This document shows positions 1 through 64,000 of a DNA stretch of 64,000 bases, in pieces; positions within the stretch are counted from its first letter, which is position 1; every line of letters starts with the position of its first letter. The position numbers and the translations under genes are program-made. This stretch comes from Catenulispora sp. MAP5-51 (GTDB taxonomy: Bacteria; Actinomycetota; Actinomycetes; Streptomycetales; Catenulisporaceae), in contig NZ_JBGCCH010000007.1 of assembly GCF_041261205.1 (NCBI RefSeq), forward strand, positions 1 through 64,000. Reading direction: 5' to 3'. Under the pieces are notes generated by a model. The model was not told the DNA's origin and ran no database searches. It saw only the letters and a program-made list of their open reading frames with translations.

Positions 1-95
1 CGGGTTCACGGGTGCCACCAGTGTGTTGTTCGGCTCGGTATCGGCGGCGTTCACGGTGGTCAGTGCCACACAGATCACCGCCACGGCACCTGCGG
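1..95. repeat. Exact 95-bp direct repeat, copy 1
   Basis: Bases 1-95 are identical to bases 244-338, an offset of 243 bp, which is exactly 81 codons or one IPT domain. The next base differs (g versus c). The copy may extend upstream of the window. Confidence 0.95.
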
Positions 96-934
96 GTACA
101 GGTTCGGTGTCGGTCACCGTGACGACACCGGGCGGGACGAGTAACAGTGTTAGCTACACGTACGTGGCGGCGCCGGTAGTGAGCAGCATCAGTCCGGTGC
201 AGGGCCCGAGTACGGGTGGGAACACGGTCACGATCACCGGGACCGGGTTCACGGGTGCCACCAGTGTGTTGTTCGGCTCGGTATCGGCGGCGTTCACGGT
301 GGTCAGTGCCACACAGATCACCGCCACGGCACCTGCGGCACCCGTGGCGCCGGTCGCGGTCACGGTCGTCACTGCCGGAGGCACCAGCAACGGGGTGTTG
401 TACTTCTACGTCCCGCCGCCGACCGTGGCCAGTGTCTCCCCCTCGATGGGGCCGATCGCCGGCGGCAATACCGTCACCATCACCGGCACCGGCCTGACGC
501 TCACCACGGCCGTCCATTTCGGAACCGGCGCGGCCACCGGAATCGTGATCGTCTCAGACAATCAGATCACGGCCCAAGCCCCCAGCGGTTCCGGAACTGT
601 CGCTGTCACGGTGACCACGCCGGGCGGCACGAGCCTGCCGGGAGTGGGCAGCCCGTACTACACCTATGTCGCCCTCCCGGTCATCACCACCCTCAACCCC
701 ACTCAGGGACCGGCCAGTGGCGGAAACGCGGTCACCATCAGCGGAAACCATCTCGGCCTGACCACATCCGTCCTGATCGGCGGAATCAGAGTGCCCTTCG
801 TCGCGATCTCAGATGGCGAACTCGTAGCCGTCAGCCCGGGCGGCGCCCCCGGCCCCGTCTCCGTCACGGCGACCACACCGGGGGGCGTCAGCAACTCCGC
901 CAGCTACCAGTTGGTCGCTGGCCCGGGCGTGTGA
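2..934 (+). CDS. IPT/TIG-repeat protein, 5'-truncated by window
   Basis: The reading frame is open from the first bases of the window, so the true start lies upstream. About four IPT/TIG (immunoglobulin-like, plexin/transcription-factor) repeats of roughly 80 residues are visible. Each has the pattern 'GP..GGNTVTITGTG...T.V.FG......V.S..QITA..P.G.G.V.VTVTTPGGTS'. The family is typically found in extracellular or adhesin-like proteins; no enzymatic motif is seen. The first two visible repeats are nearly identical at DNA level. The related proteins at 19674 and 21512 share the same repeat type. The C-terminus ends shortly after the last repeat, with no LPXTG or membrane anchor. Family assignment is firm; function is unknown. 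Confidence 0.85.
   Translation, partial: GFTGATSVLFGSVSAAFTVVSATQITATAPAGTGSVSVTVTTPGGTSNSVSYTYVAAPVVSSISPVQGPSTGGNTVTITGTGFTGATSVLFGSVSAAFTVVSATQITATAPAAPVAPVAVTVVTAGGTSNGVLYFYVPPPTVASVSPSMGPIAGGNTVTITGTGLTLTTAVHFGTGAATGIVIVSDNQITAQAPSGSGTVAVTVTTPGGTSLPGVGSPYYTYVALPVITTLNPTQGPASGGNAVTISGNHLGLTTSVLIGGIRVPFVAISDGELVAVSPGGAPGPVSVTATTPGGVSNSASYQLVAGPGV
244..338. repeat. Exact 95-bp direct repeat, copy 2
   Basis: Second copy of the 95-bp sequence at 1-95. Identity at silent positions implies recent in-frame domain duplication or gene conversion, because the other IPT repeats in the same gene differ strongly. Confidence 0.95.
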
Positions 935-1453
935 GCCGGAGCGGAATCGATACGCCTTGCGACCGAATGCCCGGCGTGGGGCCTGTGCTGAGGAGGAGCC
1001 TCGCGTCGCGGTTGCCGGGACAGGGGAACGGCCGTTCCGGCTGCTGCGTCCGGGGATCCAGCATGCTTTGACACCGCCTGGCCTGGACCCTGGTGCTGCT
1101 CCTGAACGGCGGACCTGCGAAAGGCGAGGGCCCGTATCGACTGGAGGATGCCTTGGGCTGGGAGCCGGCGGATTCGGCGTTCGATCGCAGTGTCCTGCCG
1201 CAGTTCCATCCGCGGATCCATGTCGACTTCAACTTCGTCACTCTGAAACGGGATGAAGCCATCACAACGGGCAACAGAGTCCTACACCGCTCGGCTCTGG
1301 TTGCGTCAGCGAGATTCATTTGTGGGCCATCCGAATGACTACCTGACATAGGTGGGTTGCCCGCAGCCGGCTCTGGCGAGATCACGGATGACACATCGTA
1401 GGTTGGCATGCGCTGGTTGCGCTGAAACCTCCCAGGATTGAGGAGCAGGTACC
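935..1453. other. Intergenic, no convincing gene
   Basis: About 520 bp between the IPT protein and the Ig-like protein. Open frames exist on both strands, but none shows a recognisable domain, a good ribosome binding site or a consistent codon bias. The last part must hold the promoter of the gene at 1454. Confidence 0.6.
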
Positions 1454-2011
1454 TTGCAAAGCTGGCAAAAACGGGGTGCATGGACGACCTTGGCCTTCAC
1501 TGCGCTGACCGTGGTGGCCTTCGCTTCACCGGCTGAGGCGCAGGTGTCGTCGACGACCACGGTCAGCGCGTCGCCTTCGACGGCGCCCACGGGGCGATCG
1601 GTAGCACTAAATGCTGCGGTGACCTGCGCTGGAGACCCGAGCGGTGGCCTCGGCATGACGTTCTTCGACGGCGGAAAGCTGCTGGCGACCGTCCCCGTGG
1701 CGGCGGACGGGACGTCGAGCCTCACAACCGGCTTCACCACGACCGGCGCTCACACGATGACGGCGGCGTACAACGGCGACGGCAACTGTGACGCGTCGAG
1801 CGGCACGACCACGGTCGAGGTGACGCCGACACCGCCGCCCGGGCCGGACATTCACAACACCTACGATATCCACAACGCTTACAACAACATCCATATCACT
1901 CGCATCCACAATATCCACATCCACAGCATCCGCATCCACAGCATCGTCAAGGATGGCGGCCGCCATCGATCGTGGAAGTCCGGGTCGAACAGGCATCGGA
2001 AGTCGCACTGA
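1454..2011 (+). CDS. Secreted Ig-like (Big_3-type) protein with Ile-His-rich tail
   Basis: The TTG start at 1454 is chosen because AGGAG lies at 1441-1445, 8 nt upstream, and the frame opens with a signal peptide (hydrophobic 'TLAFTALTVVAFA', cleavage near 'AEA/Q', residue 29-30). Residues about 30-125 form one bacterial Ig-like domain 3 unit, with 'GGLGMTFFDGGKLLATVPV' and 'GAHTMTAAYNGDGNCDASS'. After a Pro-rich linker the last ~55 residues are a low-complexity tail of repeated I-H and I-H-N/S units ending in basic residues. Codons there still end mostly in C or G, so the frame is probably real and not a frameshift. The role of the tail is unknown; metal binding or surface adsorption is possible. 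The protein is probably extracellular. Confidence 0.7.
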   Translation: MQSWQKRGAWTTLAFTALTVVAFASPAEAQVSSTTTVSASPSTAPTGRSVALNAAVTCAGDPSGGLGMTFFDGGKLLATVPVAADGTSSLTTGFTTTGAHTMTAAYNGDGNCDASSGTTTVEVTPTPPPGPDIHNTYDIHNAYNNIHITRIHNIHIHSIRIHSIVKDGGRHRSWKSGSNRHRKSH

Positions 2012-2096
2012 CTGCCCCGCGACCAGGCCAGGACGACCCGAGGGAATGACGACCCTGTTTACTCCCGCCCCTGACTCGGTCATGGCGTAGCACTCC

Positions 2097-2417
2097 TCAG
2101 GTCGGTCGCCCCGGGAGCATGTGCCGTCTTATGGCCGCAGGCCATGTGCGGAGCGCGCGAAGGCGACCGGTTTGCCGAGCGATCTCGCCGGGCCAGAGGG
2201 CTTCCTCTGTCCCGGCGAGGGTCTTCACGGGTCCTCCACCCTCGGTGGCCAAGCCGAGGAAGCCGATGACGACGATCGTCGCGACGGCCGAAGTCAGGAG
2301 GGCCAGCGAGGTAAGGGCACCGACGTTCCAGCCGTCAGTGGCTGTGGTGGCGCGATGAGTCGAGGTCAAGAACAGTGCCGTTTCGTGCGCAGGAGTAAGG
2401 GTTGTGGGTGACGGCAC
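2097..2417 (-). CDS. Small single-pass membrane protein
   Basis: 106 residues with one clear hydrophobic segment ('LTSLALLTSAVATIVVIGFLGLA') at about residues 34-56, flanked by polar, Ser/Thr-rich N-terminal and basic C-terminal parts. The GTG start lies two bases after the stop of the gene ending at 2420, which suggests translational coupling in a leftward unit with the two genes before it. No known family is recognised. It may be part of a degenerate conjugation module. Existence is plausible but not certain. Confidence 0.4.
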   Translation of the reverse strand: MPSPTTLTPAHETALFLTSTHRATTATDGWNVGALTSLALLTSAVATIVVIGFLGLATEGGGPVKTLAGTEEALWPGEIARQTGRLRALRTWPAAIRRHMLPGRPT

Positions 2418-2419
2418 GT

Positions 2420-3052
2420 CTAGTCCGACATGGCGAGGCTGAGCAAGACGGGGGCGGGCGTAGAGCTGTGTGCGGTGATCGTGGACTCGACGGCTGGATG
2501 ACCGGCGCTGACGCGGTGGACCACGAAGACTGAGGTCCCGGACTTGTTGCGTCGGATGAAATCGAACACACGGTTGCCGTCAGGGCTGATCCAACGGCGC
2601 ATCGCGACTGGTTCGTTGGCGTAGCTCGCGCTCTGCCAGTCGTGATACGTGAGCGAGACTCCGACGAAGGAAGCACTCTGGTCTGGGACGTCCGGCTGGG
2701 CGCCATATGTGATGGCGGCGTCGATCGCTGCAGCGAGGGCCACCGGAGACAGGTTTTCTGCTTCGACGCTCCAGCAGTTACAGCAGATATCGGCCGAGCT
2801 CTGGCCCGTGCTGGACACTGTGGCGGTCAGGGTGACGGTTGAGAGCGGGCTGGTCCAGCTCGTGGAGAGGTAGATGGTGTCCCCGTCGATGTTCTCGGCG
2901 GGAATGTCGCGTCTCCAGTCGATGGGGAGTGCGAGTGTGACTTCGTTGCCAGCGGACGGTCGGGTGCCCACCCGCTCAGCGAGCCCACCACCGTCCGGCG
3001 GAGGTTCTGATCGTCCGATACACGATCGTCGGGTCTTGGCACTGGCCATCAA
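2420..3052 (-). CDS. Hypothetical protein of the leftward relic module
   Basis: 210 residues; the start is TTG/ATG at 3052-3050. No family is recognised. The middle part alternates hydrophobic and polar residues ('TIYLSTSWTSPLSTVTLTATV') as in a beta-rich domain, and a later segment 'SYANEPVAMRRWISPDGNRVFDFIRRNKSGTSVFVVHR' (broken by eye into shorter motifs) looks globular. No signal peptide or membrane segment is visible. It lies between a truncated NlpC/P60 peptidase upstream and a small membrane protein downstream on the same strand, an arrangement common in actinomycete integrative conjugative elements, where unnamed accessory genes follow the lysozyme/peptidase gene. Function is unknown. 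Confidence 0.5.
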   Translation of the reverse strand: MMASAKTRRSCIGRSEPPPDGGGLAERVGTRPSAGNEVTLALPIDWRRDIPAENIDGDTIYLSTSWTSPLSTVTLTATVSSTGQSSADICCNCWSVEAENLSPVALAAAIDAAITYGAQPDVPDQSASFVGVSLTYHDWQSASYANEPVAMRRWISPDGNRVFDFIRRNKSGTSVFVVHRVSAGHPAVESTITAHSSTPAPVLLSLAMSD

Positions 3053-3150
3053 ATACTGCTCGACCTGCTGTTTGATGGCGCCTTGGCCACACTTTGAGGG
3101 GGTCGGGCAACGGTCACCGGAACGGTCCCCGAACTGCGCCGCGTGACGGC

Positions 3151-3492
3151 CTAGCGGTCCGCGCTCGGCCGAGTCGCGGCGAAGAGGTCATCCGCTGCTA
3201 GCGGGTCGAGCCGAATCGCTGCGCCCGTTCTAGGGGCGTCAAGAATGGCGCCGGCGCCGACGAAGATTGCCACATGATGAGCAAAATCGCTATTCCCATA
3301 GAAAACGAGATGCCTTGGCTTCAACGAGGTAAGGGGAACGGCCGGTCCGTGGCGATACTGGTCTGTGGCGGTGCGGGGAATGTTGATTCCGGCACTTGCG
3401 TAGGCCGCCATGGCCAACCCTGAACAGTCGTAGCCGGCATCGCCTTTGGCCGGCCCTTTGCAGCCCCAGACGTGCATCAGTGGCGACTCCAT
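3151..3492 (-). pseudogene. NlpC/P60 (C40) peptidase fragment, N-terminus lost
   Basis: The C-terminal catalytic domain of a cell-wall gamma-D-glutamyl-diamino-acid peptidase is clear: 'GYDCSGLAMAAYASAGINIP' carries the catalytic Cys (residue 23 from the first ATG), and 'FAHHVAIFVG' carries the His (residue 73). The strand that normally precedes the Cys ('PYVWGGKGP') is present as 'PLMHVWGCKGP' immediately after the first ATG, so the domain lacks its N-terminal helix. An in-frame TAA lies at 3504-3502, four codons upstream, and the sequence beyond it resembles the missing helix ('EALAAVR'). This fits a bifunctional lysozyme/C40 peptidase of a conjugative element that has been broken. It could still be expressed as a short protein, but activity is doubtful. 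Confidence 0.7.
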
Positions 3493-3801
3493 ACGGGTGG
3501 CTTATGCGCATGTCGCTGGCCGCGGCCGCACGATCCGAACCGCCGCCAGCGCTTCGCATGGCCACCCGGTCACGTGCGCTTTCGTGAAACGCCCGGCTAT
3601 TGAGTCACTCGGCCGTCGGACCCACCCGCCCAAACGAGCCCGGGGTAGAAGCGCTGGCGTTCACCTCCCGACCAACCCACGCTGCTCATGGAGCTGAAGC
3701 CCGGCCCATGCCCTGAGTGGCCTCGTTTGTCCGCTCCAGGGGAGGGGATCACGCCGTGTGAAGCTTGCGATGCAAGGGACCATCTCTCAATACCGGGAGC
3801 A
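3493..3801. other. Divergent intergenic region before the FAAL gene
   Basis: Holds the remains of the N-terminal part of the C40 peptidase on the minus strand and, presumably, the promoter of the FAAL-PKS operon on the plus strand. In-frame extension of the FAAL from 3688 gives sequence without family similarity, so it is treated as leader. Confidence 0.5.
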
Positions 3802-5685
3802 ATGATGCCTGTTCTTCAACAGCAAGATATAGCGGTCGACCAGTCGCTGATGAAGCTGCTTACTTATCGGGCGAAGAGCCGTCCATACGAGCGCGCATTC
3901 ACCTTCGTAGACTTCCCTGGGTCTGACGCCACCGGGTCCCACCGCACTTTGACCTGGAGCCAGCTCGAAGCGCGGGTACAAGCAATAGCAGTGCAACTGG
4001 TGCAATGGGCGAAGCCAGACGACCGCGTAGCGTTGGCGCTACCGCAGGGCCTTGATTATGTGGCGGCATTTCTCGGGTGTCTGCGCGCTGGCGTCGTGGC
4101 AGTGCCGCTGCTTCCTCTAGATGCGGCCGGCCACGCCGACCGTGTGGCCAGAGTGCTTGAGGACTGCGAGCCAGCTTGCGCCTTGGTGCCATTCGACAGG
4201 GCGCAGGAGCTGCGGACGTTTCAGGGGGCGTCCGGAGCGCGCGAGATTCCGCTTGTGCCCGTCGCCAGCGGGCACGTGACGCCAGATATTCCGAGCGAGC
4301 GGCCGGCAGCGATATCCCGCGACTGCCCGTCGTCATCGTTTGAGCCAGAGTTGGACGAGATAGCATACCTGCAGTACACGTCGGGTTCGACGCGCTCGCC
4401 CGCCGGAGTGATGATCAGCCATCGCAACATGGTCGTCAACGCGCTCCAGGCGCTCGCGAGCCTCGGTACTCCACTGCCACAGTTGACCGCCGTCAGTTGG
4501 CTTCCCCTGTTCCACGACATGGGTCTGATGCTCGGCATCGTGGCCCCGATCGTCGGCGGGTTCCCCGCCGTGCTGATGGACCCCGTCGCATTCCTGGAGA
4601 AGCCGGAGCGATGGCTGCGCCTGCTTGGCCAGTACCCGGGCACAGTCTCGGCCGCGCCGAACTTCGCGTACGACTATTGCGTGGCGAAGGTCGACCATGC
4701 GCGGATCGGCGAGCTGCGGCTCGACCGGGTGAAGATGCTCGTCAACGGAAGCGAGCCGGTGTCGTCGACCTCCTTGCAACGCTTCCAGCAAACCTTTGCG
4801 CAAGCAGGCTTGCGCCCGGAAGCGCAGCGGCCTTCATATGGCCTTGCGGAAGCCACCGTGTTTGTCACCACCCGTGTTGAGACGGCCGCTCCGTTGTACG
4901 TGGCATGCCGCCGCGACCGGCTCGCTGAGGGCTATATCGAGCCGGTCCCGCCAGAGACGGAGCAGACGGCATCAGACGCGGTCACAATGCTCGTGAGCTG
5001 CGGCGTCCCGGTTGGCCAAGAGTTGCGGATCATCGATCCGAGGACCCGCGCCGTACTGCCGGATGACACCGTGGGCGAGATCGCGGTACGCGGCCCAAAT
5101 GTTGCCCGAGGCTATTGGAAGCGCGCCGAGGAGACGGCCGAGGTCTTCGAGGCAGTGGTGCCGGGCACGGGCGAGCAGCCCTGGCTACGCACGGGCGATC
5201 TCGGGGCGGTCCACGACGGGCGGCTGCTGGTGACCGGCCGCCTCAAGGATCTGCTGATCGTCGACGGCCGCAACCACTATCCGCAGGACATTGAGGAGAC
5301 AGTCCGGGCTGCGCTGGATGCCGCGCCCAACGAGCGGATCGCAGTCTTTTCTGTGCCAGGGGAAGAGGGCGGTGAACAGGTCATTGCCGTAGCTGAGCGG
5401 CGCCGGGCCCAGATCCCGCAGGGCGCCGAACGCGCCGCACTCGATAGCGTGGCACGCGGTCGAGTCGCCACCGTACACGGACTGCGGCTCGAAGGGCTCG
5501 TTCTGGTCAGCCCCGCCACGATCCCGCGCACCTCCAGTGGCAAAGTCGCGCGAGTCCAGTGCCGCGCCGCGTTCTTGCAGGGCCAATACGCCGAGCACGG
5601 CGAATCCGGCACACCTGATGGCGCCGCACATGAGCTCACAGCAGCGCTCGAATCCGGAGAGCAGAGCGTGCAACGAAATGGGTGA
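3802..5685 (+). CDS. Fatty acyl-AMP ligase (FadD32-like)
   Basis: Activates a fatty acid as acyl-adenylate and passes it to a carrier protein, here most likely the N-terminal ACP of the next gene. The start is ATG 3802 or the adjacent ATG 3805, with GGGAG at 3795-3799. Adenylate-forming motifs in order: P-loop 'YTSGSTRSPAGVMISH' (T193-S194-G195-S196-T197), 'WLPLFHDMGLM' typical of FAALs, 'SYGLAEATVFV', the FAAL-type 'VSCGVPVGQELRIIDP', 'LRTGDLG' (D466) and the C-terminal lysine 'SSGKVARVQC' (K581). At 627 residues it is the usual FAAL length. Its stop overlaps the PKS start by 8 nt, so the two are translationally coupled, as fadD32 and pks13 are paired in mycolate producers. Fatty acid length cannot be read from sequence. 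Confidence 0.93.
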   Translation: MMPVLQQQDIAVDQSLMKLLTYRAKSRPYERAFTFVDFPGSDATGSHRTLTWSQLEARVQAIAVQLVQWAKPDDRVALALPQGLDYVAAFLGCLRAGVVAVPLLPLDAAGHADRVARVLEDCEPACALVPFDRAQELRTFQGASGAREIPLVPVASGHVTPDIPSERPAAISRDCPSSSFEPELDEIAYLQYTSGSTRSPAGVMISHRNMVVNALQALASLGTPLPQLTAVSWLPLFHDMGLMLGIVAPIVGGFPAVLMDPVAFLEKPERWLRLLGQYPGTVSAAPNFAYDYCVAKVDHARIGELRLDRVKMLVNGSEPVSSTSLQRFQQTFAQAGLRPEAQRPSYGLAEATVFVTTRVETAAPLYVACRRDRLAEGYIEPVPPETEQTASDAVTMLVSCGVPVGQELRIIDPRTRAVLPDDTVGEIAVRGPNVARGYWKRAEETAEVFEAVVPGTGEQPWLRTGDLGAVHDGRLLVTGRLKDLLIVDGRNHYPQDIEETVRAALDAAPNERIAVFSVPGEEGGEQVIAVAERRRAQIPQGAERAALDSVARGRVATVHGLRLEGLVLVSPATIPRTSSGKVARVQCRAAFLQGQYAEHGESGTPDGAAHELTAALESGEQSVQRNG

Positions 5686-8600
5686 TCTCCCGATGGGGAA
5701 CGCGGGCCTCGAGGCTGATGTGCGCAGGCTGGTCTTACGCCGTCTGCATGAATGGCACAAAATCGACCCGACGTCCGTCAAGCCCGACAGACCGCTCGCC
5801 GAACAGGGTGTGAGCTCGCGCGACGCGGTGGCGCTCGCCGCGGAACTGTCGGAACTTGCCGAGGTCCGCCTTCCGGCGACGCTATTGTGGGAAGCCTCGA
5901 CGCTCGATGACTTGGCGCGCGTTGTCGGCGAATACGCCGGGGCCACGACGCCACCGGTAACGTGCCCGGATGCAGCCTCCTCCCCGGGGGCGGTACAAAT
6001 CGCCGTGGTCGGTGTTGGCTGCCGACTGCCCGGCGCGGTGAACTCGGCTGAAGAGTTCTGGCGTCTGCTTACCGCCGGCTCAGACGCCGTCTCCACGCTG
6101 CCCGAAGACCGGTGGCAGGGGTTTGCCTCGCGCGGTGATCCCGCAACTGCCGAGGTGACCAAACACGGCGGGTTCCTTGACGACCTTGCGGGCTTCGACG
6201 CGGAGTTCTTCGGTATTGCGCCGAGTGAGGCCGCAGCGATGGACCCCCAACAGCGCCTTTTGCTGGAGGTCGCTTACGAGAGCCTGGACCACGCCTCGAT
6301 CCCAGCTCACTCACTCGCCAGCACGCGAACCGGGGTGTTCGTCGGTGTCAGCGGCAACGAATACGCGCACCTGACCACTTCCACTCTCGAGGGCATCCAA
6401 GCGTGGACTGCGCCGGGAATTGCCCTGAGCATCGTCGCGAATCGCTTGTCGTACATGCTCGATTTGCGCGGTCCCAGCCTCGTTGTAGATACCGCGTGTT
6501 CTTCTTCCCTCGTGGCAGTCCACCAGGCGGTGCGCAGTCTCGTCGGCGGCGAGTGCGACGCCGCGCTCGCCGGTGGCGTCAACATCTTGCTTTCTCCCAT
6601 GGTGACGCTGGGATTCCAGCGTGCGGGCGCACTTGCACAAGACGGCCGGTGCAAGACCTTCGATGCTGCGGCGGACGGCATGGTGCGCAGCGAGGGCTGC
6701 GCCGTCGTGGTCCTCAAGAGGCTTTCCGACGCTGAGCTTAGCGGGGACCGCGTCCTCGCCGTAATCCAATCAAGCGCAGTCAATTCGGACGGCCGCTCCA
6801 ACGGGCTGCTAGCACCCAATGGGGCATCCCAGCGCGCTCTGTTATCAGAAGTCTATGCCCGAGATGGCGTCACCGCCGCCGCAGACGTCGACTACGTTGA
6901 AGCGCACGGCACAGGCACGGCACTTGGCGATCCGGTGGAGGCTGGAGCTTTGGGAGCTGTGCTGGGCCGCGGACGTGACCCAGACCGGCCGCTGCTGGTC
7001 GGCTCGGTGAAGACCAATCTTGGCCACCTCGAAGCCGCGGCCGGAATTGCGGGGCTCGTAAAGACCGTACTGGCGCTCCATCACGGCGAACTGCCGCCGA
7101 GCCTGCACTTCGAACAGCCCAACGACCACATCGACTTCGACGCCCTCTCGCTACGGGTAGTCACCGGGCCCGAGCCCTGGCCCCGCTACTCGGGCCACGC
7201 CACCGCAGGCGTATCGGCGTTCGGGTTCGGCGGCACCAACGCCCACGTAGTGCTTCGCGAATACGCACCCGCCGAGGCCCGCCCAGCGCCGGACGAAATT
7301 GCGGCGCCCGGCATGATCGCTCTGGACGCGCCGACGAGTGACAGACTGCGGGACGCCGCTGGAGACCTTGCCGCATGGCTGAATTCGCCACAGGCGGCCG
7401 GGGTGCGTTTGAGCGATGCGGCGCACACGCTTGTGAGGCGCCTCGGCGCTGGCCGGCATAGGGGCGCCGTTGTCGCGCGCAGCCGTGAGCAAGCAGCTGA
7501 AGCGCTTACGCGGCTGGCGGCAGGTGAGCCGCACCCAGGATGTGTTGAATACCAAACCGACGCTCAGCAGCGCGTCGAGGCCGGCTCGGTGTGGGTGTTC
7601 TCAGGCTACGGCTCGCAGTGGCCTGGTATGGCCCGGCGTCTGCTGGACGAAGAGGCGGCCTTCGCTGCGGCCATCGACTCGATGGAGCCGGTGCTCGAGC
7701 GCTGCGCCCGGTTCTCCCTGCGCGACGTGCTCGCGACGGACTCCGCCCTGAGCGATCCCGCCATCGCACAGCCGGCGCTATTCGGGGTGCAAGTGGCGCT
7801 CGCTTCCCTGTGGCGGGCGTACGGACTGCGGCCCGCCGCCATGATTGGGCACTCCATGGGAGAGATCTCCGCGGCTGTTGCTGCCGGAGCACTCTCGCTC
7901 GAAGCGGGTGCCCAGATTATCGCCTCCCGCTCGCGCCTGCTTAGCGGGCTGACCGGCGGAGCCATGGCCGTCGTGGGCTGCAGCGAGGGCGAAATCGCGG
8001 GCATGGCCGGAGACCTGGCGAGCATCAGAATCGCTGTTCACTCGTCTCCCGAACAGGCCGTTGTCGCCGGAACAGCCGCAGACGTCGAACTGCTGACATC
8101 CCGAGTCGAGCAGGCGGGAATGACTGTGCGCGCTCTAGATATCACAGCGGCCAGCCACACGGAGCACGTCGACTCCGTTCTGGAAGCTTTCTCAAAGGAA
8201 CTCGGTGTGGTCACGCACCAGGAACCGACGTGCCGGTTCTATCGGACTGCCGTTGAGGACCCGCGCGGAACCAATCCTCTCGATGCCGTCTACTGGTTGC
8301 GAAACCTGCGCATGCCGGTGCGCTTCCGCCAAGCCGTGGCCGCAGCCGCGGAGGACGGCCACCGCGTCTTCCTCGAGATCTCTCCGCACCCCACACAGCT
8401 GCATCCCATCGCGGAGACGCTGCGCGCAACCGGGGTCGAAGACGCTCTGTTGCTTCCCACCCTGCGCCGCGGCGACGACGAGACAGCAGGCTTTCGCCTC
8501 TCGCTGGCCGCCCTGATGCTCCGAGGCGATGTCGATCTCAACCGCTACAAGATTTATCCCGATGCGCAGATCATCGACATCCCCTCGAGGCGCTGGCGGC

Positions 8601-10018
8601 ATCGGACCTACTGGGCTGGGCTTCAGCAGAACTATGTGGCCCCGGAACCCGAGAAGGCACTCCTGCACCCTGTCGCGGCCCAGCCGGTACTGAGCGCGTT
8701 AGACCGGCTGCGCGCGTGTGTTGCTCAAGTCCTGGGGTATGCGCCTGCCAGTGTCGACGGTGACACACCGCTAACACAACTCGGTCTCGATTCGTTGCAG
8801 GCTGCGCGGATCGTGACTGTCATCAAACGGGAGTTCGGCGTAGAAGTTCAGCCTCGGCTGCTCCTCGACGCGGGCACCGTTGCGAGCGTCGCCGCTCACC
8901 TCAACTTGATGCCATCAGCATCCACACCACGGAGCTGCCATCCGCAGCCGCGCGACATGACGGAACGCATGATTGCGCAGGCGTGGCAGAACGTCGGCGG
9001 CCGACCACCGGCCGGCGTGGACGACGAGCTGTCCGAGCTGGCCTCGGACTCCGTGCTGGCTGAGGCTTTCACTCGCGCCGTCAGCGCAAGCATCGGATGC
9101 TCCCTGGACACTATCGACCACTCGGATTCCCCGATCACTATTGCCTCGCTTGCCGACCGACTGCGGCCGCTGGCGGAGGCGCCCGTGGAAGGGAACCTCC
9201 GTGTGCTTCGCCCCGGTGGAAGCCGTCCACCGCTCTTCCTCATTCACCCTGCGGGCGGTACTACCGCCGTCTACCGCCCACTGTGCGACCGGCTCAGTAC
9301 GGAACAGCCCTGCTTCGGGCTCGAACGACTGGACGAAGCAACCGACGTAGGCGACCGCGCGGCGCAATACGCTCGCTTGATCTGGGAGACCCACCCCGAC
9401 GGCCCCTGGGCGCTCGGTGGCTGGTCGTATGGCGGCATCGTCGCGCAGGAGGCTGCGCGGCTGCTCGTGGAGGCTGGAGGCGAGGTCGGCGTTCTACTCC
9501 TGATCGATAGCGTGCTGCCGCTACCTATGCCCGCCCTCAGTTCGGGGCAGGCCGCTTGCGAGCGATACATGGCCTTCGCCGGCTATGTACGCAGCACCTA
9601 CGGAGCCGAGCTGGAGTTTCCGTACGACGAACTGGCTCTGATGAACGATGCGGAGCAGATCGACACGGTCATGGGTATCTTGGAGAAGAGTGGAGCTTTG
9701 CCGCCTTCCATCCTCAAACACCAGCGCGATTCCTACACCGACCTCCTCAGCGCCGAGCGGCACGATCCGGTCTCCTACTCCGGGCGCACTGTCCTCTATC
9801 GAGCGAGCGAAACGGCTCCCCACACGGTTTCCGACCCGCGTTATGAGCAGCATGACGAGGCCCTCGGATGGCAGCGACTATGCCGCGATCTGACGGTGAG
9901 ATCGGTACCGGGCCACCACTTGGCCTTGCTTGACCCGCCTGTCGTCGATGTTCTCAGCAACCTGTTCATCGCAGATCTTGAGTGCGTTGAACGGGAGCCC
10001 GCTCCGTCAACTCCGTAG
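5678..10018 (+). CDS. Pks13-like polyketide synthase, ACP-KS-AT-ACP-(ACP-like)-TE
   Basis: 1446 residues from ATG 5678, overlapping the FAAL stop. Domains: N-terminal ACP (about 10-80) with 'EQGVSSRDAVALA', the same SSRDAV context as the loading ACP of mycobacterial Pks13 (attachment Ser probably S47); KS (106-525) with Cys274 in 'DTACSSS', His410 'EAHGTGT' and His450 'KTNLGHLEAAAG'; AT (about 638-925) with 'GHSMGE' Ser726 and 'AASH' where extender-selecting HAFH/YASH sits; ACP (about 1005-1075) with 'LGLDSL' Ser1039; a further carrier-like domain (1092-1165) with 'LASDSVLAEAF' Ser1125; thioesterase (1180-1446) with 'GWSYGG' Ser1250 and 'GHHLALLD' His1414. No KR, DH or ER. Expected chemistry is one decarboxylative condensation of two acyl chains, giving a beta-keto product whose reduction needs a separate enzyme. 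Product unknown. Confidence 0.93.
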   Translation: MGDLPMGNAGLEADVRRLVLRRLHEWHKIDPTSVKPDRPLAEQGVSSRDAVALAAELSELAEVRLPATLLWEASTLDDLARVVGEYAGATTPPVTCPDAASSPGAVQIAVVGVGCRLPGAVNSAEEFWRLLTAGSDAVSTLPEDRWQGFASRGDPATAEVTKHGGFLDDLAGFDAEFFGIAPSEAAAMDPQQRLLLEVAYESLDHASIPAHSLASTRTGVFVGVSGNEYAHLTTSTLEGIQAWTAPGIALSIVANRLSYMLDLRGPSLVVDTACSSSLVAVHQAVRSLVGGECDAALAGGVNILLSPMVTLGFQRAGALAQDGRCKTFDAAADGMVRSEGCAVVVLKRLSDAELSGDRVLAVIQSSAVNSDGRSNGLLAPNGASQRALLSEVYARDGVTAAADVDYVEAHGTGTALGDPVEAGALGAVLGRGRDPDRPLLVGSVKTNLGHLEAAAGIAGLVKTVLALHHGELPPSLHFEQPNDHIDFDALSLRVVTGPEPWPRYSGHATAGVSAFGFGGTNAHVVLREYAPAEARPAPDEIAAPGMIALDAPTSDRLRDAAGDLAAWLNSPQAAGVRLSDAAHTLVRRLGAGRHRGAVVARSREQAAEALTRLAAGEPHPGCVEYQTDAQQRVEAGSVWVFSGYGSQWPGMARRLLDEEAAFAAAIDSMEPVLERCARFSLRDVLATDSALSDPAIAQPALFGVQVALASLWRAYGLRPAAMIGHSMGEISAAVAAGALSLEAGAQIIASRSRLLSGLTGGAMAVVGCSEGEIAGMAGDLASIRIAVHSSPEQAVVAGTAADVELLTSRVEQAGMTVRALDITAASHTEHVDSVLEAFSKELGVVTHQEPTCRFYRTAVEDPRGTNPLDAVYWLRNLRMPVRFRQAVAAAAEDGHRVFLEISPHPTQLHPIAETLRATGVEDALLLPTLRRGDDETAGFRLSLAALMLRGDVDLNRYKIYPDAQIIDIPSRRWRHRTYWAGLQQNYVAPEPEKALLHPVAAQPVLSALDRLRACVAQVLGYAPASVDGDTPLTQLGLDSLQAARIVTVIKREFGVEVQPRLLLDAGTVASVAAHLNLMPSASTPRSCHPQPRDMTERMIAQAWQNVGGRPPAGVDDELSELASDSVLAEAFTRAVSASIGCSLDTIDHSDSPITIASLADRLRPLAEAPVEGNLRVLRPGGSRPPLFLIHPAGGTTAVYRPLCDRLSTEQPCFGLERLDEATDVGDRAAQYARLIWETHPDGPWALGGWSYGGIVAQEAARLLVEAGGEVGVLLLIDSVLPLPMPALSSGQAACERYMAFAGYVRSTYGAELEFPYDELALMNDAEQIDTVMGILEKSGALPPSILKHQRDSYTDLLSAERHDPVSYSGRTVLYRASETAPHTVSDPRYEQHDEALGWQRLCRDLTVRSVPGHHLALLDPPVVDVLSNLFIADLECVEREPAPSTP

Positions 10019-10484
10019 TTGGGAAGCCATACCATGCCCCACTCCTTCGAGAGGATCGCCGCGTCGGCGCGCACTGCCGTCCCAGGCGGCCCCGTTCCAG
10101 CCGCGGCGCCGCGACTAGGGGTCCGGACGGCGGCCCCAAGACCGCTTCATGCGTCCCGAGGAAGGCTTCGCCAGGCCGCGGAGGACGATGTCTGTGCGCG
10201 CCAGCCACCTGGCAAGGCGATCACGAAGCCGACCTGCAGATCTGCACGCCGGCGCACAAAACCGCCATGTGGAACTGAGACAATCCGCCGCAGCAGGCAG
10301 GGAATCGCGTAGTAGGTCGCCATCGCGAACAGCCCGTCTCTGCATCGGCGCCACGCACGATTGGCCCGAACAGAACTTCAGCGTTCGAGGCCGGTCCTGG
10401 CGTAGTGCTTGCGTAGTGCCCTGGTTCTTTGCACGATCCGTCGCCGCGCGAAGCAAGCCGATACGACACGAGGATGAGTCAAGA
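10019..10484. other. Long gap between PKS and MFS genes
   Basis: About 465 bp. Frames are open on both strands but Arg/Ser-rich and without recognisable domains. The upstream in-frame extension of the MFS gene (from 10149) is judged non-coding. A decayed gene may lie here; no family could be named. Confidence 0.5.
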
Positions 10485-11903
10485 GTGGACGAAGACCGCT
10501 CGGTTATGCAGGCCACGGCCGAATCCACTACGCGGCGCCAGACCCTGACCGGATCCAGACGTAGTCGTAGTCGTCAAGCATCATCGACGATCGCGGCACG
10601 GTTGCGCCCACGTTCCTTCGTGGTCATCAACACCGACTTCACACGACTCTGGCTCGGGCAAGCCGCGTCCGGCATCGGCGACCAGCTGGCGCTGACGACC
10701 ATGGTGCTCTGGATCGGCACGACGCTGCTTCGTGGCGAGCAGCGCGCACCCGCCGTGGTCGCAGGGCTGATCGTCGCCGAGTCGATTACGGTTTTGCTTG
10801 TTGCACCTGTCGCAGGGGTCTTTGTGGACCGCTGGGACAGGCGCCGCATCATGCTGGCCGCAGACTTGGCTAGAGCCGGACTCTATGCGGGAATTGTACT
10901 TGTGGCGGCTGTCGGCGCGAGGCACGTGCAGCTCTGCATCGTGCTCCTATACGCCGTCACTGTCGGATCGGCGGCTGCGGCCCGGTTCTTCATTCCGGCC
11001 CGTGCAGCCTATGTCGCCGACATCGTCCCGGGGGCCGCCGCGCGTGCGCGGGCCTCCGGAATTGGCCAGGCAACCGACGCAGCAGCGATCATCGCCGGAC
11101 CGCCTCTCGCCGCACCGCTCCTGTTGTCTGCAGGACCGCAGTGGGCCTTGGCGCTGAACGCGGCGTCGTTCCTCTTTTCCTACGCCGTGGTCCGTCGTGT
11201 CCATGCCCCGGCCCTTGCGCGGTTGACTGTTGACGAGTCAGGCGGCTGCACCTTGGGCCTCTGGAGAGAGTTCGTCGCCGGAGTGCGGTTCATCGCGAGG
11301 AACCGCGTGTTGCTGGTTCTCACTGTCTCAGTGGTGGTCAGTACACTCGGGGCTGGGGCGCTCAGCGCGCTCGGCGTCTTCTTCACCATGCGGAACCTGC
11401 ACGCAACGGCAAGCTTCTATGGCTTCCTTGGACTCTCCTTCGGCATCGGGATTGCAGCCGGTGCCCTGGCCGGCGGAGCGCTTGCCGCGCGTTATGGTCC
11501 GGCTCGGGTTCTCAGCGGCGGACTGCTGTCGGCAGGGCTCTTGGTCACCGTCTATGCCAAGCAGGGCAGCCCCTGGCCCGCACTAGCCGTGCTGGCACTG
11601 ATTGGAGTGCCGGTGGGCGTGCTGAATACGCTGATCGGCTCGATGCAGTTGGCTGTGACGCCGCGCGAGCTTCTCGGCCGGGTTAACGCGACGATCAATC
11701 CTATCCAGCAGGTGGCCGGCTTGGTCTCAACAGCCGTCGCAAGCTGGCTGGTCAGTAGCGCGCTGCCAGGGCTGAACGCGGATATCGGTGGTGTGCACTT
11801 CGGGCCGATCGACACCGTCTACTTCGCGAGCGCAGTGCCCATCCTCGGCGGAGGACTGTACGCCTTTCTCGCGCTACGGCGTGAGCATCACGGACTATCC
11901 TAG
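10485..11903 (+). CDS. MFS exporter (MFS_3/EntS-like)
   Basis: About 470 residues. The start is uncertain: GTG 10485 has AGGA 10 nt upstream, and ATG 10506 is the alternative. After an Arg/Ser-rich leader come 10-12 hydrophobic segments. 'FTRLWLGQAASGIGDQLALT' at the N-terminus and the loop motif 'GVFVDRWDRRRIML' are typical of the EntS-like MFS_3 group, which exports siderophores and natural products. It sits on the same strand behind the FAAL and PKS, so it probably exports their lipid product. This would take the place that an RND transporter (MmpL3) has in mycobacteria; that is inference from position. Its 3' end abuts a truncated cytochrome P450 on the opposite strand. Confidence 0.85.
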   Translation: MDEDRSVMQATAESTTRRQTLTGSRRSRSRQASSTIAARLRPRSFVVINTDFTRLWLGQAASGIGDQLALTTMVLWIGTTLLRGEQRAPAVVAGLIVAESITVLLVAPVAGVFVDRWDRRRIMLAADLARAGLYAGIVLVAAVGARHVQLCIVLLYAVTVGSAAAARFFIPARAAYVADIVPGAAARARASGIGQATDAAAIIAGPPLAAPLLLSAGPQWALALNAASFLFSYAVVRRVHAPALARLTVDESGGCTLGLWREFVAGVRFIARNRVLLVLTVSVVVSTLGAGALSALGVFFTMRNLHATASFYGFLGLSFGIGIAAGALAGGALAARYGPARVLSGGLLSAGLLVTVYAKQGSPWPALAVLALIGVPVGVLNTLIGSMQLAVTPRELLGRVNATINPIQQVAGLVSTAVASWLVSSALPGLNADIGGVHFGPIDTVYFASAVPILGGGLYAFLALRREHHGLS

Positions 11904-11910
11904 ATCTAAC

Positions 11911-12063
11911 ATGCGCGCGCATTTTCCAGGTGTCGAATCCATCTCGCCGTCGGATGGGGACGACGGGGGCGGTCTCCCGGATCCGGTTCAGAAGCGAATA
12001 GGGGTCGTGTTGTTGGGCGAGGTCAGCGGGGAGCTCAACGGGAGGCATGACTGGATCGGTCAT
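11911..12063 (-). pseudogene. Cytochrome P450 N-terminal fragment
   Basis: From ATG 12063 the frame reads 'MPPVELPADLAQQHDPYSLL' then 'NRIRETAPVVPIRRRDGFDTW', the standard N-terminus of bacterial P450s ('DPY..L..LRE.APV.....DG...W'). Similarity stops after about 50 residues at the point where the MFS gene ends on the other strand (11903). The heme-binding and helix I regions are absent. A purine-rich stretch lies upstream of the ATG. Best read as a P450 gene cut by insertion of the FAAL-PKS-MFS segment or by a deletion. Confidence 0.65.
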
Positions 12064-13002
12064 CGGCTGTCACCACCTTTCCGGGCGGGGGATTAGCGCG
12101 AGCCGGGTAAGCGGGGGACCCAGGACGGGGTGGGATCGTCGCGGTTCAGTGCCTTCTCGATGACGATCATCTTGTGATAGCAGTGCAACGCCGTGACGGT
12201 GCGGTCGAGCAGGGATGGTTGCCGATGACGTTTCCTGGAAGTGCAGGCCGTCAACGAGCGTCCGCCATCAACGGAGGCTGGGATAGTCCACAGGATCGGA
12301 CAGAACTCAGCCCTCGTTCGCAGGCCTCGGATCCAAAGACCGGCCATTTGGTAGACGAGCCTAGGCAGAGGCCGGTCCACTGGCGCGGCGCGCAACTTCG
12401 CGACCGTAGCGGCAACAAGTGGTCCGCTCGACCGGCTGAAGGTGGTCCGGCCGAGCGCGGTGCGGGTGTCATCCATGACTGAACCGTCCGCTAGATCTTG
12501 TCAAGCATCGCCTCGTCGGCTGCACTCCAAACACAGTCAGCATCACCGGCGACAGCCGGCGGAAGGCGCACCGTGGAGTTCACCCGGCTCGCGCCACGGG
12601 GCGCGCTGCGCTTCGGTGGTCGCAGGTTCGGATCCCGCTGAAAGAACCCTCTGACCAGACAATCCCCCCAACTGTCGCGTGAAATGGCGCCCTGAGACCC
12701 CACCCGAGATCCGAACTCCTGATCTGAGTCTGTTAGTGGCCGCGCCGCGCGCAGAGTAGCGCTATGCCACATTTGGCTACCCGCCTTGGTAACCGCATGC
12801 CGACGCAACAATGACGAACAGGGCCGCGCCACCGCCTGCGAGGCGTGTTGGGAGCATGTCGGCCAAAGGCTGCGACCGTGGCGCCGATCTCGGTGGTGTC
12901 CTTGACTTCGGCGCCGATCTGGACGAGGCGCAGCTGTGGGTCTCAGAGGGCGCTAAGTGAGCTGTAGGAAGCGCATCCGTCGGTGTCTGGGCACTCCGGC
13001 CA
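12064..13002. other. Decayed non-coding stretch
   Basis: Nearly 1 kb without an intact gene. A 127-residue minus-strand frame (12476-12093) has no recognisable domain and could be the ruin of a gene that preceded the P450. Short tRNA-like pieces (around 12620 and 12698-12782) do not fold into a complete tRNA. The last part leads into the IS5-type remnant. Confidence 0.5.
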
Positions 13003-13342
13003 GTTCGAGCTGCGGGAGATCGTGAACGGATCCTGTTTCAGGCACGAGCCGGCTGCGCGTGGCAACAACCGCCGCCCGATCTTCCGCCGTGGTCGGCGGT
13101 GTACTACTACTTCGCCAAGTGGCGTGACGACGGCACCGATCAGTTGATCCACGATCTGCAGATTTGGCAGGTGTGGGAGAAGACTGGATGAGCCGAGGAT
13201 TCGACTGCGGTGGTGATGGACTCCCAGACGGTGCGGGCGGCGAACTCCGTGCCGGCCACCATCACAAGCCTGGATGTGGGAAGGCAGTCCCCGGGCCGTA
13301 AGCGCGGGATTGCCACTGACGTCATAGGGCTGATTATCGGCT
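13003..13342 (+). pseudogene. IS5-family transposase remnant
   Basis: Three blocks match the N-terminal half of IS5-family transposases: 'ELREIVN' (about 13008-13027), then, after a one-base deletion at about 13030, 'ILFQARAGCAWQQ' followed by 'DLPPWSAVYYYFAKWRDDGT' and 'IHDLQIWQVWEKTG', and after an in-frame TGA (13189-13191) 'STAVVMDSQTVRAA' and 'GRKRGIATDVIGLIIG'. The DDE-domain Asp of 'MDSQ' remains but the rest of the catalytic domain is missing. One frameshift and one nonsense codon show that it is dead but not very old. Terminal inverted repeats were not found by eye. Confidence 0.8.
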
Positions 13343-13742
13343 CCGAAAGGGGCGAAAGCTTATCTAACGCCCTCTAGGGGGCACAGCAATGCGCTACGGC
13401 TACCCGACCGTTTGCCCTGCCTTCCCTGCTGGGTGCACTGTGTTGCTCGAAGAAAGGCGACCCGGTGCGCCAACCTGCCGAACGCCTGCCCCAGGAGCTG
13501 ATCGGGGCGGAGTCCACCGCCCATATCGGCCCCGACCTAGCGAGCGCACCGAACCCGCATGCCACAGGGCAATGGGCACCTGAAGACCCTCAGGCTGGGG
13601 CAGGCGACCTGGACCTGCAGATCCCGAAGGGGTGCCGGACCGGGCCGCCCTTCGCGAGCGCCTGAAGCCCGCGCCGAGCCGTTCGACGTCGTTCGGCGCG
13701 TAGCCGTCTCGCGACCCGCTGCCCCAGGTGATGGCGACGGTT
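13343..13742. other. Gap between IS5 remnant and esterase gene
   Basis: About 400 bp without a supported gene. Frames on both strands are short and show no domain. It contains the 3' flank of the esterase gene; no clear terminator hairpin was seen. Confidence 0.5.
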
Positions 13743-14864
13743 TTAGGAAGGCAGGCCGAGGCCGGCGGCGAGCACCGGCCAGGAGGCGGCGAACGTGACC
13801 TTCCAGGAAATCCAGTTGTGAATACCGCCCCTGTAGAAGTCAGCTTGTGCCGGGATGCCGAGCATCTTCAGTCGGTTGATGAACGCGATGTTCTGCGGTA
13901 GCAGTACCCCGCCCTCCGCCCAAAGCCCGAGCGTTCCTGCTAAGTCCTGAGCTTCTTCGCCGACTCCGTCGCCGCAGGAGAGGAACAGGGAGGTCCCACG
14001 CAGGTTGGCCGCTTGTGAGTAGGGGTTGTTCTCGTCGCGTAGCCGTCTGCCGATGCTGCTGCTCGGATCCCCCCATACCGCGTTCGGTGAATATCCCTGC
14101 CACAAATCGCCCATCATCATCAGTAAGGATGTGCCGGGAGTAGTCGTGTCGACGATCCCGCTGTACGACGCGGCTGCAGCGAAGGTCCGCGGGTAGTGCG
14201 CAGCCAGGATCATGGCACCGTAACCGCCAGAGGATACGCCAGCCACAGCGCGTTTGGGTTTCGCGTGGTAGTCGCGTTCCATTAGTTGCATAAGCTCTAC
14301 GGCGTCGAAGGCTTCGTAGTCGGGTCTTTCTTCGCCGTTGTTCCACCAGCGGGTCGCCAGGGCGATCGGGCTGTTGTCGGGCATGACGACGATTAGATTC
14401 CTTGTGGAGACGAAGGACTCGATGTCAGTCTCCCGAGTCCAGGCGGCGTAACTGTCCCTGCCGCCATGCAGAAGGAAGAGCACGGGCCATCGGGTGCCGT
14501 CTGCGTCGGCGCTCCAGCCGGTTGGGACGATGATCCTCACAGGGACCACGGAGCCGACAGCCGCAGAGCCGACGTCGAGGTCGGCCATGTGCGGGTCGAG
14601 CCAGGTCTCGGATTGGACGTATGATCCGTCGTCGGCCTTTCCGGTCGGCGGGGCGACCGCGATCGGCCTCGTGGATGAAGAGGGCACCGGTGATTGCAGT
14701 GACGGCGGGACCGGAATAGTCGAGGCCGATTGAGTCATACTTTGAGCCGGCATTGGGTCATCTGCCTGACCTGCGGATGAGGTCGGCGAAGAGGTCAACC
14801 AGACACATGACGTGAGTGCGAGGACCAAGGCCAGACCCCAGGCTGGACGTGGCATGTTAGACAT
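13743..14864 (-). CDS. Antigen 85-type secreted esterase/acyltransferase, putative lipoprotein
   Basis: 373 residues. The ATG at 14864 follows a GAGAGAAGA tract. The N-terminus has a hydrophobic signal ending in 'LALTSC', a plausible lipobox with Cys20, then a Ser/Pro-rich linker to about residue 80. The rest is the esterase D/antigen 85 (PF00756) alpha/beta hydrolase: 'VLFLLHGGRDSYAAWT', nucleophile 'AGVSSGGYGA' (Ser211), acidic residue near 'LSCGDGVGEE' (D299/E303) and 'GGIHNWISW' (His349), comparable to the His-Ser/Asn-Trp motif of Ag85. Antigen 85 enzymes transfer mycolyl chains between trehalose and the cell wall outside the membrane; related proteins are simple esterases. In this neighbourhood a role in transferring the PKS product to a sugar acceptor is attractive but inferred. 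No regulator is adjacent. Confidence 0.85.
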   Translation of the reverse strand: MSNMPRPAWGLALVLALTSCVWLTSSPTSSAGQADDPMPAQSMTQSASTIPVPPSLQSPVPSSSTRPIAVAPPTGKADDGSYVQSETWLDPHMADLDVGSAAVGSVVPVRIIVPTGWSADADGTRWPVLFLLHGGRDSYAAWTRETDIESFVSTRNLIVVMPDNSPIALATRWWNNGEERPDYEAFDAVELMQLMERDYHAKPKRAVAGVSSGGYGAMILAAHYPRTFAAAASYSGIVDTTTPGTSLLMMMGDLWQGYSPNAVWGDPSSSIGRRLRDENNPYSQAANLRGTSLFLSCGDGVGEEAQDLAGTLGLWAEGGVLLPQNIAFINRLKMLGIPAQADFYRGGIHNWISWKVTFAASWPVLAAGLGLPS

Positions 14865-15189
14865 CGTTCTTCTCTCTCAGGCGGGCGCATGGGGCGGTCT
14901 GCATCAGTGTCCGTAATGTCGGAGATATTCACCACGAAGGCCATCGAACTGAGACGGCGGCGAACGCAGGTCCAGGCACAGGCTGTGCAAGCCGACGGCG
15001 CATAGTTGTTTGCGAGCTGTAGGGAAACTCGGAGCCGGTTGCTCGCTAGGCTGGCGACGTGTTCGGATTGTCTGGCGAATCTGACGTCAGCAGGAGCACC
15101 CGCCACAGTCTCGACGCCCATGTCAGGCCAAGTCGGCTCGTGGAGGGTGCCCCGGTCTCGTGGATCTTCGATGACGGTCTGAGCTGATC
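14865..15189. other. Gap upstream of the esterase gene
   Basis: About 325 bp between the esterase start and the IS256 remnant. It must contain the esterase promoter; no other feature is evident. Confidence 0.5.
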
Positions 15190-16250
15190 TTATGCGGCTT
15201 TTGTGTGCGTGATGGGCTGTGTCGGGTGATCCGTCCGGGTGGTTTCCTCGAGTGCTGTGAAGAGCTTCGGCATCTGGGCGTCGTCTTTGACGCGGCGGAA
15301 TTGGGCGTGGCCTGGGCCATGCCGGTGCCGGTCCACAACATGACCATCTTGCCGTCGCGGCAGCGGGTGGCGTTCTTGTTGACGCGCCGGGCGATGGAGA
15401 ACATCTCGGGCAGGCCTTTGGCGCAGCGATGCGGCGACACCAGGTGGGCCTTCTCCAGCGAGGCGGCCAGGTTGTGCATGGCCCGCTCGGCACGGACCGC
15501 GTCGGGCTAGGTGAAGATCGCGGCCAGCTTGGCGTCGATGCGGGCGCGGTCGGGCTCAGGCAGGTGGTCGGCGACGTTGCGGTGCTTGCGGATCTGGCGT
15601 CTTTAAATCAGGACATTGCTTCCGAAGGCGCGGCGAGGTCCGGCGGACAGCGCCTTGCCGCCGTCGACGACGGCCAACAGCGCATCCTCGGCGGACAGAC
15701 CGCCCTCGTCGGCGCCGATACCGAGCGCGACGGCCATGCAGTGTGGTCGCCGATGTGTACCCCGTCGACCACGAAGACCTTGTGTCAGCCCGGACAGGTC
15801 GACGGCCAGCAGCGCGGCCAACGCGGTCTTCGCCGCCGCGACGAACCGGCGGGACGTCGCCGTCGGCACGACATCGGCGCCGACCGGTTCGCCGGTGCAG
15901 GTATGCCGTCGGGTGGCGACCCCGGCCAGCATCTTCTCCACCACCACCGCAGTGAGCTGGTCCTCGGCAGCGAACGTCCGGTGGCTGTCCAAGGGCGCCT
16001 CGGCGCCGTCGGCGCCGCGTACTCACGGCCGGGTCACCTCCACACGACACCCGCCCAGCTCGACCAGGCCGCGCCCGCGGCCATGGCGTGCCGCAGTCCG
16101 CTCGGCGTCGTGCTTCCCGTGCGACCCGACCAGCTGCTCGACCTCGGCATCGAACATCGCCTGCGTCACGGCCATGCCAGCCGCGACGCTCATTGCCAGC
16201 AGGGCCTCGCGGGCCACGGCGGCGATGTCGCAAGGTTTCGGCCAGCCCCA
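15190..16250 (-). pseudogene. IS256-family (mutator-type) transposase remnant
   Basis: Read on the minus strand in several frames. The N-terminal part gives 'AREALLAMSVAAGMAVTQAM' then 'EVEQLVGSHGKHDAERTAAR', a middle part 'VVVEKMLAGVATRRH', 'TSRRFVAAAKTALAALLAVD' and 'MAVALGIGADEGG', then 'QIRKHRNVADHLPEPDRARI' followed by an in-frame TAG, 'LAASLEKAHLVSPHRCAKGL' and 'SIARRVNKNATRCRDGKMV', and the tail 'RRVKDDAQMPKLFTALEE' ending at TAA 15190. This order is that of actinobacterial IS256-type transposases. Several frameshifts, the stop, and a deletion before 'SIARRV' (the usual 'TNTIESM' segment is missing) make it inactive. Confidence 0.8.
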
Positions 16251-16937
16251 CGGGCAACCGTGCCCGCGCGTCGGGCGTGTCAGTATTCAGTCACCAGGCG
16301 CAGGTTGGGTATCGTCATCTTCACGGCGGTCCCTCGGGTTTCGGGTCGAATGTGGCGCTCCACCCGATCTACCACCCAGTGGATCTCAGGTGGGGGACCG
16401 CCACCTTCCAAGTTCCACAAGAGCCGGGACGTCCTCCGGCTCGCGTGTTCTGCCGGGCTTAGCCCAGCGCTGCCCTGGACCAGCGTCGCGTGCCAAGCCG
16501 GTTGATGTCGCGATACGGCGGCCACCGAGGCCGGGCGATCGAGGTCGGCGCCGCATCACTGAGATCGTGCTTGCCTGCCGTTCTTCGGTACAGCCTGGCC
16601 GGCGTCGTTGCGAGTGCGGTCGGTCCGGTGTGGGCGCGGACTGCGCGGGAACCGCACCTGGAGCCGCATCCGTGCGGACCCTTGGTCGCGCTCTCCTGCC
16701 CGGCGCGGAAGTACGCGACTCATTGAAGGATCGGGGCCTTGCCATGAGTGCAAGATCGATCGGCCACACCGCCTCAAGTTGCACGTCCGTTCCCCTGCGC
16801 CGGCCTGATCTGCGCTCAGGTCGCACCCGTGACATGGGGCCCCGGAAGCAGCGATGGTGCGCCGCCCGTGCTCAGTGAAGACGCTGCGTCATCGGGTGAC
16901 CAAGAATGCTGCTCTTCGCAACACCCCATCGTGGCTG
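16251..16937. other. Non-coding stretch between IS256 remnant and glycosyltransferase
   Basis: About 690 bp. Open frames on both strands are Arg/Pro-rich shadows without domains. It may contain the outer part of the decayed IS256 element and its target; no end repeats could be defined by eye. Confidence 0.5.
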
Positions 16938-18479
16938 TCACGGTCGGTGCATCTGGTCCCACATGCTGTCCCAGGGGGCGCGCGGTCCGGTGCACAACCA
17001 GATCGGCACGTCCTGGTTGGCAACCTCAATGTTCACGTGGTCGAGGTGGACGGTGCCCACCTGGCGCACCGAGTTGAAGAACCCTGCGATCCAGCGACCG
17101 TCGCCACCAACATAGAGTACTTGACGAGTGCTTGCAGGCGGCGGCCCGGCGTACCAGTAGCCCCGCTCTGGCCCGTACGCCGCAGGCAGACCGTCGGCGC
17201 GACCGAAGACCTCCAGCGCGCTGGCTTGCCAATAGGAGTCACCCATCACAGCCGTGTGTGTGCGAACGGCTGGGGGCACGCGGTGGTAGGCGGCTGCCGT
17301 GGCTTCCGCGAGTTTCGGCCAGCCGTAGCTACCGCTGGACACGAAGTCGACTAGCGTGACGCCGGTGAACCCGTCCGCTGGACGGACTGGCAGGCTTACG
17401 TAGATCGCCAACGGAACGGACAATACGAACACGGGCCAGGTCGGAACCCAGCGCCACCAGCGCGCCGGAGGACGACGCTCGATCCGTGCAGCCGAAGCCG
17501 CGAACAGCACCGCATACAGCCCTGCGAGGTAGTAGTAGCGGTCGGCGGAGTACACGAGCACGACGGGCACCACCACGCCCGCCCAGCCGAACATTCGATA
17601 GTCGCGCAGTTCTGGAGCGCACAACAGGCAGTAGAATCCATGGCACACGAGGAAAGCGCCGACTAAGAGGCCCGCCATCAACACCGCGAGCGGCACTATG
17701 GCCATTGGACCTCCAAGCAACCTCCGGTCCTGCTCTATGACCACCCCGCGCATTAACAGATAAGGCCATCCATGGTTGGCCTGCCAAACGAGGGTCGGCA
17801 GCGTGAACAGCACGGTGATTGCGCCGCCCAACCACAGCAACGGACGAGACAACAGTCTGCGGGGGCCTGCGACGAGCGCACCGATGGCCAGCCCGAGCCA
17901 GAAAAAGACGATCAAAAACTTGGCCTGCATCGCGACTGCCGAGGCGATCCCGGAATACAACAGGAGTCTGTCAGCGCGAGTCCGCACCCAACGCACCACT
18001 AGCCAGCTGACCAGTACCCAGCAGAACGGGTCCACCGTGTTGGTCGCCAGCATGTGTCCGGACTCGAGAAGCTGAAAAGACAGTGCGTACGCTGCCGCCG
18101 CCATGATCTGTGCTCGCGCAGCGCCGCCGAATTCGCGGGCAATGAGCGCACACAGTACTACGCCGAAGACCGTGAGCAGCATAGGCAGAAGCCTCATGCC
18201 GACCACAGAGCCGGGAAACAGCAGGTCAAAAAGCCTGGCCAGTTGGGGCAGAAGCCAAGGATTATCCTCGTATCCCCAGGCAGGGTGGTATTTCCCGGAA
18301 GCAAGAAAGTAGAGTTCGTCACCGAAGTAGCCGAACCGGGCACTCACCGCCAGCAGCACCGCCCCGGTCGCGCCCGCGATGGCGAGCACCGGCGCGCGTG
18401 AGAACGCCGGCAGGGTTCCCGACTCTTTCTGGCAGGCGTCGGCAGTGCTTACCGCCCCGGAGAATTCTGATAGGCCCAC
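16938..18479 (-). CDS. GT-C membrane glycosyltransferase (GT39/ArnT-like)
   Basis: About 513 residues. GTG 18479 is preferred to TTG 18491 because GGAG lies 6 nt upstream. Roughly 10-12 membrane segments are visible. The first extracytoplasmic loop has 'RFGYFGDELYFLASGKYHP', whose acidic pair (D54-E55) matches the DE motif of GT-C enzymes that use polyprenyl-phosphate sugars. The last ~130 residues form a soluble C-terminal domain outside the membrane. The family includes protein mannosyltransferases and ArnT-like lipid/sugar transferases, acting on the outer face of the cell membrane. It lies 51 bp after the SDR gene on the same strand, so the two may be co-transcribed. The acceptor is unknown; a link to the nearby Ag85-like esterase is possible. 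Confidence 0.8.
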   Translation of the reverse strand: MGLSEFSGAVSTADACQKESGTLPAFSRAPVLAIAGATGAVLLAVSARFGYFGDELYFLASGKYHPAWGYEDNPWLLPQLARLFDLLFPGSVVGMRLLPMLLTVFGVVLCALIAREFGGAARAQIMAAAAYALSFQLLESGHMLATNTVDPFCWVLVSWLVVRWVRTRADRLLLYSGIASAVAMQAKFLIVFFWLGLAIGALVAGPRRLLSRPLLWLGGAITVLFTLPTLVWQANHGWPYLLMRGVVIEQDRRLLGGPMAIVPLAVLMAGLLVGAFLVCHGFYCLLCAPELRDYRMFGWAGVVVPVVLVYSADRYYYLAGLYAVLFAASAARIERRPPARWWRWVPTWPVFVLSVPLAIYVSLPVRPADGFTGVTLVDFVSSGSYGWPKLAEATAAAYHRVPPAVRTHTAVMGDSYWQASALEVFGRADGLPAAYGPERGYWYAGPPPASTRQVLYVGGDGRWIAGFFNSVRQVGTVHLDHVNIEVANQDVPIWLCTGPRAPWDSMWDQMHRP

Positions 18480-18530
18480 GAAATGCTCCAACCCTCACGG
18501 TTCCGGACGGCCGCAGTGGTTCGGCCGAGG

Positions 18531-19388
18531 TCACGCCCTGGCGGCGGTGAGCCAGTAGCGCACCCGGTCTGGCAGCCTCGCAGCCAGGGCGCCGAGGTGA
18601 GCGTCGAGGCCCACCACATACCGAGGCCTGGGGTAACGGGCGGTGAGGGCCTTTACAATAACCTGAGCAGGACGGCTCGGAGGCAAGCCACGGTGCTCGG
18701 TACGTTTGGCTGATGTTCGTGCTGCGGTAATTTGGTCCGCATATTGCTCACGTGCGGCATCCGGCAACGTCTCCTCGAGTTCCGCGAAGGACGCAGCCAT
18801 CTTGCTCCATACCTGTGTAGCAACGGCACCGGGCTCAATCAGCACAACCTTGATGCCGAAAGGTGCAAGCTCGGCGCGCAGGCTGTCGGTCAAGCCGACA
18901 ACGCCGAACTTCGAGATCTGGTACGGGCCATGGATAGTTCCGGCGATCCGGCCGACGATCGAACCCACCTGCACGATGCGGGCCGTCCCGCTCTGCCTCG
19001 CGGCAAGTCTCAGCGCAGGGAGCACTGCCTGGGTAACCGCAAGGTGGCCGGTCAGGTTGATCTCCAACTGTCGCCGAAACGCGTCGAGCGGTGTGTGCTC
19101 CAGCGGCCACGGCATGGGCATGGCAGCATTGTTCACCAGGCCATCGAGCGGACCGTCCGCCACCACTTGCTGCGCTGCGGCGGACACCGATTCAGGGTCG
19201 GAGAGGTCCATTCGTAACACGCGGACTCCTGCCGGATGATCTCGCAGCAGGGCTTTCTCGTCCGAATCAGAACGCACTGTGGCCCACACTCTGGCGCCTA
19301 TACGCACTAGTTCGTCGACGCAGGCCCGCCCGATCCCGCTCGACGCCCCCGTGACCATATATGTCCTTACCGCCATGAAATGAAGCAT
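18531..19388 (-). CDS. Short-chain dehydrogenase/reductase
   Basis: 285 residues. The cofactor motif 'TGASSGIG' (13-20), 'NNAA' (86-89), catalytic Ser143 ('VGSIVGRIAG'), Tyr156 and Lys160 ('YQISK') give a classical SDR, probably NADPH-dependent since Arg39-Ser40 follow beta-strand 2. The start is ATG 19388, with ATG 19376 as alternative. C-terminal features ('GLPPSRPAQVIVKALTARYP', 'RYVVGLDAHLG') are of the group that reduces long-chain beta-keto or hydroxy lipids and steroids. In mycobacteria the beta-keto product of Pks13 is reduced by an SDR (CmrA); this gene, 8.5 kb from the Pks13-like synthase and just upstream of a glycosyltransferase, is a candidate for that step, but many SDRs look alike. 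Confidence 0.85.
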   Translation of the reverse strand: MLHFMAVRTYMVTGASSGIGRACVDELVRIGARVWATVRSDSDEKALLRDHPAGVRVLRMDLSDPESVSAAAQQVVADGPLDGLVNNAAMPMPWPLEHTPLDAFRRQLEINLTGHLAVTQAVLPALRLAARQSGTARIVQVGSIVGRIAGTIHGPYQISKFGVVGLTDSLRAELAPFGIKVVLIEPGAVATQVWSKMAASFAELEETLPDAAREQYADQITAARTSAKRTEHRGLPPSRPAQVIVKALTARYPRPRYVVGLDAHLGALAARLPDRVRYWLTAARA

Positions 19389-19673
19389 ATTAGTCTCGCC
19401 CGCTGGAACGATTCAGACACGCGGGTCTGGTGAGCCGGATTCGATCTGAAGACGGCGAGAAGCCTGTCCTCGCAGGTCAAATTGCGGGGTGGGGTTCGTG
19501 GAGGATGCCACGCGGTCAAGTCGGGGGACGCAGGGCCAACTACACGAATACCGTCCGATTGCCTGACCTGCATGGACGGACTTCTCAATTATTGACCAGC
19601 ACAGGACGCCTGTCCGCCGGACGGAAGTAGCCGCTACATCGACCCCGTTCACCGCTACTTTGACAGACCCTGA
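19389..19673. other. Intergenic between SDR and IPT/propeller gene
   Basis: About 285 bp containing the SDR promoter on the minus strand and the 3' flank of the propeller gene. No gene or clear terminator was recognised. Confidence 0.5.
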
Positions 19674-21353
19674 TCAGACGGCAGGGGGCTGCTGGTAGGT
19701 GAAGGCGTTCCAGGAGTTGCTGCCGCCAGCGGTCGTGACCGAGACGGTGATGTTCTGGCCCGGGGATTGTTGCGGCGCGACGGTGGTGACCTGGGTGTCG
19801 GAGATGACGCAGAAGTCGGCCGAGACGTTCTGGAAGGTGACTTGTTGCGTGGTGGCGAGGTCGGTGCCCGTGAGAGTTACGGGGGTACCGCCTTTGGTCG
19901 ACCCGGTGTCGGGGGTGACGTTGGTGACGGTCGGCTCGGGCCAGTAGGTGTAGAAGAGGCCGGCGGCAGTTCCGCCCGGGGTGGTGACGGTGAGTGGGAC
20001 GGTGCCGGGGTTTCGTGTGGGGGCCAGGGCGAGGGTGAGCTGGGTGTCCGTGGCGGACTGGATGGTGGCGGGGTTGGGGCCGAAGGACACGGCGATCGCA
20101 CCGGCCAGGTTGAAGCCGCTGATGACGGCGGTGCTGCCCAGGATGGAGGGACCTTCGGCGGGGTTCACGTCGTTGATCTGCGGGGGTGGGAAGTAGATGA
20201 ATTCGCCCAGGAATCCGGTGCCGCCAGGGGTGGTGACCGTCACGGGGACGGCCCCGGCTCCGGCGGGGATGACGACGGTGATCGAGGTCGCGGTGTTGGT
20301 GAGGATTGTGGCAGCTGCGGCACCGAAGCGTACGGCGCTGGCGTTTGCGAGGTTGTGGCCGTTGATGGTCGCGGTGGCGCCGCCCGCGGTGCTTCCCGCT
20401 TGGGGGATCAGGGTCAGCGGGATGACGCTGAGCGTGCCCGCATCGGTGTTGGTCACGTAGAGGCTGGAGTCGTCGGGGGCGACGGCGACGCCGGTGGGGC
20501 CTTGGCCGGTGCTGAGGTTTCCGGTGAGTGTGTTGGTGGCGGTGTCGATCACGCTGGCGGTGTTGGAGCCGTTGTTCGCCACGTAGACGTGGGCGCCGTT
20601 CTGGCTGACGGTCACGAAACGCGGCTCTATACCGACTGGGATACTGGCGGTGATGGTGTTGGTGGCGGTGTCGATCACGCTGATGGTGTTGCCGCTGAGG
20701 TTGCTGGCGTAGCCGCGGGTGCCGTCGGGGGTGATCGCCACGACCGCGGGACCGCCGGCCCCGGGGATGGTGGCGGTGATGGTGTTGGTGGCGGTGTCGA
20801 TCACGCTGATGGTGTTGCCGTCGCTGTTGCCCACGTAGACGTGGGCGCCGTCCGGGGTGACGGTCACGCCGATCGGCGACCCTCCCACCGGGATGGTCGC
20901 GATGACGGTGGTGGTGGCGGTGTCGATCACACTGACCGTGTCTGAGCCGTTGTTCGCCACGTAGACGTGGGCGCCGTCCGGGGTGACGGTCACGCCGATC
21001 GGCGACCCTCCCACCGCGACGCTCGCCGTGACGGTGTTCGTCGCGGTGTCGATCACACTGAGCAGGCCGTCGTCGGACACGGCCGCGTAGAGGTGGGCCC
21101 CGTCGTGCGCGATCGCCAAGAACGCCGGCCCCGCACCCGTGGGAATGGTCGCGAGGACACCCTCGGTCGCGGTGTCGATCACGACGAGCGTGTTCGACGA
21201 ACTGCAGGCCACGTAGGCGCGTGTCCCGTCAGGAGACAGCACCACTCCCAGCGGGTTGCCGCCCACCGGCAGGACGGGGTCGGCGGCCGAAAGCAGGGCA
21301 GGGATCCGGAGTTCCCGGCTGGGCAGGGACAACGATCGCGTATTGGTGAACAA
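19674..21353 (-). CDS. YVTN beta-propeller protein with C-terminal IPT/TIG repeats
   Basis: 559 residues from TTG 21353, chosen because AAGGGAG lies 8 nt upstream; longer in-frame starts have no such site. Residues about 25-330 are seven or so 42-residue YVTN repeats with 'SPDGTRAYVA', 'VIDTATN' and 'VTPDGAHVYVANNGS', forming a beta-propeller. Residues about 340-555 are three IPT/TIG repeats. No signal peptide or anchor is seen, as for the related gene at 21512, so export, if any, is not by a visible Sec signal. Propeller plus Ig-like stalk suggests a binding or adhesion role, but partner and location are unknown. Two neighbouring blades share 60 identical bases. Confidence 0.88.
   Translation of the reverse strand: MFTNTRSLSLPSRELRIPALLSAADPVLPVGGNPLGVVLSPDGTRAYVACSSSNTLVVIDTATEGVLATIPTGAGPAFLAIAHDGAHLYAAVSDDGLLSVIDTATNTVTASVAVGGSPIGVTVTPDGAHVYVANNGSDTVSVIDTATTTVIATIPVGGSPIGVTVTPDGAHVYVGNSDGNTISVIDTATNTITATIPGAGGPAVVAITPDGTRGYASNLSGNTISVIDTATNTITASIPVGIEPRFVTVSQNGAHVYVANNGSNTASVIDTATNTLTGNLSTGQGPTGVAVAPDDSSLYVTNTDAGTLSVIPLTLIPQAGSTAGGATATINGHNLANASAVRFGAAAATILTNTATSITVVIPAGAGAVPVTVTTPGGTGFLGEFIYFPPPQINDVNPAEGPSILGSTAVISGFNLAGAIAVSFGPNPATIQSATDTQLTLALAPTRNPGTVPLTVTTPGGTAAGLFYTYWPEPTVTNVTPDTGSTKGGTPVTLTGTDLATTQQVTFQNVSADFCVISDTQVTTVAPQQSPGQNITVSVTTAGGSNSWNAFTYQQPPAV
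20831..20890. repeat. 60-bp exact direct repeat in propeller, copy 1
   Basis: Identical to 20957-21016; the offset of 126 bp equals 42 codons, one propeller blade. Confidence 0.93.
20957..21016. repeat. 60-bp exact direct repeat in propeller, copy 2
   Basis: Copy of 20831-20890. Perfect identity including silent positions suggests recent blade duplication or conversion. Confidence 0.93.
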
Positions 21354-21511
21354 GGCACACACTCCCTTGGATGGTCGGTTGTTTCGGCACCGGTGAACGG
21401 CGCCGTGAGAGGGCCCACGTCGGTCGCACGGGTCACCGCCGGACCGGTGGAACATCCCCGCGAGCCTCGGCTTGGAACCGGGGGCTTCTGCGGGTCTTCC
21501 CGAAAGGGCTG

Positions 21512-22279
21512 TCAGATGCTGGGGCCGCTTTCGTAGGTGTAGCCACCTTGTAAAGAGAACGAGCCACCGGGCGATGCGACGATGACATCGGCGGGCCCCA
21601 CTGCTTCCGCGGGCGCGATCGCTGCGATCTCGGTGTCGGAGATGACGGTGAACGCGGCGTTCTGACCGCCGGCATGCACGGCGTTGGGACCGAAGACCAC
21701 CTGTTCAGTTGATGTGAGGTCAGTGCCGGTGATGGTGACGATGTTGCCGCCCGAAGCCGGCCCTGAGACGGGAACGACGGCAGTCATAGTGGGGTTGGCG
21801 AGGTAGTCGTAGCTGATGCCGTCAGCGCTGCCGCCACCGGTGACCACGACGATCGACACACTGCCGGCACTACTCCCCCTCGGCACGGTGGCAATGAGGG
21901 TGCTATCGGTGACGCCGGTGATTGTGCCCGGGTTGGCTGCGAACATCACCGCACTCGCGGTGGCTAGATTGATGCCGGTGATCGTGACGGTGTTGCCGCC
22001 GCCGAACGGTCCTGAAACCGGGCTCACCGCGGTGACCGTGGGCGCACCGACGTAGAAGAACGGCGCCGGGTTGCTCTCGCCTCCCGGGGTCGTGACGGTC
22101 ACCTCGACCGCGCCCGTTCCAGCGGGTGAGACAGCGGTGATCTCGGTGGGAGAAACATTGGTGACACCAGTGGCCGCAGCGACACCGAAGCGTACCGCGG
22201 TAGCCCCCGTCAGGTCGGTGCCCGTGATGGTGACCGCGGTACCGCCGGCGGTTGTACCGCGGTTGGGGGAGATTGGCAT
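21512..22279 (-). CDS. Three-repeat IPT/TIG protein
   Basis: 255 residues from ATG 22279, fixed by AAGGAG six bases upstream; the longer open frame back to 22855 is leader. The protein begins directly with 'MPISPNRGTTAGGTAVTITG', the first strand of an IPT domain, and has three such repeats ending at 'GGYTYESGPSI'. There is no signal peptide. The pattern 'SP..G...GGN.VTITGT.L' recurs with 'TEITAVSPAGTGAVEVTVTT'. It is transcribed in the same direction as the propeller/IPT gene 158 bp downstream, so the two may form an operon. Short IPT proteins of this form occur in many copies in some actinomycetes; their job is unknown. Confidence 0.85.
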   Translation of the reverse strand: MPISPNRGTTAGGTAVTITGTDLTGATAVRFGVAAATGVTNVSPTEITAVSPAGTGAVEVTVTTPGGESNPAPFFYVGAPTVTAVSPVSGPFGGGNTVTITGINLATASAVMFAANPGTITGVTDSTLIATVPRGSSAGSVSIVVVTGGGSADGISYDYLANPTMTAVVPVSGPASGGNIVTITGTDLTSTEQVVFGPNAVHAGGQNAAFTVISDTEIAAIAPAEAVGPADVIVASPGGSFSLQGGYTYESGPSI

Positions 22280-23027
22280 CGGAAGCTCCTTTTCATGGTT
22301 GATCGTTCCCGCGTAGGCGCGGGTGAGATCGGCAGCCGATCCCCGGTCCAGGACCGGTACACCGTGCAAAGGCGGGGCGGCAGCATACGAACCGTCATAA
22401 GACGCCCTCGGGAACCCGGCGTGGATCCACCCACACCAGCCGGGTGCCGGGTGGCACCGAGCGGCGGATCGTTCCTCCACCAGGGCGCCCGATGCGCCTG
22501 GGGGCTGGATCGCCGGGGAGGACCAGGCGGTGCCGACTGCCGCTCCCCCGGGAGGCGGGCGGCCCACCGGTTCGACTACCATCAGTAACCTGCGCAGGTC
22601 AGCGCACCGCAATAGTCCTGACGCGATACCACCCCTTCGTGCGAAGCGCGCGGGTGGCGGAGTTTGATCTCGACGCGGAAGGCGATACTGGCCCGCGGGT
22701 ATGAGCGCAAGGTCGGGGACTGGCACGGCGGTTCCCAGTCCAGACTGAGCCAGCGCGCGATTGACACGGTTCCAGAGGGGGAGGGGTTGCCCCCACTGGC
22801 ATGGCGCCGGCGGGAACTTGGCACCCTGTGGGTGCCGACTATTTGGCTCTGGCAAGATTTTCGTGACGTGCCTGGTGGTTGTCGTTATAGCAGCAGGACG
22901 CGCTTTCGGAGGAGCGGGAGCCCGGCTCGTCCATACATCTGCCGCTTGACCAGCTTAGAAGTTACGTGGAATCACGCCGGGGACGGAACCTTCCGTCCCC
23001 GGCGTCACCGCGTCCACGGGAGCTTCG
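22280..23027. other. Leader and spacer upstream of the IPT gene
   Basis: About 750 bp. The minus strand must hold the promoter of the IPT operon; open frames here are Pro/Gly/Arg-rich without domains. No RNA gene or repeat was recognised. Confidence 0.5.
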
Positions 23028-23226
23028 TTGTCTGTGGTGTCTGTCGAGAAGTGGCCGGTGCTGGGCCGGCATGAGAAGGCGGCCGAGTGGCTGCAGGTGT
23101 GGAGCGATCTGGGGCGGGCAGCCCGGACGATCGACGCCTATGGTCGAGGCCTGTCGGAGTTCCTCACCGTGTGCGAGCGTACGGGTGTCGATCCGCTGGC
23201 GGCCTCCCGGGCCGACGTCGCGGTGT
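23028..23226 (+). pseudogene. Tyrosine recombinase (integrase) N-terminal fragment
   Basis: From the TTG at 23028 the frame gives 'EKAAEWLQVWSDLGRAARTI' then 'DAYGRGLSEFLTVCERTGVD' and 'LAASRADVAV', the SAM-like DNA-binding N-terminal domain of phage-type integrases. Similarity stops abruptly at about 23226 and the catalytic domain (R..H-R-Y) is missing. The truncation point is followed by fragments of another mobile element. Confidence 0.7.
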
Positions 23227-23355
23227 CCCGGACTCGTCCGAAAAGATGCGATCGACCACGGTCCGCAGCGCCTTCGCCGCCACGGGGTCGATCTCCAAAT
23301 TATTGACCTCGATTACTCAGGGGTCACAGGCCTCTGATTCTGTCCCTTGATTGTC

Positions 23356-23430
23356 CGTACCGCCGGGTTCGTGAACGGCAGCGAGGTCTGACCACGTACC
23401 GGATCATCCGGTATGCCGACGACTGTGCGC
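23356..23430 (+). pseudogene. Group II intron reverse-transcriptase fragment
   Basis: A short plus-strand stretch reads 'RERQRGLTTYRIIRYADDCA', matching the RT active-site region 'RYADDFV' of bacterial group II intron maturases. Nothing before or after it continues the homology, so only about 25 residues of an RT remain. The match is short; the YADD motif in a 'LTTYRIIRYADD' context is the only support. Confidence 0.45.
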
Positions 23431-23678
23431 CACGAACGCGACTGGAGGTTGCGGATCACCGACGCCAAGACGGTGCGGGACGCGCTGAAGGGCGCCAGGA
23501 ACTCCACGAACGGCTGACAGGGCACCGCCACCGCTGGCGCTCCGGGTCGGGACGCCCGGCTGCCGGCGACGACGAGCGTGTCGACGACGAGTGAACCAGT
23601 GAGCTGAGTACCGCTCGGCACCGGACCTCTGCTCATTGAGGATCTCCGGCCGGTGCCGGGCGGTACTCGCGCATGCAG

Positions 23679-23710
23679 AAGGCCCCGCGGCGCGCATCCC
23701 GCGGGGCCTT
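23679..23710. terminator. Perfect 12-bp stem hairpin
   Basis: Arms 23679-23690 (aaggccccgcgg) and 23699-23710 (ccgcggggcctt) are perfect complements around an 8-nt loop. Such GC-rich hairpins serve as intrinsic terminators in actinomycetes. It lies between the mobile-element debris and the secreted-protein cluster and could act for either strand. Confidence 0.75.
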
Positions 23711-23805
23711 CTCACGCTTTTCGTTTCACTCCGACGAGCGATGCGGGCTTGTCGCCCGATCAGGCGATGAGGGGGATCAGCCCTCGTCGTCCGGCCGTCG
23801 GTGGT

Positions 23806-23831
23806 GCGTGCCGGAGCGGACTCCGGCACGC
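23806..23831. terminator. Terminator of the rodlin-like gene
   Basis: Arms 23806-23816 (gcgtgccggag) and 23821-23831 (ctccggcacgc) form an 11-bp perfect stem with a 4-nt loop, 22 bp past the stop codon of the minus-strand gene ending at 23853. Confidence 0.75.
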
Positions 23832-23852
23832 GTCACACACCGAGGTGTGGGC

Positions 23853-24398
23853 TCAGCCGCCCAGGTTCAGGCCGCCCTTGCCGAGCAGGCCCGAGGAGCC
23901 GATCAGGCCGCCCGCGCCGGCGCCCGCGCCGTTGTTCTGCGAGCCCGCGCCGGTGCCGTCGGCGTGCGTGTTGCTGCTGTCGCCCGCGCCCACGCTGCCG
24001 TGGCTGTTGTTGCCGGCCTGCGACGAACCCTGGTTCGAGGTGCAGGAGTTGTCGTAGACATCGGTGTCGATGTTGCCGTTGGACAGCACGTTCAGGTGCG
24101 TGTGCTCCAGCAGGTGGTTCAGGGGCACGGCGATCGGCGCCGCGCCGACCAGGGACTGGACGTTCAGGTCCGGGACGGTGTTGTGCGCCAGGCAGCCCAG
24201 GTTCGGGGCGACGTTGACGTTGTTCAGCGTGTTGACCGGGATCAGACCGCCCTGGCCGACGTTGTTGTCGCCGACCTTGTGGTGCTCGCGGCCGCCGTTC
24301 CAGGCGTCGTCGGCCGCCGCGGAGGCGATGCCGGCCATGCCCACGACACTCGCGCTGGCCAGCGCGGCGATAACGGTGGCGTGCTTCAGAAATGCCAT
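23853..24398 (-). CDS. Rodlin-like secreted surface protein
   Basis: 181 residues from ATG 24398 with AAGGAAG about 9 nt upstream. A signal peptide ('ATVIAALASASVVGMAGIASA') is followed by mature 'AADDAWNGG'. The core resembles Streptomyces rodlins RdlA/RdlB: 'NVNVAPNLGCLAH', 'SLVGAAPIAVP', 'HTHLNVLSNGN' and 'DNSCTSNQGSS', with two cysteines spaced as in that family. Rodlins shape the chaplin layer into rodlets on aerial hyphae and spores. The C-terminal ~60 residues are Asn/Ser/Gly-rich and end in Gly/Leu repeats, longer than in Streptomyces rodlins. Similarity is judged by eye, so rodlin-like and not rodlin. Two further secreted proteins lie upstream on the same strand. Confidence 0.6.
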   Translation of the reverse strand: MAFLKHATVIAALASASVVGMAGIASAAADDAWNGGREHHKVGDNNVGQGGLIPVNTLNNVNVAPNLGCLAHNTVPDLNVQSLVGAAPIAVPLNHLLEHTHLNVLSNGNIDTDVYDNSCTSNQGSSQAGNNSHGSVGAGDSSNTHADGTGAGSQNNGAGAGAGGLIGSSGLLGKGGLNLGG

Positions 24399-24809
24399 GT
24401 TGATCGTTCTTCCTTGTCGATGTGGATCGATGGTGACCTGACGGGCAGGGAATCTGAAGCCCGCCACCTTGTTGCTTTGAACCATACTGCCATTCACGAA
24501 GAATCGTATATCAAGTCGGGAGGCGCGCGACCCAAGACGCTGACGAGTGATTGATTGGATGTCATTCTTCGTACTTTCCACGGTGTCTACCCAGGTCGTC
24601 TGAGCTGATCAGATGTATGACCTGTCGACATCTCACTGATGGTGCCGTGCGATGCCGGGAAGGGTGGTCCGTCGACGATGTTCCGCGTTTATTGACCCCT
24701 TCGGGGGTCCGGCGGCGTACCGTCGTCGGGCCGGTTCGTTATGACCAACGATTCGCCAGACAAAATGTATTGGCGGAGTCGGTGTGGAAAGTTGGTCGGA
24801 ATGCGGCGC
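24399..24809. other. Intergenic upstream of the rodlin-like gene
   Basis: About 410 bp between two minus-strand secreted-protein genes; AT-richer than its surroundings near 24470-24600, as expected for a promoter of a developmental gene. No other gene was recognised. Confidence 0.5.
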
Positions 24810-25256
24810 TCAGTATGTGGCCTGAACGCCCGCGACGGACACGTTGCGAGCGATCTCGAATCCGGGTCCCGGTGCGTCGTCGTTCCTGCACACTGTGGTC
24901 GGCGCCGGACCGGATCCCAGCGGGTCGTCCATGGTGATCGGCGCGATACACATGTTGCTCAGGACGCGGACACCGCCGCCGGTGCGGTGGCGTCCGCAGG
25001 CGTCGGACACGGTCGGGAACGGGTTCGCGGTCAGCGGTCCGGTGAACCGCAGCGGGGCGACGCACCAGTTGTCGACGAACTCCAAGGCGTTCTCGACAGC
25101 CAGGATCCCCGGGGTCGGGGCGGCCCTGGGTGCTGTCGGGGGCGCCGGAGTCGTCAGCGGTGCGGTCCTCGCCGCGGCGGTACCGGCCGAGGCCGGAACG
25201 CCACCGAGCGTGGCCGCGGTCGCGGCCGCCGCCGTCAGGATTGTTCGGGCACGCAA
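24810..25256 (-). CDS. Small secreted protein with conserved cysteines
   Basis: 148 residues from TTG 25256, placed by AAGGGAG 7 nt upstream. A signal peptide ('TILTAAAATAATLGGVPASAG') is followed by an Ala/Pro/Thr linker. The C-terminal half holds four cysteines in 'FVDNWCVAPLRF', 'VSDACGRHR', 'VLSNMCIAPITMDDP' and 'TVCRNDD'. The pairs 'NWCVAPL' and 'NMCIAPI' look like an internal duplication. No family is recognised, although location and size resemble hyphal surface proteins. It lies 63 bp behind the next gene upstream on the same strand and may be co-transcribed with it. Confidence 0.7.
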   Translation of the reverse strand: MRARTILTAAAATAATLGGVPASAGTAAARTAPLTTPAPPTAPRAAPTPGILAVENALEFVDNWCVAPLRFTGPLTANPFPTVSDACGRHRTGGGVRVLSNMCIAPITMDDPLGSGPAPTTVCRNDDAPGPGFEIARNVSVAGVQATY

Positions 25257-25319
25257 CGTGGTACTCCCTTGACTTTCGAAGCGCGGGCCCGGCGGTCGGT
25301 GCCGGGCCCGCGCCGCTTG

Positions 25320-25976
25320 CTAGAGCAGGCCGCCGGGCGCGTCGCCGGCGATCGGCAGACCCGCGGTGTTGTTGCCCGTCGCGAACGGAGCCTGGGTGGC
25401 GTCCGCCGGAGCCTGGGTGGCGTCGGCCGGAGCCTGGGTGGCGTCGGCCGGAGCCTGGGTGGCGTCGGCCGGAGCCGCCGACCAGCCGTGGTCGTCACCC
25501 GGGGGGCAGGGGTCCGGCGTGGGGGGCGGGCACGGCGGCGGCGTCATGACCGGGGGCGGGCACGGCACCGGCGGCGGCGGGGGCACCGGCGGGGTGGGGG
25601 GCGTGGGCGGCGTCCAGGTGGGCGGCGGAGTCGGGGTGCAGGAGGTCGGGCACGGCTGCGGGTCCCCGACCGGCGGCGGGCCGGGCACCATGGGGGGCGT
25701 CTGGTCCCAGCCGCCGCCGCCCAGGCAGCCCTTCTGCTCCAGCTTCACTTCGATCTTGCCGATGCGGTAGTCGGCCTTCTGCATGCCGCACAGGGCGTCA
25801 TCGTCATCGTGGTGGTGGGTGAAGGGCGCCGCGTGCATCGCCATCGGGCTGGAGCCCAGCCACGGGGCAGCACGCCAGTTGTCGTTGGCGGTGGCCGCGC
25901 CGGCCGCACCGGCGGCGGCGAGAAGCGCCCCGCCGGAGGACAAGGCCACAACGGCGAGGGACAGGTACTTGCGCAT
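25320..25976 (-). CDS. Secreted Pro-rich protein with PADATQA repeats
   Basis: 218 residues from ATG 25976 with AAAGGAG six bases upstream. The signal peptide ('LSLAVVALSSGGALLAAAGAAGAA') precedes mature 'TANDNWRAAPW', which resembles the mature start of the rodlin-like protein ('ADDAWNGG'). A 'HHHDDDD' patch and one 'C...C' pair come next, then ~70 residues of Pro-rich sequence with further Cys residues, and four copies of 'PADATQA' near the C-terminus. Pro-rich regions of this sort are common in wall-spanning proteins. Function is unknown. Confidence 0.75.
   Translation of the reverse strand: MRKYLSLAVVALSSGGALLAAAGAAGAATANDNWRAAPWLGSSPMAMHAAPFTHHHDDDDALCGMQKADYRIGKIEVKLEQKGCLGGGGWDQTPPMVPGPPPVGDPQPCPTSCTPTPPPTWTPPTPPTPPVPPPPPVPCPPPVMTPPPCPPPTPDPCPPGDDHGWSAAPADATQAPADATQAPADATQAPADATQAPFATGNNTAGLPIAGDAPGGLL
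25388..25471. repeat. 21-bp tandem repeat, four units
   Basis: The unit gagcctgggtggcgtc(g/c)gccg occurs four times in register, encoding PADATQA on the minus strand. Units 2-4 are identical; the first differs by one base. Confidence 0.9.
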
Positions 25977-26166
25977 CGCCGACTCCTTTCATCGCGTTCG
26001 TGAATAGGGGAACTGGCCCCTCAACGCGGAGGAAGATCGGCAGGTCACGCACAAGGCAGCATTCGGGTGGCGTGCGGGCGAACTTAACAAAAAGCAGGCA
26101 CCGGCACCCGGTGCTGGGGCGCCGGTGCCAGAGGGCTGACAAGCAGCGAGCGGAGGCGCCCGCGGG

Positions 26167-26646
26167 TCACTTGAGAGCGTCGAACTGCCCGGCCACGTAG
26201 TCGCCGGCCGGCTGCTTGACCAGGATGTTGCCGCGGTTGAAGGCGTTGATCAGCGCGATCTGCCCGACCAGCGTGGCCAGCTGGTCCTCGTCGTAGTGCT
26301 TGGCGGCGTTCTCCCAGACCTCGTCGCTCACACCGGTGCCGTCGGCCAGCCGGGTGCCCGCCTCGGCCAGCTCCAGGGCGGCGCGCTCGGCGTCGGTGAA
26401 GCAGCCGGCCTCGCGCCAGGCGGCGACCAGGTTCAGCCGTTCGGCGGTCTCGCCGGCGGCGGTGGCGTCCTTGGTGTGCATGTCCAGGCAGAAGCCGCAG
26501 CCGTTGATCTGGCTGGCGCGGATGTCGACCAGGTGCAGGGTCGCGGACGGGACGCTGCCCTCGTGCAGCGCCCGGCCGGCGCCGATGAGGTACTTGGCGA
26601 ACTTGGCACCGGTCGGGGTGGCGAAGGTGTTGATGCGGGCTTCCAT
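26167..26646 (-). CDS. AhpD-like carboxymuconolactone decarboxylase family peroxidase
   Basis: 159 residues, ATG 26646 with AGGGAG six bases upstream. The CMD/AhpD redox motif is intact: 'GCGFCLDMHTKDA' with Cys50, Cys53 and His57, where the two cysteines cycle between dithiol and disulfide to reduce peroxides. The N-terminal 'ALHEGSVPSATLHLVDIRAS' and the helical C-terminal half match single-domain CMD proteins, usually cytoplasmic oligomers. It is flanked by unrelated genes and seems to be a single-gene unit. Confidence 0.88.
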   Translation of the reverse strand: MEARINTFATPTGAKFAKYLIGAGRALHEGSVPSATLHLVDIRASQINGCGFCLDMHTKDATAAGETAERLNLVAAWREAGCFTDAERAALELAEAGTRLADGTGVSDEVWENAAKHYDEDQLATLVGQIALINAFNRGNILVKQPAGDYVAGQFDALK

Positions 26647-26786
26647 GGTGTGCTCCCTGGCTCGTTCTGGCTGGGTACACCACTGGGACGGGACAGCCCC
26701 GGTAGCAGTGACACGGCCTGTGTGTGACCCGTGTCACTGATTCCATGCGGCAAGCCTTCACGCGGCGGCGCGAACGCCCCGGAAGG

Positions 26787-27797
26787 TCAGCGCCGCGGCG
26801 CCTTCAGCCCCTCCGGGAGCGCCGCTCCCAGGTGCTCGATGTCGGTCACGGCCTTCGCGTGCCCGGAGTCCACCGCGGAGCGTGCGATGTCCACGATCTG
26901 CTGCGGCAGCGCGACCAGGTGCCGGGCGAAGTCGTCGAAGTCGTTGCCGACCTTCTTCAACAGCTCGGCGCACACGCTGACGGCGTCGCGGCTCTCGGAG
27001 TCGCGCGGGTCGTCGTCGTCGAACAGCCAGACCGAGCCGGCCTCGGTGCCGCGGATCTTCAGCGCCAGCATGCCGCCCTGCACGTAGCCGATGCCGAGGA
27101 ACTCCTCGGTGAACCGGTCGTACAGCGCCTGGTTGGCGTACACCAGGTCCTGGTGCGGGTCCTCCCGGCGCAGCCCGAACATCCACTGGTCGGCGATCAG
27201 GCCGCCGGCCAGGTTCACCGCCGGGCTGATCGGCCGGCCGCCGTCGGTGCCGGCCAGGAAGCGCCGGTAGGACGGCGGCAGCGTGAAGCCCAGATGCTGC
27301 TCCAACTGCCCCATCGCGTCCTCGGGGACCGAGCCGCTGCGCTCGAAGGCGACCGGCTCCAGCATGCCCTCGGTGAACAGCCCCGAGCGGCTGCGGTCGG
27401 CCTTCAGCGTGGCCATGCCGCCGTGGTGGCGGAACGCCCCGTGCAGCTCGATCGGCACGCAGTGCAGCAGCCGGGACTCGGCGGCGTGCGCCCAGGTCCA
27501 GCCCTGCGGCGTGGCGGTGTTCGGCCGGCCGGCCCACAGCGGGTCGCCGGACTCGGCGGCCAGCAGGTTGGCGGCGATGACGTCGGTGACCCTGATCTCG
27601 TCCACGGACAGGCCGGAGGGCGGGTCCGCGATCTGCACCGTGTGGCGGGCGTAGACGGCGAACTCCGGGTAGCCGTGCATGGTCAGGTAGATACCGTGCG
27701 GGAACTTGCGGTCGAGTTCGGGGTCGCTGAACTCGATGATCCGTCCGGCGAACTGGCCGTTCGGTATGCCGTGCCGCTGTGCGGATGCCTGTGCCAT
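26787..27797 (-). CDS. HNH-like nuclease domain fused to SMI1/KNR4 (SUKH) domain
   Basis: 336 residues from ATG 27797; upstream in-frame sequence is Arg-rich and has no homology. Residues about 90-130 carry 'GWTWAHAAESRLLHCVPIEL' and 'HGAFRHHGGMA', the W-H...LVP..LH....H.GG pattern of HNH/ENDO VII-type toxin nucleases found at the C-termini of polymorphic toxins. Residues about 160-300 form a SUKH domain ('LEQHLGFTLPPSYRRFLAGT', 'YVQGGMLALKIRG', 'SVWLFDDDDPRDSESRDA'), a fold widespread among immunity proteins. The His of 'TWAHAA' is followed by AA where HH is common, so nuclease activity may be weak or lost. Similar full-length proteins occur in Streptomyces as ordinary chromosomal genes. Function is inferred. 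Confidence 0.65.
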   Translation of the reverse strand: MAQASAQRHGIPNGQFAGRIIEFSDPELDRKFPHGIYLTMHGYPEFAVYARHTVQIADPPSGLSVDEIRVTDVIAANLLAAESGDPLWAGRPNTATPQGWTWAHAAESRLLHCVPIELHGAFRHHGGMATLKADRSRSGLFTEGMLEPVAFERSGSVPEDAMGQLEQHLGFTLPPSYRRFLAGTDGGRPISPAVNLAGGLIADQWMFGLRREDPHQDLVYANQALYDRFTEEFLGIGYVQGGMLALKIRGTEAGSVWLFDDDDPRDSESRDAVSVCAELLKKVGNDFDDFARHLVALPQQIVDIARSAVDSGHAKAVTDIEHLGAALPEGLKAPRR

Positions 27798-28018
27798 CTG
27801 AGGTCTCGCTCCGGCCTTATTCACATCTGTTGGGTCCGGTAGAAAGGTACCGGCTCCGCACCGGTCAGGGGTATGTCGCCTGACCAGGTCGCCCCTTCGG
27901 GGACAGGTTCGCCCCGAAAAATCCCCAATCGGGTGTCCGAGACGAGGCGTACCCTGGGGGATATCCCGACGCCGACTCATGGCTTCGGGCTGTTCGTCGT
28001 GCGCGAAGGGTGGCCCTT

Positions 28019-31567
<3,549 letters not shown>

Positions 31568-31594
31568 CCCGAACCTGTCGGTGGGACCTGGTCG

Positions 31595-31634
31595 AATTAC
31601 TTGCGAATCATTTGCAACTGCGAGTAATTTGCAA
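31595..31634. promoter_or_regulatory. Operator/promoter region of the MFS gene
   Basis: An AT-rich island in GC-rich DNA. It contains two 15-bp direct repeats (gcgaatcatttgcaa, 31603-31617; gcgagtaatttgcaa, 31620-31634; 13 of 15 identical) and an interrupted palindrome (aattacttgc 31595-31604 with gcgagtaatt 31620-31629). It sits 26-65 bp before the GTG of the MFS gene, so a repressor or activator site is likely. The regulator is not in view. Confidence 0.65.
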
Positions 31635-31659
31635 ACCAGGTCGGCGACAGGGGACGCGA

Positions 31660-32919
31660 GTGGGCGCGACGGATCGACTTCCCAGGCAGGTCAGGGCGCT
31701 CATCGTGGCGCGCGCGGTGAACCAGCTCGGCGGGTTCTCGCTGGCCTTCCTGACGGTGCTGCTGACAAGGTCCTTCGGCGCGAGCCTGACGGCGGCCGGG
31801 ATCGTCTCGGCGGCGTTCGGCCTCGCCACGATCCCCAGCCGCCTGGCCGGCGGCCGGCTCGCGGACCACTGGGGCCGCCGGCGCACGATCGTGGCCGGGC
31901 TGGTCGGCCTGGCTGTCGCGCAGCTGGGGCTGGCGGCGGCGCCCGACATGCTCGCCGCGACGCTGTGCGCGGTCCTGATGGGGCTCGCCTTCGAGCTGTT
32001 CGAGCCGCCGAGCCAGGCGACCATCGCCGACGCGGTGCCCCCGGGCGGCCGGGCCGCGGCCTTCGGGCTGCTGACCACGGCCGTGGCGGTGGGGAGCCTG
32101 GCGGCCGGCGTGATCGCCGACGTGGTCGGGCGCTGGAGTCTGCGCTGGCTGTTCGTGGTCGACGCCGGGACCGGGCTGGCGTGCGCGGCGATCGTGCTGC
32201 TGGCGCTGGCGCCGGATCACAGGAAGGCATCCGAAACCGGAGCGCGGTCTGCCGGGCCGTCCGAACCCGTTGCGCCGCCTGCGCCCTCGCCGTGGCGCGA
32301 TCGGACGCTCCTGATCGTCACCGCCTCGGGGACCGTCTTCGCCCTGGTCTCCATGTTCATGGTGAGCATGCTCCCGCTGTCCCTCGGCGCGGTCGGCCTG
32401 AACCCCGCGAACGCCGGCCTGATCATGGCCGCCGCCACCGGCACCCTGGTTCTGGCGCGTCCCGTGTGGCGGAACCGGCGGCTCGCGACGCTGTCGCACT
32501 CGGCCACCTTCGCCCTGGGCTACCTCTTGATGGCCGTCGGCTTCGGCGGTTACGCGGTCGCCCACACCCTGCCCACTCTGCTGGTGCCGACGGCGTTCTA
32601 CAGCCTTGGCAACCTGCTCGTCATGGGGCGGTCCTTCGCGATGGTCAGCGAACTGGCGCCGGTCTCGGCCTCGGCGCGCTATCTCGCCGTCTACGGCCTC
32701 AGTTGGGGTGTGGCCACGCTGCTCGCGCCGCTGGTGGGGACCTGGCTCATCGGCATGTCGGGGCCCGGTTTGCTGTGGGGGGCGAGTGCTGCGGTGTGCG
32801 GGTGCATGGCGTTCGCGCAGCCTCGCGTTGTGCGGCTTGCCCGGCTCTCTCATAAGGATCTTGGTGTGATCCACTCCACAAAGCCGGTGGCGGAACGCTA
32901 CGATGCGGTGTCGATCTGA
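31660..32919 (+). CDS. MFS transporter
   Basis: 419 residues from GTG 31660 with AGGGGA 5-6 nt upstream. Twelve membrane segments in two halves are apparent; the loop 2-3 motif 'GGRLADHWGRRRTIV' is the canonical MFS signature, and a Pro/Ser-rich central loop separates the halves. 'EPPSQATIADAVP' in helix 4-5 region is typical of drug-exporter-like members. The substrate cannot be deduced. The upstream direct repeats suggest dedicated regulation. It stands between mfd and the SurA_N-type lipoprotein, which are usually adjacent in related genomes, so it may be an insertion. Confidence 0.9.
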   Translation: MGATDRLPRQVRALIVARAVNQLGGFSLAFLTVLLTRSFGASLTAAGIVSAAFGLATIPSRLAGGRLADHWGRRRTIVAGLVGLAVAQLGLAAAPDMLAATLCAVLMGLAFELFEPPSQATIADAVPPGGRAAAFGLLTTAVAVGSLAAGVIADVVGRWSLRWLFVVDAGTGLACAAIVLLALAPDHRKASETGARSAGPSEPVAPPAPSPWRDRTLLIVTASGTVFALVSMFMVSMLPLSLGAVGLNPANAGLIMAAATGTLVLARPVWRNRRLATLSHSATFALGYLLMAVGFGGYAVAHTLPTLLVPTAFYSLGNLLVMGRSFAMVSELAPVSASARYLAVYGLSWGVATLLAPLVGTWLIGMSGPGLLWGASAAVCGCMAFAQPRVVRLARLSHKDLGVIHSTKPVAERYDAVSI

Positions 32920-32960
32920 GTCGATCTGTATTCGCTGTGCCGCCAGGAAGGTTCAGGACT

Positions 32961-33707
32961 GTGAACCACGCTCGCTCCGTCCGACTCGCCGCCGTCATCG
33001 TCCTCGGCGGGGCCGTGGCCCTGGCCACCTCCGCGTGCGGGGGCCCGATGCAGGCCGGGGCCGCGGCCGTGGTGCAGGGCCAGCGCACCACCGACGCCAC
33101 CGTCCAGGACCAGGTCGCCTCCATCGTCTCGCTGGTGGAGAAGAACGGCCTGACCCAGGGCGACGTCACCGACGCCCAGCGCTCGGCGCTGGCCAAGGCG
33201 CAGATCAACCTGCTGGTGCAGCAGGCGGTGTGGCAGAAGGTCGCCGACGACCAGGGCATCACGGTCACCGCGGCCGCCGACGCCAAGGAGCACACCAGCC
33301 TGGTCGAGCAGGCCCGGGCCTCGCTGACCGGGGCGAAGTTCACCGGCAGCGACAACGAGGCGGTGGCGCTGGCCGACGCCGAGTCGCAGCAGAACTCCTC
33401 GGGTCTGGCGCCCAGCAGCGTGCCGGTCTACACCCACATCCAGGCGCTGGTCACCTCGGTGGTCGACGCCGAGGCGGCCAAGCTGCACGTGGACCCCAAC
33501 GACCAGAACAGCCTGACCGCCCTGCAGGGTGCGATCACGCCGATGCTGTCCAAGGCGGCCTCCGAGATCAACGTGAAGATCTCGCCGCGCTACGGCAGCT
33601 TCGACCCGTCCACCCGGCAGATCGTCGCGGCGCAGACCACGTGGATCCGGCCGACCGCGGCCCAGATCGCCGCCGCGGCCGCCGCCCAGCAGCAGCAGTC
33701 GCAGTGA
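32961..33707 (+). CDS. SurA_N-type chaperone-like lipoprotein
   Basis: 248 residues from GTG 32961 (AGGAAGG 10 nt upstream). Signal peptide 'LAAVIVLGGAVALATSAC' ends in a lipobox-like 'TSAC', so the protein is probably anchored to the outer face of the cell membrane. The region 'AAAVVQGQRTTDATVQDQVA' and the helical stretch after it match the SurA N-terminal chaperone domain found in peptidyl-prolyl isomerase-related proteins; no PPIase domain follows. The same gene lies next to mfd and mazG in streptomycetes. The C-terminus is Ala/Gln-rich. Probable role: assistance in folding of exported proteins. Confidence 0.85.
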   Translation: MNHARSVRLAAVIVLGGAVALATSACGGPMQAGAAAVVQGQRTTDATVQDQVASIVSLVEKNGLTQGDVTDAQRSALAKAQINLLVQQAVWQKVADDQGITVTAAADAKEHTSLVEQARASLTGAKFTGSDNEAVALADAESQQNSSGLAPSSVPVYTHIQALVTSVVDAEAAKLHVDPNDQNSLTALQGAITPMLSKAASEINVKISPRYGSFDPSTRQIVAAQTTWIRPTAAQIAAAAAAQQQQSQ

Positions 33708-33738
33708 CGTCCGCGCACGGTCGCGGGGCCGGGGCGGC

Positions 33739-34743
33739 TCAGGAAGCCGCGTAGCGCTCCGCGATCGTGTGGAACACCTTCTTCGGCTCCCAGTTCAGCT
33801 CGGGGGAGTCCGGGCCGGTCATCTTCACCGTGCCGTACGCGGCCAGGTCCAGGTCGCGGTGCGGGTCCGCCGGGTCGTGCAGGGCCCGGTAGGTGGCGAA
33901 GGTGAACCAGAAGGCGGTGTCGAGCCCGGCCTGCTCGAAGACGTCGTAGAGCTCTGTGAAGTACGTGCTCTGCTCGTCCTCGCTGCGGACGTAGTCGCCG
34001 TCGACCACCGGGGGCTCCACCGAGGAGTCCAGGATCGCCCAGGCCATGCCGCCGCGCTCGCCCGAGCCGACGTAGGGGGTGCAGCCGAACTCGGTGGCCA
34101 CCACCGGCTTGCCGTGCTTGAAGTGCTCGCGGATCTCCTCGGCGAACTTGTCCTTGTTCTGGGCCGAGCGGTAGGCGTCCACGGACACGAAGTCGAAGGG
34201 CGTCCAGTCGATGAACTCCCACGGCCCGGCCGCGTACGTCACCTTCCCGTGGAAGTGCTCGCGCACCACCGCGGCGGCCTCGGCCAGGTAGCCGCTGAAC
34301 GCGGCCATGATCTCCCCGAGCCGGCTCCACAGCTCCATCCCGCCGCCGCCCAGCGTCTCGATCCGGGCGTAGCTGTCCTCGCCGTCGAAGTAGCCGGGAC
34401 AGAACAGCGAGGTCTCGCAGCCCGCCACGAAGACCACCTCGGTGCCGGCCGCGCGGATCCGCTCCGCGCGGCGGGCGCAGTCGGCCAGGATCTCCAGCAG
34501 CTCCTCCCGCGAGGCCTCGCAAGGGAACGGCGCGAACCAGACCTCCAGTCCGGCCTCCGCCGCGGCATGCGCGGCGGCTTCGAGCCGGTCCGGCACCGCC
34601 CCGGAGATCCGGACGGCCGTGCAGTGCAGGCCGTCGGCGATGATCCCCAGTTCGCGCCGGGCGGTCTCGGCGTCGAAGTCCGGCCGCGAGTCCTTGCCCC
34701 CGGGGAAGAACCCGGTGTCGTAGTTGATGCCCTTGCCGCGCAT
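33739..34743 (-). CDS. TIM-barrel glycoside-hydrolase-like protein
   Basis: 334 residues from ATG 34743 with GGAGGGG upstream. The fold is a (beta/alpha)8 barrel judged from 'GINYDTGFFP', 'GLEVWFAPFP', 'TEVVFVAGCETSLF', 'FDFVSVDAYRS', 'KPVVATEFGCTPYVG' (the Glu of 'TEFG' in the position of a catalytic nucleophile of clan GH-A) and 'TAFWFTFATY'. No signal peptide, so it acts in the cytoplasm. Homologues in actinomycetes often carry the unsupported label abortive infection protein. The substrate is unknown. Confidence 0.7.
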   Translation of the reverse strand: MRGKGINYDTGFFPGGKDSRPDFDAETARRELGIIADGLHCTAVRISGAVPDRLEAAAHAAAEAGLEVWFAPFPCEASREELLEILADCARRAERIRAAGTEVVFVAGCETSLFCPGYFDGEDSYARIETLGGGGMELWSRLGEIMAAFSGYLAEAAAVVREHFHGKVTYAAGPWEFIDWTPFDFVSVDAYRSAQNKDKFAEEIREHFKHGKPVVATEFGCTPYVGSGERGGMAWAILDSSVEPPVVDGDYVRSEDEQSTYFTELYDVFEQAGLDTAFWFTFATYRALHDPADPHRDLDLAAYGTVKMTGPDSPELNWEPKKVFHTIAERYAAS

Positions 34744-34798
34744 AACGTCTGCCCCTCCGTGATGGGTCCGGTGCTGCCTTCAGACGCGATATATCGTA

Positions 34799-35542
34799 TC
34801 AACGCTCCGCGTCGGAGGCGGCCTCGGCGCGGGCCGCGATCATCTTCTCCAGCGGCTCGACCGCGGCCCCGCCGGTGACGCAGGCCGCGCCGATCGCGAC
34901 GGCCAGCACCACGGTGCCCAGCCAGGCCATCGTCGAGACCGGCAGGGTGAACGCCCCGATCAGCCGCGCGACGCACTCGGCCAGCAGCCACCCGCCCCAG
35001 ATCAGGCTGTAGAGGTTCTCCTTGGCCCGGAACTCCGCGCTCTCGGCCCGCAGTTCGTCCCACGCCGCGGTCCGCCGCGTGTCGCCCTTGGTGACGAACG
35101 GCTTCAGCCCGGCGGACATCATCGGCTTGCCGCCCCGCACCGACCACAGGATCCCGAGCGCGATCGTGCTGCTCACCGCGGAGTCCTTGGCGAGCATCAG
35201 GCGGGCGTCGCCGGAGACGAAGGTCAGCGCGATCGCGACGACGTTCACCGTCAGCATCAGCATGGCCAGCGCGTTGAGCTGCCGCTTGGCGACCGCGGCG
35301 AAGATCGTGCGGGCCGCCGGCACCACGCTGCTCAGGCCCAGGGCGGCGGCGGTGCCGACGCCGAGGCCCGCGTGCAGGGCGTAGTAGCCGCCGAGCGGGA
35401 TCGCGATGTCGAGGACCAGCGGCACCAGGGTCTGCTTCAGGGTGTTCGGCTGGGCGGCGGCCGTTTCCTCGGCGGTGTTCGTGTTCGCGGTGTTCGTGTT
35501 CGTGTTCGCAGTGTTCATGGTGTCGGTGATGACGGCGGTCAT
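34799..35542 (-). CDS. VC0807-type membrane protein
   Basis: 247 residues, ATG 35542. After an Asn/Thr tandem leader ('NTANTNTNTANTNTAEE', from a repeated DNA hexamer) there are about six membrane segments with 'VPLVLDIAIPLGGYYALHAG' and 'LTFVSGDARLMLAKDSAVSS', as in the VC0807/intracellular septation-A-like group of actinobacterial membrane proteins. Function is unknown. It is divergent from a TetR gene and the shared 85-bp spacer carries a strong palindrome, so the TetR protein probably controls it; such pairs often respond to toxic compounds. Confidence 0.8.
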   Translation of the reverse strand: MTAVITDTMNTANTNTNTANTNTAEETAAAQPNTLKQTLVPLVLDIAIPLGGYYALHAGLGVGTAAALGLSSVVPAARTIFAAVAKRQLNALAMLMLTVNVVAIALTFVSGDARLMLAKDSAVSSTIALGILWSVRGGKPMMSAGLKPFVTKGDTRRTAAWDELRAESAEFRAKENLYSLIWGGWLLAECVARLIGAFTLPVSTMAWLGTVVLAVAIGAACVTGGAAVEPLEKMIAARAEAASDAER

Positions 35543-35585
35543 CGGCAGTCCCCTCCCGGACGAGTCCCTTAGGTCTGACCCAACT

Positions 35586-35618
35586 TTAGGCTGGACCTAC
35601 TCACTAGGTCAAGCCTAA
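35586..35618. promoter_or_regulatory. TetR operator palindrome
   Basis: ttaggctggaccta (35586-35599), spacer ctcac, taggtcaagcctaa (35605-35618): 13 of 14 positions pair. A second half-like ttaggtctgacc lies at 35569-35580. The element spans the spacer between the VC0807-type gene and the TetR gene and covers the likely -35 and -10 region of tetR, implying autorepression. Confidence 0.8.
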
Positions 35619-35620
35619 TA
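35615..35620 (+). promoter_or_regulatory. Candidate -10 box of tetR (leaderless transcript)
   Basis: taatat lies 7 nt before the ATG at 35628, with ctggac 18 bp further upstream as a weak -35. Transcription from this box would begin at or next to the start codon. The GGAGG at 35621-35625 would be too close to the ATG for normal use. Confidence 0.5.
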
Positions 35621-35627
35621 TGGAGGC

Positions 35628-36275
35628 ATGGAGACCCAAGGACTGCGCGAGCGCAAGAAGCGGCAGACCCGCGAGGAGATCGCCAACGTCGCGACCGCGA
35701 TGTTCGCCGAGCGCGGCTTCGAGAACGTGACCATCGCCGAGGTCGCCACGGCCGCGGGCGTGGCGAAGATGACCGTGACGAACCACTTCCCGCTGAAGGA
35801 GGACCTGGTCTTCGACCGGGCCGAGCACATCGTCCACGGTCTGGCCGAGGCGGTCGGGGCGCGGCCCGGGGGCGAGCCGGTGCTGGCCGCCGCGCGCCGC
35901 TACCACGCCGAGCAGCTGGCGGCCGGCGACCCGACGCTGGGCCATCGCGGCGTGGGCTTCTCGCGGCTGGTCACGGCCAGCCCGGCGCTGGCCGCGCGCG
36001 AGCGGCAGATCCACGACCAGCGCGAGCAGGCGCTGGCCGAGGTCCTGGTGGCCCAGGCGGAGCCGGAGCAGGAGCTGGCGGCGCGGGTGGTCGCGGCCCA
36101 GATCGCCGGGGTCTACCGGATCCTGTACTTCACCGGCCGCCGCCTGTTGCTGGAGGGGGTGCAGGACTCGGAGATGGCCGCGGCGTTCGCCGACCAGGCG
36201 CGCCGGGCCTTCGCCCTGCTCGATGCCGATCTCAGCGGCTTCGACCCGCGGCCGCGCCTACGATCTACTCCATGA
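35628..36275 (+). CDS. TetR-family regulator
   Basis: 215 residues, ATG 35628. N-terminal helix-turn-helix: 'REEIANVATAMFAERGFENV' and 'TIAEVATAAGVAKMTVTNHF' (here a Thr-rich recognition helix). The C-terminal ligand domain has no recognisable ligand. It overlaps mazG by four bases (ATGA), so the regulator and mazG are translationally coupled, although mazG is a housekeeping gene; this suggests that mazG may also have its own promoter. Its target is most likely the palindrome in the upstream spacer. Confidence 0.9.
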   Translation: METQGLRERKKRQTREEIANVATAMFAERGFENVTIAEVATAAGVAKMTVTNHFPLKEDLVFDRAEHIVHGLAEAVGARPGGEPVLAAARRYHAEQLAAGDPTLGHRGVGFSRLVTASPALAARERQIHDQREQALAEVLVAQAEPEQELAARVVAAQIAGVYRILYFTGRRLLLEGVQDSEMAAAFADQARRAFALLDADLSGFDPRPRLRSTP

Positions 36276-37345
36276 CCGAAGCCCCGCCGCCGGACACCGG
36301 CCGCATCGTCTTCCTGGCCACCTCGCCCCGGGTCGCCCTCGGGCTGCTCTCCTGGCCGGCCTGGGAGACGCTGCGCGCGGCCGACGTGGTCTTCGCCGCC
36401 GACGCCGAGCACCCGCACATCCCGTACGTCGAGCAGGCCACCGGCGCCGTGGTGGCGCTGCCGGACCACAGTCCGGCGATGGCCGCCGAACGCCTCCTGG
36501 AGGCCGCCACGCCGTCCCGCACAGTCGTCTGGCTCGCCGAGGACGAGGAGTTCGACGAGGAGATGGCGGTCGCGCTCGGGAACCGGTTGGTGCAGCTCGC
36601 CTCCGAGTCGCTGCCCGAACTCGAAGTCCTGCCGGGTTCCTATGATCTGCCCGGAGCGCACCTGCTCGACCTCGTGGACGTCATGAACCGGCTGCGCTCG
36701 CCCGGCGGCTGCCCCTGGGACGCCGAGCAGACTCACGCCTCGCTGGTGAAGTACCTGCTCGAAGAGGCCTACGAAGCCGTGGAGACCATCGAGGACGGCG
36801 ATCCTCTGACCCCCGGCCCGGGGCGCGACGCGCTGCGCGAGGAACTCGGCGACGTACTACTCCAAGTGATGTTCCACTCACGCATCGCCGAAGAACACGA
36901 AAACGATCCGTTCTCCGTCGACGACGTCGCCGACGGCATCGTGGCCAAGCTGATCCGCCGGCACCCGCATGTGTTCGCCTCTGGCGACAATGGGCACAGT
37001 GGGGACGTCGACGCCCCGACGGCCGAGCACGTGGCCGCCAACTGGGAGCAGATCAAGGCCGAGGAGAAGCAGCGCGCGTCGGTGACCGAGGGCGTGCCGA
37101 TGACCCAGCCGGCCCTGGCGCTGGCCGCGAAGTTGGGGAGCCGGGTCCGCAAGGCCGGGCTCGCCGTGCCCTCCGGGCCCGCCCCCGCCCTCCCGGAAAC
37201 CCCTGATGAGCTGGGTGAGCAGCTTCTTGCGATGGCCGTGGCGGCGGCCGGGGCCGGCTGGGATCCGGAAGAAGTCCTGCGAACGGCTGCGCGTCGGTAC
37301 CGTGACCGCGTCATTACGGCGGAGGCGGAGGTAGCCACGGGGTAG
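36272..37345 (+). CDS. mazG: Nucleoside triphosphate pyrophosphohydrolase MazG
   Basis: 357 residues. MazG hydrolyses (d)NTPs, including damaged ones, to the monophosphates. The MazG core starts at 'RLRSPGGCPWDAEQTHASLV' and has the metal-binding 'EEAYEAVETI' and 'LREELGDVLLQVMFH' (EExxE and ExxD motifs), then 'IRRHPHVF'. A ~120-residue N-terminal extension of the actinobacterial type ('RIVFLATSPRVALGLLSWPA') resembles a methylase-like fold. The C-terminal half has a degenerate second MazG unit. The start overlaps the stop of the TetR gene. Confidence 0.94.
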   Translation: MTEAPPPDTGRIVFLATSPRVALGLLSWPAWETLRAADVVFAADAEHPHIPYVEQATGAVVALPDHSPAMAAERLLEAATPSRTVVWLAEDEEFDEEMAVALGNRLVQLASESLPELEVLPGSYDLPGAHLLDLVDVMNRLRSPGGCPWDAEQTHASLVKYLLEEAYEAVETIEDGDPLTPGPGRDALREELGDVLLQVMFHSRIAEEHENDPFSVDDVADGIVAKLIRRHPHVFASGDNGHSGDVDAPTAEHVAANWEQIKAEEKQRASVTEGVPMTQPALALAAKLGSRVRKAGLAVPSGPAPALPETPDELGEQLLAMAVAAAGAGWDPEEVLRTAARRYRDRVITAEAEVATG

Positions 37346-37437
37346 GGGTGCCGGGTTAGTCTGAACGTGGTAGGCGAAGCGGACCGGCCGACTTCTCCTC
37401 ACGAATCGTTGGCTGACCGGGAGAAGAGAGACCACCT

Positions 37438-37701
37438 ATGTTGGGCGATTTGCAGCCTTGGCACCTGATCGTCATCCTCGTTGTGCTGTTCCTGCTGTTC
37501 GGAGCGAAGAAGATGCCGGACATGGCGCGCTCCGTGGGGCAGTCCCTGCGCATCTTCAAGTCCGAGATGCGGCAGAGCCAGAAGGAGACCGAGGACGTCG
37601 TCAAGCAGGCCAATGACGCCGCGCGGGTGACCCCCGCCGTGGAGAACTCCGGTTCGACGACGGTCACCGACTCGGCTCAGAAGCACACCAACGCCGGCTG
37701 A
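37438..37701 (+). CDS. tatA: Twin-arginine translocase subunit TatA
   Basis: 87 residues. One N-terminal membrane helix ('PWHLIVILVVLFLLFGAKKM') followed by the hinge 'FGAKKMPDMARSVGQSLRIF' and an amphipathic charged helix, the TatA layout. TatA oligomers form the variable pore of the Tat export system for folded proteins. The single-gene unit ends at a strong terminator. Confidence 0.93.
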   Translation: MLGDLQPWHLIVILVVLFLLFGAKKMPDMARSVGQSLRIFKSEMRQSQKETEDVVKQANDAARVTPAVENSGSTTVTDSAQKHTNAG

Positions 37702-37730
37702 CCGGTCCGCGCTGTACCACTGAAAGCCTC

Positions 37731-37759
37731 AGGGCCTCCCGCGATTCGCGAGAGGCCCT
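37731..37759. terminator. Bidirectional terminator between tatA and the Gln/Pro-rich gene
   Basis: agggcctc (37731-37738) pairs with gaggccct (37752-37759), with an inner stem cgcga/tcgcg; flanking ctgaa/ttcag can extend it. It lies between convergent genes ending at 37701 and 37796. Confidence 0.8.
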
Positions 37760-37795
37760 TCAGTGCTGCCCGATCACTGCCCGACCACTGTCCGA

Positions 37796-39058
37796 TCACT
37801 GCCCCGGCAGGGTGTTCTGGAACGCGCCGTGCGCGGCGGAGGTCAGCCAGTCCTTCTGGCTGTCGTCGTTGCGCAGGTCGGCGTAGACCGCCGTGGTGAT
37901 CAGCACGTAGCGGTGGAAGCTGCCGAACTTGCCCTCGCGGGTGACCGCGCCGGCCTTGGCCAGCTTGGTGCAGGTGTCGGCGCCGGGCTGGCCGGCCGGC
38001 GGGCACCACTGCGCGTAGTCGCCCGTGTGCGTGGCGCTCAGCTTCTTGTAGATCGCCGAGGCGGTCGCGGCGTCGGGATAGGGGATGATCATGGCGCTGA
38101 CGACGATCCGGTTGTTGTCCGGGTCGATCCAGGAGGCGGCCATGAGGTCCGTGCACTTGGCGGATTTCACGATGTTCTGCACGGCCGTGTCGCCGATCTT
38201 GGCGCAGGGCTGGGACTGCGCGTACTTCAGCGCGTAGGTCACGTTCTTGTCGTCGGTGAACGACTGCGCCACCAGGGCCTGCGCGGTGAACGGCGTCTTG
38301 TCCGTGGCCGCGTTGTCCAGGGCCGCGCCGCCGCCGGTGGAGGAGGCCGAGGCGGGCGGGGCCGCCGAGCCGGTGTAGCTGTTGTCCGGGAACGAGGCCG
38401 AGCTCGACGAGGCCGGCGTCGCCGGGGCGGTCGGGGACGCGGGCGTGGTCGCCGCGGCGGGCTGCGCCTTGGTGTCCTTCTTGCTGTCGCCCTTGGTCAG
38501 CACGTAGATACCGCCCGCCGCGCCGAGGAGCACCACGACGGCGGCGACGCCCGCGACGATCCGGCCGGTGTTGCCCTTCTTCGGCGGCGGCTCCTCGCCC
38601 GGGTAGGACATGCCGGGCATCTGCGGCGGCGTGAACTGCGGGGGCGGCGGCTGCATCGTGTACTGCGGGTACGGCCCCTGGTCCGGCTGGTACGGCGCAC
38701 GGTCCTGCTGCGGCGGCTGGGACTGCGGGTGCTGACCCTGGGACTGCGGATACTGGCCCTGGGACTGCGGGTACTGCCCCTGGGGCTGGGGGTACTGCCC
38801 CTGGTCCTGCGGGTACGGGATCTGGTCCTGCTGCGGCGGTTGAGCCTGCGGGAACGGGATCCGGTCGTGCTGCGGCGGCGGTCCCTGCTGCGGCGGGCCC
38901 TGGGGCGGCTGCGGAGGCACGTACGAACCCTGATTCCAACCCTCGCCCTGCGGCTGCTGCTGCGGCGGCTGCTGGGGCCCGGGCCGCGGCTGCTCCGGCG
39001 GTGGCTGGGACCCCCAACCCGGCTGGATCTGGGTCTCCCAAGGCGGCTGAGAAGACAT
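37796..39058 (-). CDS. Gln/Pro-rich single-pass membrane protein
   Basis: About 420 residues from ATG 39058. Residues 1-165 are Gln/Pro-rich and cytoplasmic, with tandem 'QGQYPQS' units. A basic stop-transfer ('PPKKGNTG') precedes a membrane helix ('IVAGVAAVVVLLGAAGGIYVL') at about 170-190. The extracytoplasmic part has a Ser/Ala/Thr linker and a C-terminal globular domain with paired cysteines ('SQPCAKIGDTA', 'SAKCTDLMAASW', 'QWCPPA', 'DTCTKLAKAG'). This layout is common for actinobacterial membrane proteins of unknown function, sometimes linked to signalling or protein secretion. No ribosome binding site is evident; the divergent DUF885 gene starts 83 bp away. Confidence 0.75.
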   Translation of the reverse strand: MSSQPPWETQIQPGWGSQPPPEQPRPGPQQPPQQQPQGEGWNQGSYVPPQPPQGPPQQGPPPQHDRIPFPQAQPPQQDQIPYPQDQGQYPQPQGQYPQSQGQYPQSQGQHPQSQPPQQDRAPYQPDQGPYPQYTMQPPPPQFTPPQMPGMSYPGEEPPPKKGNTGRIVAGVAAVVVLLGAAGGIYVLTKGDSKKDTKAQPAAATTPASPTAPATPASSSSASFPDNSYTGSAAPPASASSTGGGAALDNAATDKTPFTAQALVAQSFTDDKNVTYALKYAQSQPCAKIGDTAVQNIVKSAKCTDLMAASWIDPDNNRIVVSAMIIPYPDAATASAIYKKLSATHTGDYAQWCPPAGQPGADTCTKLAKAGAVTREGKFGSFHRYVLITTAVYADLRNDDSQKDWLTSAAHGAFQNTLPGQ

Positions 39059-39140
39059 GGTCACAGCATATGCAGTACTGATGACGGGAGTGCAGACTCT
39101 TCCTCGATCTCAGCGGCGAACAGTCCTCTATGGTCGGAGA

Positions 39141-40853
39141 ATGGCAGACACCCCTGACGCACGCTTCGAGGCATTGGCCGCCGACATCCTGGACGGCCTG
39201 TGCCGCCGGCATCCGGACTGGGCCGGGACGCTGGGCCTGCACGAGTACGACGCGGAGCTGCCGGACCGGTCCGCCGGCGGCCTGGCCGCGGAAGCCGCCT
39301 GGCTGGCCGGGCGGGCCGCGGATCTGGCCGACCAGGACACCGCGGCGCTGTCGGTGGCCAACCGCGCGGACGCCGCGATCCTCGCCAACCACCTGGCCGC
39401 GCTGCGCTTCCAGATCGAGGACCTGCGCGAGGACGAGTGGAATCCGGCGGAGGCGAACCCCGGCATCGCCTTGTACACGCTGCTGGCGCGCGACTACGCC
39501 CCGGCCGCACAGCGGCTGAGGGCTTTCGCCGGGCGGCTGGAACAGGTGCCCTCGACGCTGGCGGACAGCCGGTCGCTGTTGACCGGCAAGCCTTTGTCGC
39601 GCATCCACGTGGAGCTCGCGATAGGCCAGTTCCAGGGCACCGTGGACCTGGTCGGGGCCGAGCTGGACGCGGCGGTCGTGGAGGCTTCGAAAGCTGATTC
39701 AGCCGGTGCCTCCGAGGCGCGGACGGCGATCGACGCGGTCCGTCCGGCGGCGGTGGAAGCACTCGAAGCGCACATCGCCTGGCTCAAGGAGCGGCTGGCC
39801 GCCGGCGACGCGGGGGAGGAGGAGTTCCGCGACCCGCGGATCGGCGCGGAACTGTTCGCCCGCAAGCTCTCCCTGAGCCTGGACGCGGAGTCGGACGCGG
39901 CGGCGATCCTGGCGCGTGCCGAAGCCGATCTGGACCGGGTCTCCGCAGAGATCGTCGAGGCCGCCGCGGGCTTCGAGGGCGTCGCGGTCCCCTCGGACGA
40001 GGCGGAGCGCTCGGCGCTGGTGCGGCGGGTCCTGGACCGGCTCGCCGAGGCCGCGCCGGACAACGAGACCATCCTGGAGTACAGCCGGCAGGCGCTGCTG
40101 AAGCAGTTCGCCTTCGTGCGCGAGCACGACCTCGTGACCGTGTATCCGGACCCTTATGAAGTCTCGGCCATGCCCGAGGTGCACCGGGGCGTGGCGGTGG
40201 CCTACTGCGACCCGCCCGGGCCGCTGGAGCCGGCCGAGGTGCAGACGATCCTGGCGATCTCGCCGACACCGGAGGACTGGACGCCCGAGCGCGTCGCCTC
40301 CTTCTTCCGCGAGTACAACCTGCACATGCTGCACAACCTGATGGTCCACGAGGCCATGCCGGGACACCTGCTGCAGTTGCAGCACTCGCGCCGCCAGCAG
40401 GCCCCGACCCCGGTCCGCGCCGCGCTGTGGTCCGGCTCCTTCGTCGAGGGCTGGGCCGTGTACGCCGAGGAGCTGATGGCCCGCTACCGATATCCCGGCG
40501 ACGGCGACCCGCGCGCAGTGCGGATGCAGCAGCTGAAGATGCAGCTCCGCATGATCATCAACACCGTGCTCGACGGCCGGGTCCACTGCCACGGCATGAC
40601 CGAGGACGAGGCCATGGCGCTGATGACCGGCCGCGGATACCAGGAGGACGGCGAGGCCGCGGGCAAGTGGCGCCGCGCACTGCTGAGCAGCTCGCAGCTG
40701 TCCACGTACTACGTGGGCTACGTCGAGGTCTCCGACCTGGTCCGCGATCTGCGGGCGGACCATCCCGAATGGTCGGAGCGCGAGCTGCACGACGCGGTGC
40801 TGGGGCACGGCTCCCCGGCCGCGCGGTACCTCAGGGAGCTGATCGCCGGCTAG
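39141..40853 (+). CDS. DUF885 family metallopeptidase-like protein
   Basis: 570 residues from ATG 39141; the longer frame from 39057 overlaps the divergent gene and is not used. DUF885 proteins are helical zinc-peptidase-like enzymes. The metal motif is 'VHEAMPGHLLQ' (His403-Glu404, His409), followed by 'FVEGWAVYAEELM', which supplies the third ligand region. The N-terminus lacks a signal peptide, so it is cytoplasmic. The substrate is unknown. Single-gene unit, convergent with the two-component system at 40904. Confidence 0.85.
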   Translation: MADTPDARFEALAADILDGLCRRHPDWAGTLGLHEYDAELPDRSAGGLAAEAAWLAGRAADLADQDTAALSVANRADAAILANHLAALRFQIEDLREDEWNPAEANPGIALYTLLARDYAPAAQRLRAFAGRLEQVPSTLADSRSLLTGKPLSRIHVELAIGQFQGTVDLVGAELDAAVVEASKADSAGASEARTAIDAVRPAAVEALEAHIAWLKERLAAGDAGEEEFRDPRIGAELFARKLSLSLDAESDAAAILARAEADLDRVSAEIVEAAAGFEGVAVPSDEAERSALVRRVLDRLAEAAPDNETILEYSRQALLKQFAFVREHDLVTVYPDPYEVSAMPEVHRGVAVAYCDPPGPLEPAEVQTILAISPTPEDWTPERVASFFREYNLHMLHNLMVHEAMPGHLLQLQHSRRQQAPTPVRAALWSGSFVEGWAVYAEELMARYRYPGDGDPRAVRMQQLKMQLRMIINTVLDGRVHCHGMTEDEAMALMTGRGYQEDGEAAGKWRRALLSSSQLSTYYVGYVEVSDLVRDLRADHPEWSERELHDAVLGHGSPAARYLRELIAG

Positions 40854-40903
40854 CGGCGCGGTTCGAGGCCGGCTTCAGGGGCCGTCTCCACGACGGGGCG
40901 GCC

Positions 40904-41560
40904 CTAGACGTTCAGGTACCGCAGAACCGCCATCACCCGGCGGTGGTCCTCCGCCGCCGGCGTGAGGTCCAGCTTGGTGAAGATGCTCGAGGTGTGCTTC
41001 TCCACCGCCTTCTCGGTCACGAACAGCCCGGCCGCGATCGCCGAGTTGGAGCGGCCCTCGGCCATCATCGCCAGGACCTCGCGCTCGCGCGGGGTCAGGG
41101 TCTCCAGGGGGTCGTTCTTCTTGCGGCGGCCCAGGAGCTGCGCCACGACCTCGGGGTCCAGGGCGGTGCCGCCGGCGGCGACGCGCTTGAGGGCGTCGAC
41201 GAACTCCTCGACCTCGGCGACGCGCTCCTTCAGGAGGTAGCCCAGGCCGTTGGCGCTGGTGGAGAACAGCTCCTGGGCGTAGGCGGCCTCGACCGCCTGG
41301 CTGAAGACCAGGATGGCCATGTCCGGGTACTTGGCCCGGACCTCCACCGCGGCGCGCAGGCCCTCGTCGGTGAAGGTCGGGGGCATGCGGACGTCGGCGA
41401 CGATCACGTCCGGCTTCAGGGCGTCGGCGGCCTCCACCATGCCCTTGCCGTCGTCCACCTTGGCCACGACGTCGAACCCCGAATCCGCGAGGAGCCTGGC
41501 CAGGCCCTCGCGGAGCAGGACCGCGTCTTCGGCGATCAGGACGCGGATGGCTTCGGGCAT
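40904..41560 (-). CDS. LuxR-type (NarL) response regulator
   Basis: 218 residues from ATG 41560. Receiver domain with 'RVLIAEDAVLLREGL' and phospho-acceptor Asp56 in 'VIVADVRMPP', then a LuxR helix-turn-helix ('LTPREREVLAMMAEGRSNSA', 'EKAVEKHTSSIFTKL'). Its start lies 25 bp inside the preceding kinase gene on the same strand, so the pair is coupled. It closely resembles the regulator at 45142. Target genes are unknown. Confidence 0.93.
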   Translation of the reverse strand: MPEAIRVLIAEDAVLLREGLARLLADSGFDVVAKVDDGKGMVEAADALKPDVIVADVRMPPTFTDEGLRAAVEVRAKYPDMAILVFSQAVEAAYAQELFSTSANGLGYLLKERVAEVEEFVDALKRVAAGGTALDPEVVAQLLGRRKKNDPLETLTPREREVLAMMAEGRSNSAIAAGLFVTEKAVEKHTSSIFTKLDLTPAAEDHRRVMAVLRYLNV

Positions 41561-42894
41561 GGCATCTCCATGATGATCTGGGTCGGTCCCCCGAGTGGGC
41601 TGCTGACCGACAGAATGCCATCCAGCGGCGCGATGCGGTCGGACAATCCGGCCAGGCCGCCGCCGGTATCGGCCTCGGCGCCGCCGACGCCGTTGTCGCC
41701 GACGATCATCCGCAGGTTGCCGTCGCGCAGTTCCAGCTCGATCCAGGCCCGGGTGGCGTGGGCGTGCTTGGCCATGTTCGCCAGCGACTCGGAGGCCACG
41801 AAGTACGCCGCCGACTCCACTTCCGGGCTCGGCCGCCAGGGCAGGGCGGCGTCCACCTCGACCGGGACCGGGGAGCGGCCGGCCAGGGCGGACAGCGCCG
41901 CGTCCAGGCCGCGGTCGGTCAGCACCGCGGGGTGGATGCCGCGGGCCAGATCGCGCAGCTCGCTCAGGGCCAGCTTCACGCCCTCGTGCGCCTCGGCGAC
42001 CAGCTGCGCGGCGGCCGCGGAGTCGGATTCGTCGCCGGTCTTCAGCTTCGACTTGGCCCGGCCCAGGTCCATCGCCAGGGCGACCAGCCGCTGCTGCGCG
42101 CCGTCGTGCAGGTCGCGCTCGATGCGGCGGCGCTCGGCCTCGGCGGCGCTGACCGCCTGGCTGCGGGTGGTGCGCAGGGCCGCCTCGCGGCGCGCCAGCT
42201 CGGGCCGGCCCAGGCCCAGCAGCGTGCGGCCCAAGGTGGTCTGGGCCCGGGTCGCCAGCTCCAGGACGGTCGGCCCGACGAACCAGGTGAACACCACAGC
42301 GATGGCCGAGAAGGTCAGGACGGAGGGCAGGGTGCTGATGTAGTACTCGCTGCCGTCGACGTGCATCAGCGGGATCCGGTGGTGCGGCAGGGCGCGGTAC
42401 CAGAACGGCAGGGTGAGCGCGCCCAGGGTCAGCGCCCAGACGTCGACGACCGCGATGAACCACCCGAACCCCAGCGCCGAGGACAGGATCAGGTGCACCA
42501 GGTCCCGCCAGGTCGCCGGGTCGGAGACGTGGCCGAGCAGCCGCTGCAGCACGTTCCCGGCCGGAGCCGGCTCCCGGTACGGCGCGGGCACCCGCTCGCC
42601 GGTCAGGTTCAGGATCCGCCGCCGCTCGAGCCGGGCGTGCCAGCGCAGGCCCGTGATGCCGGCCAGCAGCAGCGGCAGTCCGACGACCACCAGGACCAGC
42701 GGCCCGCCGACGCTGAGCACCACGGCTATCCAGATCACCTGGACGAACGCGGTCGCGAACGAGGCGGCCAGATACCCCTGCTGGCGCAGCGCGCGCCCGG
42801 TGAAGGGACCCTTCAGCAACTCCCCCGGGCCGAGCATCGGCGCGGCGTCCTCGACCCGCCGGCCGGCAACCTTGGCTCCCACATTCGTGATCAT
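41536..42894 (-). CDS. Sensor histidine kinase (HisKA_3)
   Basis: 452 residues, ATG 42894. An N-terminal membrane sensor region with four hydrophobic segments (putative sensor domain type of actinobacteria; 'FVQVIWIAVVLSVGGPLVLV', 'LGFGWFIAVVDVWALTLGAL') precedes the dimerisation helix 'RRRIERDLHDGAQQRLVALA' with His263. The ATPase domain has 'ESLANMAKHAHAT' (N box) and 'GDNGVGG' (G box). No extracellular ligand domain of size is present, so it probably senses membrane or wall stress. Partner is the regulator at 40904. Confidence 0.92.
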   Translation of the reverse strand: MITNVGAKVAGRRVEDAAPMLGPGELLKGPFTGRALRQQGYLAASFATAFVQVIWIAVVLSVGGPLVLVVVGLPLLLAGITGLRWHARLERRRILNLTGERVPAPYREPAPAGNVLQRLLGHVSDPATWRDLVHLILSSALGFGWFIAVVDVWALTLGALTLPFWYRALPHHRIPLMHVDGSEYYISTLPSVLTFSAIAVVFTWFVGPTVLELATRAQTTLGRTLLGLGRPELARREAALRTTRSQAVSAAEAERRRIERDLHDGAQQRLVALAMDLGRAKSKLKTGDESDSAAAAQLVAEAHEGVKLALSELRDLARGIHPAVLTDRGLDAALSALAGRSPVPVEVDAALPWRPSPEVESAAYFVASESLANMAKHAHATRAWIELELRDGNLRMIVGDNGVGGAEADTGGGLAGLSDRIAPLDGILSVSSPLGGPTQIIMEMPCPKPSAS

Positions 42895-43085
42895 AGGTCC
42901 AGCATCGGGGAGTGCGGCGCGGATTCCGATGGGGGTGGCCCTACTGTTCGCGCGGGGAAGACCCCCGAAACTTCCTTCGGCCCGCCGCAGGCGGCCTGGA
43001 GCGCCTCTGTTCAGCGCCTGCCCGGGGAATCCACGGCGAACAGCGCGCGGCGCGGCCCCGCCGTCTCACCCCTCGACCCTGCTGA

Positions 43086-44441
<1,356 letters not shown>

Positions 44442-44445
44442 CACC

Positions 44446-44492
44446 GGCTGACACAGCCTGACTTGGCTGACACAACCTGACTTGGCTGACAC
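44446..44492. repeat. 19-bp tandem repeat after eno
   Basis: ggctgacaca(g/a)cctgactt occurs at 44446-44464 and 44465-44483, followed by a partial copy to 44492. The eno stop codon lies just upstream in a similar ggctgacac context. Confidence 0.85.
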
Positions 44493-44506
44493 CCTCGCCG
44501 CCCGCT

Positions 44507-44538
44507 GATACCGCCTGCCCTGACCGGCAGGCGGTATC
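44507..44538. terminator. 13-bp perfect hairpin between eno and ftsB
   Basis: gataccgcctgcc (44507-44519) pairs perfectly with ggcaggcggtatc (44526-44538) around a 6-nt loop. It ends 9 bp before the ATG of ftsB. It may end eno transcripts, or fold in the ftsB leader and modulate its translation. Confidence 0.7.
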
Positions 44539-44547
44539 GTCGCAGGC

Positions 44548-45120
44548 ATGAGATCGGAAGCCGAGGGCTCGGCACCTCGGCGCTTGAGCGCGGTCCCGGC
44601 GCAGCGGCACGACGCCGCGCCGGGACCTTCGCGTTCCGCCGGCGACGGCGGCTCGGGCTCGGGCGGCCCGAACAAGAAGCGCACGCGCTACACCGCGCGC
44701 GCGGCGATCCTGATGCTGGTGCTGTGCGCGCTCGTGCTGGCGCTGGCCTATCCGCTGCAGCAGTACTTCTCGCAGGGCTCGCAGATCGACCAGCTCAAGC
44801 AGCAGAACGCGGACAAGCGCGCCGAGGTCAGCCAGCTCCAGCAGCAGCTGGCGCAGTGGCAGGACCCCGACTACGTCAAGATCCAGGCCCGGCTCCGGCT
44901 GCACTACGTGTTCCCCGGCGAGACCGGTCTGCGGCTCCTCGGGGCCGGGGACGCGGCCAGCGGCGGCCCGGACGGGACCACGGGCCCCTCGCAGGGCTCC
45001 AGTGCTTGGTACGCGCAGCTGTGGAACTCGGTGACGGCCGCGACCGGCGCACCGCCGTCAGCCACGTCCGCCCCCTCGTCAGTACCCACTTCCGTGTCCC
45101 CGACGGCGACCGGCCACTGA
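44548..45120 (+). CDS. ftsB: Septum formation initiator FtsB/DivIC
   Basis: 190 residues, ATG 44548. A basic, Pro/Gly-rich cytoplasmic leader (about 50 residues) is followed by one membrane helix ('RAAILMLVLCALVLALAYPL') and a coiled coil ('QIDQLKQQNADKRAEVSQLQ') ending at the family motif 'WQDPDYVKIQARLRLHYVFP', with 'GETG' after it. FtsB/DivIC links early and late division proteins and activates septal wall synthesis. A Ser/Thr/Pro-rich C-terminal tail is added. Eno upstream is the normal neighbour in actinomycetes. There is no clear ribosome binding site because the hairpin occupies its place. Confidence 0.92.
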   Translation: MRSEAEGSAPRRLSAVPAQRHDAAPGPSRSAGDGGSGSGGPNKKRTRYTARAAILMLVLCALVLALAYPLQQYFSQGSQIDQLKQQNADKRAEVSQLQQQLAQWQDPDYVKIQARLRLHYVFPGETGLRLLGAGDAASGGPDGTTGPSQGSSAWYAQLWNSVTAATGAPPSATSAPSSVPTSVSPTATGH

Positions 45121-45141
45121 GGCTCGGCTACCGCACCCCGG

Positions 45142-45780
45142 TCATGGCGTGACCCCGAGGTACTTCAGCACCGCCAGCACCCGCCGGTGGTCCTCGTCCG
45201 CCGGCGGCAGCCCGAGCTTCGTGAAGATGTTGCTGATGTGCTTCTCCACCGAGCTGTCGGCGAGGACCAGCTGCTTGCCGATCGCGGCGTTCGAGCGGCC
45301 CTCGGCCATCAGCCCCAGCACCTCGCGCTCCCGGGCGGTCAGCGCGTCGGTGGGCCGGGAGCCGAGCAGCTGGACCACGACCTCCGGGTCCAGCACCGTG
45401 CCGCCGGCGGCGATCTTGGCCAGCGCCTCGACGAACTCGCTGACGTCGGCGACCCGCTCCTTGAGCAGATAGCCGACGCCGGAGACCCGGCCGCTGAACA
45501 GGTCGCGGGCGTAGCGGGTCTCCACATACTGCGAGAACAGCAGCACCCCGACGCCCGGGTGGCTCCGGCGCAGCTCCATCGCGGCGCGCAGGCCCTCGTC
45601 GGTGTGCGTCGGCGGCATCCGGATGTCCAGCACCACCGCGTCCGGCGGGTCGGCGGCGACCGCGGCCAGCAGCTCGTCCGCGTTCGGGACGGCGGCCGGC
45701 ACCTCGTGGTCGCGCTTGGTGAGGATCTGGACCAGACCGTCCCGCAGGACGCCGGAGTCTTCGGCGATCATGATGCGCAC
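45142..45780 (-). CDS. LuxR-type (NarL) response regulator, paralogue
   Basis: 212 residues, ATG 45780. Receiver with 'RIMIAEDSGVLRDGL' and Asp52 in 'VVLDIRMPP'; LuxR domain 'LTAREREVLGLMAEGRSNAA' and 'DSSVEKHISNIFTKLGLPPA'. The C-terminus 'EDHRRVLAVLKYLGV' matches the regulator at 40904 ('EDHRRVMAVLRYLNV'), so the two are paralogues. It follows its kinase partner (45938-47263) after 157 bp. Confidence 0.93.
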   Translation of the reverse strand: MRIMIAEDSGVLRDGLVQILTKRDHEVPAAVPNADELLAAVAADPPDAVVLDIRMPPTHTDEGLRAAMELRRSHPGVGVLLFSQYVETRYARDLFSGRVSGVGYLLKERVADVSEFVEALAKIAAGGTVLDPEVVVQLLGSRPTDALTAREREVLGLMAEGRSNAAIGKQLVLADSSVEKHISNIFTKLGLPPADEDHRRVLAVLKYLGVTP

Positions 45781-45937
45781 GGGCTGGTTCTCCTTCGGCG
45801 GGCGGTCCTCAACCCACCTGAAGATAGCCGAAACGCTCGGCTCCGGCCGGAGCCCGCTGAGTACGCCCGCTGAGCCCGGCCGCTGCGTCTGCCTGCCGCG
45901 TCTGCCCGCTGTGTCCGGCCGGCGCCGCCGGCGCGCG

Positions 45938-47263
45938 TCACACGTGCATCGGGAGCTTCACGACCACCCGCGTCGGGCCGCCCTGGGGGCTGTCCACGTC
46001 CAGCGACCCCTCCACGGTCCGCACCCGGTCCAGCAGTCCGGCCAGGCCCCCGCCGTAGCCGACGCGGGCGCCGCCCCGGCCGTCGTCCTCGACGAGGAGC
46101 GTCAGCTTCCCCTCTTCCTGCACCACCGCCAGCGCGGCCCGGGTCGGTGCGCCGTGCTTGGCCGCGTTCGTCAGCAACTCCGCGGCGCAGAAGTAGGCGA
46201 TGGTCTCGATCGCCCGGTCCGGCCGCTCGGCCAGCGCCACGTTGACCGTCACCGGCATCGCCGAACGGGCCGCCAGCGTGCCCAGCGCGTCGCGCAGACC
46301 GTTGTCCAGCACCGCCGGATGGATCCCGCGCGCCAGGTCCCGCAGCTCGTTGATGGCCTGCTTGGCGTTGCGGTGCGCGGTGTCGATCAGCGCCCGGGTC
46401 TCGACCAGGTCCAGCTCGGCGCCGCCGCCGGTGGCGTCCAGGTTCTCCTTGGCCTCGCCGAGCTGCATCGCCAGCGCGACCAGCTGGGCCTGCGCGCCGT
46501 CGTGCAGATCGCGCTCGATCCGGCGCAGCCGCGCCGCGGAGTCGTCCACGGCGTGCGCGCGGCTCACGGTCAGCTCCTCGACCCGGCGCTCGCTGCTGGT
46601 CGGGCCCAGCAGCACCCTCATCAGCAGGGTGTCCAGCCAGAGCCAGAACTTCAGCAGCCAGACCCCGGCGAACACCCACACCACGCCGGCCACCGTGACC
46701 AGCAGCGCGCGCGGCCAGGTGTCGAAGTAGAACCCGTCGCCGAGCTGGAGGGCCGAGTGGTGCACGACGCCGTGGCTGTCCTTGTTCTGCACGTCGAACA
46801 CCGACCACCAGATCGGATAGGCGACCATGACCATGCCCTCGACCACGCCGAGGCCCAGGGTCATCAGGTACGCCACGCCCAGCGGGAAGCGCACCAGCAG
46901 GTAGGCCTGGGAGCGCCAGGCGGCCAGATCGCCCAGGGCCGCGCCGAGCTTGGCCAGCAGCCCGTGCGCGGTCTTCCAGCGGGCGTTCGGGAGCGGTGCC
47001 TCGATGTCGACGTCGAGCAGCTTGCGGGCCATCGCGCGCTGCAGGCCGCCGTACTGCTTGGCCAGGAAGATCGCGGTGGCGATCAGCGGCAGGCCGACGA
47101 AGGTGAAGGACAGCGCGCCGCCGACGGCCAGCGTGACGACCACGTAGACGAATCCCGCGATCCCGAGCGGCGCACTGATCAGGGCGAACAAATACTGGCG
47201 TGCGGTGTGCCCCGACACCGGGCTCAACAGGAAACGCTTCATGGGAAAAGCTTCGCCGATCAT
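45938..47263 (-). CDS. Sensor histidine kinase (HisKA_3), paralogue
   Basis: About 441 residues. Start is uncertain: ATG 47263 ('MIGEAFPMKRF') is chosen; ATG 47242 or TTG 47299 are alternatives. Four to five membrane segments form the putative sensor region, then 'ARLRRIERDLHDGAQAQLVA' with the phospho-acceptor His, 'AELLTNAAKHGA' (N box) and 'EDDGRGG' (G box). Domain order equals that of the kinase at 41536. Partner is the regulator at 45142. Confidence 0.9.
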   Translation of the reverse strand: MIGEAFPMKRFLLSPVSGHTARQYLFALISAPLGIAGFVYVVVTLAVGGALSFTFVGLPLIATAIFLAKQYGGLQRAMARKLLDVDIEAPLPNARWKTAHGLLAKLGAALGDLAAWRSQAYLLVRFPLGVAYLMTLGLGVVEGMVMVAYPIWWSVFDVQNKDSHGVVHHSALQLGDGFYFDTWPRALLVTVAGVVWVFAGVWLLKFWLWLDTLLMRVLLGPTSSERRVEELTVSRAHAVDDSAARLRRIERDLHDGAQAQLVALAMQLGEAKENLDATGGGAELDLVETRALIDTAHRNAKQAINELRDLARGIHPAVLDNGLRDALGTLAARSAMPVTVNVALAERPDRAIETIAYFCAAELLTNAAKHGAPTRAALAVVQEEGKLTLLVEDDGRGGARVGYGGGLAGLLDRVRTVEGSLDVDSPQGGPTRVVVKLPMHV

Positions 47264-47401
47264 GGGTCGGCCGCCCACGGTGCGGCCACGGAAGTTCAAC
47301 CCCCGGTTATCCCTACCATCCTTGCGCTGTCCCCACCAACATTGCCCAGCCGGCTGCGCGCCTCCGGCCCCGGGGCCGCCGGACGGCTGGGGCGGCCGCG
47401 G

Positions 47402-47638
47402 TCAGGAGGGGCGCGCGGGACTCGTCGTGGAGGCCGTCCAGGTCAGTTTCTCGATGCGGGTCTGGCCGCCGGCCCGGTCCACCTCGGGTACCAGATCGGC
47501 GAAGTGCTCCAGCGCCTCACTCAGCGCGGCGGCCAGGGATGCGCTGGCCAGGACCGTCTCAACGCCGCTCTCCGCGGCCCACTTGTCGGCGTCCACCGTC
47601 ACTCGGACTTTGACCGTTGCCGATACGTTCACGTCCAC
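47402..47638 (-). CDS. Small conserved hypothetical protein
   Basis: 78 residues from ATG 47638. It starts 'MDVNVSATVKVRVTVDADKW' with alternating valines as in a beta-hairpin, then a helix-rich middle and a Thr/Ser-rich tail. No signal or membrane segment. Similar short proteins with a V-x-V-x-V start and 'DAD.W' are found in actinomycetes. It is divergent from the acyl-CoA synthetase gene (53-bp spacer). Confidence 0.55.
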   Translation of the reverse strand: MDVNVSATVKVRVTVDADKWAAESGVETVLASASLAAALSEALEHFADLVPEVDRAGGQTRIEKLTWTASTTSPARPS

Positions 47639-47691
47639 GCACTCAGGGTAACCTCTTGCGGCCTCACGCGGGATGGCCTTCTATACGCGGC

Positions 47692-49314
47692 ATGGCCACG
47701 GTCGCGGAGTTGATCGGCGTTCAGTCCCAGAACCCGGGCCCGGGCCTGCTCGGCCCCGCCGGTCTGCGGTATCGGCATTCCGAGATCGCCGCGCAGGCCG
47801 CCACCAGGGCCGCACTGTTCGGCGACCGGCACCGGCCGGGAACGCAGCCGCATATCGGGGTCCTGCTGGGCAACACGGACGAGTTCGTGTTCTGGCTCTC
47901 GGCCGCGGCGCTCGCCGGGGCGGCGCTGGTCGGCGTGAACCCCACGCGGCGTGGCGCCGAGCTGGCGCGCGACATCCGGCACGCGGAGTGCGAGCTGCTG
48001 GTGACCTCCAGCGCGCATCTGCCGCTGCTGGCGGGCCTCGGTCTGGAGGAGTTGCCGCTGCTGGTGGTGGACTCGCCGGAGTACCGCGAAGCGCTGGCGC
48101 CGTACCGGGGTGCGAAGCCCGCGGACGTCGTGCCGGCGGCGCCGGTCACCGAGGACACCCGGCTGCTGCTGTACTTCACCTCGGGCTCGACCGGGGCGCC
48201 GAAGGCGGTGACCTGCGTCCAGGGCCGGGTCGCGGCCTCGGGCGCGGCGATGGTGGAGCGCTTCGGCCTGACGGCGTCCGACGTCTGCTACATCCCGATG
48301 CCGATGTTCCACGGCAACGCGATCCTGGCCAACTGGGGCCCGGCCCTGGTCGCCGGGGCCACCGTGGCGCTGCGGGACCGGTTCTCGGCCTCGGGGTTCC
48401 TGCCGGACGTGCGCGCGTACCAGGCCACGTACTTCACCTACGTCGGCCGCGCGATCTCCTACATCCTGGCCACCCCGGAGCACCCCGCGGACGCCGTGAA
48501 CCCGCTGCGCGCCGGCTTCGGCACCGAGGCCGGCCCGCGCGACCGGGAGCGCTTCGAGCGCCGCTTCGGCTGCCGCCTCTCCGAGGGCTACGGGGCGTCC
48601 GAGGGAGGTATCAACCTCGTCGCCCCCCGCACCTTCCCACCCTCGGTCCTGGCCCGCGGTGCCGCGGTCGGCACCACGGACCCGACCCTGGCGATCCTGG
48701 ACCTGGACACCGGCGAACCCTGTCCCCCGGCCGCGTTCGACCCCGCCGGCCGCCTGCTGAACGGAGCCGCCGCCATCGGCGAACTCGTCCGCACCGGCCC
48801 CGGCGGCTTCACCGGCTACTGGAACAACCCCGCCGCCGACGCCGAACGCTTCTCCGAAGGCCGCTACCGCAGCGGCGACCTGTTCTACGCCGACACCGAC
48901 GGCTGGCTCTACTTCGCCGCCCGCAAAGCCGACCGCATGCGCGTGGACGGCGAGAACATCTCGGTCGCCCTCCTGGAGGCCATCCTGGCCCGCTGGGAGC
49001 CGGTCGAGGCAGCCGCCGCCTACGCGATCCCGGACGAGGTGACCGGCGACGCGGTGATGTGCGCCCTGGTACTGAAGCAGGACACGGCATTCGACCCGGA
49101 AGCCTTCACGGACTTCCTGGCCGCCCAACCGGATCTGGGCACGAAGATGCCGCCGCGCTACCTCCGCATCGCCGCCGCGCTGACCACGACCGCCACCGAG
49201 AAGGTGTCGCGCTACGTCCTGCGGGAGCAGGGGTGGTGGGACGTCGGCGGGGACGCGGTGTGGGCGCGGGAGGCGCGGGGGGCGGGTTACGCGAGGCTCG
49301 GCGAGGTTCAGTAG
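47692..49314 (+). CDS. Acyl-CoA synthetase (FadD17-like)
   Basis: 540 residues from ATG 47692. Adenylate-forming motifs: P-loop 'YFTSGSTGAPKAVTC', 'YIPMPMFHGNAI', 'SEGYGASEGGINLV', 'YRSGDLFYADTDGWLYF' and 'ADRMRVDGENISV', and the catalytic lysine near 'TTTATEKVSRYVL'. This is the fatty/carboxylic acyl-CoA ligase group and not a FAAL, so it makes CoA thioesters in the cytoplasm. It stands alone; its substrate is unknown. Codon use is like its neighbours. Confidence 0.9.
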   Translation: MATVAELIGVQSQNPGPGLLGPAGLRYRHSEIAAQAATRAALFGDRHRPGTQPHIGVLLGNTDEFVFWLSAAALAGAALVGVNPTRRGAELARDIRHAECELLVTSSAHLPLLAGLGLEELPLLVVDSPEYREALAPYRGAKPADVVPAAPVTEDTRLLLYFTSGSTGAPKAVTCVQGRVAASGAAMVERFGLTASDVCYIPMPMFHGNAILANWGPALVAGATVALRDRFSASGFLPDVRAYQATYFTYVGRAISYILATPEHPADAVNPLRAGFGTEAGPRDRERFERRFGCRLSEGYGASEGGINLVAPRTFPPSVLARGAAVGTTDPTLAILDLDTGEPCPPAAFDPAGRLLNGAAAIGELVRTGPGGFTGYWNNPAADAERFSEGRYRSGDLFYADTDGWLYFAARKADRMRVDGENISVALLEAILARWEPVEAAAAYAIPDEVTGDAVMCALVLKQDTAFDPEAFTDFLAAQPDLGTKMPPRYLRIAAALTTTATEKVSRYVLREQGWWDVGGDAVWAREARGAGYARLGEVQ

Positions 49315-49421
49315 CCGGGATCCCATCGGCTGTTCGGCCGCAGTTGCTCAGCAGCGACGGCGACCGGAACGATCGTCGGCCACCGCCGAGCTGAGCCTGG
49401 CCGCCCTTCCCAGCCCCCGCC

Positions 49422-51032
49422 TCAGCCCCGAGCCACCGGCAGCGTCAGCCGGAACTCGGCGCCGCCGCCGGCCGCCACGCCCGCGGTCACCCCGCCGCCG
49501 TGTCCGACCGCCACCTGCGTCACTATCGCCAGTCCCAGGCCGGAGCCGGGGAGGTCGCGGGCGCTGGCGGCGCGGTAGAAGCGGTCGAAGACGTGCGGGA
49601 GGTCGGCTTCCGGGATGCCGGGGCCGTGGTCGCGGACGGTCAGGGTGACCGTGCCGTCGGCGGCGGTCCTGGTGCGGACCTCGACCAGGCCGCCGTCGGG
49701 GCTGAACTTGGCCGCGTTGTCCAGCAGGTTGCGGACCGCCTTGGCCAGGCGGTCGGTGACGCCGTAGACCACCGCCTCGTCCAGGTCCGCCTTGAACACC
49801 GCCTTCGGCCAGTGTGCGGTCGCGCGGTCGGTGCAGCGCTGGACCAGCAGGTCGAAGCGGAGCTCCTCGAACAGGGCCGCCTGTTCCTCGCCGCGGGCCA
49901 GCTCGACGGTGTCGCTGACCAGCGTGGTCAGGTCGTCCAGGCCGGACATGATGCTGCGCACCAGCGCCTCGCGGTCCTCGGGGTCCAGGCGGTGGGCGTC
50001 GGCCAGCACCTCGACGTTGGTGCGCAGCGAGGTCAGCGGGGTGCGCAGTTCGTGGGAGGCGTCGGCGACCAGTTGGCGCTGGCGGTCGGTGGCCTCCTGG
50101 ACCGCGTCGAGCATGCTGTTGAAGGTGGCGGCCAGGCGGCCGAGTTCGTCGCGGGGCTCGCCGGGCGAGCCGTTTATCGCGATGCGGTGCGCCAGGTCGT
50201 GGGTGCTGGCGATGCGCTCGGCGGTGCTGGTCAGCTCGGCGACCGGGCGCAGCGCGGTGCGGGTCACCAGCCAGCCCAGGCCCGCGGCCAGGACGATGCC
50301 CGCGGCGCCGGCGCCGAACAGCTGCCAGCCCAGCGTCGACAGCTGCTGGTCGATGGTGGTCAGCGGGCTCTCGATCTGCATCGCGTGGCCGCCGCCGATC
50401 TGCAGCGTCAGGATCCGCACATGCTGGCCCGCCCATTGCGTGGACCGGATGAAGCTGACCAGCGTTCCGTTCGCGACCTGGATGTCCTGCGGGGTCACCG
50501 GCAGCGGCTGGGGCAGGGCCGGGTAGGCCGCGGCAGCGTTGGTCACCGTGGACGTGGGGGTGCCGGTGCGCGGGGTCGGGTGTATCGGGACCAGCGGCGC
50601 GCCCTTGCTGTTGATGAACTGGAAGTTCAGCCGCGTCTCGCCGACCTGCGGCGTGGAGTCGTACGGCCAGATCTTGTCCCCCGACCGCTGGACGCCGGTC
50701 CGGGGGTGCGTCTGTTGCGCCTGCATCCGCATGCCCTGCTTCAGCAGTGCGTCGTCTATCTGCTGCGTCAGCGAATGCCGGACCGCGACGTAGGCGAACC
50801 CCACGCCCCCGCCGACGCCGGCCGCCACCGCGATGGTGGCCGCCAGGGCCAGCCGGGCCCGCAGCGGCGTGCGGCGCCATACGGCCACGGGGGAGCGGCG
50901 CTTGGACGACTCGGCGGGAACCTCCTCCAGGGGGGTCTGCCCGGCGCCCTCGCCGGAGTCCTGCTCGGCCCGCAGATCCGCGCTCTGCTTGGCCGCCACC
51001 AGGCGCAGCTTTCCGAACCGCTCCCGTTTCAC
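49422..51032 (-). CDS. Sensor histidine kinase (MprB-like)
   Basis: 536 residues from GTG 51032, overlapping the regulator stop by four bases. A ~70-residue cytoplasmic leader precedes the first membrane helix ('LALAATIAVAAGVGGGVGFA'), an extracytoplasmic sensor loop of ~170 residues and a second helix ('LFGAGAAGIVLAAGLGWLV'), followed by HAMP ('RTALRPVAELTSTAERIAS'), HisKA 'LVADASHELRTPLTSL' and HATPase_c with 'LLDNAAKFSPDG', 'DHGPGIP' and 'GSGLGLAIV'. The MprAB family senses envelope stress. It is the last gene of a leftward operon with an efflux system. Confidence 0.94.
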   Translation of the reverse strand: MKRERFGKLRLVAAKQSADLRAEQDSGEGAGQTPLEEVPAESSKRRSPVAVWRRTPLRARLALAATIAVAAGVGGGVGFAYVAVRHSLTQQIDDALLKQGMRMQAQQTHPRTGVQRSGDKIWPYDSTPQVGETRLNFQFINSKGAPLVPIHPTPRTGTPTSTVTNAAAAYPALPQPLPVTPQDIQVANGTLVSFIRSTQWAGQHVRILTLQIGGGHAMQIESPLTTIDQQLSTLGWQLFGAGAAGIVLAAGLGWLVTRTALRPVAELTSTAERIASTHDLAHRIAINGSPGEPRDELGRLAATFNSMLDAVQEATDRQRQLVADASHELRTPLTSLRTNVEVLADAHRLDPEDREALVRSIMSGLDDLTTLVSDTVELARGEEQAALFEELRFDLLVQRCTDRATAHWPKAVFKADLDEAVVYGVTDRLAKAVRNLLDNAAKFSPDGGLVEVRTRTAADGTVTLTVRDHGPGIPEADLPHVFDRFYRAASARDLPGSGLGLAIVTQVAVGHGGGVTAGVAAGGGAEFRLTLPVARG

Positions 51033-51730
51033 GCCGGCGCCCGCAGCGTGTACCCGAACCCGCGCACCGTCTGCACGAGCCGCGGCTCGCCGCCGCCCTC
51101 CGTCTTGCGCCGGATGCAGGACACGAACACCTCCAGCGAGTTCGATTCCGGCCCCAGCTCGTAGCCCCAGATCCGGTCCGAGATCACTTCCCGCGGCAGC
51201 ACTCGGCCGGCGTTGCGCATCAGCAGCTCCAGCAGCGCGAACTCGGTGCGGGTGAGCTCTATCGTGCGCCCGCCGCGGTAGGCCAGCCGGGACTCGGGGT
51301 CCAGCTCCAGGTCCTCGAACACCAGCCGCTCGGACTCCGGCACCGGGTCGTACTCGGAGCGCCGGAGCAGGGCCCGCATGCGGGCGTGCAGCTCGGCCAG
51401 CGCGAACGGCTTCACCAGATAGTCGTCGGCGCCGGCGTCGAGCCCGGCCACCCGGTCCCCGACCGCGTCGCGCGCGGTCAGCAGCAGCACCGGGGTGTGG
51501 TCGCCGACGCCGCGCAGGCGCCGGCACACCTCCACCCCGTCGAGCTCCGGCATCATCACGTCGAGCACGATCGCGTCCGGCGGATCGGCCGCGACCTGCT
51601 CCAGGGCGGCCAGGCCGCCGGCGGCGGTGCGCACGCGATAGCCCTGCAGGCGGAACGCCCGCGCGATCGCGTCACGGATCTCGGTGTCGTCGTCGACGAC
51701 CAGCAGGCTGCGCGGTTCTCGGGTGTCCAT
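51029..51730 (-). CDS. OmpR/MprA-like response regulator
   Basis: 233 residues from ATG 51730. Receiver 'SLLVVDDDTEIRDAIARAF' with Asp in 'AIVLDVMMPELDG', Thr in 'LLLTARD' and Lys in 'YLVKPFA', then winged-helix output ('IELTRTEFALLELLMRNAGR', 'VQTVRGFGYTLR'). It lies between the DUF5666 gene and the kinase; the operon structure suggests control of the MacAB-like exporter by this pair. Confidence 0.95.
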   Translation of the reverse strand: MDTREPRSLLVVDDDTEIRDAIARAFRLQGYRVRTAAGGLAALEQVAADPPDAIVLDVMMPELDGVEVCRRLRGVGDHTPVLLLTARDAVGDRVAGLDAGADDYLVKPFALAELHARMRALLRRSEYDPVPESERLVFEDLELDPESRLAYRGGRTIELTRTEFALLELLMRNAGRVLPREVISDRIWGYELGPESNSLEVFVSCIRRKTEGGGEPRLVQTVRGFGYTLRAPA

Positions 51731-51741
51731 CCCGTCCAGTA

Positions 51742-52410
51742 TCACCCGTTTGACCCACCCGGCGAAGACGCGGTGCTGCCCGGAGTGCGGTTTCCGCCGC
51801 GTCCGCCGAAGCCGAACCCTGTGAGTCCGCTCACAACCGAACGCGCGGTGATGGTGCCGCTACTGTCCGGAGTCCCGATGACGGTCACCTGCGAACCGGT
51901 CGTCAGGTCCGTGACCGCGCCGGTCTTGCCGATCGTCACGGTGGTCTGCGGGCTGGTGTTCACCGTCACGGTCTTGCCGGTGCTGTCGGTGATGGTCAGC
52001 GTGGTGCCGTTGACCGCGGTGACGGTGCCGGTGACGGCCCCGCCGCCGGTGCGGGTCCCGCCGTTCGTGCCGCCGGTGGCGCCGCCGGTCCCGCCGCCGG
52101 TCTGCCCGAAGCCGCCGCCGTAGCCGCCGCGGGCCCGGGCCCCGGCCGCGGTGTTCGTGGTCTTGGACGAGGACGAGGAGCTGTTGCTCTTGCCCACCGC
52201 GATCCCGCCGACGAACCCGCCGGCCAGCAGCACCGCGCCGATCAGGCCCAGCGTGACCTTCGGTATCCCGGCGCCGCCGGAGCGGGCCGGCTTGAGCTGG
52301 CCGCTGATGTCCGGCGAGGACGGGGCCTGGGACAGGAGCTCGAACTCTGCGTTGTTGTTGCCGTTGTTGCCGTTGTTGTTGGCGGGCTGGCCGCCGGGCT
52401 TCTCAGACAT
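51742..52410 (-). CDS. DUF5666-type membrane-anchored protein
   Basis: 222 residues, ATG 52410. Asn-rich cytoplasmic leader, one membrane helix ('VTLGLIGAVLLAGGFVGGIA'), a Ser run, a Gly-rich linker, and a small extracytoplasmic beta domain with two similar halves: 'GTVTAVNGTTLTITDSTGKT' and 'GSQVTVIGTPDSSGTITA', the OB-like DUF5666 pattern. It is located 12 bp upstream of the response regulator and 35 bp after the permease in the same operon, so it may be an accessory or sensor part of the exporter. Confidence 0.82.
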   Translation of the reverse strand: MSEKPGGQPANNNGNNGNNNAEFELLSQAPSSPDISGQLKPARSGGAGIPKVTLGLIGAVLLAGGFVGGIAVGKSNSSSSSSKTTNTAAGARARGGYGGGFGQTGGGTGGATGGTNGGTRTGGGAVTGTVTAVNGTTLTITDSTGKTVTVNTSPQTTVTIGKTGAVTDLTTGSQVTVIGTPDSSGTITARSVVSGLTGFGFGGRGGNRTPGSTASSPGGSNG

Positions 52411-52445
52411 CTGTGACTTCGACTCTTCCTGCTCGTGAGGGGTTT

Positions 52446-53671
52446 CTATTCGTGCCGCAGTGCCTGGATGGGATGCAGCTTGGCCGCGCGGTTGGCCGGG
52501 AACGACCCGAAGAACAGCCCGATCAGCGCCGACACCGCGAAGGCCAGTGCGATCGAGGCGGGTACGATCACCGGTTTCACCCCGGCCACCGTGAACCTGG
52601 TGCCGATCAGTCCGGCGGCCACCCCGAGGGCCCCGCCGATCAGGGACAACAGCACCGCCTCGATGAGGAACTGGCCCAGGATCGCCGCACGCGGGGCGCC
52701 CAGCGCCTTGCGGATGCCGATCTCCCGGGTCCGCTCGGTCACCGTGACCAGCATGATGTTGGTGATCCCGATGCCGCCGACCAGCAGCGAGATGGCCGCC
52801 ACCGCGCCGAGCAGCACCGTGAAGGTGTGCGTCGTGGAGTTGGAGGTGGCCAGCAGCGACTGCTGGTTCAGCACCCGGAAGTCCGGCGAGGCGGTGGCCG
52901 CCAGGTGGTGCCGCGCGGTGAGGATCGAGGTGATCTCGTCCTGCGCCGCGGTGGTGGCGCCGGCCGACTTGGCCTGCACCACGATCTGGCTCAGCGACCC
53001 GAAGCCGCTCAGCGAGTCCTGCACGGTGGTCAGCGGCGCGATGGCGAAGTCGTCGGCGTCCTGCAGGCCGGAGGAGCCCTTGGACTGCAGCACGCCCTCG
53101 ACGGTGTAGGGGACGTTGTTGATCATGACCTGCTGCCCCACCGGGTCGGCGGTGTTGAACAGGTCGGTGGCCACCGTCTGGCCGATCACGATCACCTTGC
53201 GGGCCTGGGCCACGTCGTCGTCGGTGATCGAGGAGCCCTCGGCGATCGTCCAGTTGGTCGCCGTCAGGTAGGCCGGGTAGGTGCCGACCAGCTGCGCGAT
53301 CGAGTGCGTGGCGCCCTCGTAGGTGGCCGTCGGCGACGCGGTCACCACCGGCGCCTCGTCCAGCACGTCGGGGGCGTTCACCGGGTCCACCAGCGACTGC
53401 GCGTCGGCCAGGGTCAGCGCCCCGACAGAGCTCTGCGTCCCGGTGTTGCGCGACGCGCGCGCCCCGAAGCCGCCGGCCTGCCGGGAGACCTCCAGCAGGT
53501 TCGTCCCCAGCTTGTCGATGTTGGCCTGCACCTGTGCGCCGGAGCCCTTGCCCACCGCGACCAGCAGGATCACCGCTCCGACACCGATCAGGATGCCCAG
53601 GGTGGTGAGCGACGAGCGCAGTTTGTTGGCCTTCAGGCCGGCGAAGGCGAATCGGAAGACTTCGCGGAATC

Positions 53672-53675
<4 letters not shown>
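52446..53675 (-). CDS. MacB-type ABC transporter permease
   Basis: 409 residues, ATG 53675. One N-terminal membrane helix ('LRSSLTTLGILIGVGAVILL'), a large extracytoplasmic MacB-PCD-like domain and three C-terminal helices ('LGAVAAISLLVGGIGITNIM', 'FLIEAVLLSLIGGALGVAAG', 'IALAFAVSALIGLFFGSFPA'), ending 'AAKLHPIQALRHE', a hallmark of the FtsX/MacB family. With its ATPase and adaptor it forms a mechanotransmission-type exporter for peptides, lipids or drugs. The start overlaps the ATPase stop by four bases. Confidence 0.93.
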
Positions 53676-54441
<766 letters not shown>

Positions 54442-54445
<4 letters not shown>

Positions 54446-56094
54446 CCGCCGAACCGTCCGCCGGTGCCGCCCGTGCCCCCGAAGCCGCCCGCGCCGCCGG
54501 CGCCGCCGAAGCCGCCGGCCCCGCCCGCGCCGCCCCGGGTGCCGGTGGTGGAACCGCTGGTGGTGCGCGAGGACAGCAGGATCTGGTCGCCCTCGTTCAC
54601 CCCGGAGGTGATCTCGGTGCTGGTGTCGCCGACCACGCCGACCTGCACCGGCGTCTGGGTCTGGGTCTTGCCGCTCACGACCGTGACGAAGCTCTGGCCG
54701 CCGAAGGTGGTGACCGCCGAGGACGGCACGTACAGAACGTTGGTCACGTTGTTGGTGACCACCGAGACCGACGCGGTCTGGCCCATCTTCAGCGCGGTCA
54801 GGTCCTGCTGGCCGGCCGTGAACTGGAGCGTGACGCCGTACTCGACGACGTTGGACACCACGGTCGAGGTCGGGTCGACGGACTGCACCGTCGCGGTGAG
54901 CGAGGAGCCCGGGATCGCGTTGATGGAGACCTGCGCGTCCTCGCCGGCCTTCAGCTTGGAGGCGTCGGTCTCGGCGAACTCGGCGCGCACCGTCAGGCTG
55001 GCCATGTTCCCCAGCACCACGAAGCTGCTGCCGGACTTCGCGCCGGAGGACGATGTGGACGACGAACTCGACGATCCGCCGGCCGAGCCGCCCGAAGCCC
55101 CAGAGGAACCCCCAGAAGAGCTGCCCGAGGACGAGGACGCGGCCGAGGTCGAACCCGACGTCCCGGCGGACACCGTGTCGCCGACCGAGCCGCCGACGGA
55201 CAGGACCGTCCCGGCCGAGGGCGCGGTGATGACGGTGCCGGTGACGCCCTTCTGCGCGTTGGTGAGCGCGTTCTGGGCGTTGAGCACGGACTGGTTGGCC
55301 GCGTCTATCTGGTCCGGCGTGGCCGGCGCGGTGGAGACCGCCTGCTGGTCCACGGCCGTGTTGTAGGAGTTCTCGGCCTGCGTCAGCGAGGACTGGGCCT
55401 GGTGCAGGGACTGGGTGTCCTTCAGGCCGCCGCTCTTCTGCGAGTTCTGGGCCTGCGTCAGGGCATTGGTGTCCTGGGTGACCTTGTTGCCGTCCTGCGC
55501 GCAGGAGGCGGCCTTGGCAGCGCAGTCCTTCGACTGGGTCGCCTCGTCGTTGCTCAGCGTTTGTTGCGCAACTGTGACAGCGTTGGCCAGATTGCTCGCG
55601 TCCAGCGCGAGGTTGTTCTGCGTGTCGGAGAACGAGGTCTTCGCTGAGGACAGCGAGTCGGAGGCGCTCCTGAGCTGCTGCTGGCTCAGCGCGGCCTGCT
55701 GCGGCGTCTGGCCCTGCTGCAGCTTGGTGAGCTGAGCCTGGGCCGTGGCCAGCTGGGCCTGCGCGGAGGCGAGCTGCTGGTTGGCGTCGGTGGTGTCGAT
55801 CTTGGCCAGCACCTGGCCGGCCTTCACCGTGTCGCCGGGTTTCACGTCGACCTCGGTCACCGTGCCCGAAGCGGTGAACGCCAGGTCGAGCTGGGTGGGA
55901 AGCGTGACGTTGCCGGAGGCGGATACCTGGGCTGTGACATCACCGCGCTGCACGGCGACGGTGCGGCCGGACGAGGACTTGTCGGAACTCGACGAGCCGA
56001 GCAGCGCCCATGCGCCCGCTCCACCAGCGGCAACCACCACGGCGAGCGAGGTGTTTATCCAGACCCCTTTAGAGAGTCGCGGGCTATCGGTCAT
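54442..56094 (-). CDS. HlyD/MacA-type efflux adaptor
   Basis: 550 residues, ATG 56094. One N-terminal membrane anchor ('NTSLAVVVAAGGAGAWALLG'), then a biotinyl-lipoyl half ('GTVTEVDVKPGDTVKAGQVL'), a long coiled coil rich in Ala/Gln ('ANQQLASAQAQLATAQAQLT'), the second lipoyl half ('TAPSAGTVLSVGGSVGDTVS') and beta-barrel/membrane-proximal domains. A ~50-residue Ser/Gly run interrupts the part after the second lipoyl half, and the C-terminus is a Gly-rich 'GGAGGFGGAG' tail. In Gram-positives such adaptors work without an outer-membrane channel. First gene of the operon adaptor-ATPase-permease-DUF5666-regulator-kinase. Confidence 0.92.
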
Positions 56095-56250
56095 GGCGCC
56101 AGAGGTTGTCCTCAGTAACTGAAGCGAAGGTGAAGGGCTGCGTTCAGTCTCAAAGGTACCGTTATCAGTTCGTGACCTGGCGGTATTGGCATCGTGGCGT
56201 ACCTATTGACGCCCTGGTGAATAACCGGTGATCGGCGGTAGGTTCTCCGG

Positions 56251-56928
56251 GTGCCGAAGATTGACTGGACCCCGGGACAGGGCCGGCGCGGCCGGCCGCT
56301 GCGCAGGGTGCTTGGCATGGGGCAGCAACAAGGTCTGTTCGTGATGTACGGACTGGCCGCCGTGGCCGTCGTGTTCGCCATGGCCGCGGCCTTCGGCGCG
56401 TTCGACGACTCCGGTTCGCCCTCCTCCGGCCGGGCCTCCACCGCGAACACGGCCCCTGGCATAGCCGGGGCGGCCGAGTCGCCGCCGGCCCCCAAGGGCG
56501 CGAACAAGTCCACGCAGATCCTGCTCGGATCGGTCCAGCACTACGCGGACCTGCTGGCCGCGGGCCAGAAGATCGTGGGCCACACGCACTACGCGAACGC
56601 GACGGCCTACGGCAGCGCCTTCGGCGACCCGAACTCTCCGGCCTCGCAGTTCTCGAAGTTCCGCACCTCGCCGAACCCCGAGAGCGACACGACGTATCTG
56701 GACGCCGAAGGCCAGGCCGCCGCGGCCTACGGCGGCGACCACGGCGGCCGGCTCGATCAGTGGCTGAAGGACATGGCCAAGCTCAAGTCCGACCTGGGGG
56801 ACTGGGTAGCCACCGCCGGGCAGTACCAGCAGGGGGCGGCGCCCCAGGCGGCCCTGGACGCGGCGGCGGGGACGGTGACCCAGGACCTTGCGACGGCCCG
56901 GACGACCGCCGTATCGCTGAGTCACTGA
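56251..56928 (+). CDS. Single-pass membrane protein of unknown function
   Basis: 225 residues from GTG 56251. A basic N-terminus ('GQGRRGRPLRRVLGMGQQQG') precedes a membrane helix ('LFVMYGLAAVAVVFAMAAAF'); the remainder is extracytoplasmic: a Ser/Ala/Pro linker and a helical domain with 'ILLGSVQHYADLLAAGQKIV', 'DTTYLDAEGQAAAAYGG' and 'WLKDMAKLKSDLGDWVATAG'. No family is recognised. It is divergent from the efflux operon (156-bp spacer). Its stop codon lies within an 8-bp tandem repeat. Confidence 0.72.
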   Translation: MPKIDWTPGQGRRGRPLRRVLGMGQQQGLFVMYGLAAVAVVFAMAAAFGAFDDSGSPSSGRASTANTAPGIAGAAESPPAPKGANKSTQILLGSVQHYADLLAAGQKIVGHTHYANATAYGSAFGDPNSPASQFSKFRTSPNPESDTTYLDAEGQAAAAYGGDHGGRLDQWLKDMAKLKSDLGDWVATAGQYQQGAAPQAALDAAAGTVTQDLATARTTAVSLSH

Positions 56929-56953
56929 GTCGCTGAGTCACCGAGTCACCGAG
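56917..56953. repeat. 8-bp tandem repeat across the stop codon
   Basis: Units ctgagtca, ctgagtcg, ctgagtca, ccgagtca and a partial ccgag follow each other from 56917. The first unit encodes the last codons and the stop of the gene ending at 56928. Because 8 is not a multiple of 3, loss of a unit would change the reading frame downstream but not the present stop. Confidence 0.85.
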
Positions 56954-56970
56954 GGCCCGAGCTCGCACGG

Positions 56971-57030
56971 CTATACGGGATTCTCCTTAGCCATACGGGG
57001 CTCTCCTTAGCTATACGGGATTCTCCTTGA
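56971..57030. repeat. Three tandem 20-bp repeats at a gene end
   Basis: ctatacgggattctccttag (56971-56990), ccatacggggctctccttag (56991-57010) and ctatacgggattctccttga (57011-57030). The third copy is the last six codons and stop of the minus-strand gene ending at 57011; the others extend past it. Confidence 0.9.
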
Positions 57031-58009
57031 GCCAGGACAGCACTTCGCCCGCGTGCCGGTTCGGCGGGAAGACCGGGTAGAAGACGTGCTCGACCGCGCC
57101 GTCGCGGACGACAAGGGTGATGCGCTTATAGAGGGTCTGGCCGTTCGCCTCGAACGTCGGCAGACGCAGTTCCGCGGCGAGGCGCAGTCCGGTGTCGGAC
57201 AGCATGGAGAAGGGCAGCCGCAGCCGTTCCACCAACTCCCGCTGATAACCGGTGTCCTGGCTGGACAGACCGAACACCCGCGCCGCGCCGGCGTCGAGCA
57301 GTTCCTCGTGGTGGTCACGGAAATCGCAGGCCTGAGTCGTACAGCCTCGGGCACCCGGGATGGCGTTCCAGCCCTCGGGGACGTCCTCGCCGGGGCGGCC
57401 GCTGAGTGGATAGATATAGAGAATCGTGCGGCCGGTGCCGAGGGCGGCCAGCGCTACCGCCTCGTGCGCGGTGCTGGGGAGCGTGAGCTCCGGGACGGTC
57501 GCGCCGGGGAGGTGGTCGGCGGCGCCGTCGTCCTGGGGGATCGGCAGGTCGGCGGGGAGGGTGTAGATGTCGTCCATGATGGCTTCCTCGGATTCGGGGG
57601 CCGCGGCGTCTGCGTCTTCCTGAGCGTCTGCTCGGGCTTCTCTCCTGGCGTCGCCGGGGCGTCGGCACGCGGCCCGGTCCAGGCGGGCGGCGAGGGTGTC
57701 GCGGCGCCACGTCAGCTCCCTGATGCGGCGGTCCAGGTCGCCGATGGCGTCCCGGTACTCGGCCAGCGAGGACGGGCAGTCGTCGATCTCCCCGTGGTCG
57801 GCGAGGCAGTCCAGGAACGGCCGGGTCCGCGCCGCCGGGATGCCGAGCGCGATCAGCCGCCGGACCTCCCGCACCACCCGGACGTCCTGCCCGGAGTAGT
57901 CGCGGTAGCCGTTCCCCAACCGCGCGGGGGCCAGCAGGCCCAGCGACTCGTAGTAGCGGACCGCCTTGGGTGTGACCCCGGCGTCGCGCGCCACATCGCC
58001 GATCCTCAT
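57011..58009 (-). CDS. MerR regulator fused to a peroxiredoxin domain
   Basis: 332 residues, ATG 58009. Residues 1-70 are a MerR helix-turn-helix ('MRIGDVARDAGVTPKAVRYY', 'LGNGYRDYSGQDV'), followed by the usual dimer helix to about 115 and an acidic linker. Residues about 165-332 are a Bcp/AhpC-TSA-like thioredoxin fold with 'GARGCTTQACDFRDHHEELL' (Cys223 peroxidatic, Cys228 in the resolving position), 'RVFGLSSQDTGYQRELVERL' and 'LPFSMLSDTGLRLA'. An internal ATG (57577-57575) with GAGGAAG five bases upstream could give the 188-residue redoxin alone. The fusion suggests peroxide-responsive regulation, which is inference. The last 20 bp are triplicated beyond the stop. Confidence 0.85.
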   Translation of the reverse strand: MRIGDVARDAGVTPKAVRYYESLGLLAPARLGNGYRDYSGQDVRVVREVRRLIALGIPAARTRPFLDCLADHGEIDDCPSSLAEYRDAIGDLDRRIRELTWRRDTLAARLDRAACRRPGDARREARADAQEDADAAAPESEEAIMDDIYTLPADLPIPQDDGAADHLPGATVPELTLPSTAHEAVALAALGTGRTILYIYPLSGRPGEDVPEGWNAIPGARGCTTQACDFRDHHEELLDAGAARVFGLSSQDTGYQRELVERLRLPFSMLSDTGLRLAAELRLPTFEANGQTLYKRITLVVRDGAVEHVFYPVFPPNRHAGEVLSWLKENPV

Positions 58010-58170
58010 GGTTCCTCGCTCGGTGCCTCGGGAGCTTGTGCACCGACCGTAAACCTTGCCCCCGGGGACAAGGTCAAGCGCTAGCCGGCATCTCCAGCGA
58101 GGCCAGCAGGTTGTCGTAGTCGCCGGGGTACCCGGTGTCGATCAGCGTCGCACTGTCGCCGGTGCTCGCG

Positions 58171-59139
58171 TCAAACCCTGATGGCGACCTTGCCCCTGGT
58201 CTTCCCGGCTCCGACATGCCGGACAGCTTCGGGGGCGTCTGCCAGCGGGTACGTGGCTTCCACGACCGGCGCGACGCGACCGGTCCCGATGAGCTCGGCG
58301 AGCGTCCCCATGTCCGGGTGCCGCTGTTTGGCGATGACCATGGTCAGCCGCTGCCGGACGAAGAGCGAGAGCGCCACTGCCCGCGCCTGACGGCCCAGGC
58401 CGAGCCACTTGCCGTCGAGCGAGCCTCCGACGATGACCAGCGTGCCGCGCGGGGTGAGGGCCCGGCGCAGCCGGGTCAGGCTGCTGTCGCCGCCGATGTC
58501 CAGGATCAGGTCGTAGCGGTGGCCGCCGGTGCCGAAGTCGGCCGTTCGATAGTCGATGACGTGGTCGGAGCCGAGCGAGCGCACGAGGTCCACCTTCTCG
58601 GTGCTGCACACACCGGTGACCTCCGCGCCGAATGCCTTGGCCAGCTGCACCGCGTACGTGCCCACACCCCCGGACGCGCCGATGACGAGCACGTGCTGGC
58701 CGGCTCGGACGCGGCCGACGTCCCGCAGGGCCTGCAGCGCGGTGACGCCGGAGACCGCGACGACCGCGGCTTCCTCGTAGCTCAGCGTGGCCGGCTTGAG
58801 GGCCAGGGTGTTCTGCCGCGCGGCCGCCAGTTCGGCGAACGAGCCGCGGGCCGTGCCGAACACGTCGTCGCCGACGGCGAACCTGGTCACGGCGGCGCCG
58901 ACTTCGACGACGGTTCCCGCCACGTCCATGCCCGCGACGCGGTCGCGCGGGCCGCGCAGCCCCAGGCCGAGTCGGACCGCGTAGGGCTGCCCCGTCATGA
59001 GCAGCCACGTCCCGCGATCGACGCCGGCGGCGTGAACCCGGACGAGTACCTCGTCGGCCTTGATCGCGGGCGGCTCGATCTCCGTCATCCGCAGCACATC
59101 GGCTGTGCCGTAGCCGTTCTGGACGATAGCGCGCATCAT
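58171..59139 (-). CDS. Zinc-independent quinone oxidoreductase (MDR family)
   Basis: 322 residues, ATG 59139 (or 59136). GroES-like N-terminal domain ('ADEVLVRVHAAGVDRGTWLL', 'VAGMDVAGTVVEVGAAVTRF', 'VGDDVFGTARGSFAEL') and Rossmann domain with the NADPH motif 'VLVIGASGGVGTYAVQLAKA'; the zinc-binding residues of alcohol dehydrogenases are absent. It probably reduces quinones or enones with NADPH. It is divergent from a TetR gene with a perfect palindrome between them, so it is likely induced by the effector of that repressor. No operon partner follows. Confidence 0.93.
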   Translation of the reverse strand: MMRAIVQNGYGTADVLRMTEIEPPAIKADEVLVRVHAAGVDRGTWLLMTGQPYAVRLGLGLRGPRDRVAGMDVAGTVVEVGAAVTRFAVGDDVFGTARGSFAELAAARQNTLALKPATLSYEEAAVVAVSGVTALQALRDVGRVRAGQHVLVIGASGGVGTYAVQLAKAFGAEVTGVCSTEKVDLVRSLGSDHVIDYRTADFGTGGHRYDLILDIGGDSSLTRLRRALTPRGTLVIVGGSLDGKWLGLGRQARAVALSLFVRQRLTMVIAKQRHPDMGTLAELIGTGRVAPVVEATYPLADAPEAVRHVGAGKTRGKVAIRV

Positions 59140-59152
59140 TCCGGCTCCCCCT

Positions 59153-59175
59153 TACTAAGTACGACTTACTTAGTA
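59153..59175. promoter_or_regulatory. Perfect TetR operator palindrome
   Basis: tactaagta (59153-59161), spacer cgact, tacttagta (59167-59175): a perfect 9-bp inverted repeat with 5-bp spacer, lying 13 bp before the oxidoreductase start and 16 bp before the tetR GTG. Confidence 0.88.
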
Positions 59176-59191
59176 CGGTACGCTGGTCGCC

Positions 59192-59872
59192 GTGGTTGTC
59201 AACCGTGCCCGAACCCCGCTGAGCCGGGACAAGCTGCTCGAAGCGGCGATCGCCGTCGCCGACGCCGGGGGCATCAGGGCCCTGACGATCCGGTCGGTCG
59301 CCGCCGAACTGGGCGTCAAGCCGATGTCGCTGTACCACCACGTGGCGAGCAAGGAGGCGATCATCGACGGTGTCATCGACAGCGTCTTCACCGAGATCGC
59401 CCCGCCCCCGTCCGACGTCGGCTGGCGTTCCGCGCTCGGCGAACGCGCCCACTCGGTACGCGCCGTCCTGCGCCGCCACCCCTGGGCGACGCCGCTCATG
59501 GAGTCCCGCCAGAACCCCGGCCCGGCCACTCTGCGCCACCACGACGCCGTGATCGGCACCCTGCGCCGCGCCGGCTTCTCCATCACCCTGGCCGCCCACG
59601 CCTACTCACTGTTGGACAGCTACATCTACGGCTTCGCCCTTGAGGAGGCCGCGCTCCCGTTCAGCCCACAGGATGTGGAAGAAGCCGTCCAGGATTACCT
59701 GAACAAGTTCCCCTCCGAGGACGCGTATCCCTATCTGGCCGAGATGGCCAAGGAACACGTCATGAAGCCGGGATACGACTACGGCGACGAGTTCGACTTC
59801 GGGCTGGAGCTGATCCTCGACGGTTTGGAAGCTCGGCTGGCGCGCGAGGCGGAATACGGTGTCACTGACTGA
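59192..59872 (+). CDS. TetR-family regulator (TetR_C-type)
   Basis: 226 residues from GTG 59192. HTH '[20 protein letters not shown]' and '[20 protein letters not shown]'; the recognition helix 'PMSLYHHV' is that of tetracycline-repressor-type proteins. The C-terminal domain ('[17 protein letters not shown]', '[17 protein letters not shown]') matches TetR_C_1. It most likely represses itself and the divergent oxidoreductase through the palindrome at 59153-59175. Confidence 0.93.
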
Positions 59873-59896
59873 GCAGCCTCGGTTAGGGTCCTGGTC

Positions 59897-60475
59897 ATGG
59901 GCGTAGCCGACAAGTTTCTGGGGTCGAAGCGCGACCGCTTCGGCAAGGAAGTCGCTGCTCAGGTGCGGGGGCACGCCTCCGTTGCCCATGCCGAGTACGA
60001 CATGGATGACTTCGTGGTCCGAGTCCGGACGTCAGACGGACGGCAGTCGGTGGTCAACCTGGCGACCGTCTTCCAGGAATGTGAGGGGGTGCCGGCAGCC
60101 GAGCGACGGGGGCGCATCTCGCGACTCGTCGCGATCGTGGACACTCCCGCGGTGCCTGACACCTGGGACCAGGTCCGCCCGTTGCTGCGGCCGGTGCTCA
60201 GGCCGGCGTCGTATGTCAGCCCGGGCGAGATCATCAGTCGGCCCGTGCTCGAGTACCTGACCGAGTTCCTTGCCATCGACTTCCCCGGCAGCAGGACCTA
60301 CGTCAACCCGGAGTCCCGCCTCCCCTGGGACATCGTCGCCGAGGAGGTCGGCCTGACCCCGGCCGACGGCTGCCATCCGGCACGCTACCGCGTCGGGTCC
60401 TGGCCCGCGCCCGAGGTCCTCAACCGGATGAAGGCGCGTGCGGAGCAGTCCTGCAAAAGGTCAGAAGCCTGTTGA
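59897..60475 (+). CDS. Hypothetical protein (possibly DUF1444-like)
   Basis: 192 residues, ATG 59897. Soluble, without signal peptide. 'FGKEVAAQVRGHASVAHAEY', 'VNLATVFQECEGVPAAERRG' and 'TWDQVRPLLRPVLRPASYVS' followed by 'PWDIVAEEVGLTPAD' recall the DUF1444 (YtpQ) group, but the match is by eye and weak, and the protein is shorter than that family. It ends next to tRNA-Ser. Confidence 0.6.
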   Translation: MGVADKFLGSKRDRFGKEVAAQVRGHASVAHAEYDMDDFVVRVRTSDGRQSVVNLATVFQECEGVPAAERRGRISRLVAIVDTPAVPDTWDQVRPLLRPVLRPASYVSPGEIISRPVLEYLTEFLAIDFPGSRTYVNPESRLPWDIVAEEVGLTPADGCHPARYRVGSWPAPEVLNRMKARAEQSCKRSEAC

Positions 60476-60478
60476 CAG

Positions 60479-60563
60479 CGGAGGATGTGGGATTCGAACC
60501 CACGGTGACTCTCGCCACTTTGGTTTTCAAGACCAACGCCTTAGGCCACTAGGCAAATCCTCC
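60479..60563 (-). tRNA. tRNA-Ser (anticodon TGA)
   Basis: On the minus strand: acceptor ggaggat (60563-60557) pairs with atcctcc (60486-60480), discriminator g at 60479, CCA not encoded. Anticodon stem-loop ttggtcttgaaaaccaa has TGA in the loop. A long variable arm (gtggcgagagtcac) marks the Ser class, and the T arm is gtgggttcgaatcccac. Confidence 0.95.
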
Positions 60564-60626
60564 TGACGAGCGCCCGGGCGCTCGTGAGCAGAAAGTCTCT
60601 CACAATCCGGCCGGGCCCCGTGGCCG

Positions 60627-61274
60627 TCAGGCGGCGCCGAACGGAAGCGTGTCCGGGCTCAGCGCGGCCGCGCCGGACCTGGCCGCGGTCAGGCGGCGGC
60701 GGTGGTGGCGGCGGCACAGGACCTCGTAGCCGATCTCGTCGGCGACGGCGGTGTCGCCGACCACGACCTGCTCGCCCTCGACCACCATCTCGCCGCCGAC
60801 GGTGCGGGCGTTGTGGGTGGCGCGGGCTCCGCACCAGCACAGGGTCTGGACCTGGAGGACCTCGATGCGGTCGGCGAGCTCGATCAGGCGCTTGCTGCCG
60901 GGGAACAGGCGGGTGCGGAAGTCGGTGGTGATGCCGAAGGCGTAGACGTCGATGCTCAGCTCGTCGACCATGCGCGCCAGCTGCTCGATGTGGTCCTCGG
61001 TGTAGAACTGCGCCTCGTCGGCGACCACGTAGTCCACTTTGCCGCCGGAGGACATCATCTGCACCACGTGGTTGAGAAGGTCGGTGGTGTTCTCGACCTC
61101 CACCGCGGCGGCCTTCAGGCCCAGGCGGCTGGAGATGGTGGCGCTGCCGGCGCGGTCGTCGCGGGTGAAGATGAGTCCGGCCCGGCCACGGGCGTTGTGG
61201 TTGTGGTCGAGTTGCAAGGCGAGGGTCGACTTGCCGCTGTCCATGGTTCCGGTGAAGAAGACGAGCTCGGCCAT
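60627..61274 (-). CDS. tdk: Thymidine kinase
   Basis: 215 residues, ATG 61274. Salvages thymidine by phosphorylation to dTMP. Walker A 'FFTGTMDSGKSTLALQLDHN', DEAQ motif 'DYVVADEAQFYTEDHIEQLA' with the catalytic Glu in 'DEAQ', lasso region 'VYAFGITTDFRTRLFPGSKR' and a zinc site ('LCWCGARATHNAR', 'VLCRRHHRRR'). Length is that of type II TKs. Not found in all actinomycetes. Confidence 0.95.
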   Translation of the reverse strand: MAELVFFTGTMDSGKSTLALQLDHNHNARGRAGLIFTRDDRAGSATISSRLGLKAAAVEVENTTDLLNHVVQMMSSGGKVDYVVADEAQFYTEDHIEQLARMVDELSIDVYAFGITTDFRTRLFPGSKRLIELADRIEVLQVQTLCWCGARATHNARTVGGEMVVEGEQVVVGDTAVADEIGYEVLCRRHHRRRLTAARSGAAALSPDTLPFGAA

Positions 61275-61290
61275 GGTCGCACATTATCCC

Positions 61291-61602
61291 CTATGCGCGT
61301 GGCAGCCTGCGAACGCCGGTGATTCGGGTCCGGATACGCCCGAATGTCGGCTTCAGATACGGCCCGGCCAGGACCGCGGCCGCGGCGATCACGGCCACCA
61401 CGACGAACAGCACGCGGTCGCCGGCCGTCAGCGAGGCGCGCCAGGCGGTGAGCGAGCTGTTCCAGTGGGAGCTCAGCGCGGTCCCGACCGAGACGTCGTC
61501 GATGTGCGCGACCAGGCGCACCGCGTGCAGGAAGCTGCCCGCGACGCAGCACAGCTCGGCGGCCACGGCGGCGGCCAGCGCGGTCAGCGAGCGTCGGATC
61601 AC
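61291..61602 (-). CDS. Small two-helix membrane protein
   Basis: 103 residues from GTG 61602. Two hydrophobic segments ('LTALAAAVAAELCCVAGSFL' and 'VLFVVVAVIAAAAVLAGPYL') flank an extracytoplasmic loop with 'HIDDVSVGTALSSHWNSSLT'; the C-terminus is basic. No family is recognised. It lies 16 bp upstream of the thymidine kinase on the same strand, so they may be co-transcribed. The start is uncertain. Confidence 0.6.
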   Translation of the reverse strand: MIRRSLTALAAAVAAELCCVAGSFLHAVRLVAHIDDVSVGTALSSHWNSSLTAWRASLTAGDRVLFVVVAVIAAAAVLAGPYLKPTFGRIRTRITGVRRLPRA

Positions 61603-61658
61603 CGCTTCACGATATCCGCCGCGGGGCCGGGCCCGGCAAGCGCGTGGATCGGCCAGGT

Positions 61659-61719
61659 ATGCGTCGGGCACGCGCGGGACATGCGTCGGGCACGCGTCGG
61701 ACATGCGTCGGGCGCGGAC
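61659..61719. repeat. 22-bp tandem repeat
   Basis: atgcgtcgggcacgcgcgggac (61659-61680), atgcgtcgggcacgcgtcggac (61681-61702) and a partial atgcgtcgggcgcggac to 61719, between two minus-strand genes. Each unit contains a short self-complementary cg-rich core. Confidence 0.85.
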
Positions 61720-61763
61720 CCCGGAAGCGGGGGCCGCGCCCGAGGGAGCGCCGACGCGGCGGA

Positions 61764-62192
61764 TCAGCCCAGGCGGCTGATGGTCACGGCGGTGCCGTAG
61801 GCGCAGATCTCGGTCCAGACGTCGCCCATCTCCGAGGTGTCGAAGCGCATGCCGACGATGGCGTTGCCGCCGCGGTTGATCGCCTCCTGGATCATCCGCT
61901 GCATGACGTCGTTGCGGCTGTCCATCAGCGCCTTGGTCATGCCCTTGAGCTCGCCGCCGAACATCGACTTCAGGCCGGCGCCCATCTGGCTGAAGGCGTT
62001 GCGGCTGCGGACGGTGAGGCCGAAGACCTCGCCGTACACGGCGTCGATGCGGTAGCCCGGGATGTCGTTCGTGGTGACGCACAGGAAGTTCTGCTGGAAC
62101 TGCTGCTGCTGGGGCGGGGGCGCGTACCCCTGCTGCTGCTGCGGCGGCGGTCCCTGCTGGTAACCGGGCTGACCGTACGGCTGCTGGCTCAT
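61764..62192 (-). CDS. YbjQ-family (DUF74) protein with Gln/Pro-rich leader
   Basis: 142 residues, ATG 62192. Residues 1-35 are Gln/Pro-rich. The rest is a YbjQ/UPF0145 domain: 'TTNDIPGYRIDAVYGEVFGL', 'SRNDVMQRMIQEAINRGGNA', 'IVGMRFDTSEMGD' and 'EICAYGTAVTI'. The family forms pentamers of unknown role and is sometimes called heavy-metal binding. Single-gene unit. Confidence 0.88.
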   Translation of the reverse strand: MSQQPYGQPGYQQGPPPQQQQGYAPPPQQQQFQQNFLCVTTNDIPGYRIDAVYGEVFGLTVRSRNAFSQMGAGLKSMFGGELKGMTKALMDSRNDVMQRMIQEAINRGGNAIVGMRFDTSEMGDVWTEICAYGTAVTISRLG

Positions 62193-62376
62193 TCGTCCCC
62201 CTGGGTTTGGGTGATCGGTGGTTCGTCCGTCGCTACGACGATACGACAAGGGACCCTCCGTCTGGTGGGCGAGTATGTCCGCAGCCCCAAGGGCTGGTGA
62301 AAGCGTTTTGAACACCTGGTTCTTTCTGATCGACTCAGGTGCCCGGGGGCCGGGTTCGTCTGGAAAGATTCGGGGT

Positions 62377-63360
62377 GTGCAATCCCTGCGCCGCCCAGAG
62401 CCCCGGCCGTCCGATCGGCGCCGCTCCGAGCCAGTGCCGGCAGACCGGCCCGATACCGGGCTGCGCCCCGGCGCCTCCGGTCCCGCGCTCCCCCGCCGGA
62501 CCGCTTCGGAGATCCCCGTCATCGCCCACCGCGGCGCGTCCGAGGACGTGCCGGAGCACACGCTGGCCGCGTACGAGGCCGCGCTGTTGCAGGGCGCCGA
62601 CGGCCTGGAGTGCGACGTCCGCCTCACCGCGGACATGCAGCTGGTGTGCGTGCACGACCGCCGGGTCAACCGCACCTCCAACGGCCGCGGCGTGGTCTCG
62701 ACGCTGGAGCTGGCCCAGCTGCGGCAGCTGGACTTCGGCTCCTGGAAGCAGCCGGCGGGCGGCGACGACGAGTACACCGAGTACCCGGACCTGCGGCGGG
62801 AGGGCGCGCACCGGGTGCTGACCCTGGAGCGGCTGCTGGAGCTGGTGGTGGAGCACCCGCACCGGGTGGAGATGGCGATCGAGACCAAGCACCCGACCCG
62901 CTACGCCGGCCTGGTGGAGGAGCACCTGGTGGCGCTGCTGGACCGGTTCGGGCTGGCGCACCCGCGGCTCGGCGAGGCCTCGCCGGTGCGGGTGATGTCG
63001 TTCTCGGCGCTGTCGGTGCGCCGGATCCGGCGCCTGGCGCCGTCCCTGGACACGGTGCTGCTGCTGGACCGGGTGCCGCTGCGGCTGCGCGACGGTTCGC
63101 TGCCGCGCGGAGTGCGTATCGCCGGACCGGGAATCCATATTCTGCGAACGCATCCGGAATATGTGGAGCGTGTGCATTCCATGGGAAATCGCGTGCACGT
63201 CTGGACTGTGGATCAGCCCTCGGACATCGACCTGTGTGTCGAGTTGGGCGTGGACGCGATCATCTCCAACCGCCCGAAAGCAGTGCTGGCCAGGCTGGGC
63301 CGGGACGGCACGGCGCCCGGCGGCCACGGCGCGCCCCGGAGTCATCGAGCTGAACCCTGA
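62377..63360 (+). CDS. Glycerophosphodiester phosphodiesterase
   Basis: 327 residues; GTG 62377 is the likely start (in-frame upstream sequence from 62218 has no homology). GDPD motifs: 'VIAHRGASEDVPEHTLAAYE' (catalytic His-Arg and His), 'GADGLECDVRLTADMQLVCV' (metal ligands E, D), 'HDRRVNRTSNG', 'EMAIETKHP' and 'VHVWTVDQPSDIDLCVELGV'. It hydrolyses glycerophosphodiesters to glycerol-3-phosphate and alcohol. No signal peptide, so it is cytoplasmic. A basic ~45-residue leader precedes the barrel. Confidence 0.93.
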   Translation: MQSLRRPEPRPSDRRRSEPVPADRPDTGLRPGASGPALPRRTASEIPVIAHRGASEDVPEHTLAAYEAALLQGADGLECDVRLTADMQLVCVHDRRVNRTSNGRGVVSTLELAQLRQLDFGSWKQPAGGDDEYTEYPDLRREGAHRVLTLERLLELVVEHPHRVEMAIETKHPTRYAGLVEEHLVALLDRFGLAHPRLGEASPVRVMSFSALSVRRIRRLAPSLDTVLLLDRVPLRLRDGSLPRGVRIAGPGIHILRTHPEYVERVHSMGNRVHVWTVDQPSDIDLCVELGVDAIISNRPKAVLARLGRDGTAPGGHGAPRSHRAEP

Positions 63361-63440
63361 TTCACCCTGGGTTTGTCGTTTTCCGCAAGGACGAACCGGG
63401 CATCTACCGCGAGTAGCTCCTCGTCGGCAGGGAGGGAGCC

Positions 63441-64000
63441 GTGGGGGTCGTCATGTCGGTGCAACCGGAGAGTCCCCGGGAAACAACAAGGATGTCCCAA
63501 ACGGTCACGCGCGCCCCGGCGCCGAGACCGACGGACGCAAGAGGCATAGGCGGGATCGAGTTCCCGTACACACCTGAGAGCGTCGGCACGGCCCGCCACG
63601 CGCTGGCCGACGCGTTGCAGCGCATGCGCGTGGCACCCTCGGCCGCGGACGACGCGGTCCTGATCCTCTCGGAACTGGTGAGCAACGCCCTTCGGCACGC
63701 GCTGCCGCTGGCCGGCGGCACCATCCGGGTGGCGTGGTGGATGGCGGACGACAAGGTCCTGCGCATCGCCGTGACCGACGGGGGACGCCAGCAGCCGGGA
63801 CCGCGAACAAGACCCGCACCAGGGCCGGAGGCGCCAGACCTGGTGACCCCGGACTTGGTGGCCCCAGACCTGGACGACGTAGACGAGTCCGCGGTGGACG
63901 GCCGCGGACTCGGCATTGTGGGCCTGCTGGCCGACTCCTGGGGCGTGGAACCCTGGTACGCGCCGGAGACGGACGCCCCCGGCGCGCACCTGCACGCCGC
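63441..64000 (+). CDS. RsbW-like serine/anti-sigma ATPase, 3'-truncated by window
   Basis: The frame runs from GTG 63441 (GGAGG five bases upstream; ATG 63453 and ATG 63492 are alternatives) to the window end without a stop. HATPase_c_2 of the anti-sigma/RsbW group: 'TARHALADALQRMRVAPSAA', N box 'LILSELVSNALRHALP', 'LRIAVTDGG' and G box 'GRGLGIVGLLADSWG'. A Pro/Asp linker with 'PDLVTPDLVAPDL' interrupts the ATP lid. Streptomycetes carry many such orphan ATPases. Confidence 0.85.
   Translation, partial: MGVVMSVQPESPRETTRMSQTVTRAPAPRPTDARGIGGIEFPYTPESVGTARHALADALQRMRVAPSAADDAVLILSELVSNALRHALPLAGGTIRVAWWMADDKVLRIAVTDGGRQQPGPRTRPAPGPEAPDLVTPDLVAPDLDDVDESAVDGRGLGIVGLLADSWGVEPWYAPETDAPGAHLHA

Follow-up and report, generated by a model that had tools for sequence, protein, structure and literature searches.

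A Catenulispora gene set as a probable sister, outside mycobacteria, of the system that condenses and transfers mycolic acids

A six-gene operon in Catenulispora sp. MAP5-51 (contig NZ_JBGCCH010000007.1 of assembly GCF_041261205.1; genome G000 below) probably represents a sister, found outside mycobacteria, of the machinery for mycolic acid condensation and transfer. It occupies positions 3802 to 19388 of the window, by which we mean the whole 64,000-nt stretch analyzed (forward strand, positions 1 to 64,000). The most likely product is an alpha-alkyl beta-keto or beta-hydroxy acid, put by the encoded esterase on an outside acceptor. Both the PKS and the esterase group as sisters to their counterparts in mycolate synthesis, and the PKS shares an AT signature and ACP3 with Pks13. 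Because the FAAL and the PKS branch apart from FadD32 and Pks13 on phylogenetic trees, the operon is read as a sister system, not as FadD32 and Pks13 proper. Its features are as follows, G008 being another operon-bearing genome from the genus.

3802..5685, + strand: FAAL (fatty acyl-AMP ligase); PF00501 plus a DIP2-like AMP domain, FAAL tree
5693..10018, + strand: single-module Pks13-type PKS; start inferred at 5693, open frame from 5537
5768..5946 (bounds approximate), + strand: ACP1; aligned with Pks13 ACP1
5996..7264, + strand: KS domain, DTACSSS; PF00109/PF02801
7589..8521, + strand: AT domain, GHSMGE; PF00698
8147..8158, + strand: AT specificity motif AASH; motif comparison with Pks13 and other ATs
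8702..8902, + strand: ACP2, GLDSLQA; PF00550
8948..9214, + strand: degenerate ACP3-like domain; HMM of 26 Pks13 ACP3s
9230..9952 (end approximate), + strand: TE domain, GWSYGG; PF00975, aligned with Pks13 TE
about 10503..11903 (start inferred), + strand: predicted MFS exporter; PF07690/PF05977, 70% identical to the G008 neighbour
13743..14864, − strand: Ag85/PS1-type esterase, proposed acyltransferase; PF00756, PS1 as best PDB match, esterase tree, predicted fold
16938..18491, − strand: GT-C membrane glycosyltransferase-like protein (PMT_2); PF13231, 80% identical in the G008 operon
18531..19388, − strand: SDR oxidoreductase, candidate beta-ketoacyl reductase; PF00106, 81% identical in the G008 operon

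All six frames are open and intact, each with a Pfam match over the cut-off, and the MFS protein, secreted esterase, GT-C and SDR lie near the PKS as originally predicted. The domain order proposed for the coupled FAAL-PKS pair, ACP-KS-AT-ACP-TE without reductive domains, is right by Pfam (DH, ER and KR are absent), with a degenerate ACP3 to be added before the TE (ACP1-KS-AT-ACP2-degenerate ACP3-TE). The SSRDAV motif of the loading ACP (residues 93–98 of the 1493-aa PKS frame) aligns with its Pks13 counterpart, again as predicted. By eye, the esterase looks like an exported protein, and its N-terminal LTSC resembles a lipobox. Transposon debris had been suspected between the parts; Pfam, the sole test made, gave zero matches on the intergenic pieces of the window submitted to it (three, then seven). 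Rfam found a single tRNA across the window and nothing else.

The six genes of the window are one unit, because in G008 they are co-directional (FAAL>PKS>MFS>SDR>GT-C>esterase) and because FAAL (E 1e-120), esterase (1e-40) and SDR (1e-50) each occur in two of the ten genus genomes sampled, the same two in every case. Identity between window and G008 is 72% for the FAAL, 71% for the PKS, 70% for the MFS protein, 81% for the SDR, 80% for the GT-C and 62% for the esterase. A GT-C match at 80% is found only in G008, the next best in the genus being 41% over 194 residues and 39% near full length. The original prediction had allowed that the parts were brought together by chance, and juxtaposition of unrelated genes by rearrangement could account for three observations: the SDR-GT-C-esterase half is inverted in the window relative to G008, non-coding-looking DNA lies at the left edge of that half (1.8 kb) and between esterase and GT-C (2.1 kb), and SDR, GT-C and this type of MFS are tied to the PKS at high identity in only 2 of the 32 family members described below. 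We nonetheless consider it very unlikely, given the co-directional G008 operon and the restriction of FAAL, esterase and SDR to the same two genomes; for FAAL, PKS and esterase, linked in many genera, it is refuted. That the genes are mere chance neighbours is rejected on the strength of the G008 operon.

The best PDB sequence match of the window PKS is Pks13. Its score against the Pks13 model (NCBIfam NF040607), 1237 bits, falls below the curated cut-off of 2100, which is exceeded in 25 of 296 class genomes. In 24 of these a single protein passes, and all 24 carry family code f6 (Mycobacteriaceae by inference); the remaining genome passes by the summed modules of one long frame. On a tree of KS-AT regions (889 columns), 17 Pks13 rows and 32 family rows including the window form one clade (99/99), away from modular PKSs. 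Within it the window PKS sits on a branch separate from Pks13 and outside the Pks13 clade, grouped with G008 and S. albicerus (100/100). Some near-identical Pks13 rows, a small number of overlong, short or truncated ones, and the duplicate loci L040 and L042–L044 (same genes as L137–L140) were dropped before trees and counts were made. Trees of KS only are weaker than those of KS-AT: the sister relation is resolved at 69/81, another KS-only tree united Pks13 with 35 further rows at SH-aLRT 97, and with KS alone the placement of the window with Pks13 withstands an AU test (p 0.078).

Two local features accompany this phylogeny. The first residue of the AT specificity motif is Gly or Ala in 32/32 family members and 37/37 Pks13 sequences, compared to 0/13 others; ordinary ATs have Tyr, His, Val or Cys at that site (methylmalonyl YASH, malonyl HAFH). 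The window's AASH recurs in one of the 37 Pks13 motifs, the other 36 being GASH or GAGH. An ordinary modular PKS is rejected on the basis of the KS-AT tree together with an AT motif that is neither YASH nor HAFH. The second feature is ACP3, described as a dead domain of Pks13 in the portion of PMC9900942 cited here. An HMM built from 26 Pks13 ACP3s detects the window protein at E 8e-8 (residues 1138–1226, domain E 3.9e-6), versus E 5.9 for the best of 200 shuffles. By this profile match, the ACP3 of the window is homologous to that of Pks13. The HMM finds nothing in the S. albicerus PKS, and hardly anything or nothing in AccD-type PKSs of Streptomyces.

A similar picture emerges for the FAAL. 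The NCBIfam models that score highest on it are those of FAAL families, none of them reaching its cut-off (463 versus 975 bits for FadD32), and on the FAAL tree it falls in a clade separate from FadD32, as a sister rather than a member. The labels "Pks13-like" and "FadD32-like" are therefore apt for sister forms, but trees and models alike withhold membership. For the esterase, an antigen 85-type fold had been proposed and is borne out. C. glutamicum PS1 is the best PDB sequence match (E 6.5e-34). Compared with the PDB, the predicted fold has only mycoloyltransferases, Ag85 and MPT51 among its top 22 entries (Z 34.6 to mycoloyltransferase A); the 22nd, at Z 30.5, is level with the first esterase of another kind (Z 30.0). 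On the esterase tree, a 30-row group that includes the window (96) joins 34 Ag85/PS1 sequences of mycolate loci (99) at SH-aLRT 88, a join with long branches flagged but set apart from most generic esterases. The window esterase lies outside the Ag85/PS1 clade, in its sister group.

These trees bear on whether a true mycolate pathway was transferred from a Mycobacteriales donor. Such a transfer would fit the best PDB matches, Pks13 and PS1, and the AU result on KS alone; we regard it as extremely improbable, since none of KS-AT, FAAL and esterase groups within a Mycobacteriales clade and the Pks13 and FadD32 models score well below cut-off. All three trees thus disfavour transfer from mycobacteria. 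Equating the SDR with CmrA is also unsupported: its best matches in 8/8 Mycobacteriaceae-type genomes are at most 40% identical and uneven in strength, with no CmrA identified as such and no orthology seen. Nor did the GT-C, proposed as part of a mycolate-type pathway, have kin beside mycolate loci at E 1e-10; the SDR likewise showed none tied to those loci.

Clusters of FAAL, PKS and esterase recur in several further genera of actinomycetes, often accompanied by a gene for extender-unit supply (an AccD with long- or medium-chain residues, or a CCR) and sometimes by MmpL. Within the locus DNA examined for the 32 family PKSs on the tree, a FAAL lies near 28, an Ag85-like esterase near 25, an AccD near 15 and a CCR near 6 others; no FAAL was found in the DNA examined at L135, L138, L139 and L141. 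L012 and L050 have FAAL, AccD and Ag85-like esterase, their PKS frames lying outside the KS-AT tree. Co-conservation of a FAAL-PKS-MFS-esterase-SDR set thus holds across many genera for FAAL, PKS and esterase, whereas SDR and MFS are linked at high identity only in the two members noted above; the nearest relatives beyond the genus show no partner resembling the GT-C or SDR of the window. Across 21 clusters, the distances computed from KS-AT, from FAAL and from esterase correlate at 0.94–0.95 (0 of 2000 permutations as high), although common species descent also yields correlated distances. A FAAL-PKS gene fusion, suggested by long open frames in some Pseudonocardiaceae, was dropped because FAAL and PKS are in different frames. 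The Amycolatopsis PKSs L046 and L063 carry DH and KR, neither of which is present in the window PKS. In Amycolatopsis, clusters that pair a single PKS module with an acyl-CoA carboxylase of the MccB type are described as cryptic and widely conserved (PMC5187497, in the part cited here); they share with L046 and L052 one PKS module and an AccD with Gly/Ala pocket residues, and probably belong to the same family. No tie to mycolate enzymes is drawn in that part of the article.

Published medium-chain-type AccD residues, or near equivalents, occur in 18/18 family AccDs and 37/37 AccD4s, compared to 0/5 own-genome AccDs. That the family AccD is a true AccD4 was rejected: on the AccD tree, the cluster copies branch closer to the own-genome PccB-like protein than to AccD4, despite pocket residues that match those of AccD4. 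The original prediction that AccD4 and MmpL are absent is right insofar as neither an AccD nor a CCR accompanies the operon in the window or in G008, but many related clusters do have AccD, CCR or MmpL. A dedicated CCR or long-chain carboxylase for the window operon was looked for and not found. The only CCR-query match in the window is 30%, at an MDR-type gene below the CCR cut-off; the sole over-cut-off CCR in G000 is unlinked, among genes that by eye resemble MeaB, thiolase and epimerase; and searches of G000 and G008 turned up no long-chain-type AccD. For these reasons, the alpha branch of the product may be methyl or ethyl. The alpha-alkyl beta-hydroxy, mycolate-like lipid first proposed is thus favoured by PKS, AT, ACP3 and esterase as sisters of mycolate enzymes, and weakened by the failure to find a long-chain-type AccD in the host.

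This supply question also gives weight to a natural-product reading, in which the FAAL-PKS module joins a fatty starter to one methylmalonyl or ethylmalonyl unit, yielding a small diffusible alpha-methyl or alpha-ethyl beta-hydroxy acid that the GT-C glycosylates; a plain secreted esterase would process it, and the likeness to mycolate enzymes would reflect ancestry, not function. Besides the failure to find a long-chain-type AccD in either operon-bearing genome, AASH is unlike the commonest family motif (GAGH, 22/32), FAALs act in many natural products, and a review table, in the part cited, lists a C5 FAAL starter for catenulisporolides as a hypothesis (PMC11837247). We judge this reading unlikely, though much less so than transfer or rearrangement: the esterase branch adjoins Ag85/PS1, stands apart from most generic esterases and tracks the PKS, and the AT motif is neither YASH nor HAFH.

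On the preferred reading, that of a sister condensation-and-transfer system, the FAAL would convert a fatty acid to acyl-AMP and load it onto ACP1, as is usual for its family. By analogy with Pks13, the AT, with its Pks13-like open specificity site, would charge ACP2 with a malonyl unit that bears an alpha substituent, the KS would join both units by decarboxylative Claisen condensation, and the TE would set free an alpha-alkyl beta-keto acid or ester, whose keto group the SDR probably reduces. The MFS protein is a candidate exporter of the lipid, the exported Ag85/PS1-type esterase would pass the acyl group on to an extracytoplasmic acceptor, and the GT-C may make the sugar part of that acceptor.

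Taken together, these data suggest that the heart of the mycolic acid pathway is shared more widely than thought. In the passages cited here, the fadD32-pks13-accD4 locus is stated to be exclusive to mycolic acid producers (PMC9900942, a Pks13 structure paper), and the origin of the mycomembrane is called a mystery, with mycolic acid genes placed only after a late node (PMC6194230, a review). A search of open-licence PMC literature by title and abstract start found no description of the family as a mycolate relative. We tentatively propose, as a possibility falling somewhat short of even, that the mycolate core is a cassette of long standing in actinobacteria, made up of FAAL loading, Claisen joining of a pair of acyl chains on an ACP-KS-AT-ACP-ACP3-TE synthase, dedicated alpha-carboxylation, export and acyl transfer of the Ag85 type. 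Hosts among Streptomyces, Pseudonocardiaceae, the window's genus and Streptosporangiales-type actinomycetes would use it to attach alpha-branched beta-oxy lipids to their surface or to an exported acceptor; the mycolates of the mycomembrane would be one derived branch. A sister system in non-mycolate hosts would provide an outgroup for the question of mycomembrane origin, one open to testing in harmless soil strains. It also points to a class of alpha-branched lipids, and to acceptors, that could be sought, and it makes relatives of Pks13 and Ag85, both tuberculosis drug targets, available for study from non-pathogens.

Lipstatin-type pathways for alpha-alkyl beta-hydroxy acids in Streptomyces yield a product class similar to the one proposed here, but their condensing enzymes probably differ from those of the window. 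Relative to the mycolate locus (fadD32-pks13-accD4 plus fbp/PS1), the window has sister lineages of FadD32 and Pks13, a cluster without AccD4, MmpL or Ag85 proper, an SDR without seen orthology to CmrA, and a host in which no long-chain-type AccD was found. An AccD with similar pocket residues, or MmpL, is shared with the mycolate locus by the window's relatives and not by the window itself. Common to window and mycolate locus are the FAAL, the single-module PKS with its order ACP1-KS-AT-ACP2-dead ACP3-TE, the Gly/Ala AT site and the Ag85/PS1-type esterase.

The window is the beginning of contig C7 of a 10.9-Mb host genome, and within 3802-19388 it carries six intact genes:

3802-19388, left half of the set, + strand: FAAL, single-module PKS, MFS exporter
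3802-19388, after FAAL, PKS and MFS, - strand: esterase, GT-C, SDR

The PKS has the layout ACP1-KS-AT-ACP2-ACP3(degenerate)-TE with no reductive domains, and the motifs SSRDAV, DTACSSS, GHSMGE, GLDSLQA and GWSYGG were recognized by eye at its active sites. Searches of ten intergenic pieces of the window returned no Pfam match. A short frame at 11752-12063 (-) resembles, by eye, the start of a cytochrome P450, with no Pfam match, and a single open frame at 26787-27980 (-) encodes a SUKH-1 domain behind that of a WHH nuclease. This combination of toxin-type and immunity-type domains may reflect a gene fusion or the incorrect joining of two frames. To the left and right of the cluster lie IPT/TIG-repeat proteins (23-934, +; 19674-21455, -; 21512-22855, -), one of them with beta-propeller/YNCE matches.

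A KS-AT tree of 61 rows and 889 columns unites the 17 Pks13 rows at 100/100 and places them with 32 family rows, the window PKS included, in one larger clade (99/99). Outside it lie modular PKSs, FAAL-PKSs of cyanobacteria and two representatives (L127 and L143, from putative Mycobacteriaceae) of a second type of FAAL-PKS. These last two, from genomes of mycolate producers, branch just outside the clade and have the AT motif VASH or VAPH. The window PKS groups at 100/100 with those of Streptomyces albicerus and of G008, a second Catenulispora genome with all six genes, and eight Streptomyces-type rows join this group (93/98). Support is weaker on KS alone (SH-aLRT 97 in a quick tree, 69/81 in a careful one), where an AU test of the window-with-Pks13 grouping gave p = 0.078. 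In the FAAL tree, the window protein lies inside a 31-row family group (SH-aLRT 93), separate from FadD32. Pairwise distances for KS-AT, FAAL and esterase correlate at 0.94-0.95 across 21 clusters.

AT domains have a four-residue specificity site, at which methylmalonyl ATs carry YASH and malonyl ATs HAFH (PMC6164871). With four duplicate rows omitted, the first residue is Gly or Ala in 37/37 Pks13 and 32/32 family PKSs and in none of 13 other PKSs, where it is Tyr, His, Val or Cys; the window motif, AASH, recurs in one Pks13. For the carboxylase, PMC5187497 names as determinants of medium-chain acyl-CoA use Gly161 of MccB versus Phe in PccB, and Ala versus Asp at PccB 421/422. We mapped these positions by our own alignment with PccB chains. 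Among 18 family AccDs, the first site is Gly (7) or Val (11) and the second Ala (17) or Gly (1); among 37 AccD4, the first is Gly (34) or Ser (3) and the second Ala. AccDs of the host genome have Phe at the first site in 5/5 cases. A degenerate ACP3 is described for Pks13 (PMC9900942). Searches recovered ACP3 in the window (E = 8e-8), G008 (2.7e-7), Actinacidiphila (4e-11) and, weakly, Actinokineospora L055 (2e-5); in Streptomyces AccD-type PKSs no match was better than 0.006, the best shuffle giving 5.9.

The esterase tree contains a 30-row group (96) made up of cluster esterases and two G296 proteins encoded outside clusters, and this group joins, at support 88, the 34 Ag85/PS1 proteins encoded in mycolate loci (99), with generic PF00756 esterases otherwise separate. 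The two G296 proteins (L171, L174) are Ag85-like esterases additional to the PKS and esterase that this genome also carries. When scored with a profile built from the closest esterases, proteins descend roughly from clusters through PS1 and Ag85 (51-126 bits) to generic esterases (≤43), the exception being a host esterase, L145, at 90 bits, within the Ag85 range. The predicted window esterase (mean pLDDT 77.8; 183/373 residues ≥90) best matches C. glutamicum mycoloyltransferase A (Z 34.6, rmsd 2.7, 287 aligned), and matches 2-22 each represent Ag85, MPT51 or corynomycoloyltransferase; esterases of other kinds appear from Z 30.0 down, tied with the last mycoloyltransferase-family entry.

We searched 60 genomes, the host's included, for the FAAL (threshold E 1e-120; best 20 candidates per genome scored). 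Matches were found in seven: the host, G008 (one of nine other genus members) and 5/46 from the order, with none in four genomes of two other genera of the family. In G008 the genes run in one direction as FAAL, PKS, MFS, SDR, GT-C and esterase, so the SDR-GT-C-esterase half of the window cluster is inverted relative to it. Identities are 72, 71, 70, 81, 80 and 62%, respectively. The G008 cluster is bordered (L008 3426-5611) by DNA resembling the left IPT/TIG stretch of the window. Within the genus, esterase and SDR each occur in the same 2/10 genomes, and the GT-C at 80% is confined to this pair, with only distant paralogues elsewhere. Because G008 may be no more than the closest species, this sharing alone is modest support for one unit.

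Linkage across the wider family is weightier. The five order-level matches, Streptomyces-type by named relatives, show the order AccD, FAAL, PKS, Ag85-like esterase, PucR/CdaR-type regulator, cutinase. In 8/8 loci (L010, at 2937-3578; L011-L014; L047-L049) the Streptomyces-type cluster has a gene of the cutinase family behind it, those of L048 and L010 being 92% alike. Named genomes scanned with the FAAL alignment gave at least 80 loci, a sample; among the matches listed, the combination of FAAL, PKS and Ag85-like esterase is seen in Streptomyces, Amycolatopsis, Saccharopolyspora, Actinokineospora, Actinacidiphila, Nonomuraea and Spirillospora, and FAAL and esterase in Actinomadura rubrisoli. 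Beside the 32 family PKSs (6 to 64 kb of DNA per locus), FAAL is present in 28, the esterase in 25, AccD in 15 and a CCR in six others; neither AccD nor CCR was found within that span in 11, including the window and G008. The S. albicerus CCR scores 533 bits against a cut-off of 378 and shares 57-64% identity with the remaining five. An MmpL-family gene occurs in five of the 32 (L046, L052, L056, L062, L140) and in L059-L061. DH and KR are present in 3/4 PKSs scanned with Pfam (two Amycolatopsis, one Actinacidiphila); the S. albicerus PKS, like that of the window, has neither. The window-type MFS and GT-C adjoin the PKS in the window and G008 only, and SDR matches in L063 and L133 are weak (32-37% over <200 residues). 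In L046 (Amycolatopsis tucumanensis), an R2-like ligand-binding oxidase (NF006199, above cut-off) lies at 7542-8474 near the FAAL, with MmpL on one side and MFS on the other.

Several observations argue against a full mycolate pathway. Carboxyl-transferase matches number 10 in the host and 11 in G008, nine alignable in each; of those left, one per genome continues a gene whose first half is in the count, and a further one in G008 failed to align. Phe occupies the first site in every protein at least 31% identical to family AccD (six per genome). The remainder (24-29%) read Ala/Leu or Leu/Val across the two sites, which differs from AccD4, in an unsure stretch of alignment. The only host CCR above cut-off is unlinked, its neighbours resembling, by eye, MeaB, a thiolase and an epimerase. 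Given these carboxyl transferases and the unlinked CCR, the alpha branch of the lipid in this host may be short. Eight Mycobacteriaceae-type genomes hold no close kin of the SDR.

We consider it reasonably probable that the operon is a sister of the mycolic acid condensation-and-transfer system, a judgement set a shade lower because the esterase join reaches only 88 and ACP3 is missing in close relatives. The system belongs to a wider family that includes Pks13 among its branches, and this family is apparently undescribed in the open-licence literature searched. It resembles the mycolate condensation-transfer machine in design. Membership of the FadD32-Pks13 locus was considered and rejected, since by the tests defining those two proteins the window FAAL and PKS fall outside. 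The mycobacterial mycolate cluster also contains the cutinase-like Rv3802c (PMC2625445). In Amycolatopsis, cryptic clusters that pair a single-module PKS with a homologue of MccB have already been noted (PMC5187497); they share the single PKS module with the window and probably belong to the same family as its PKS.
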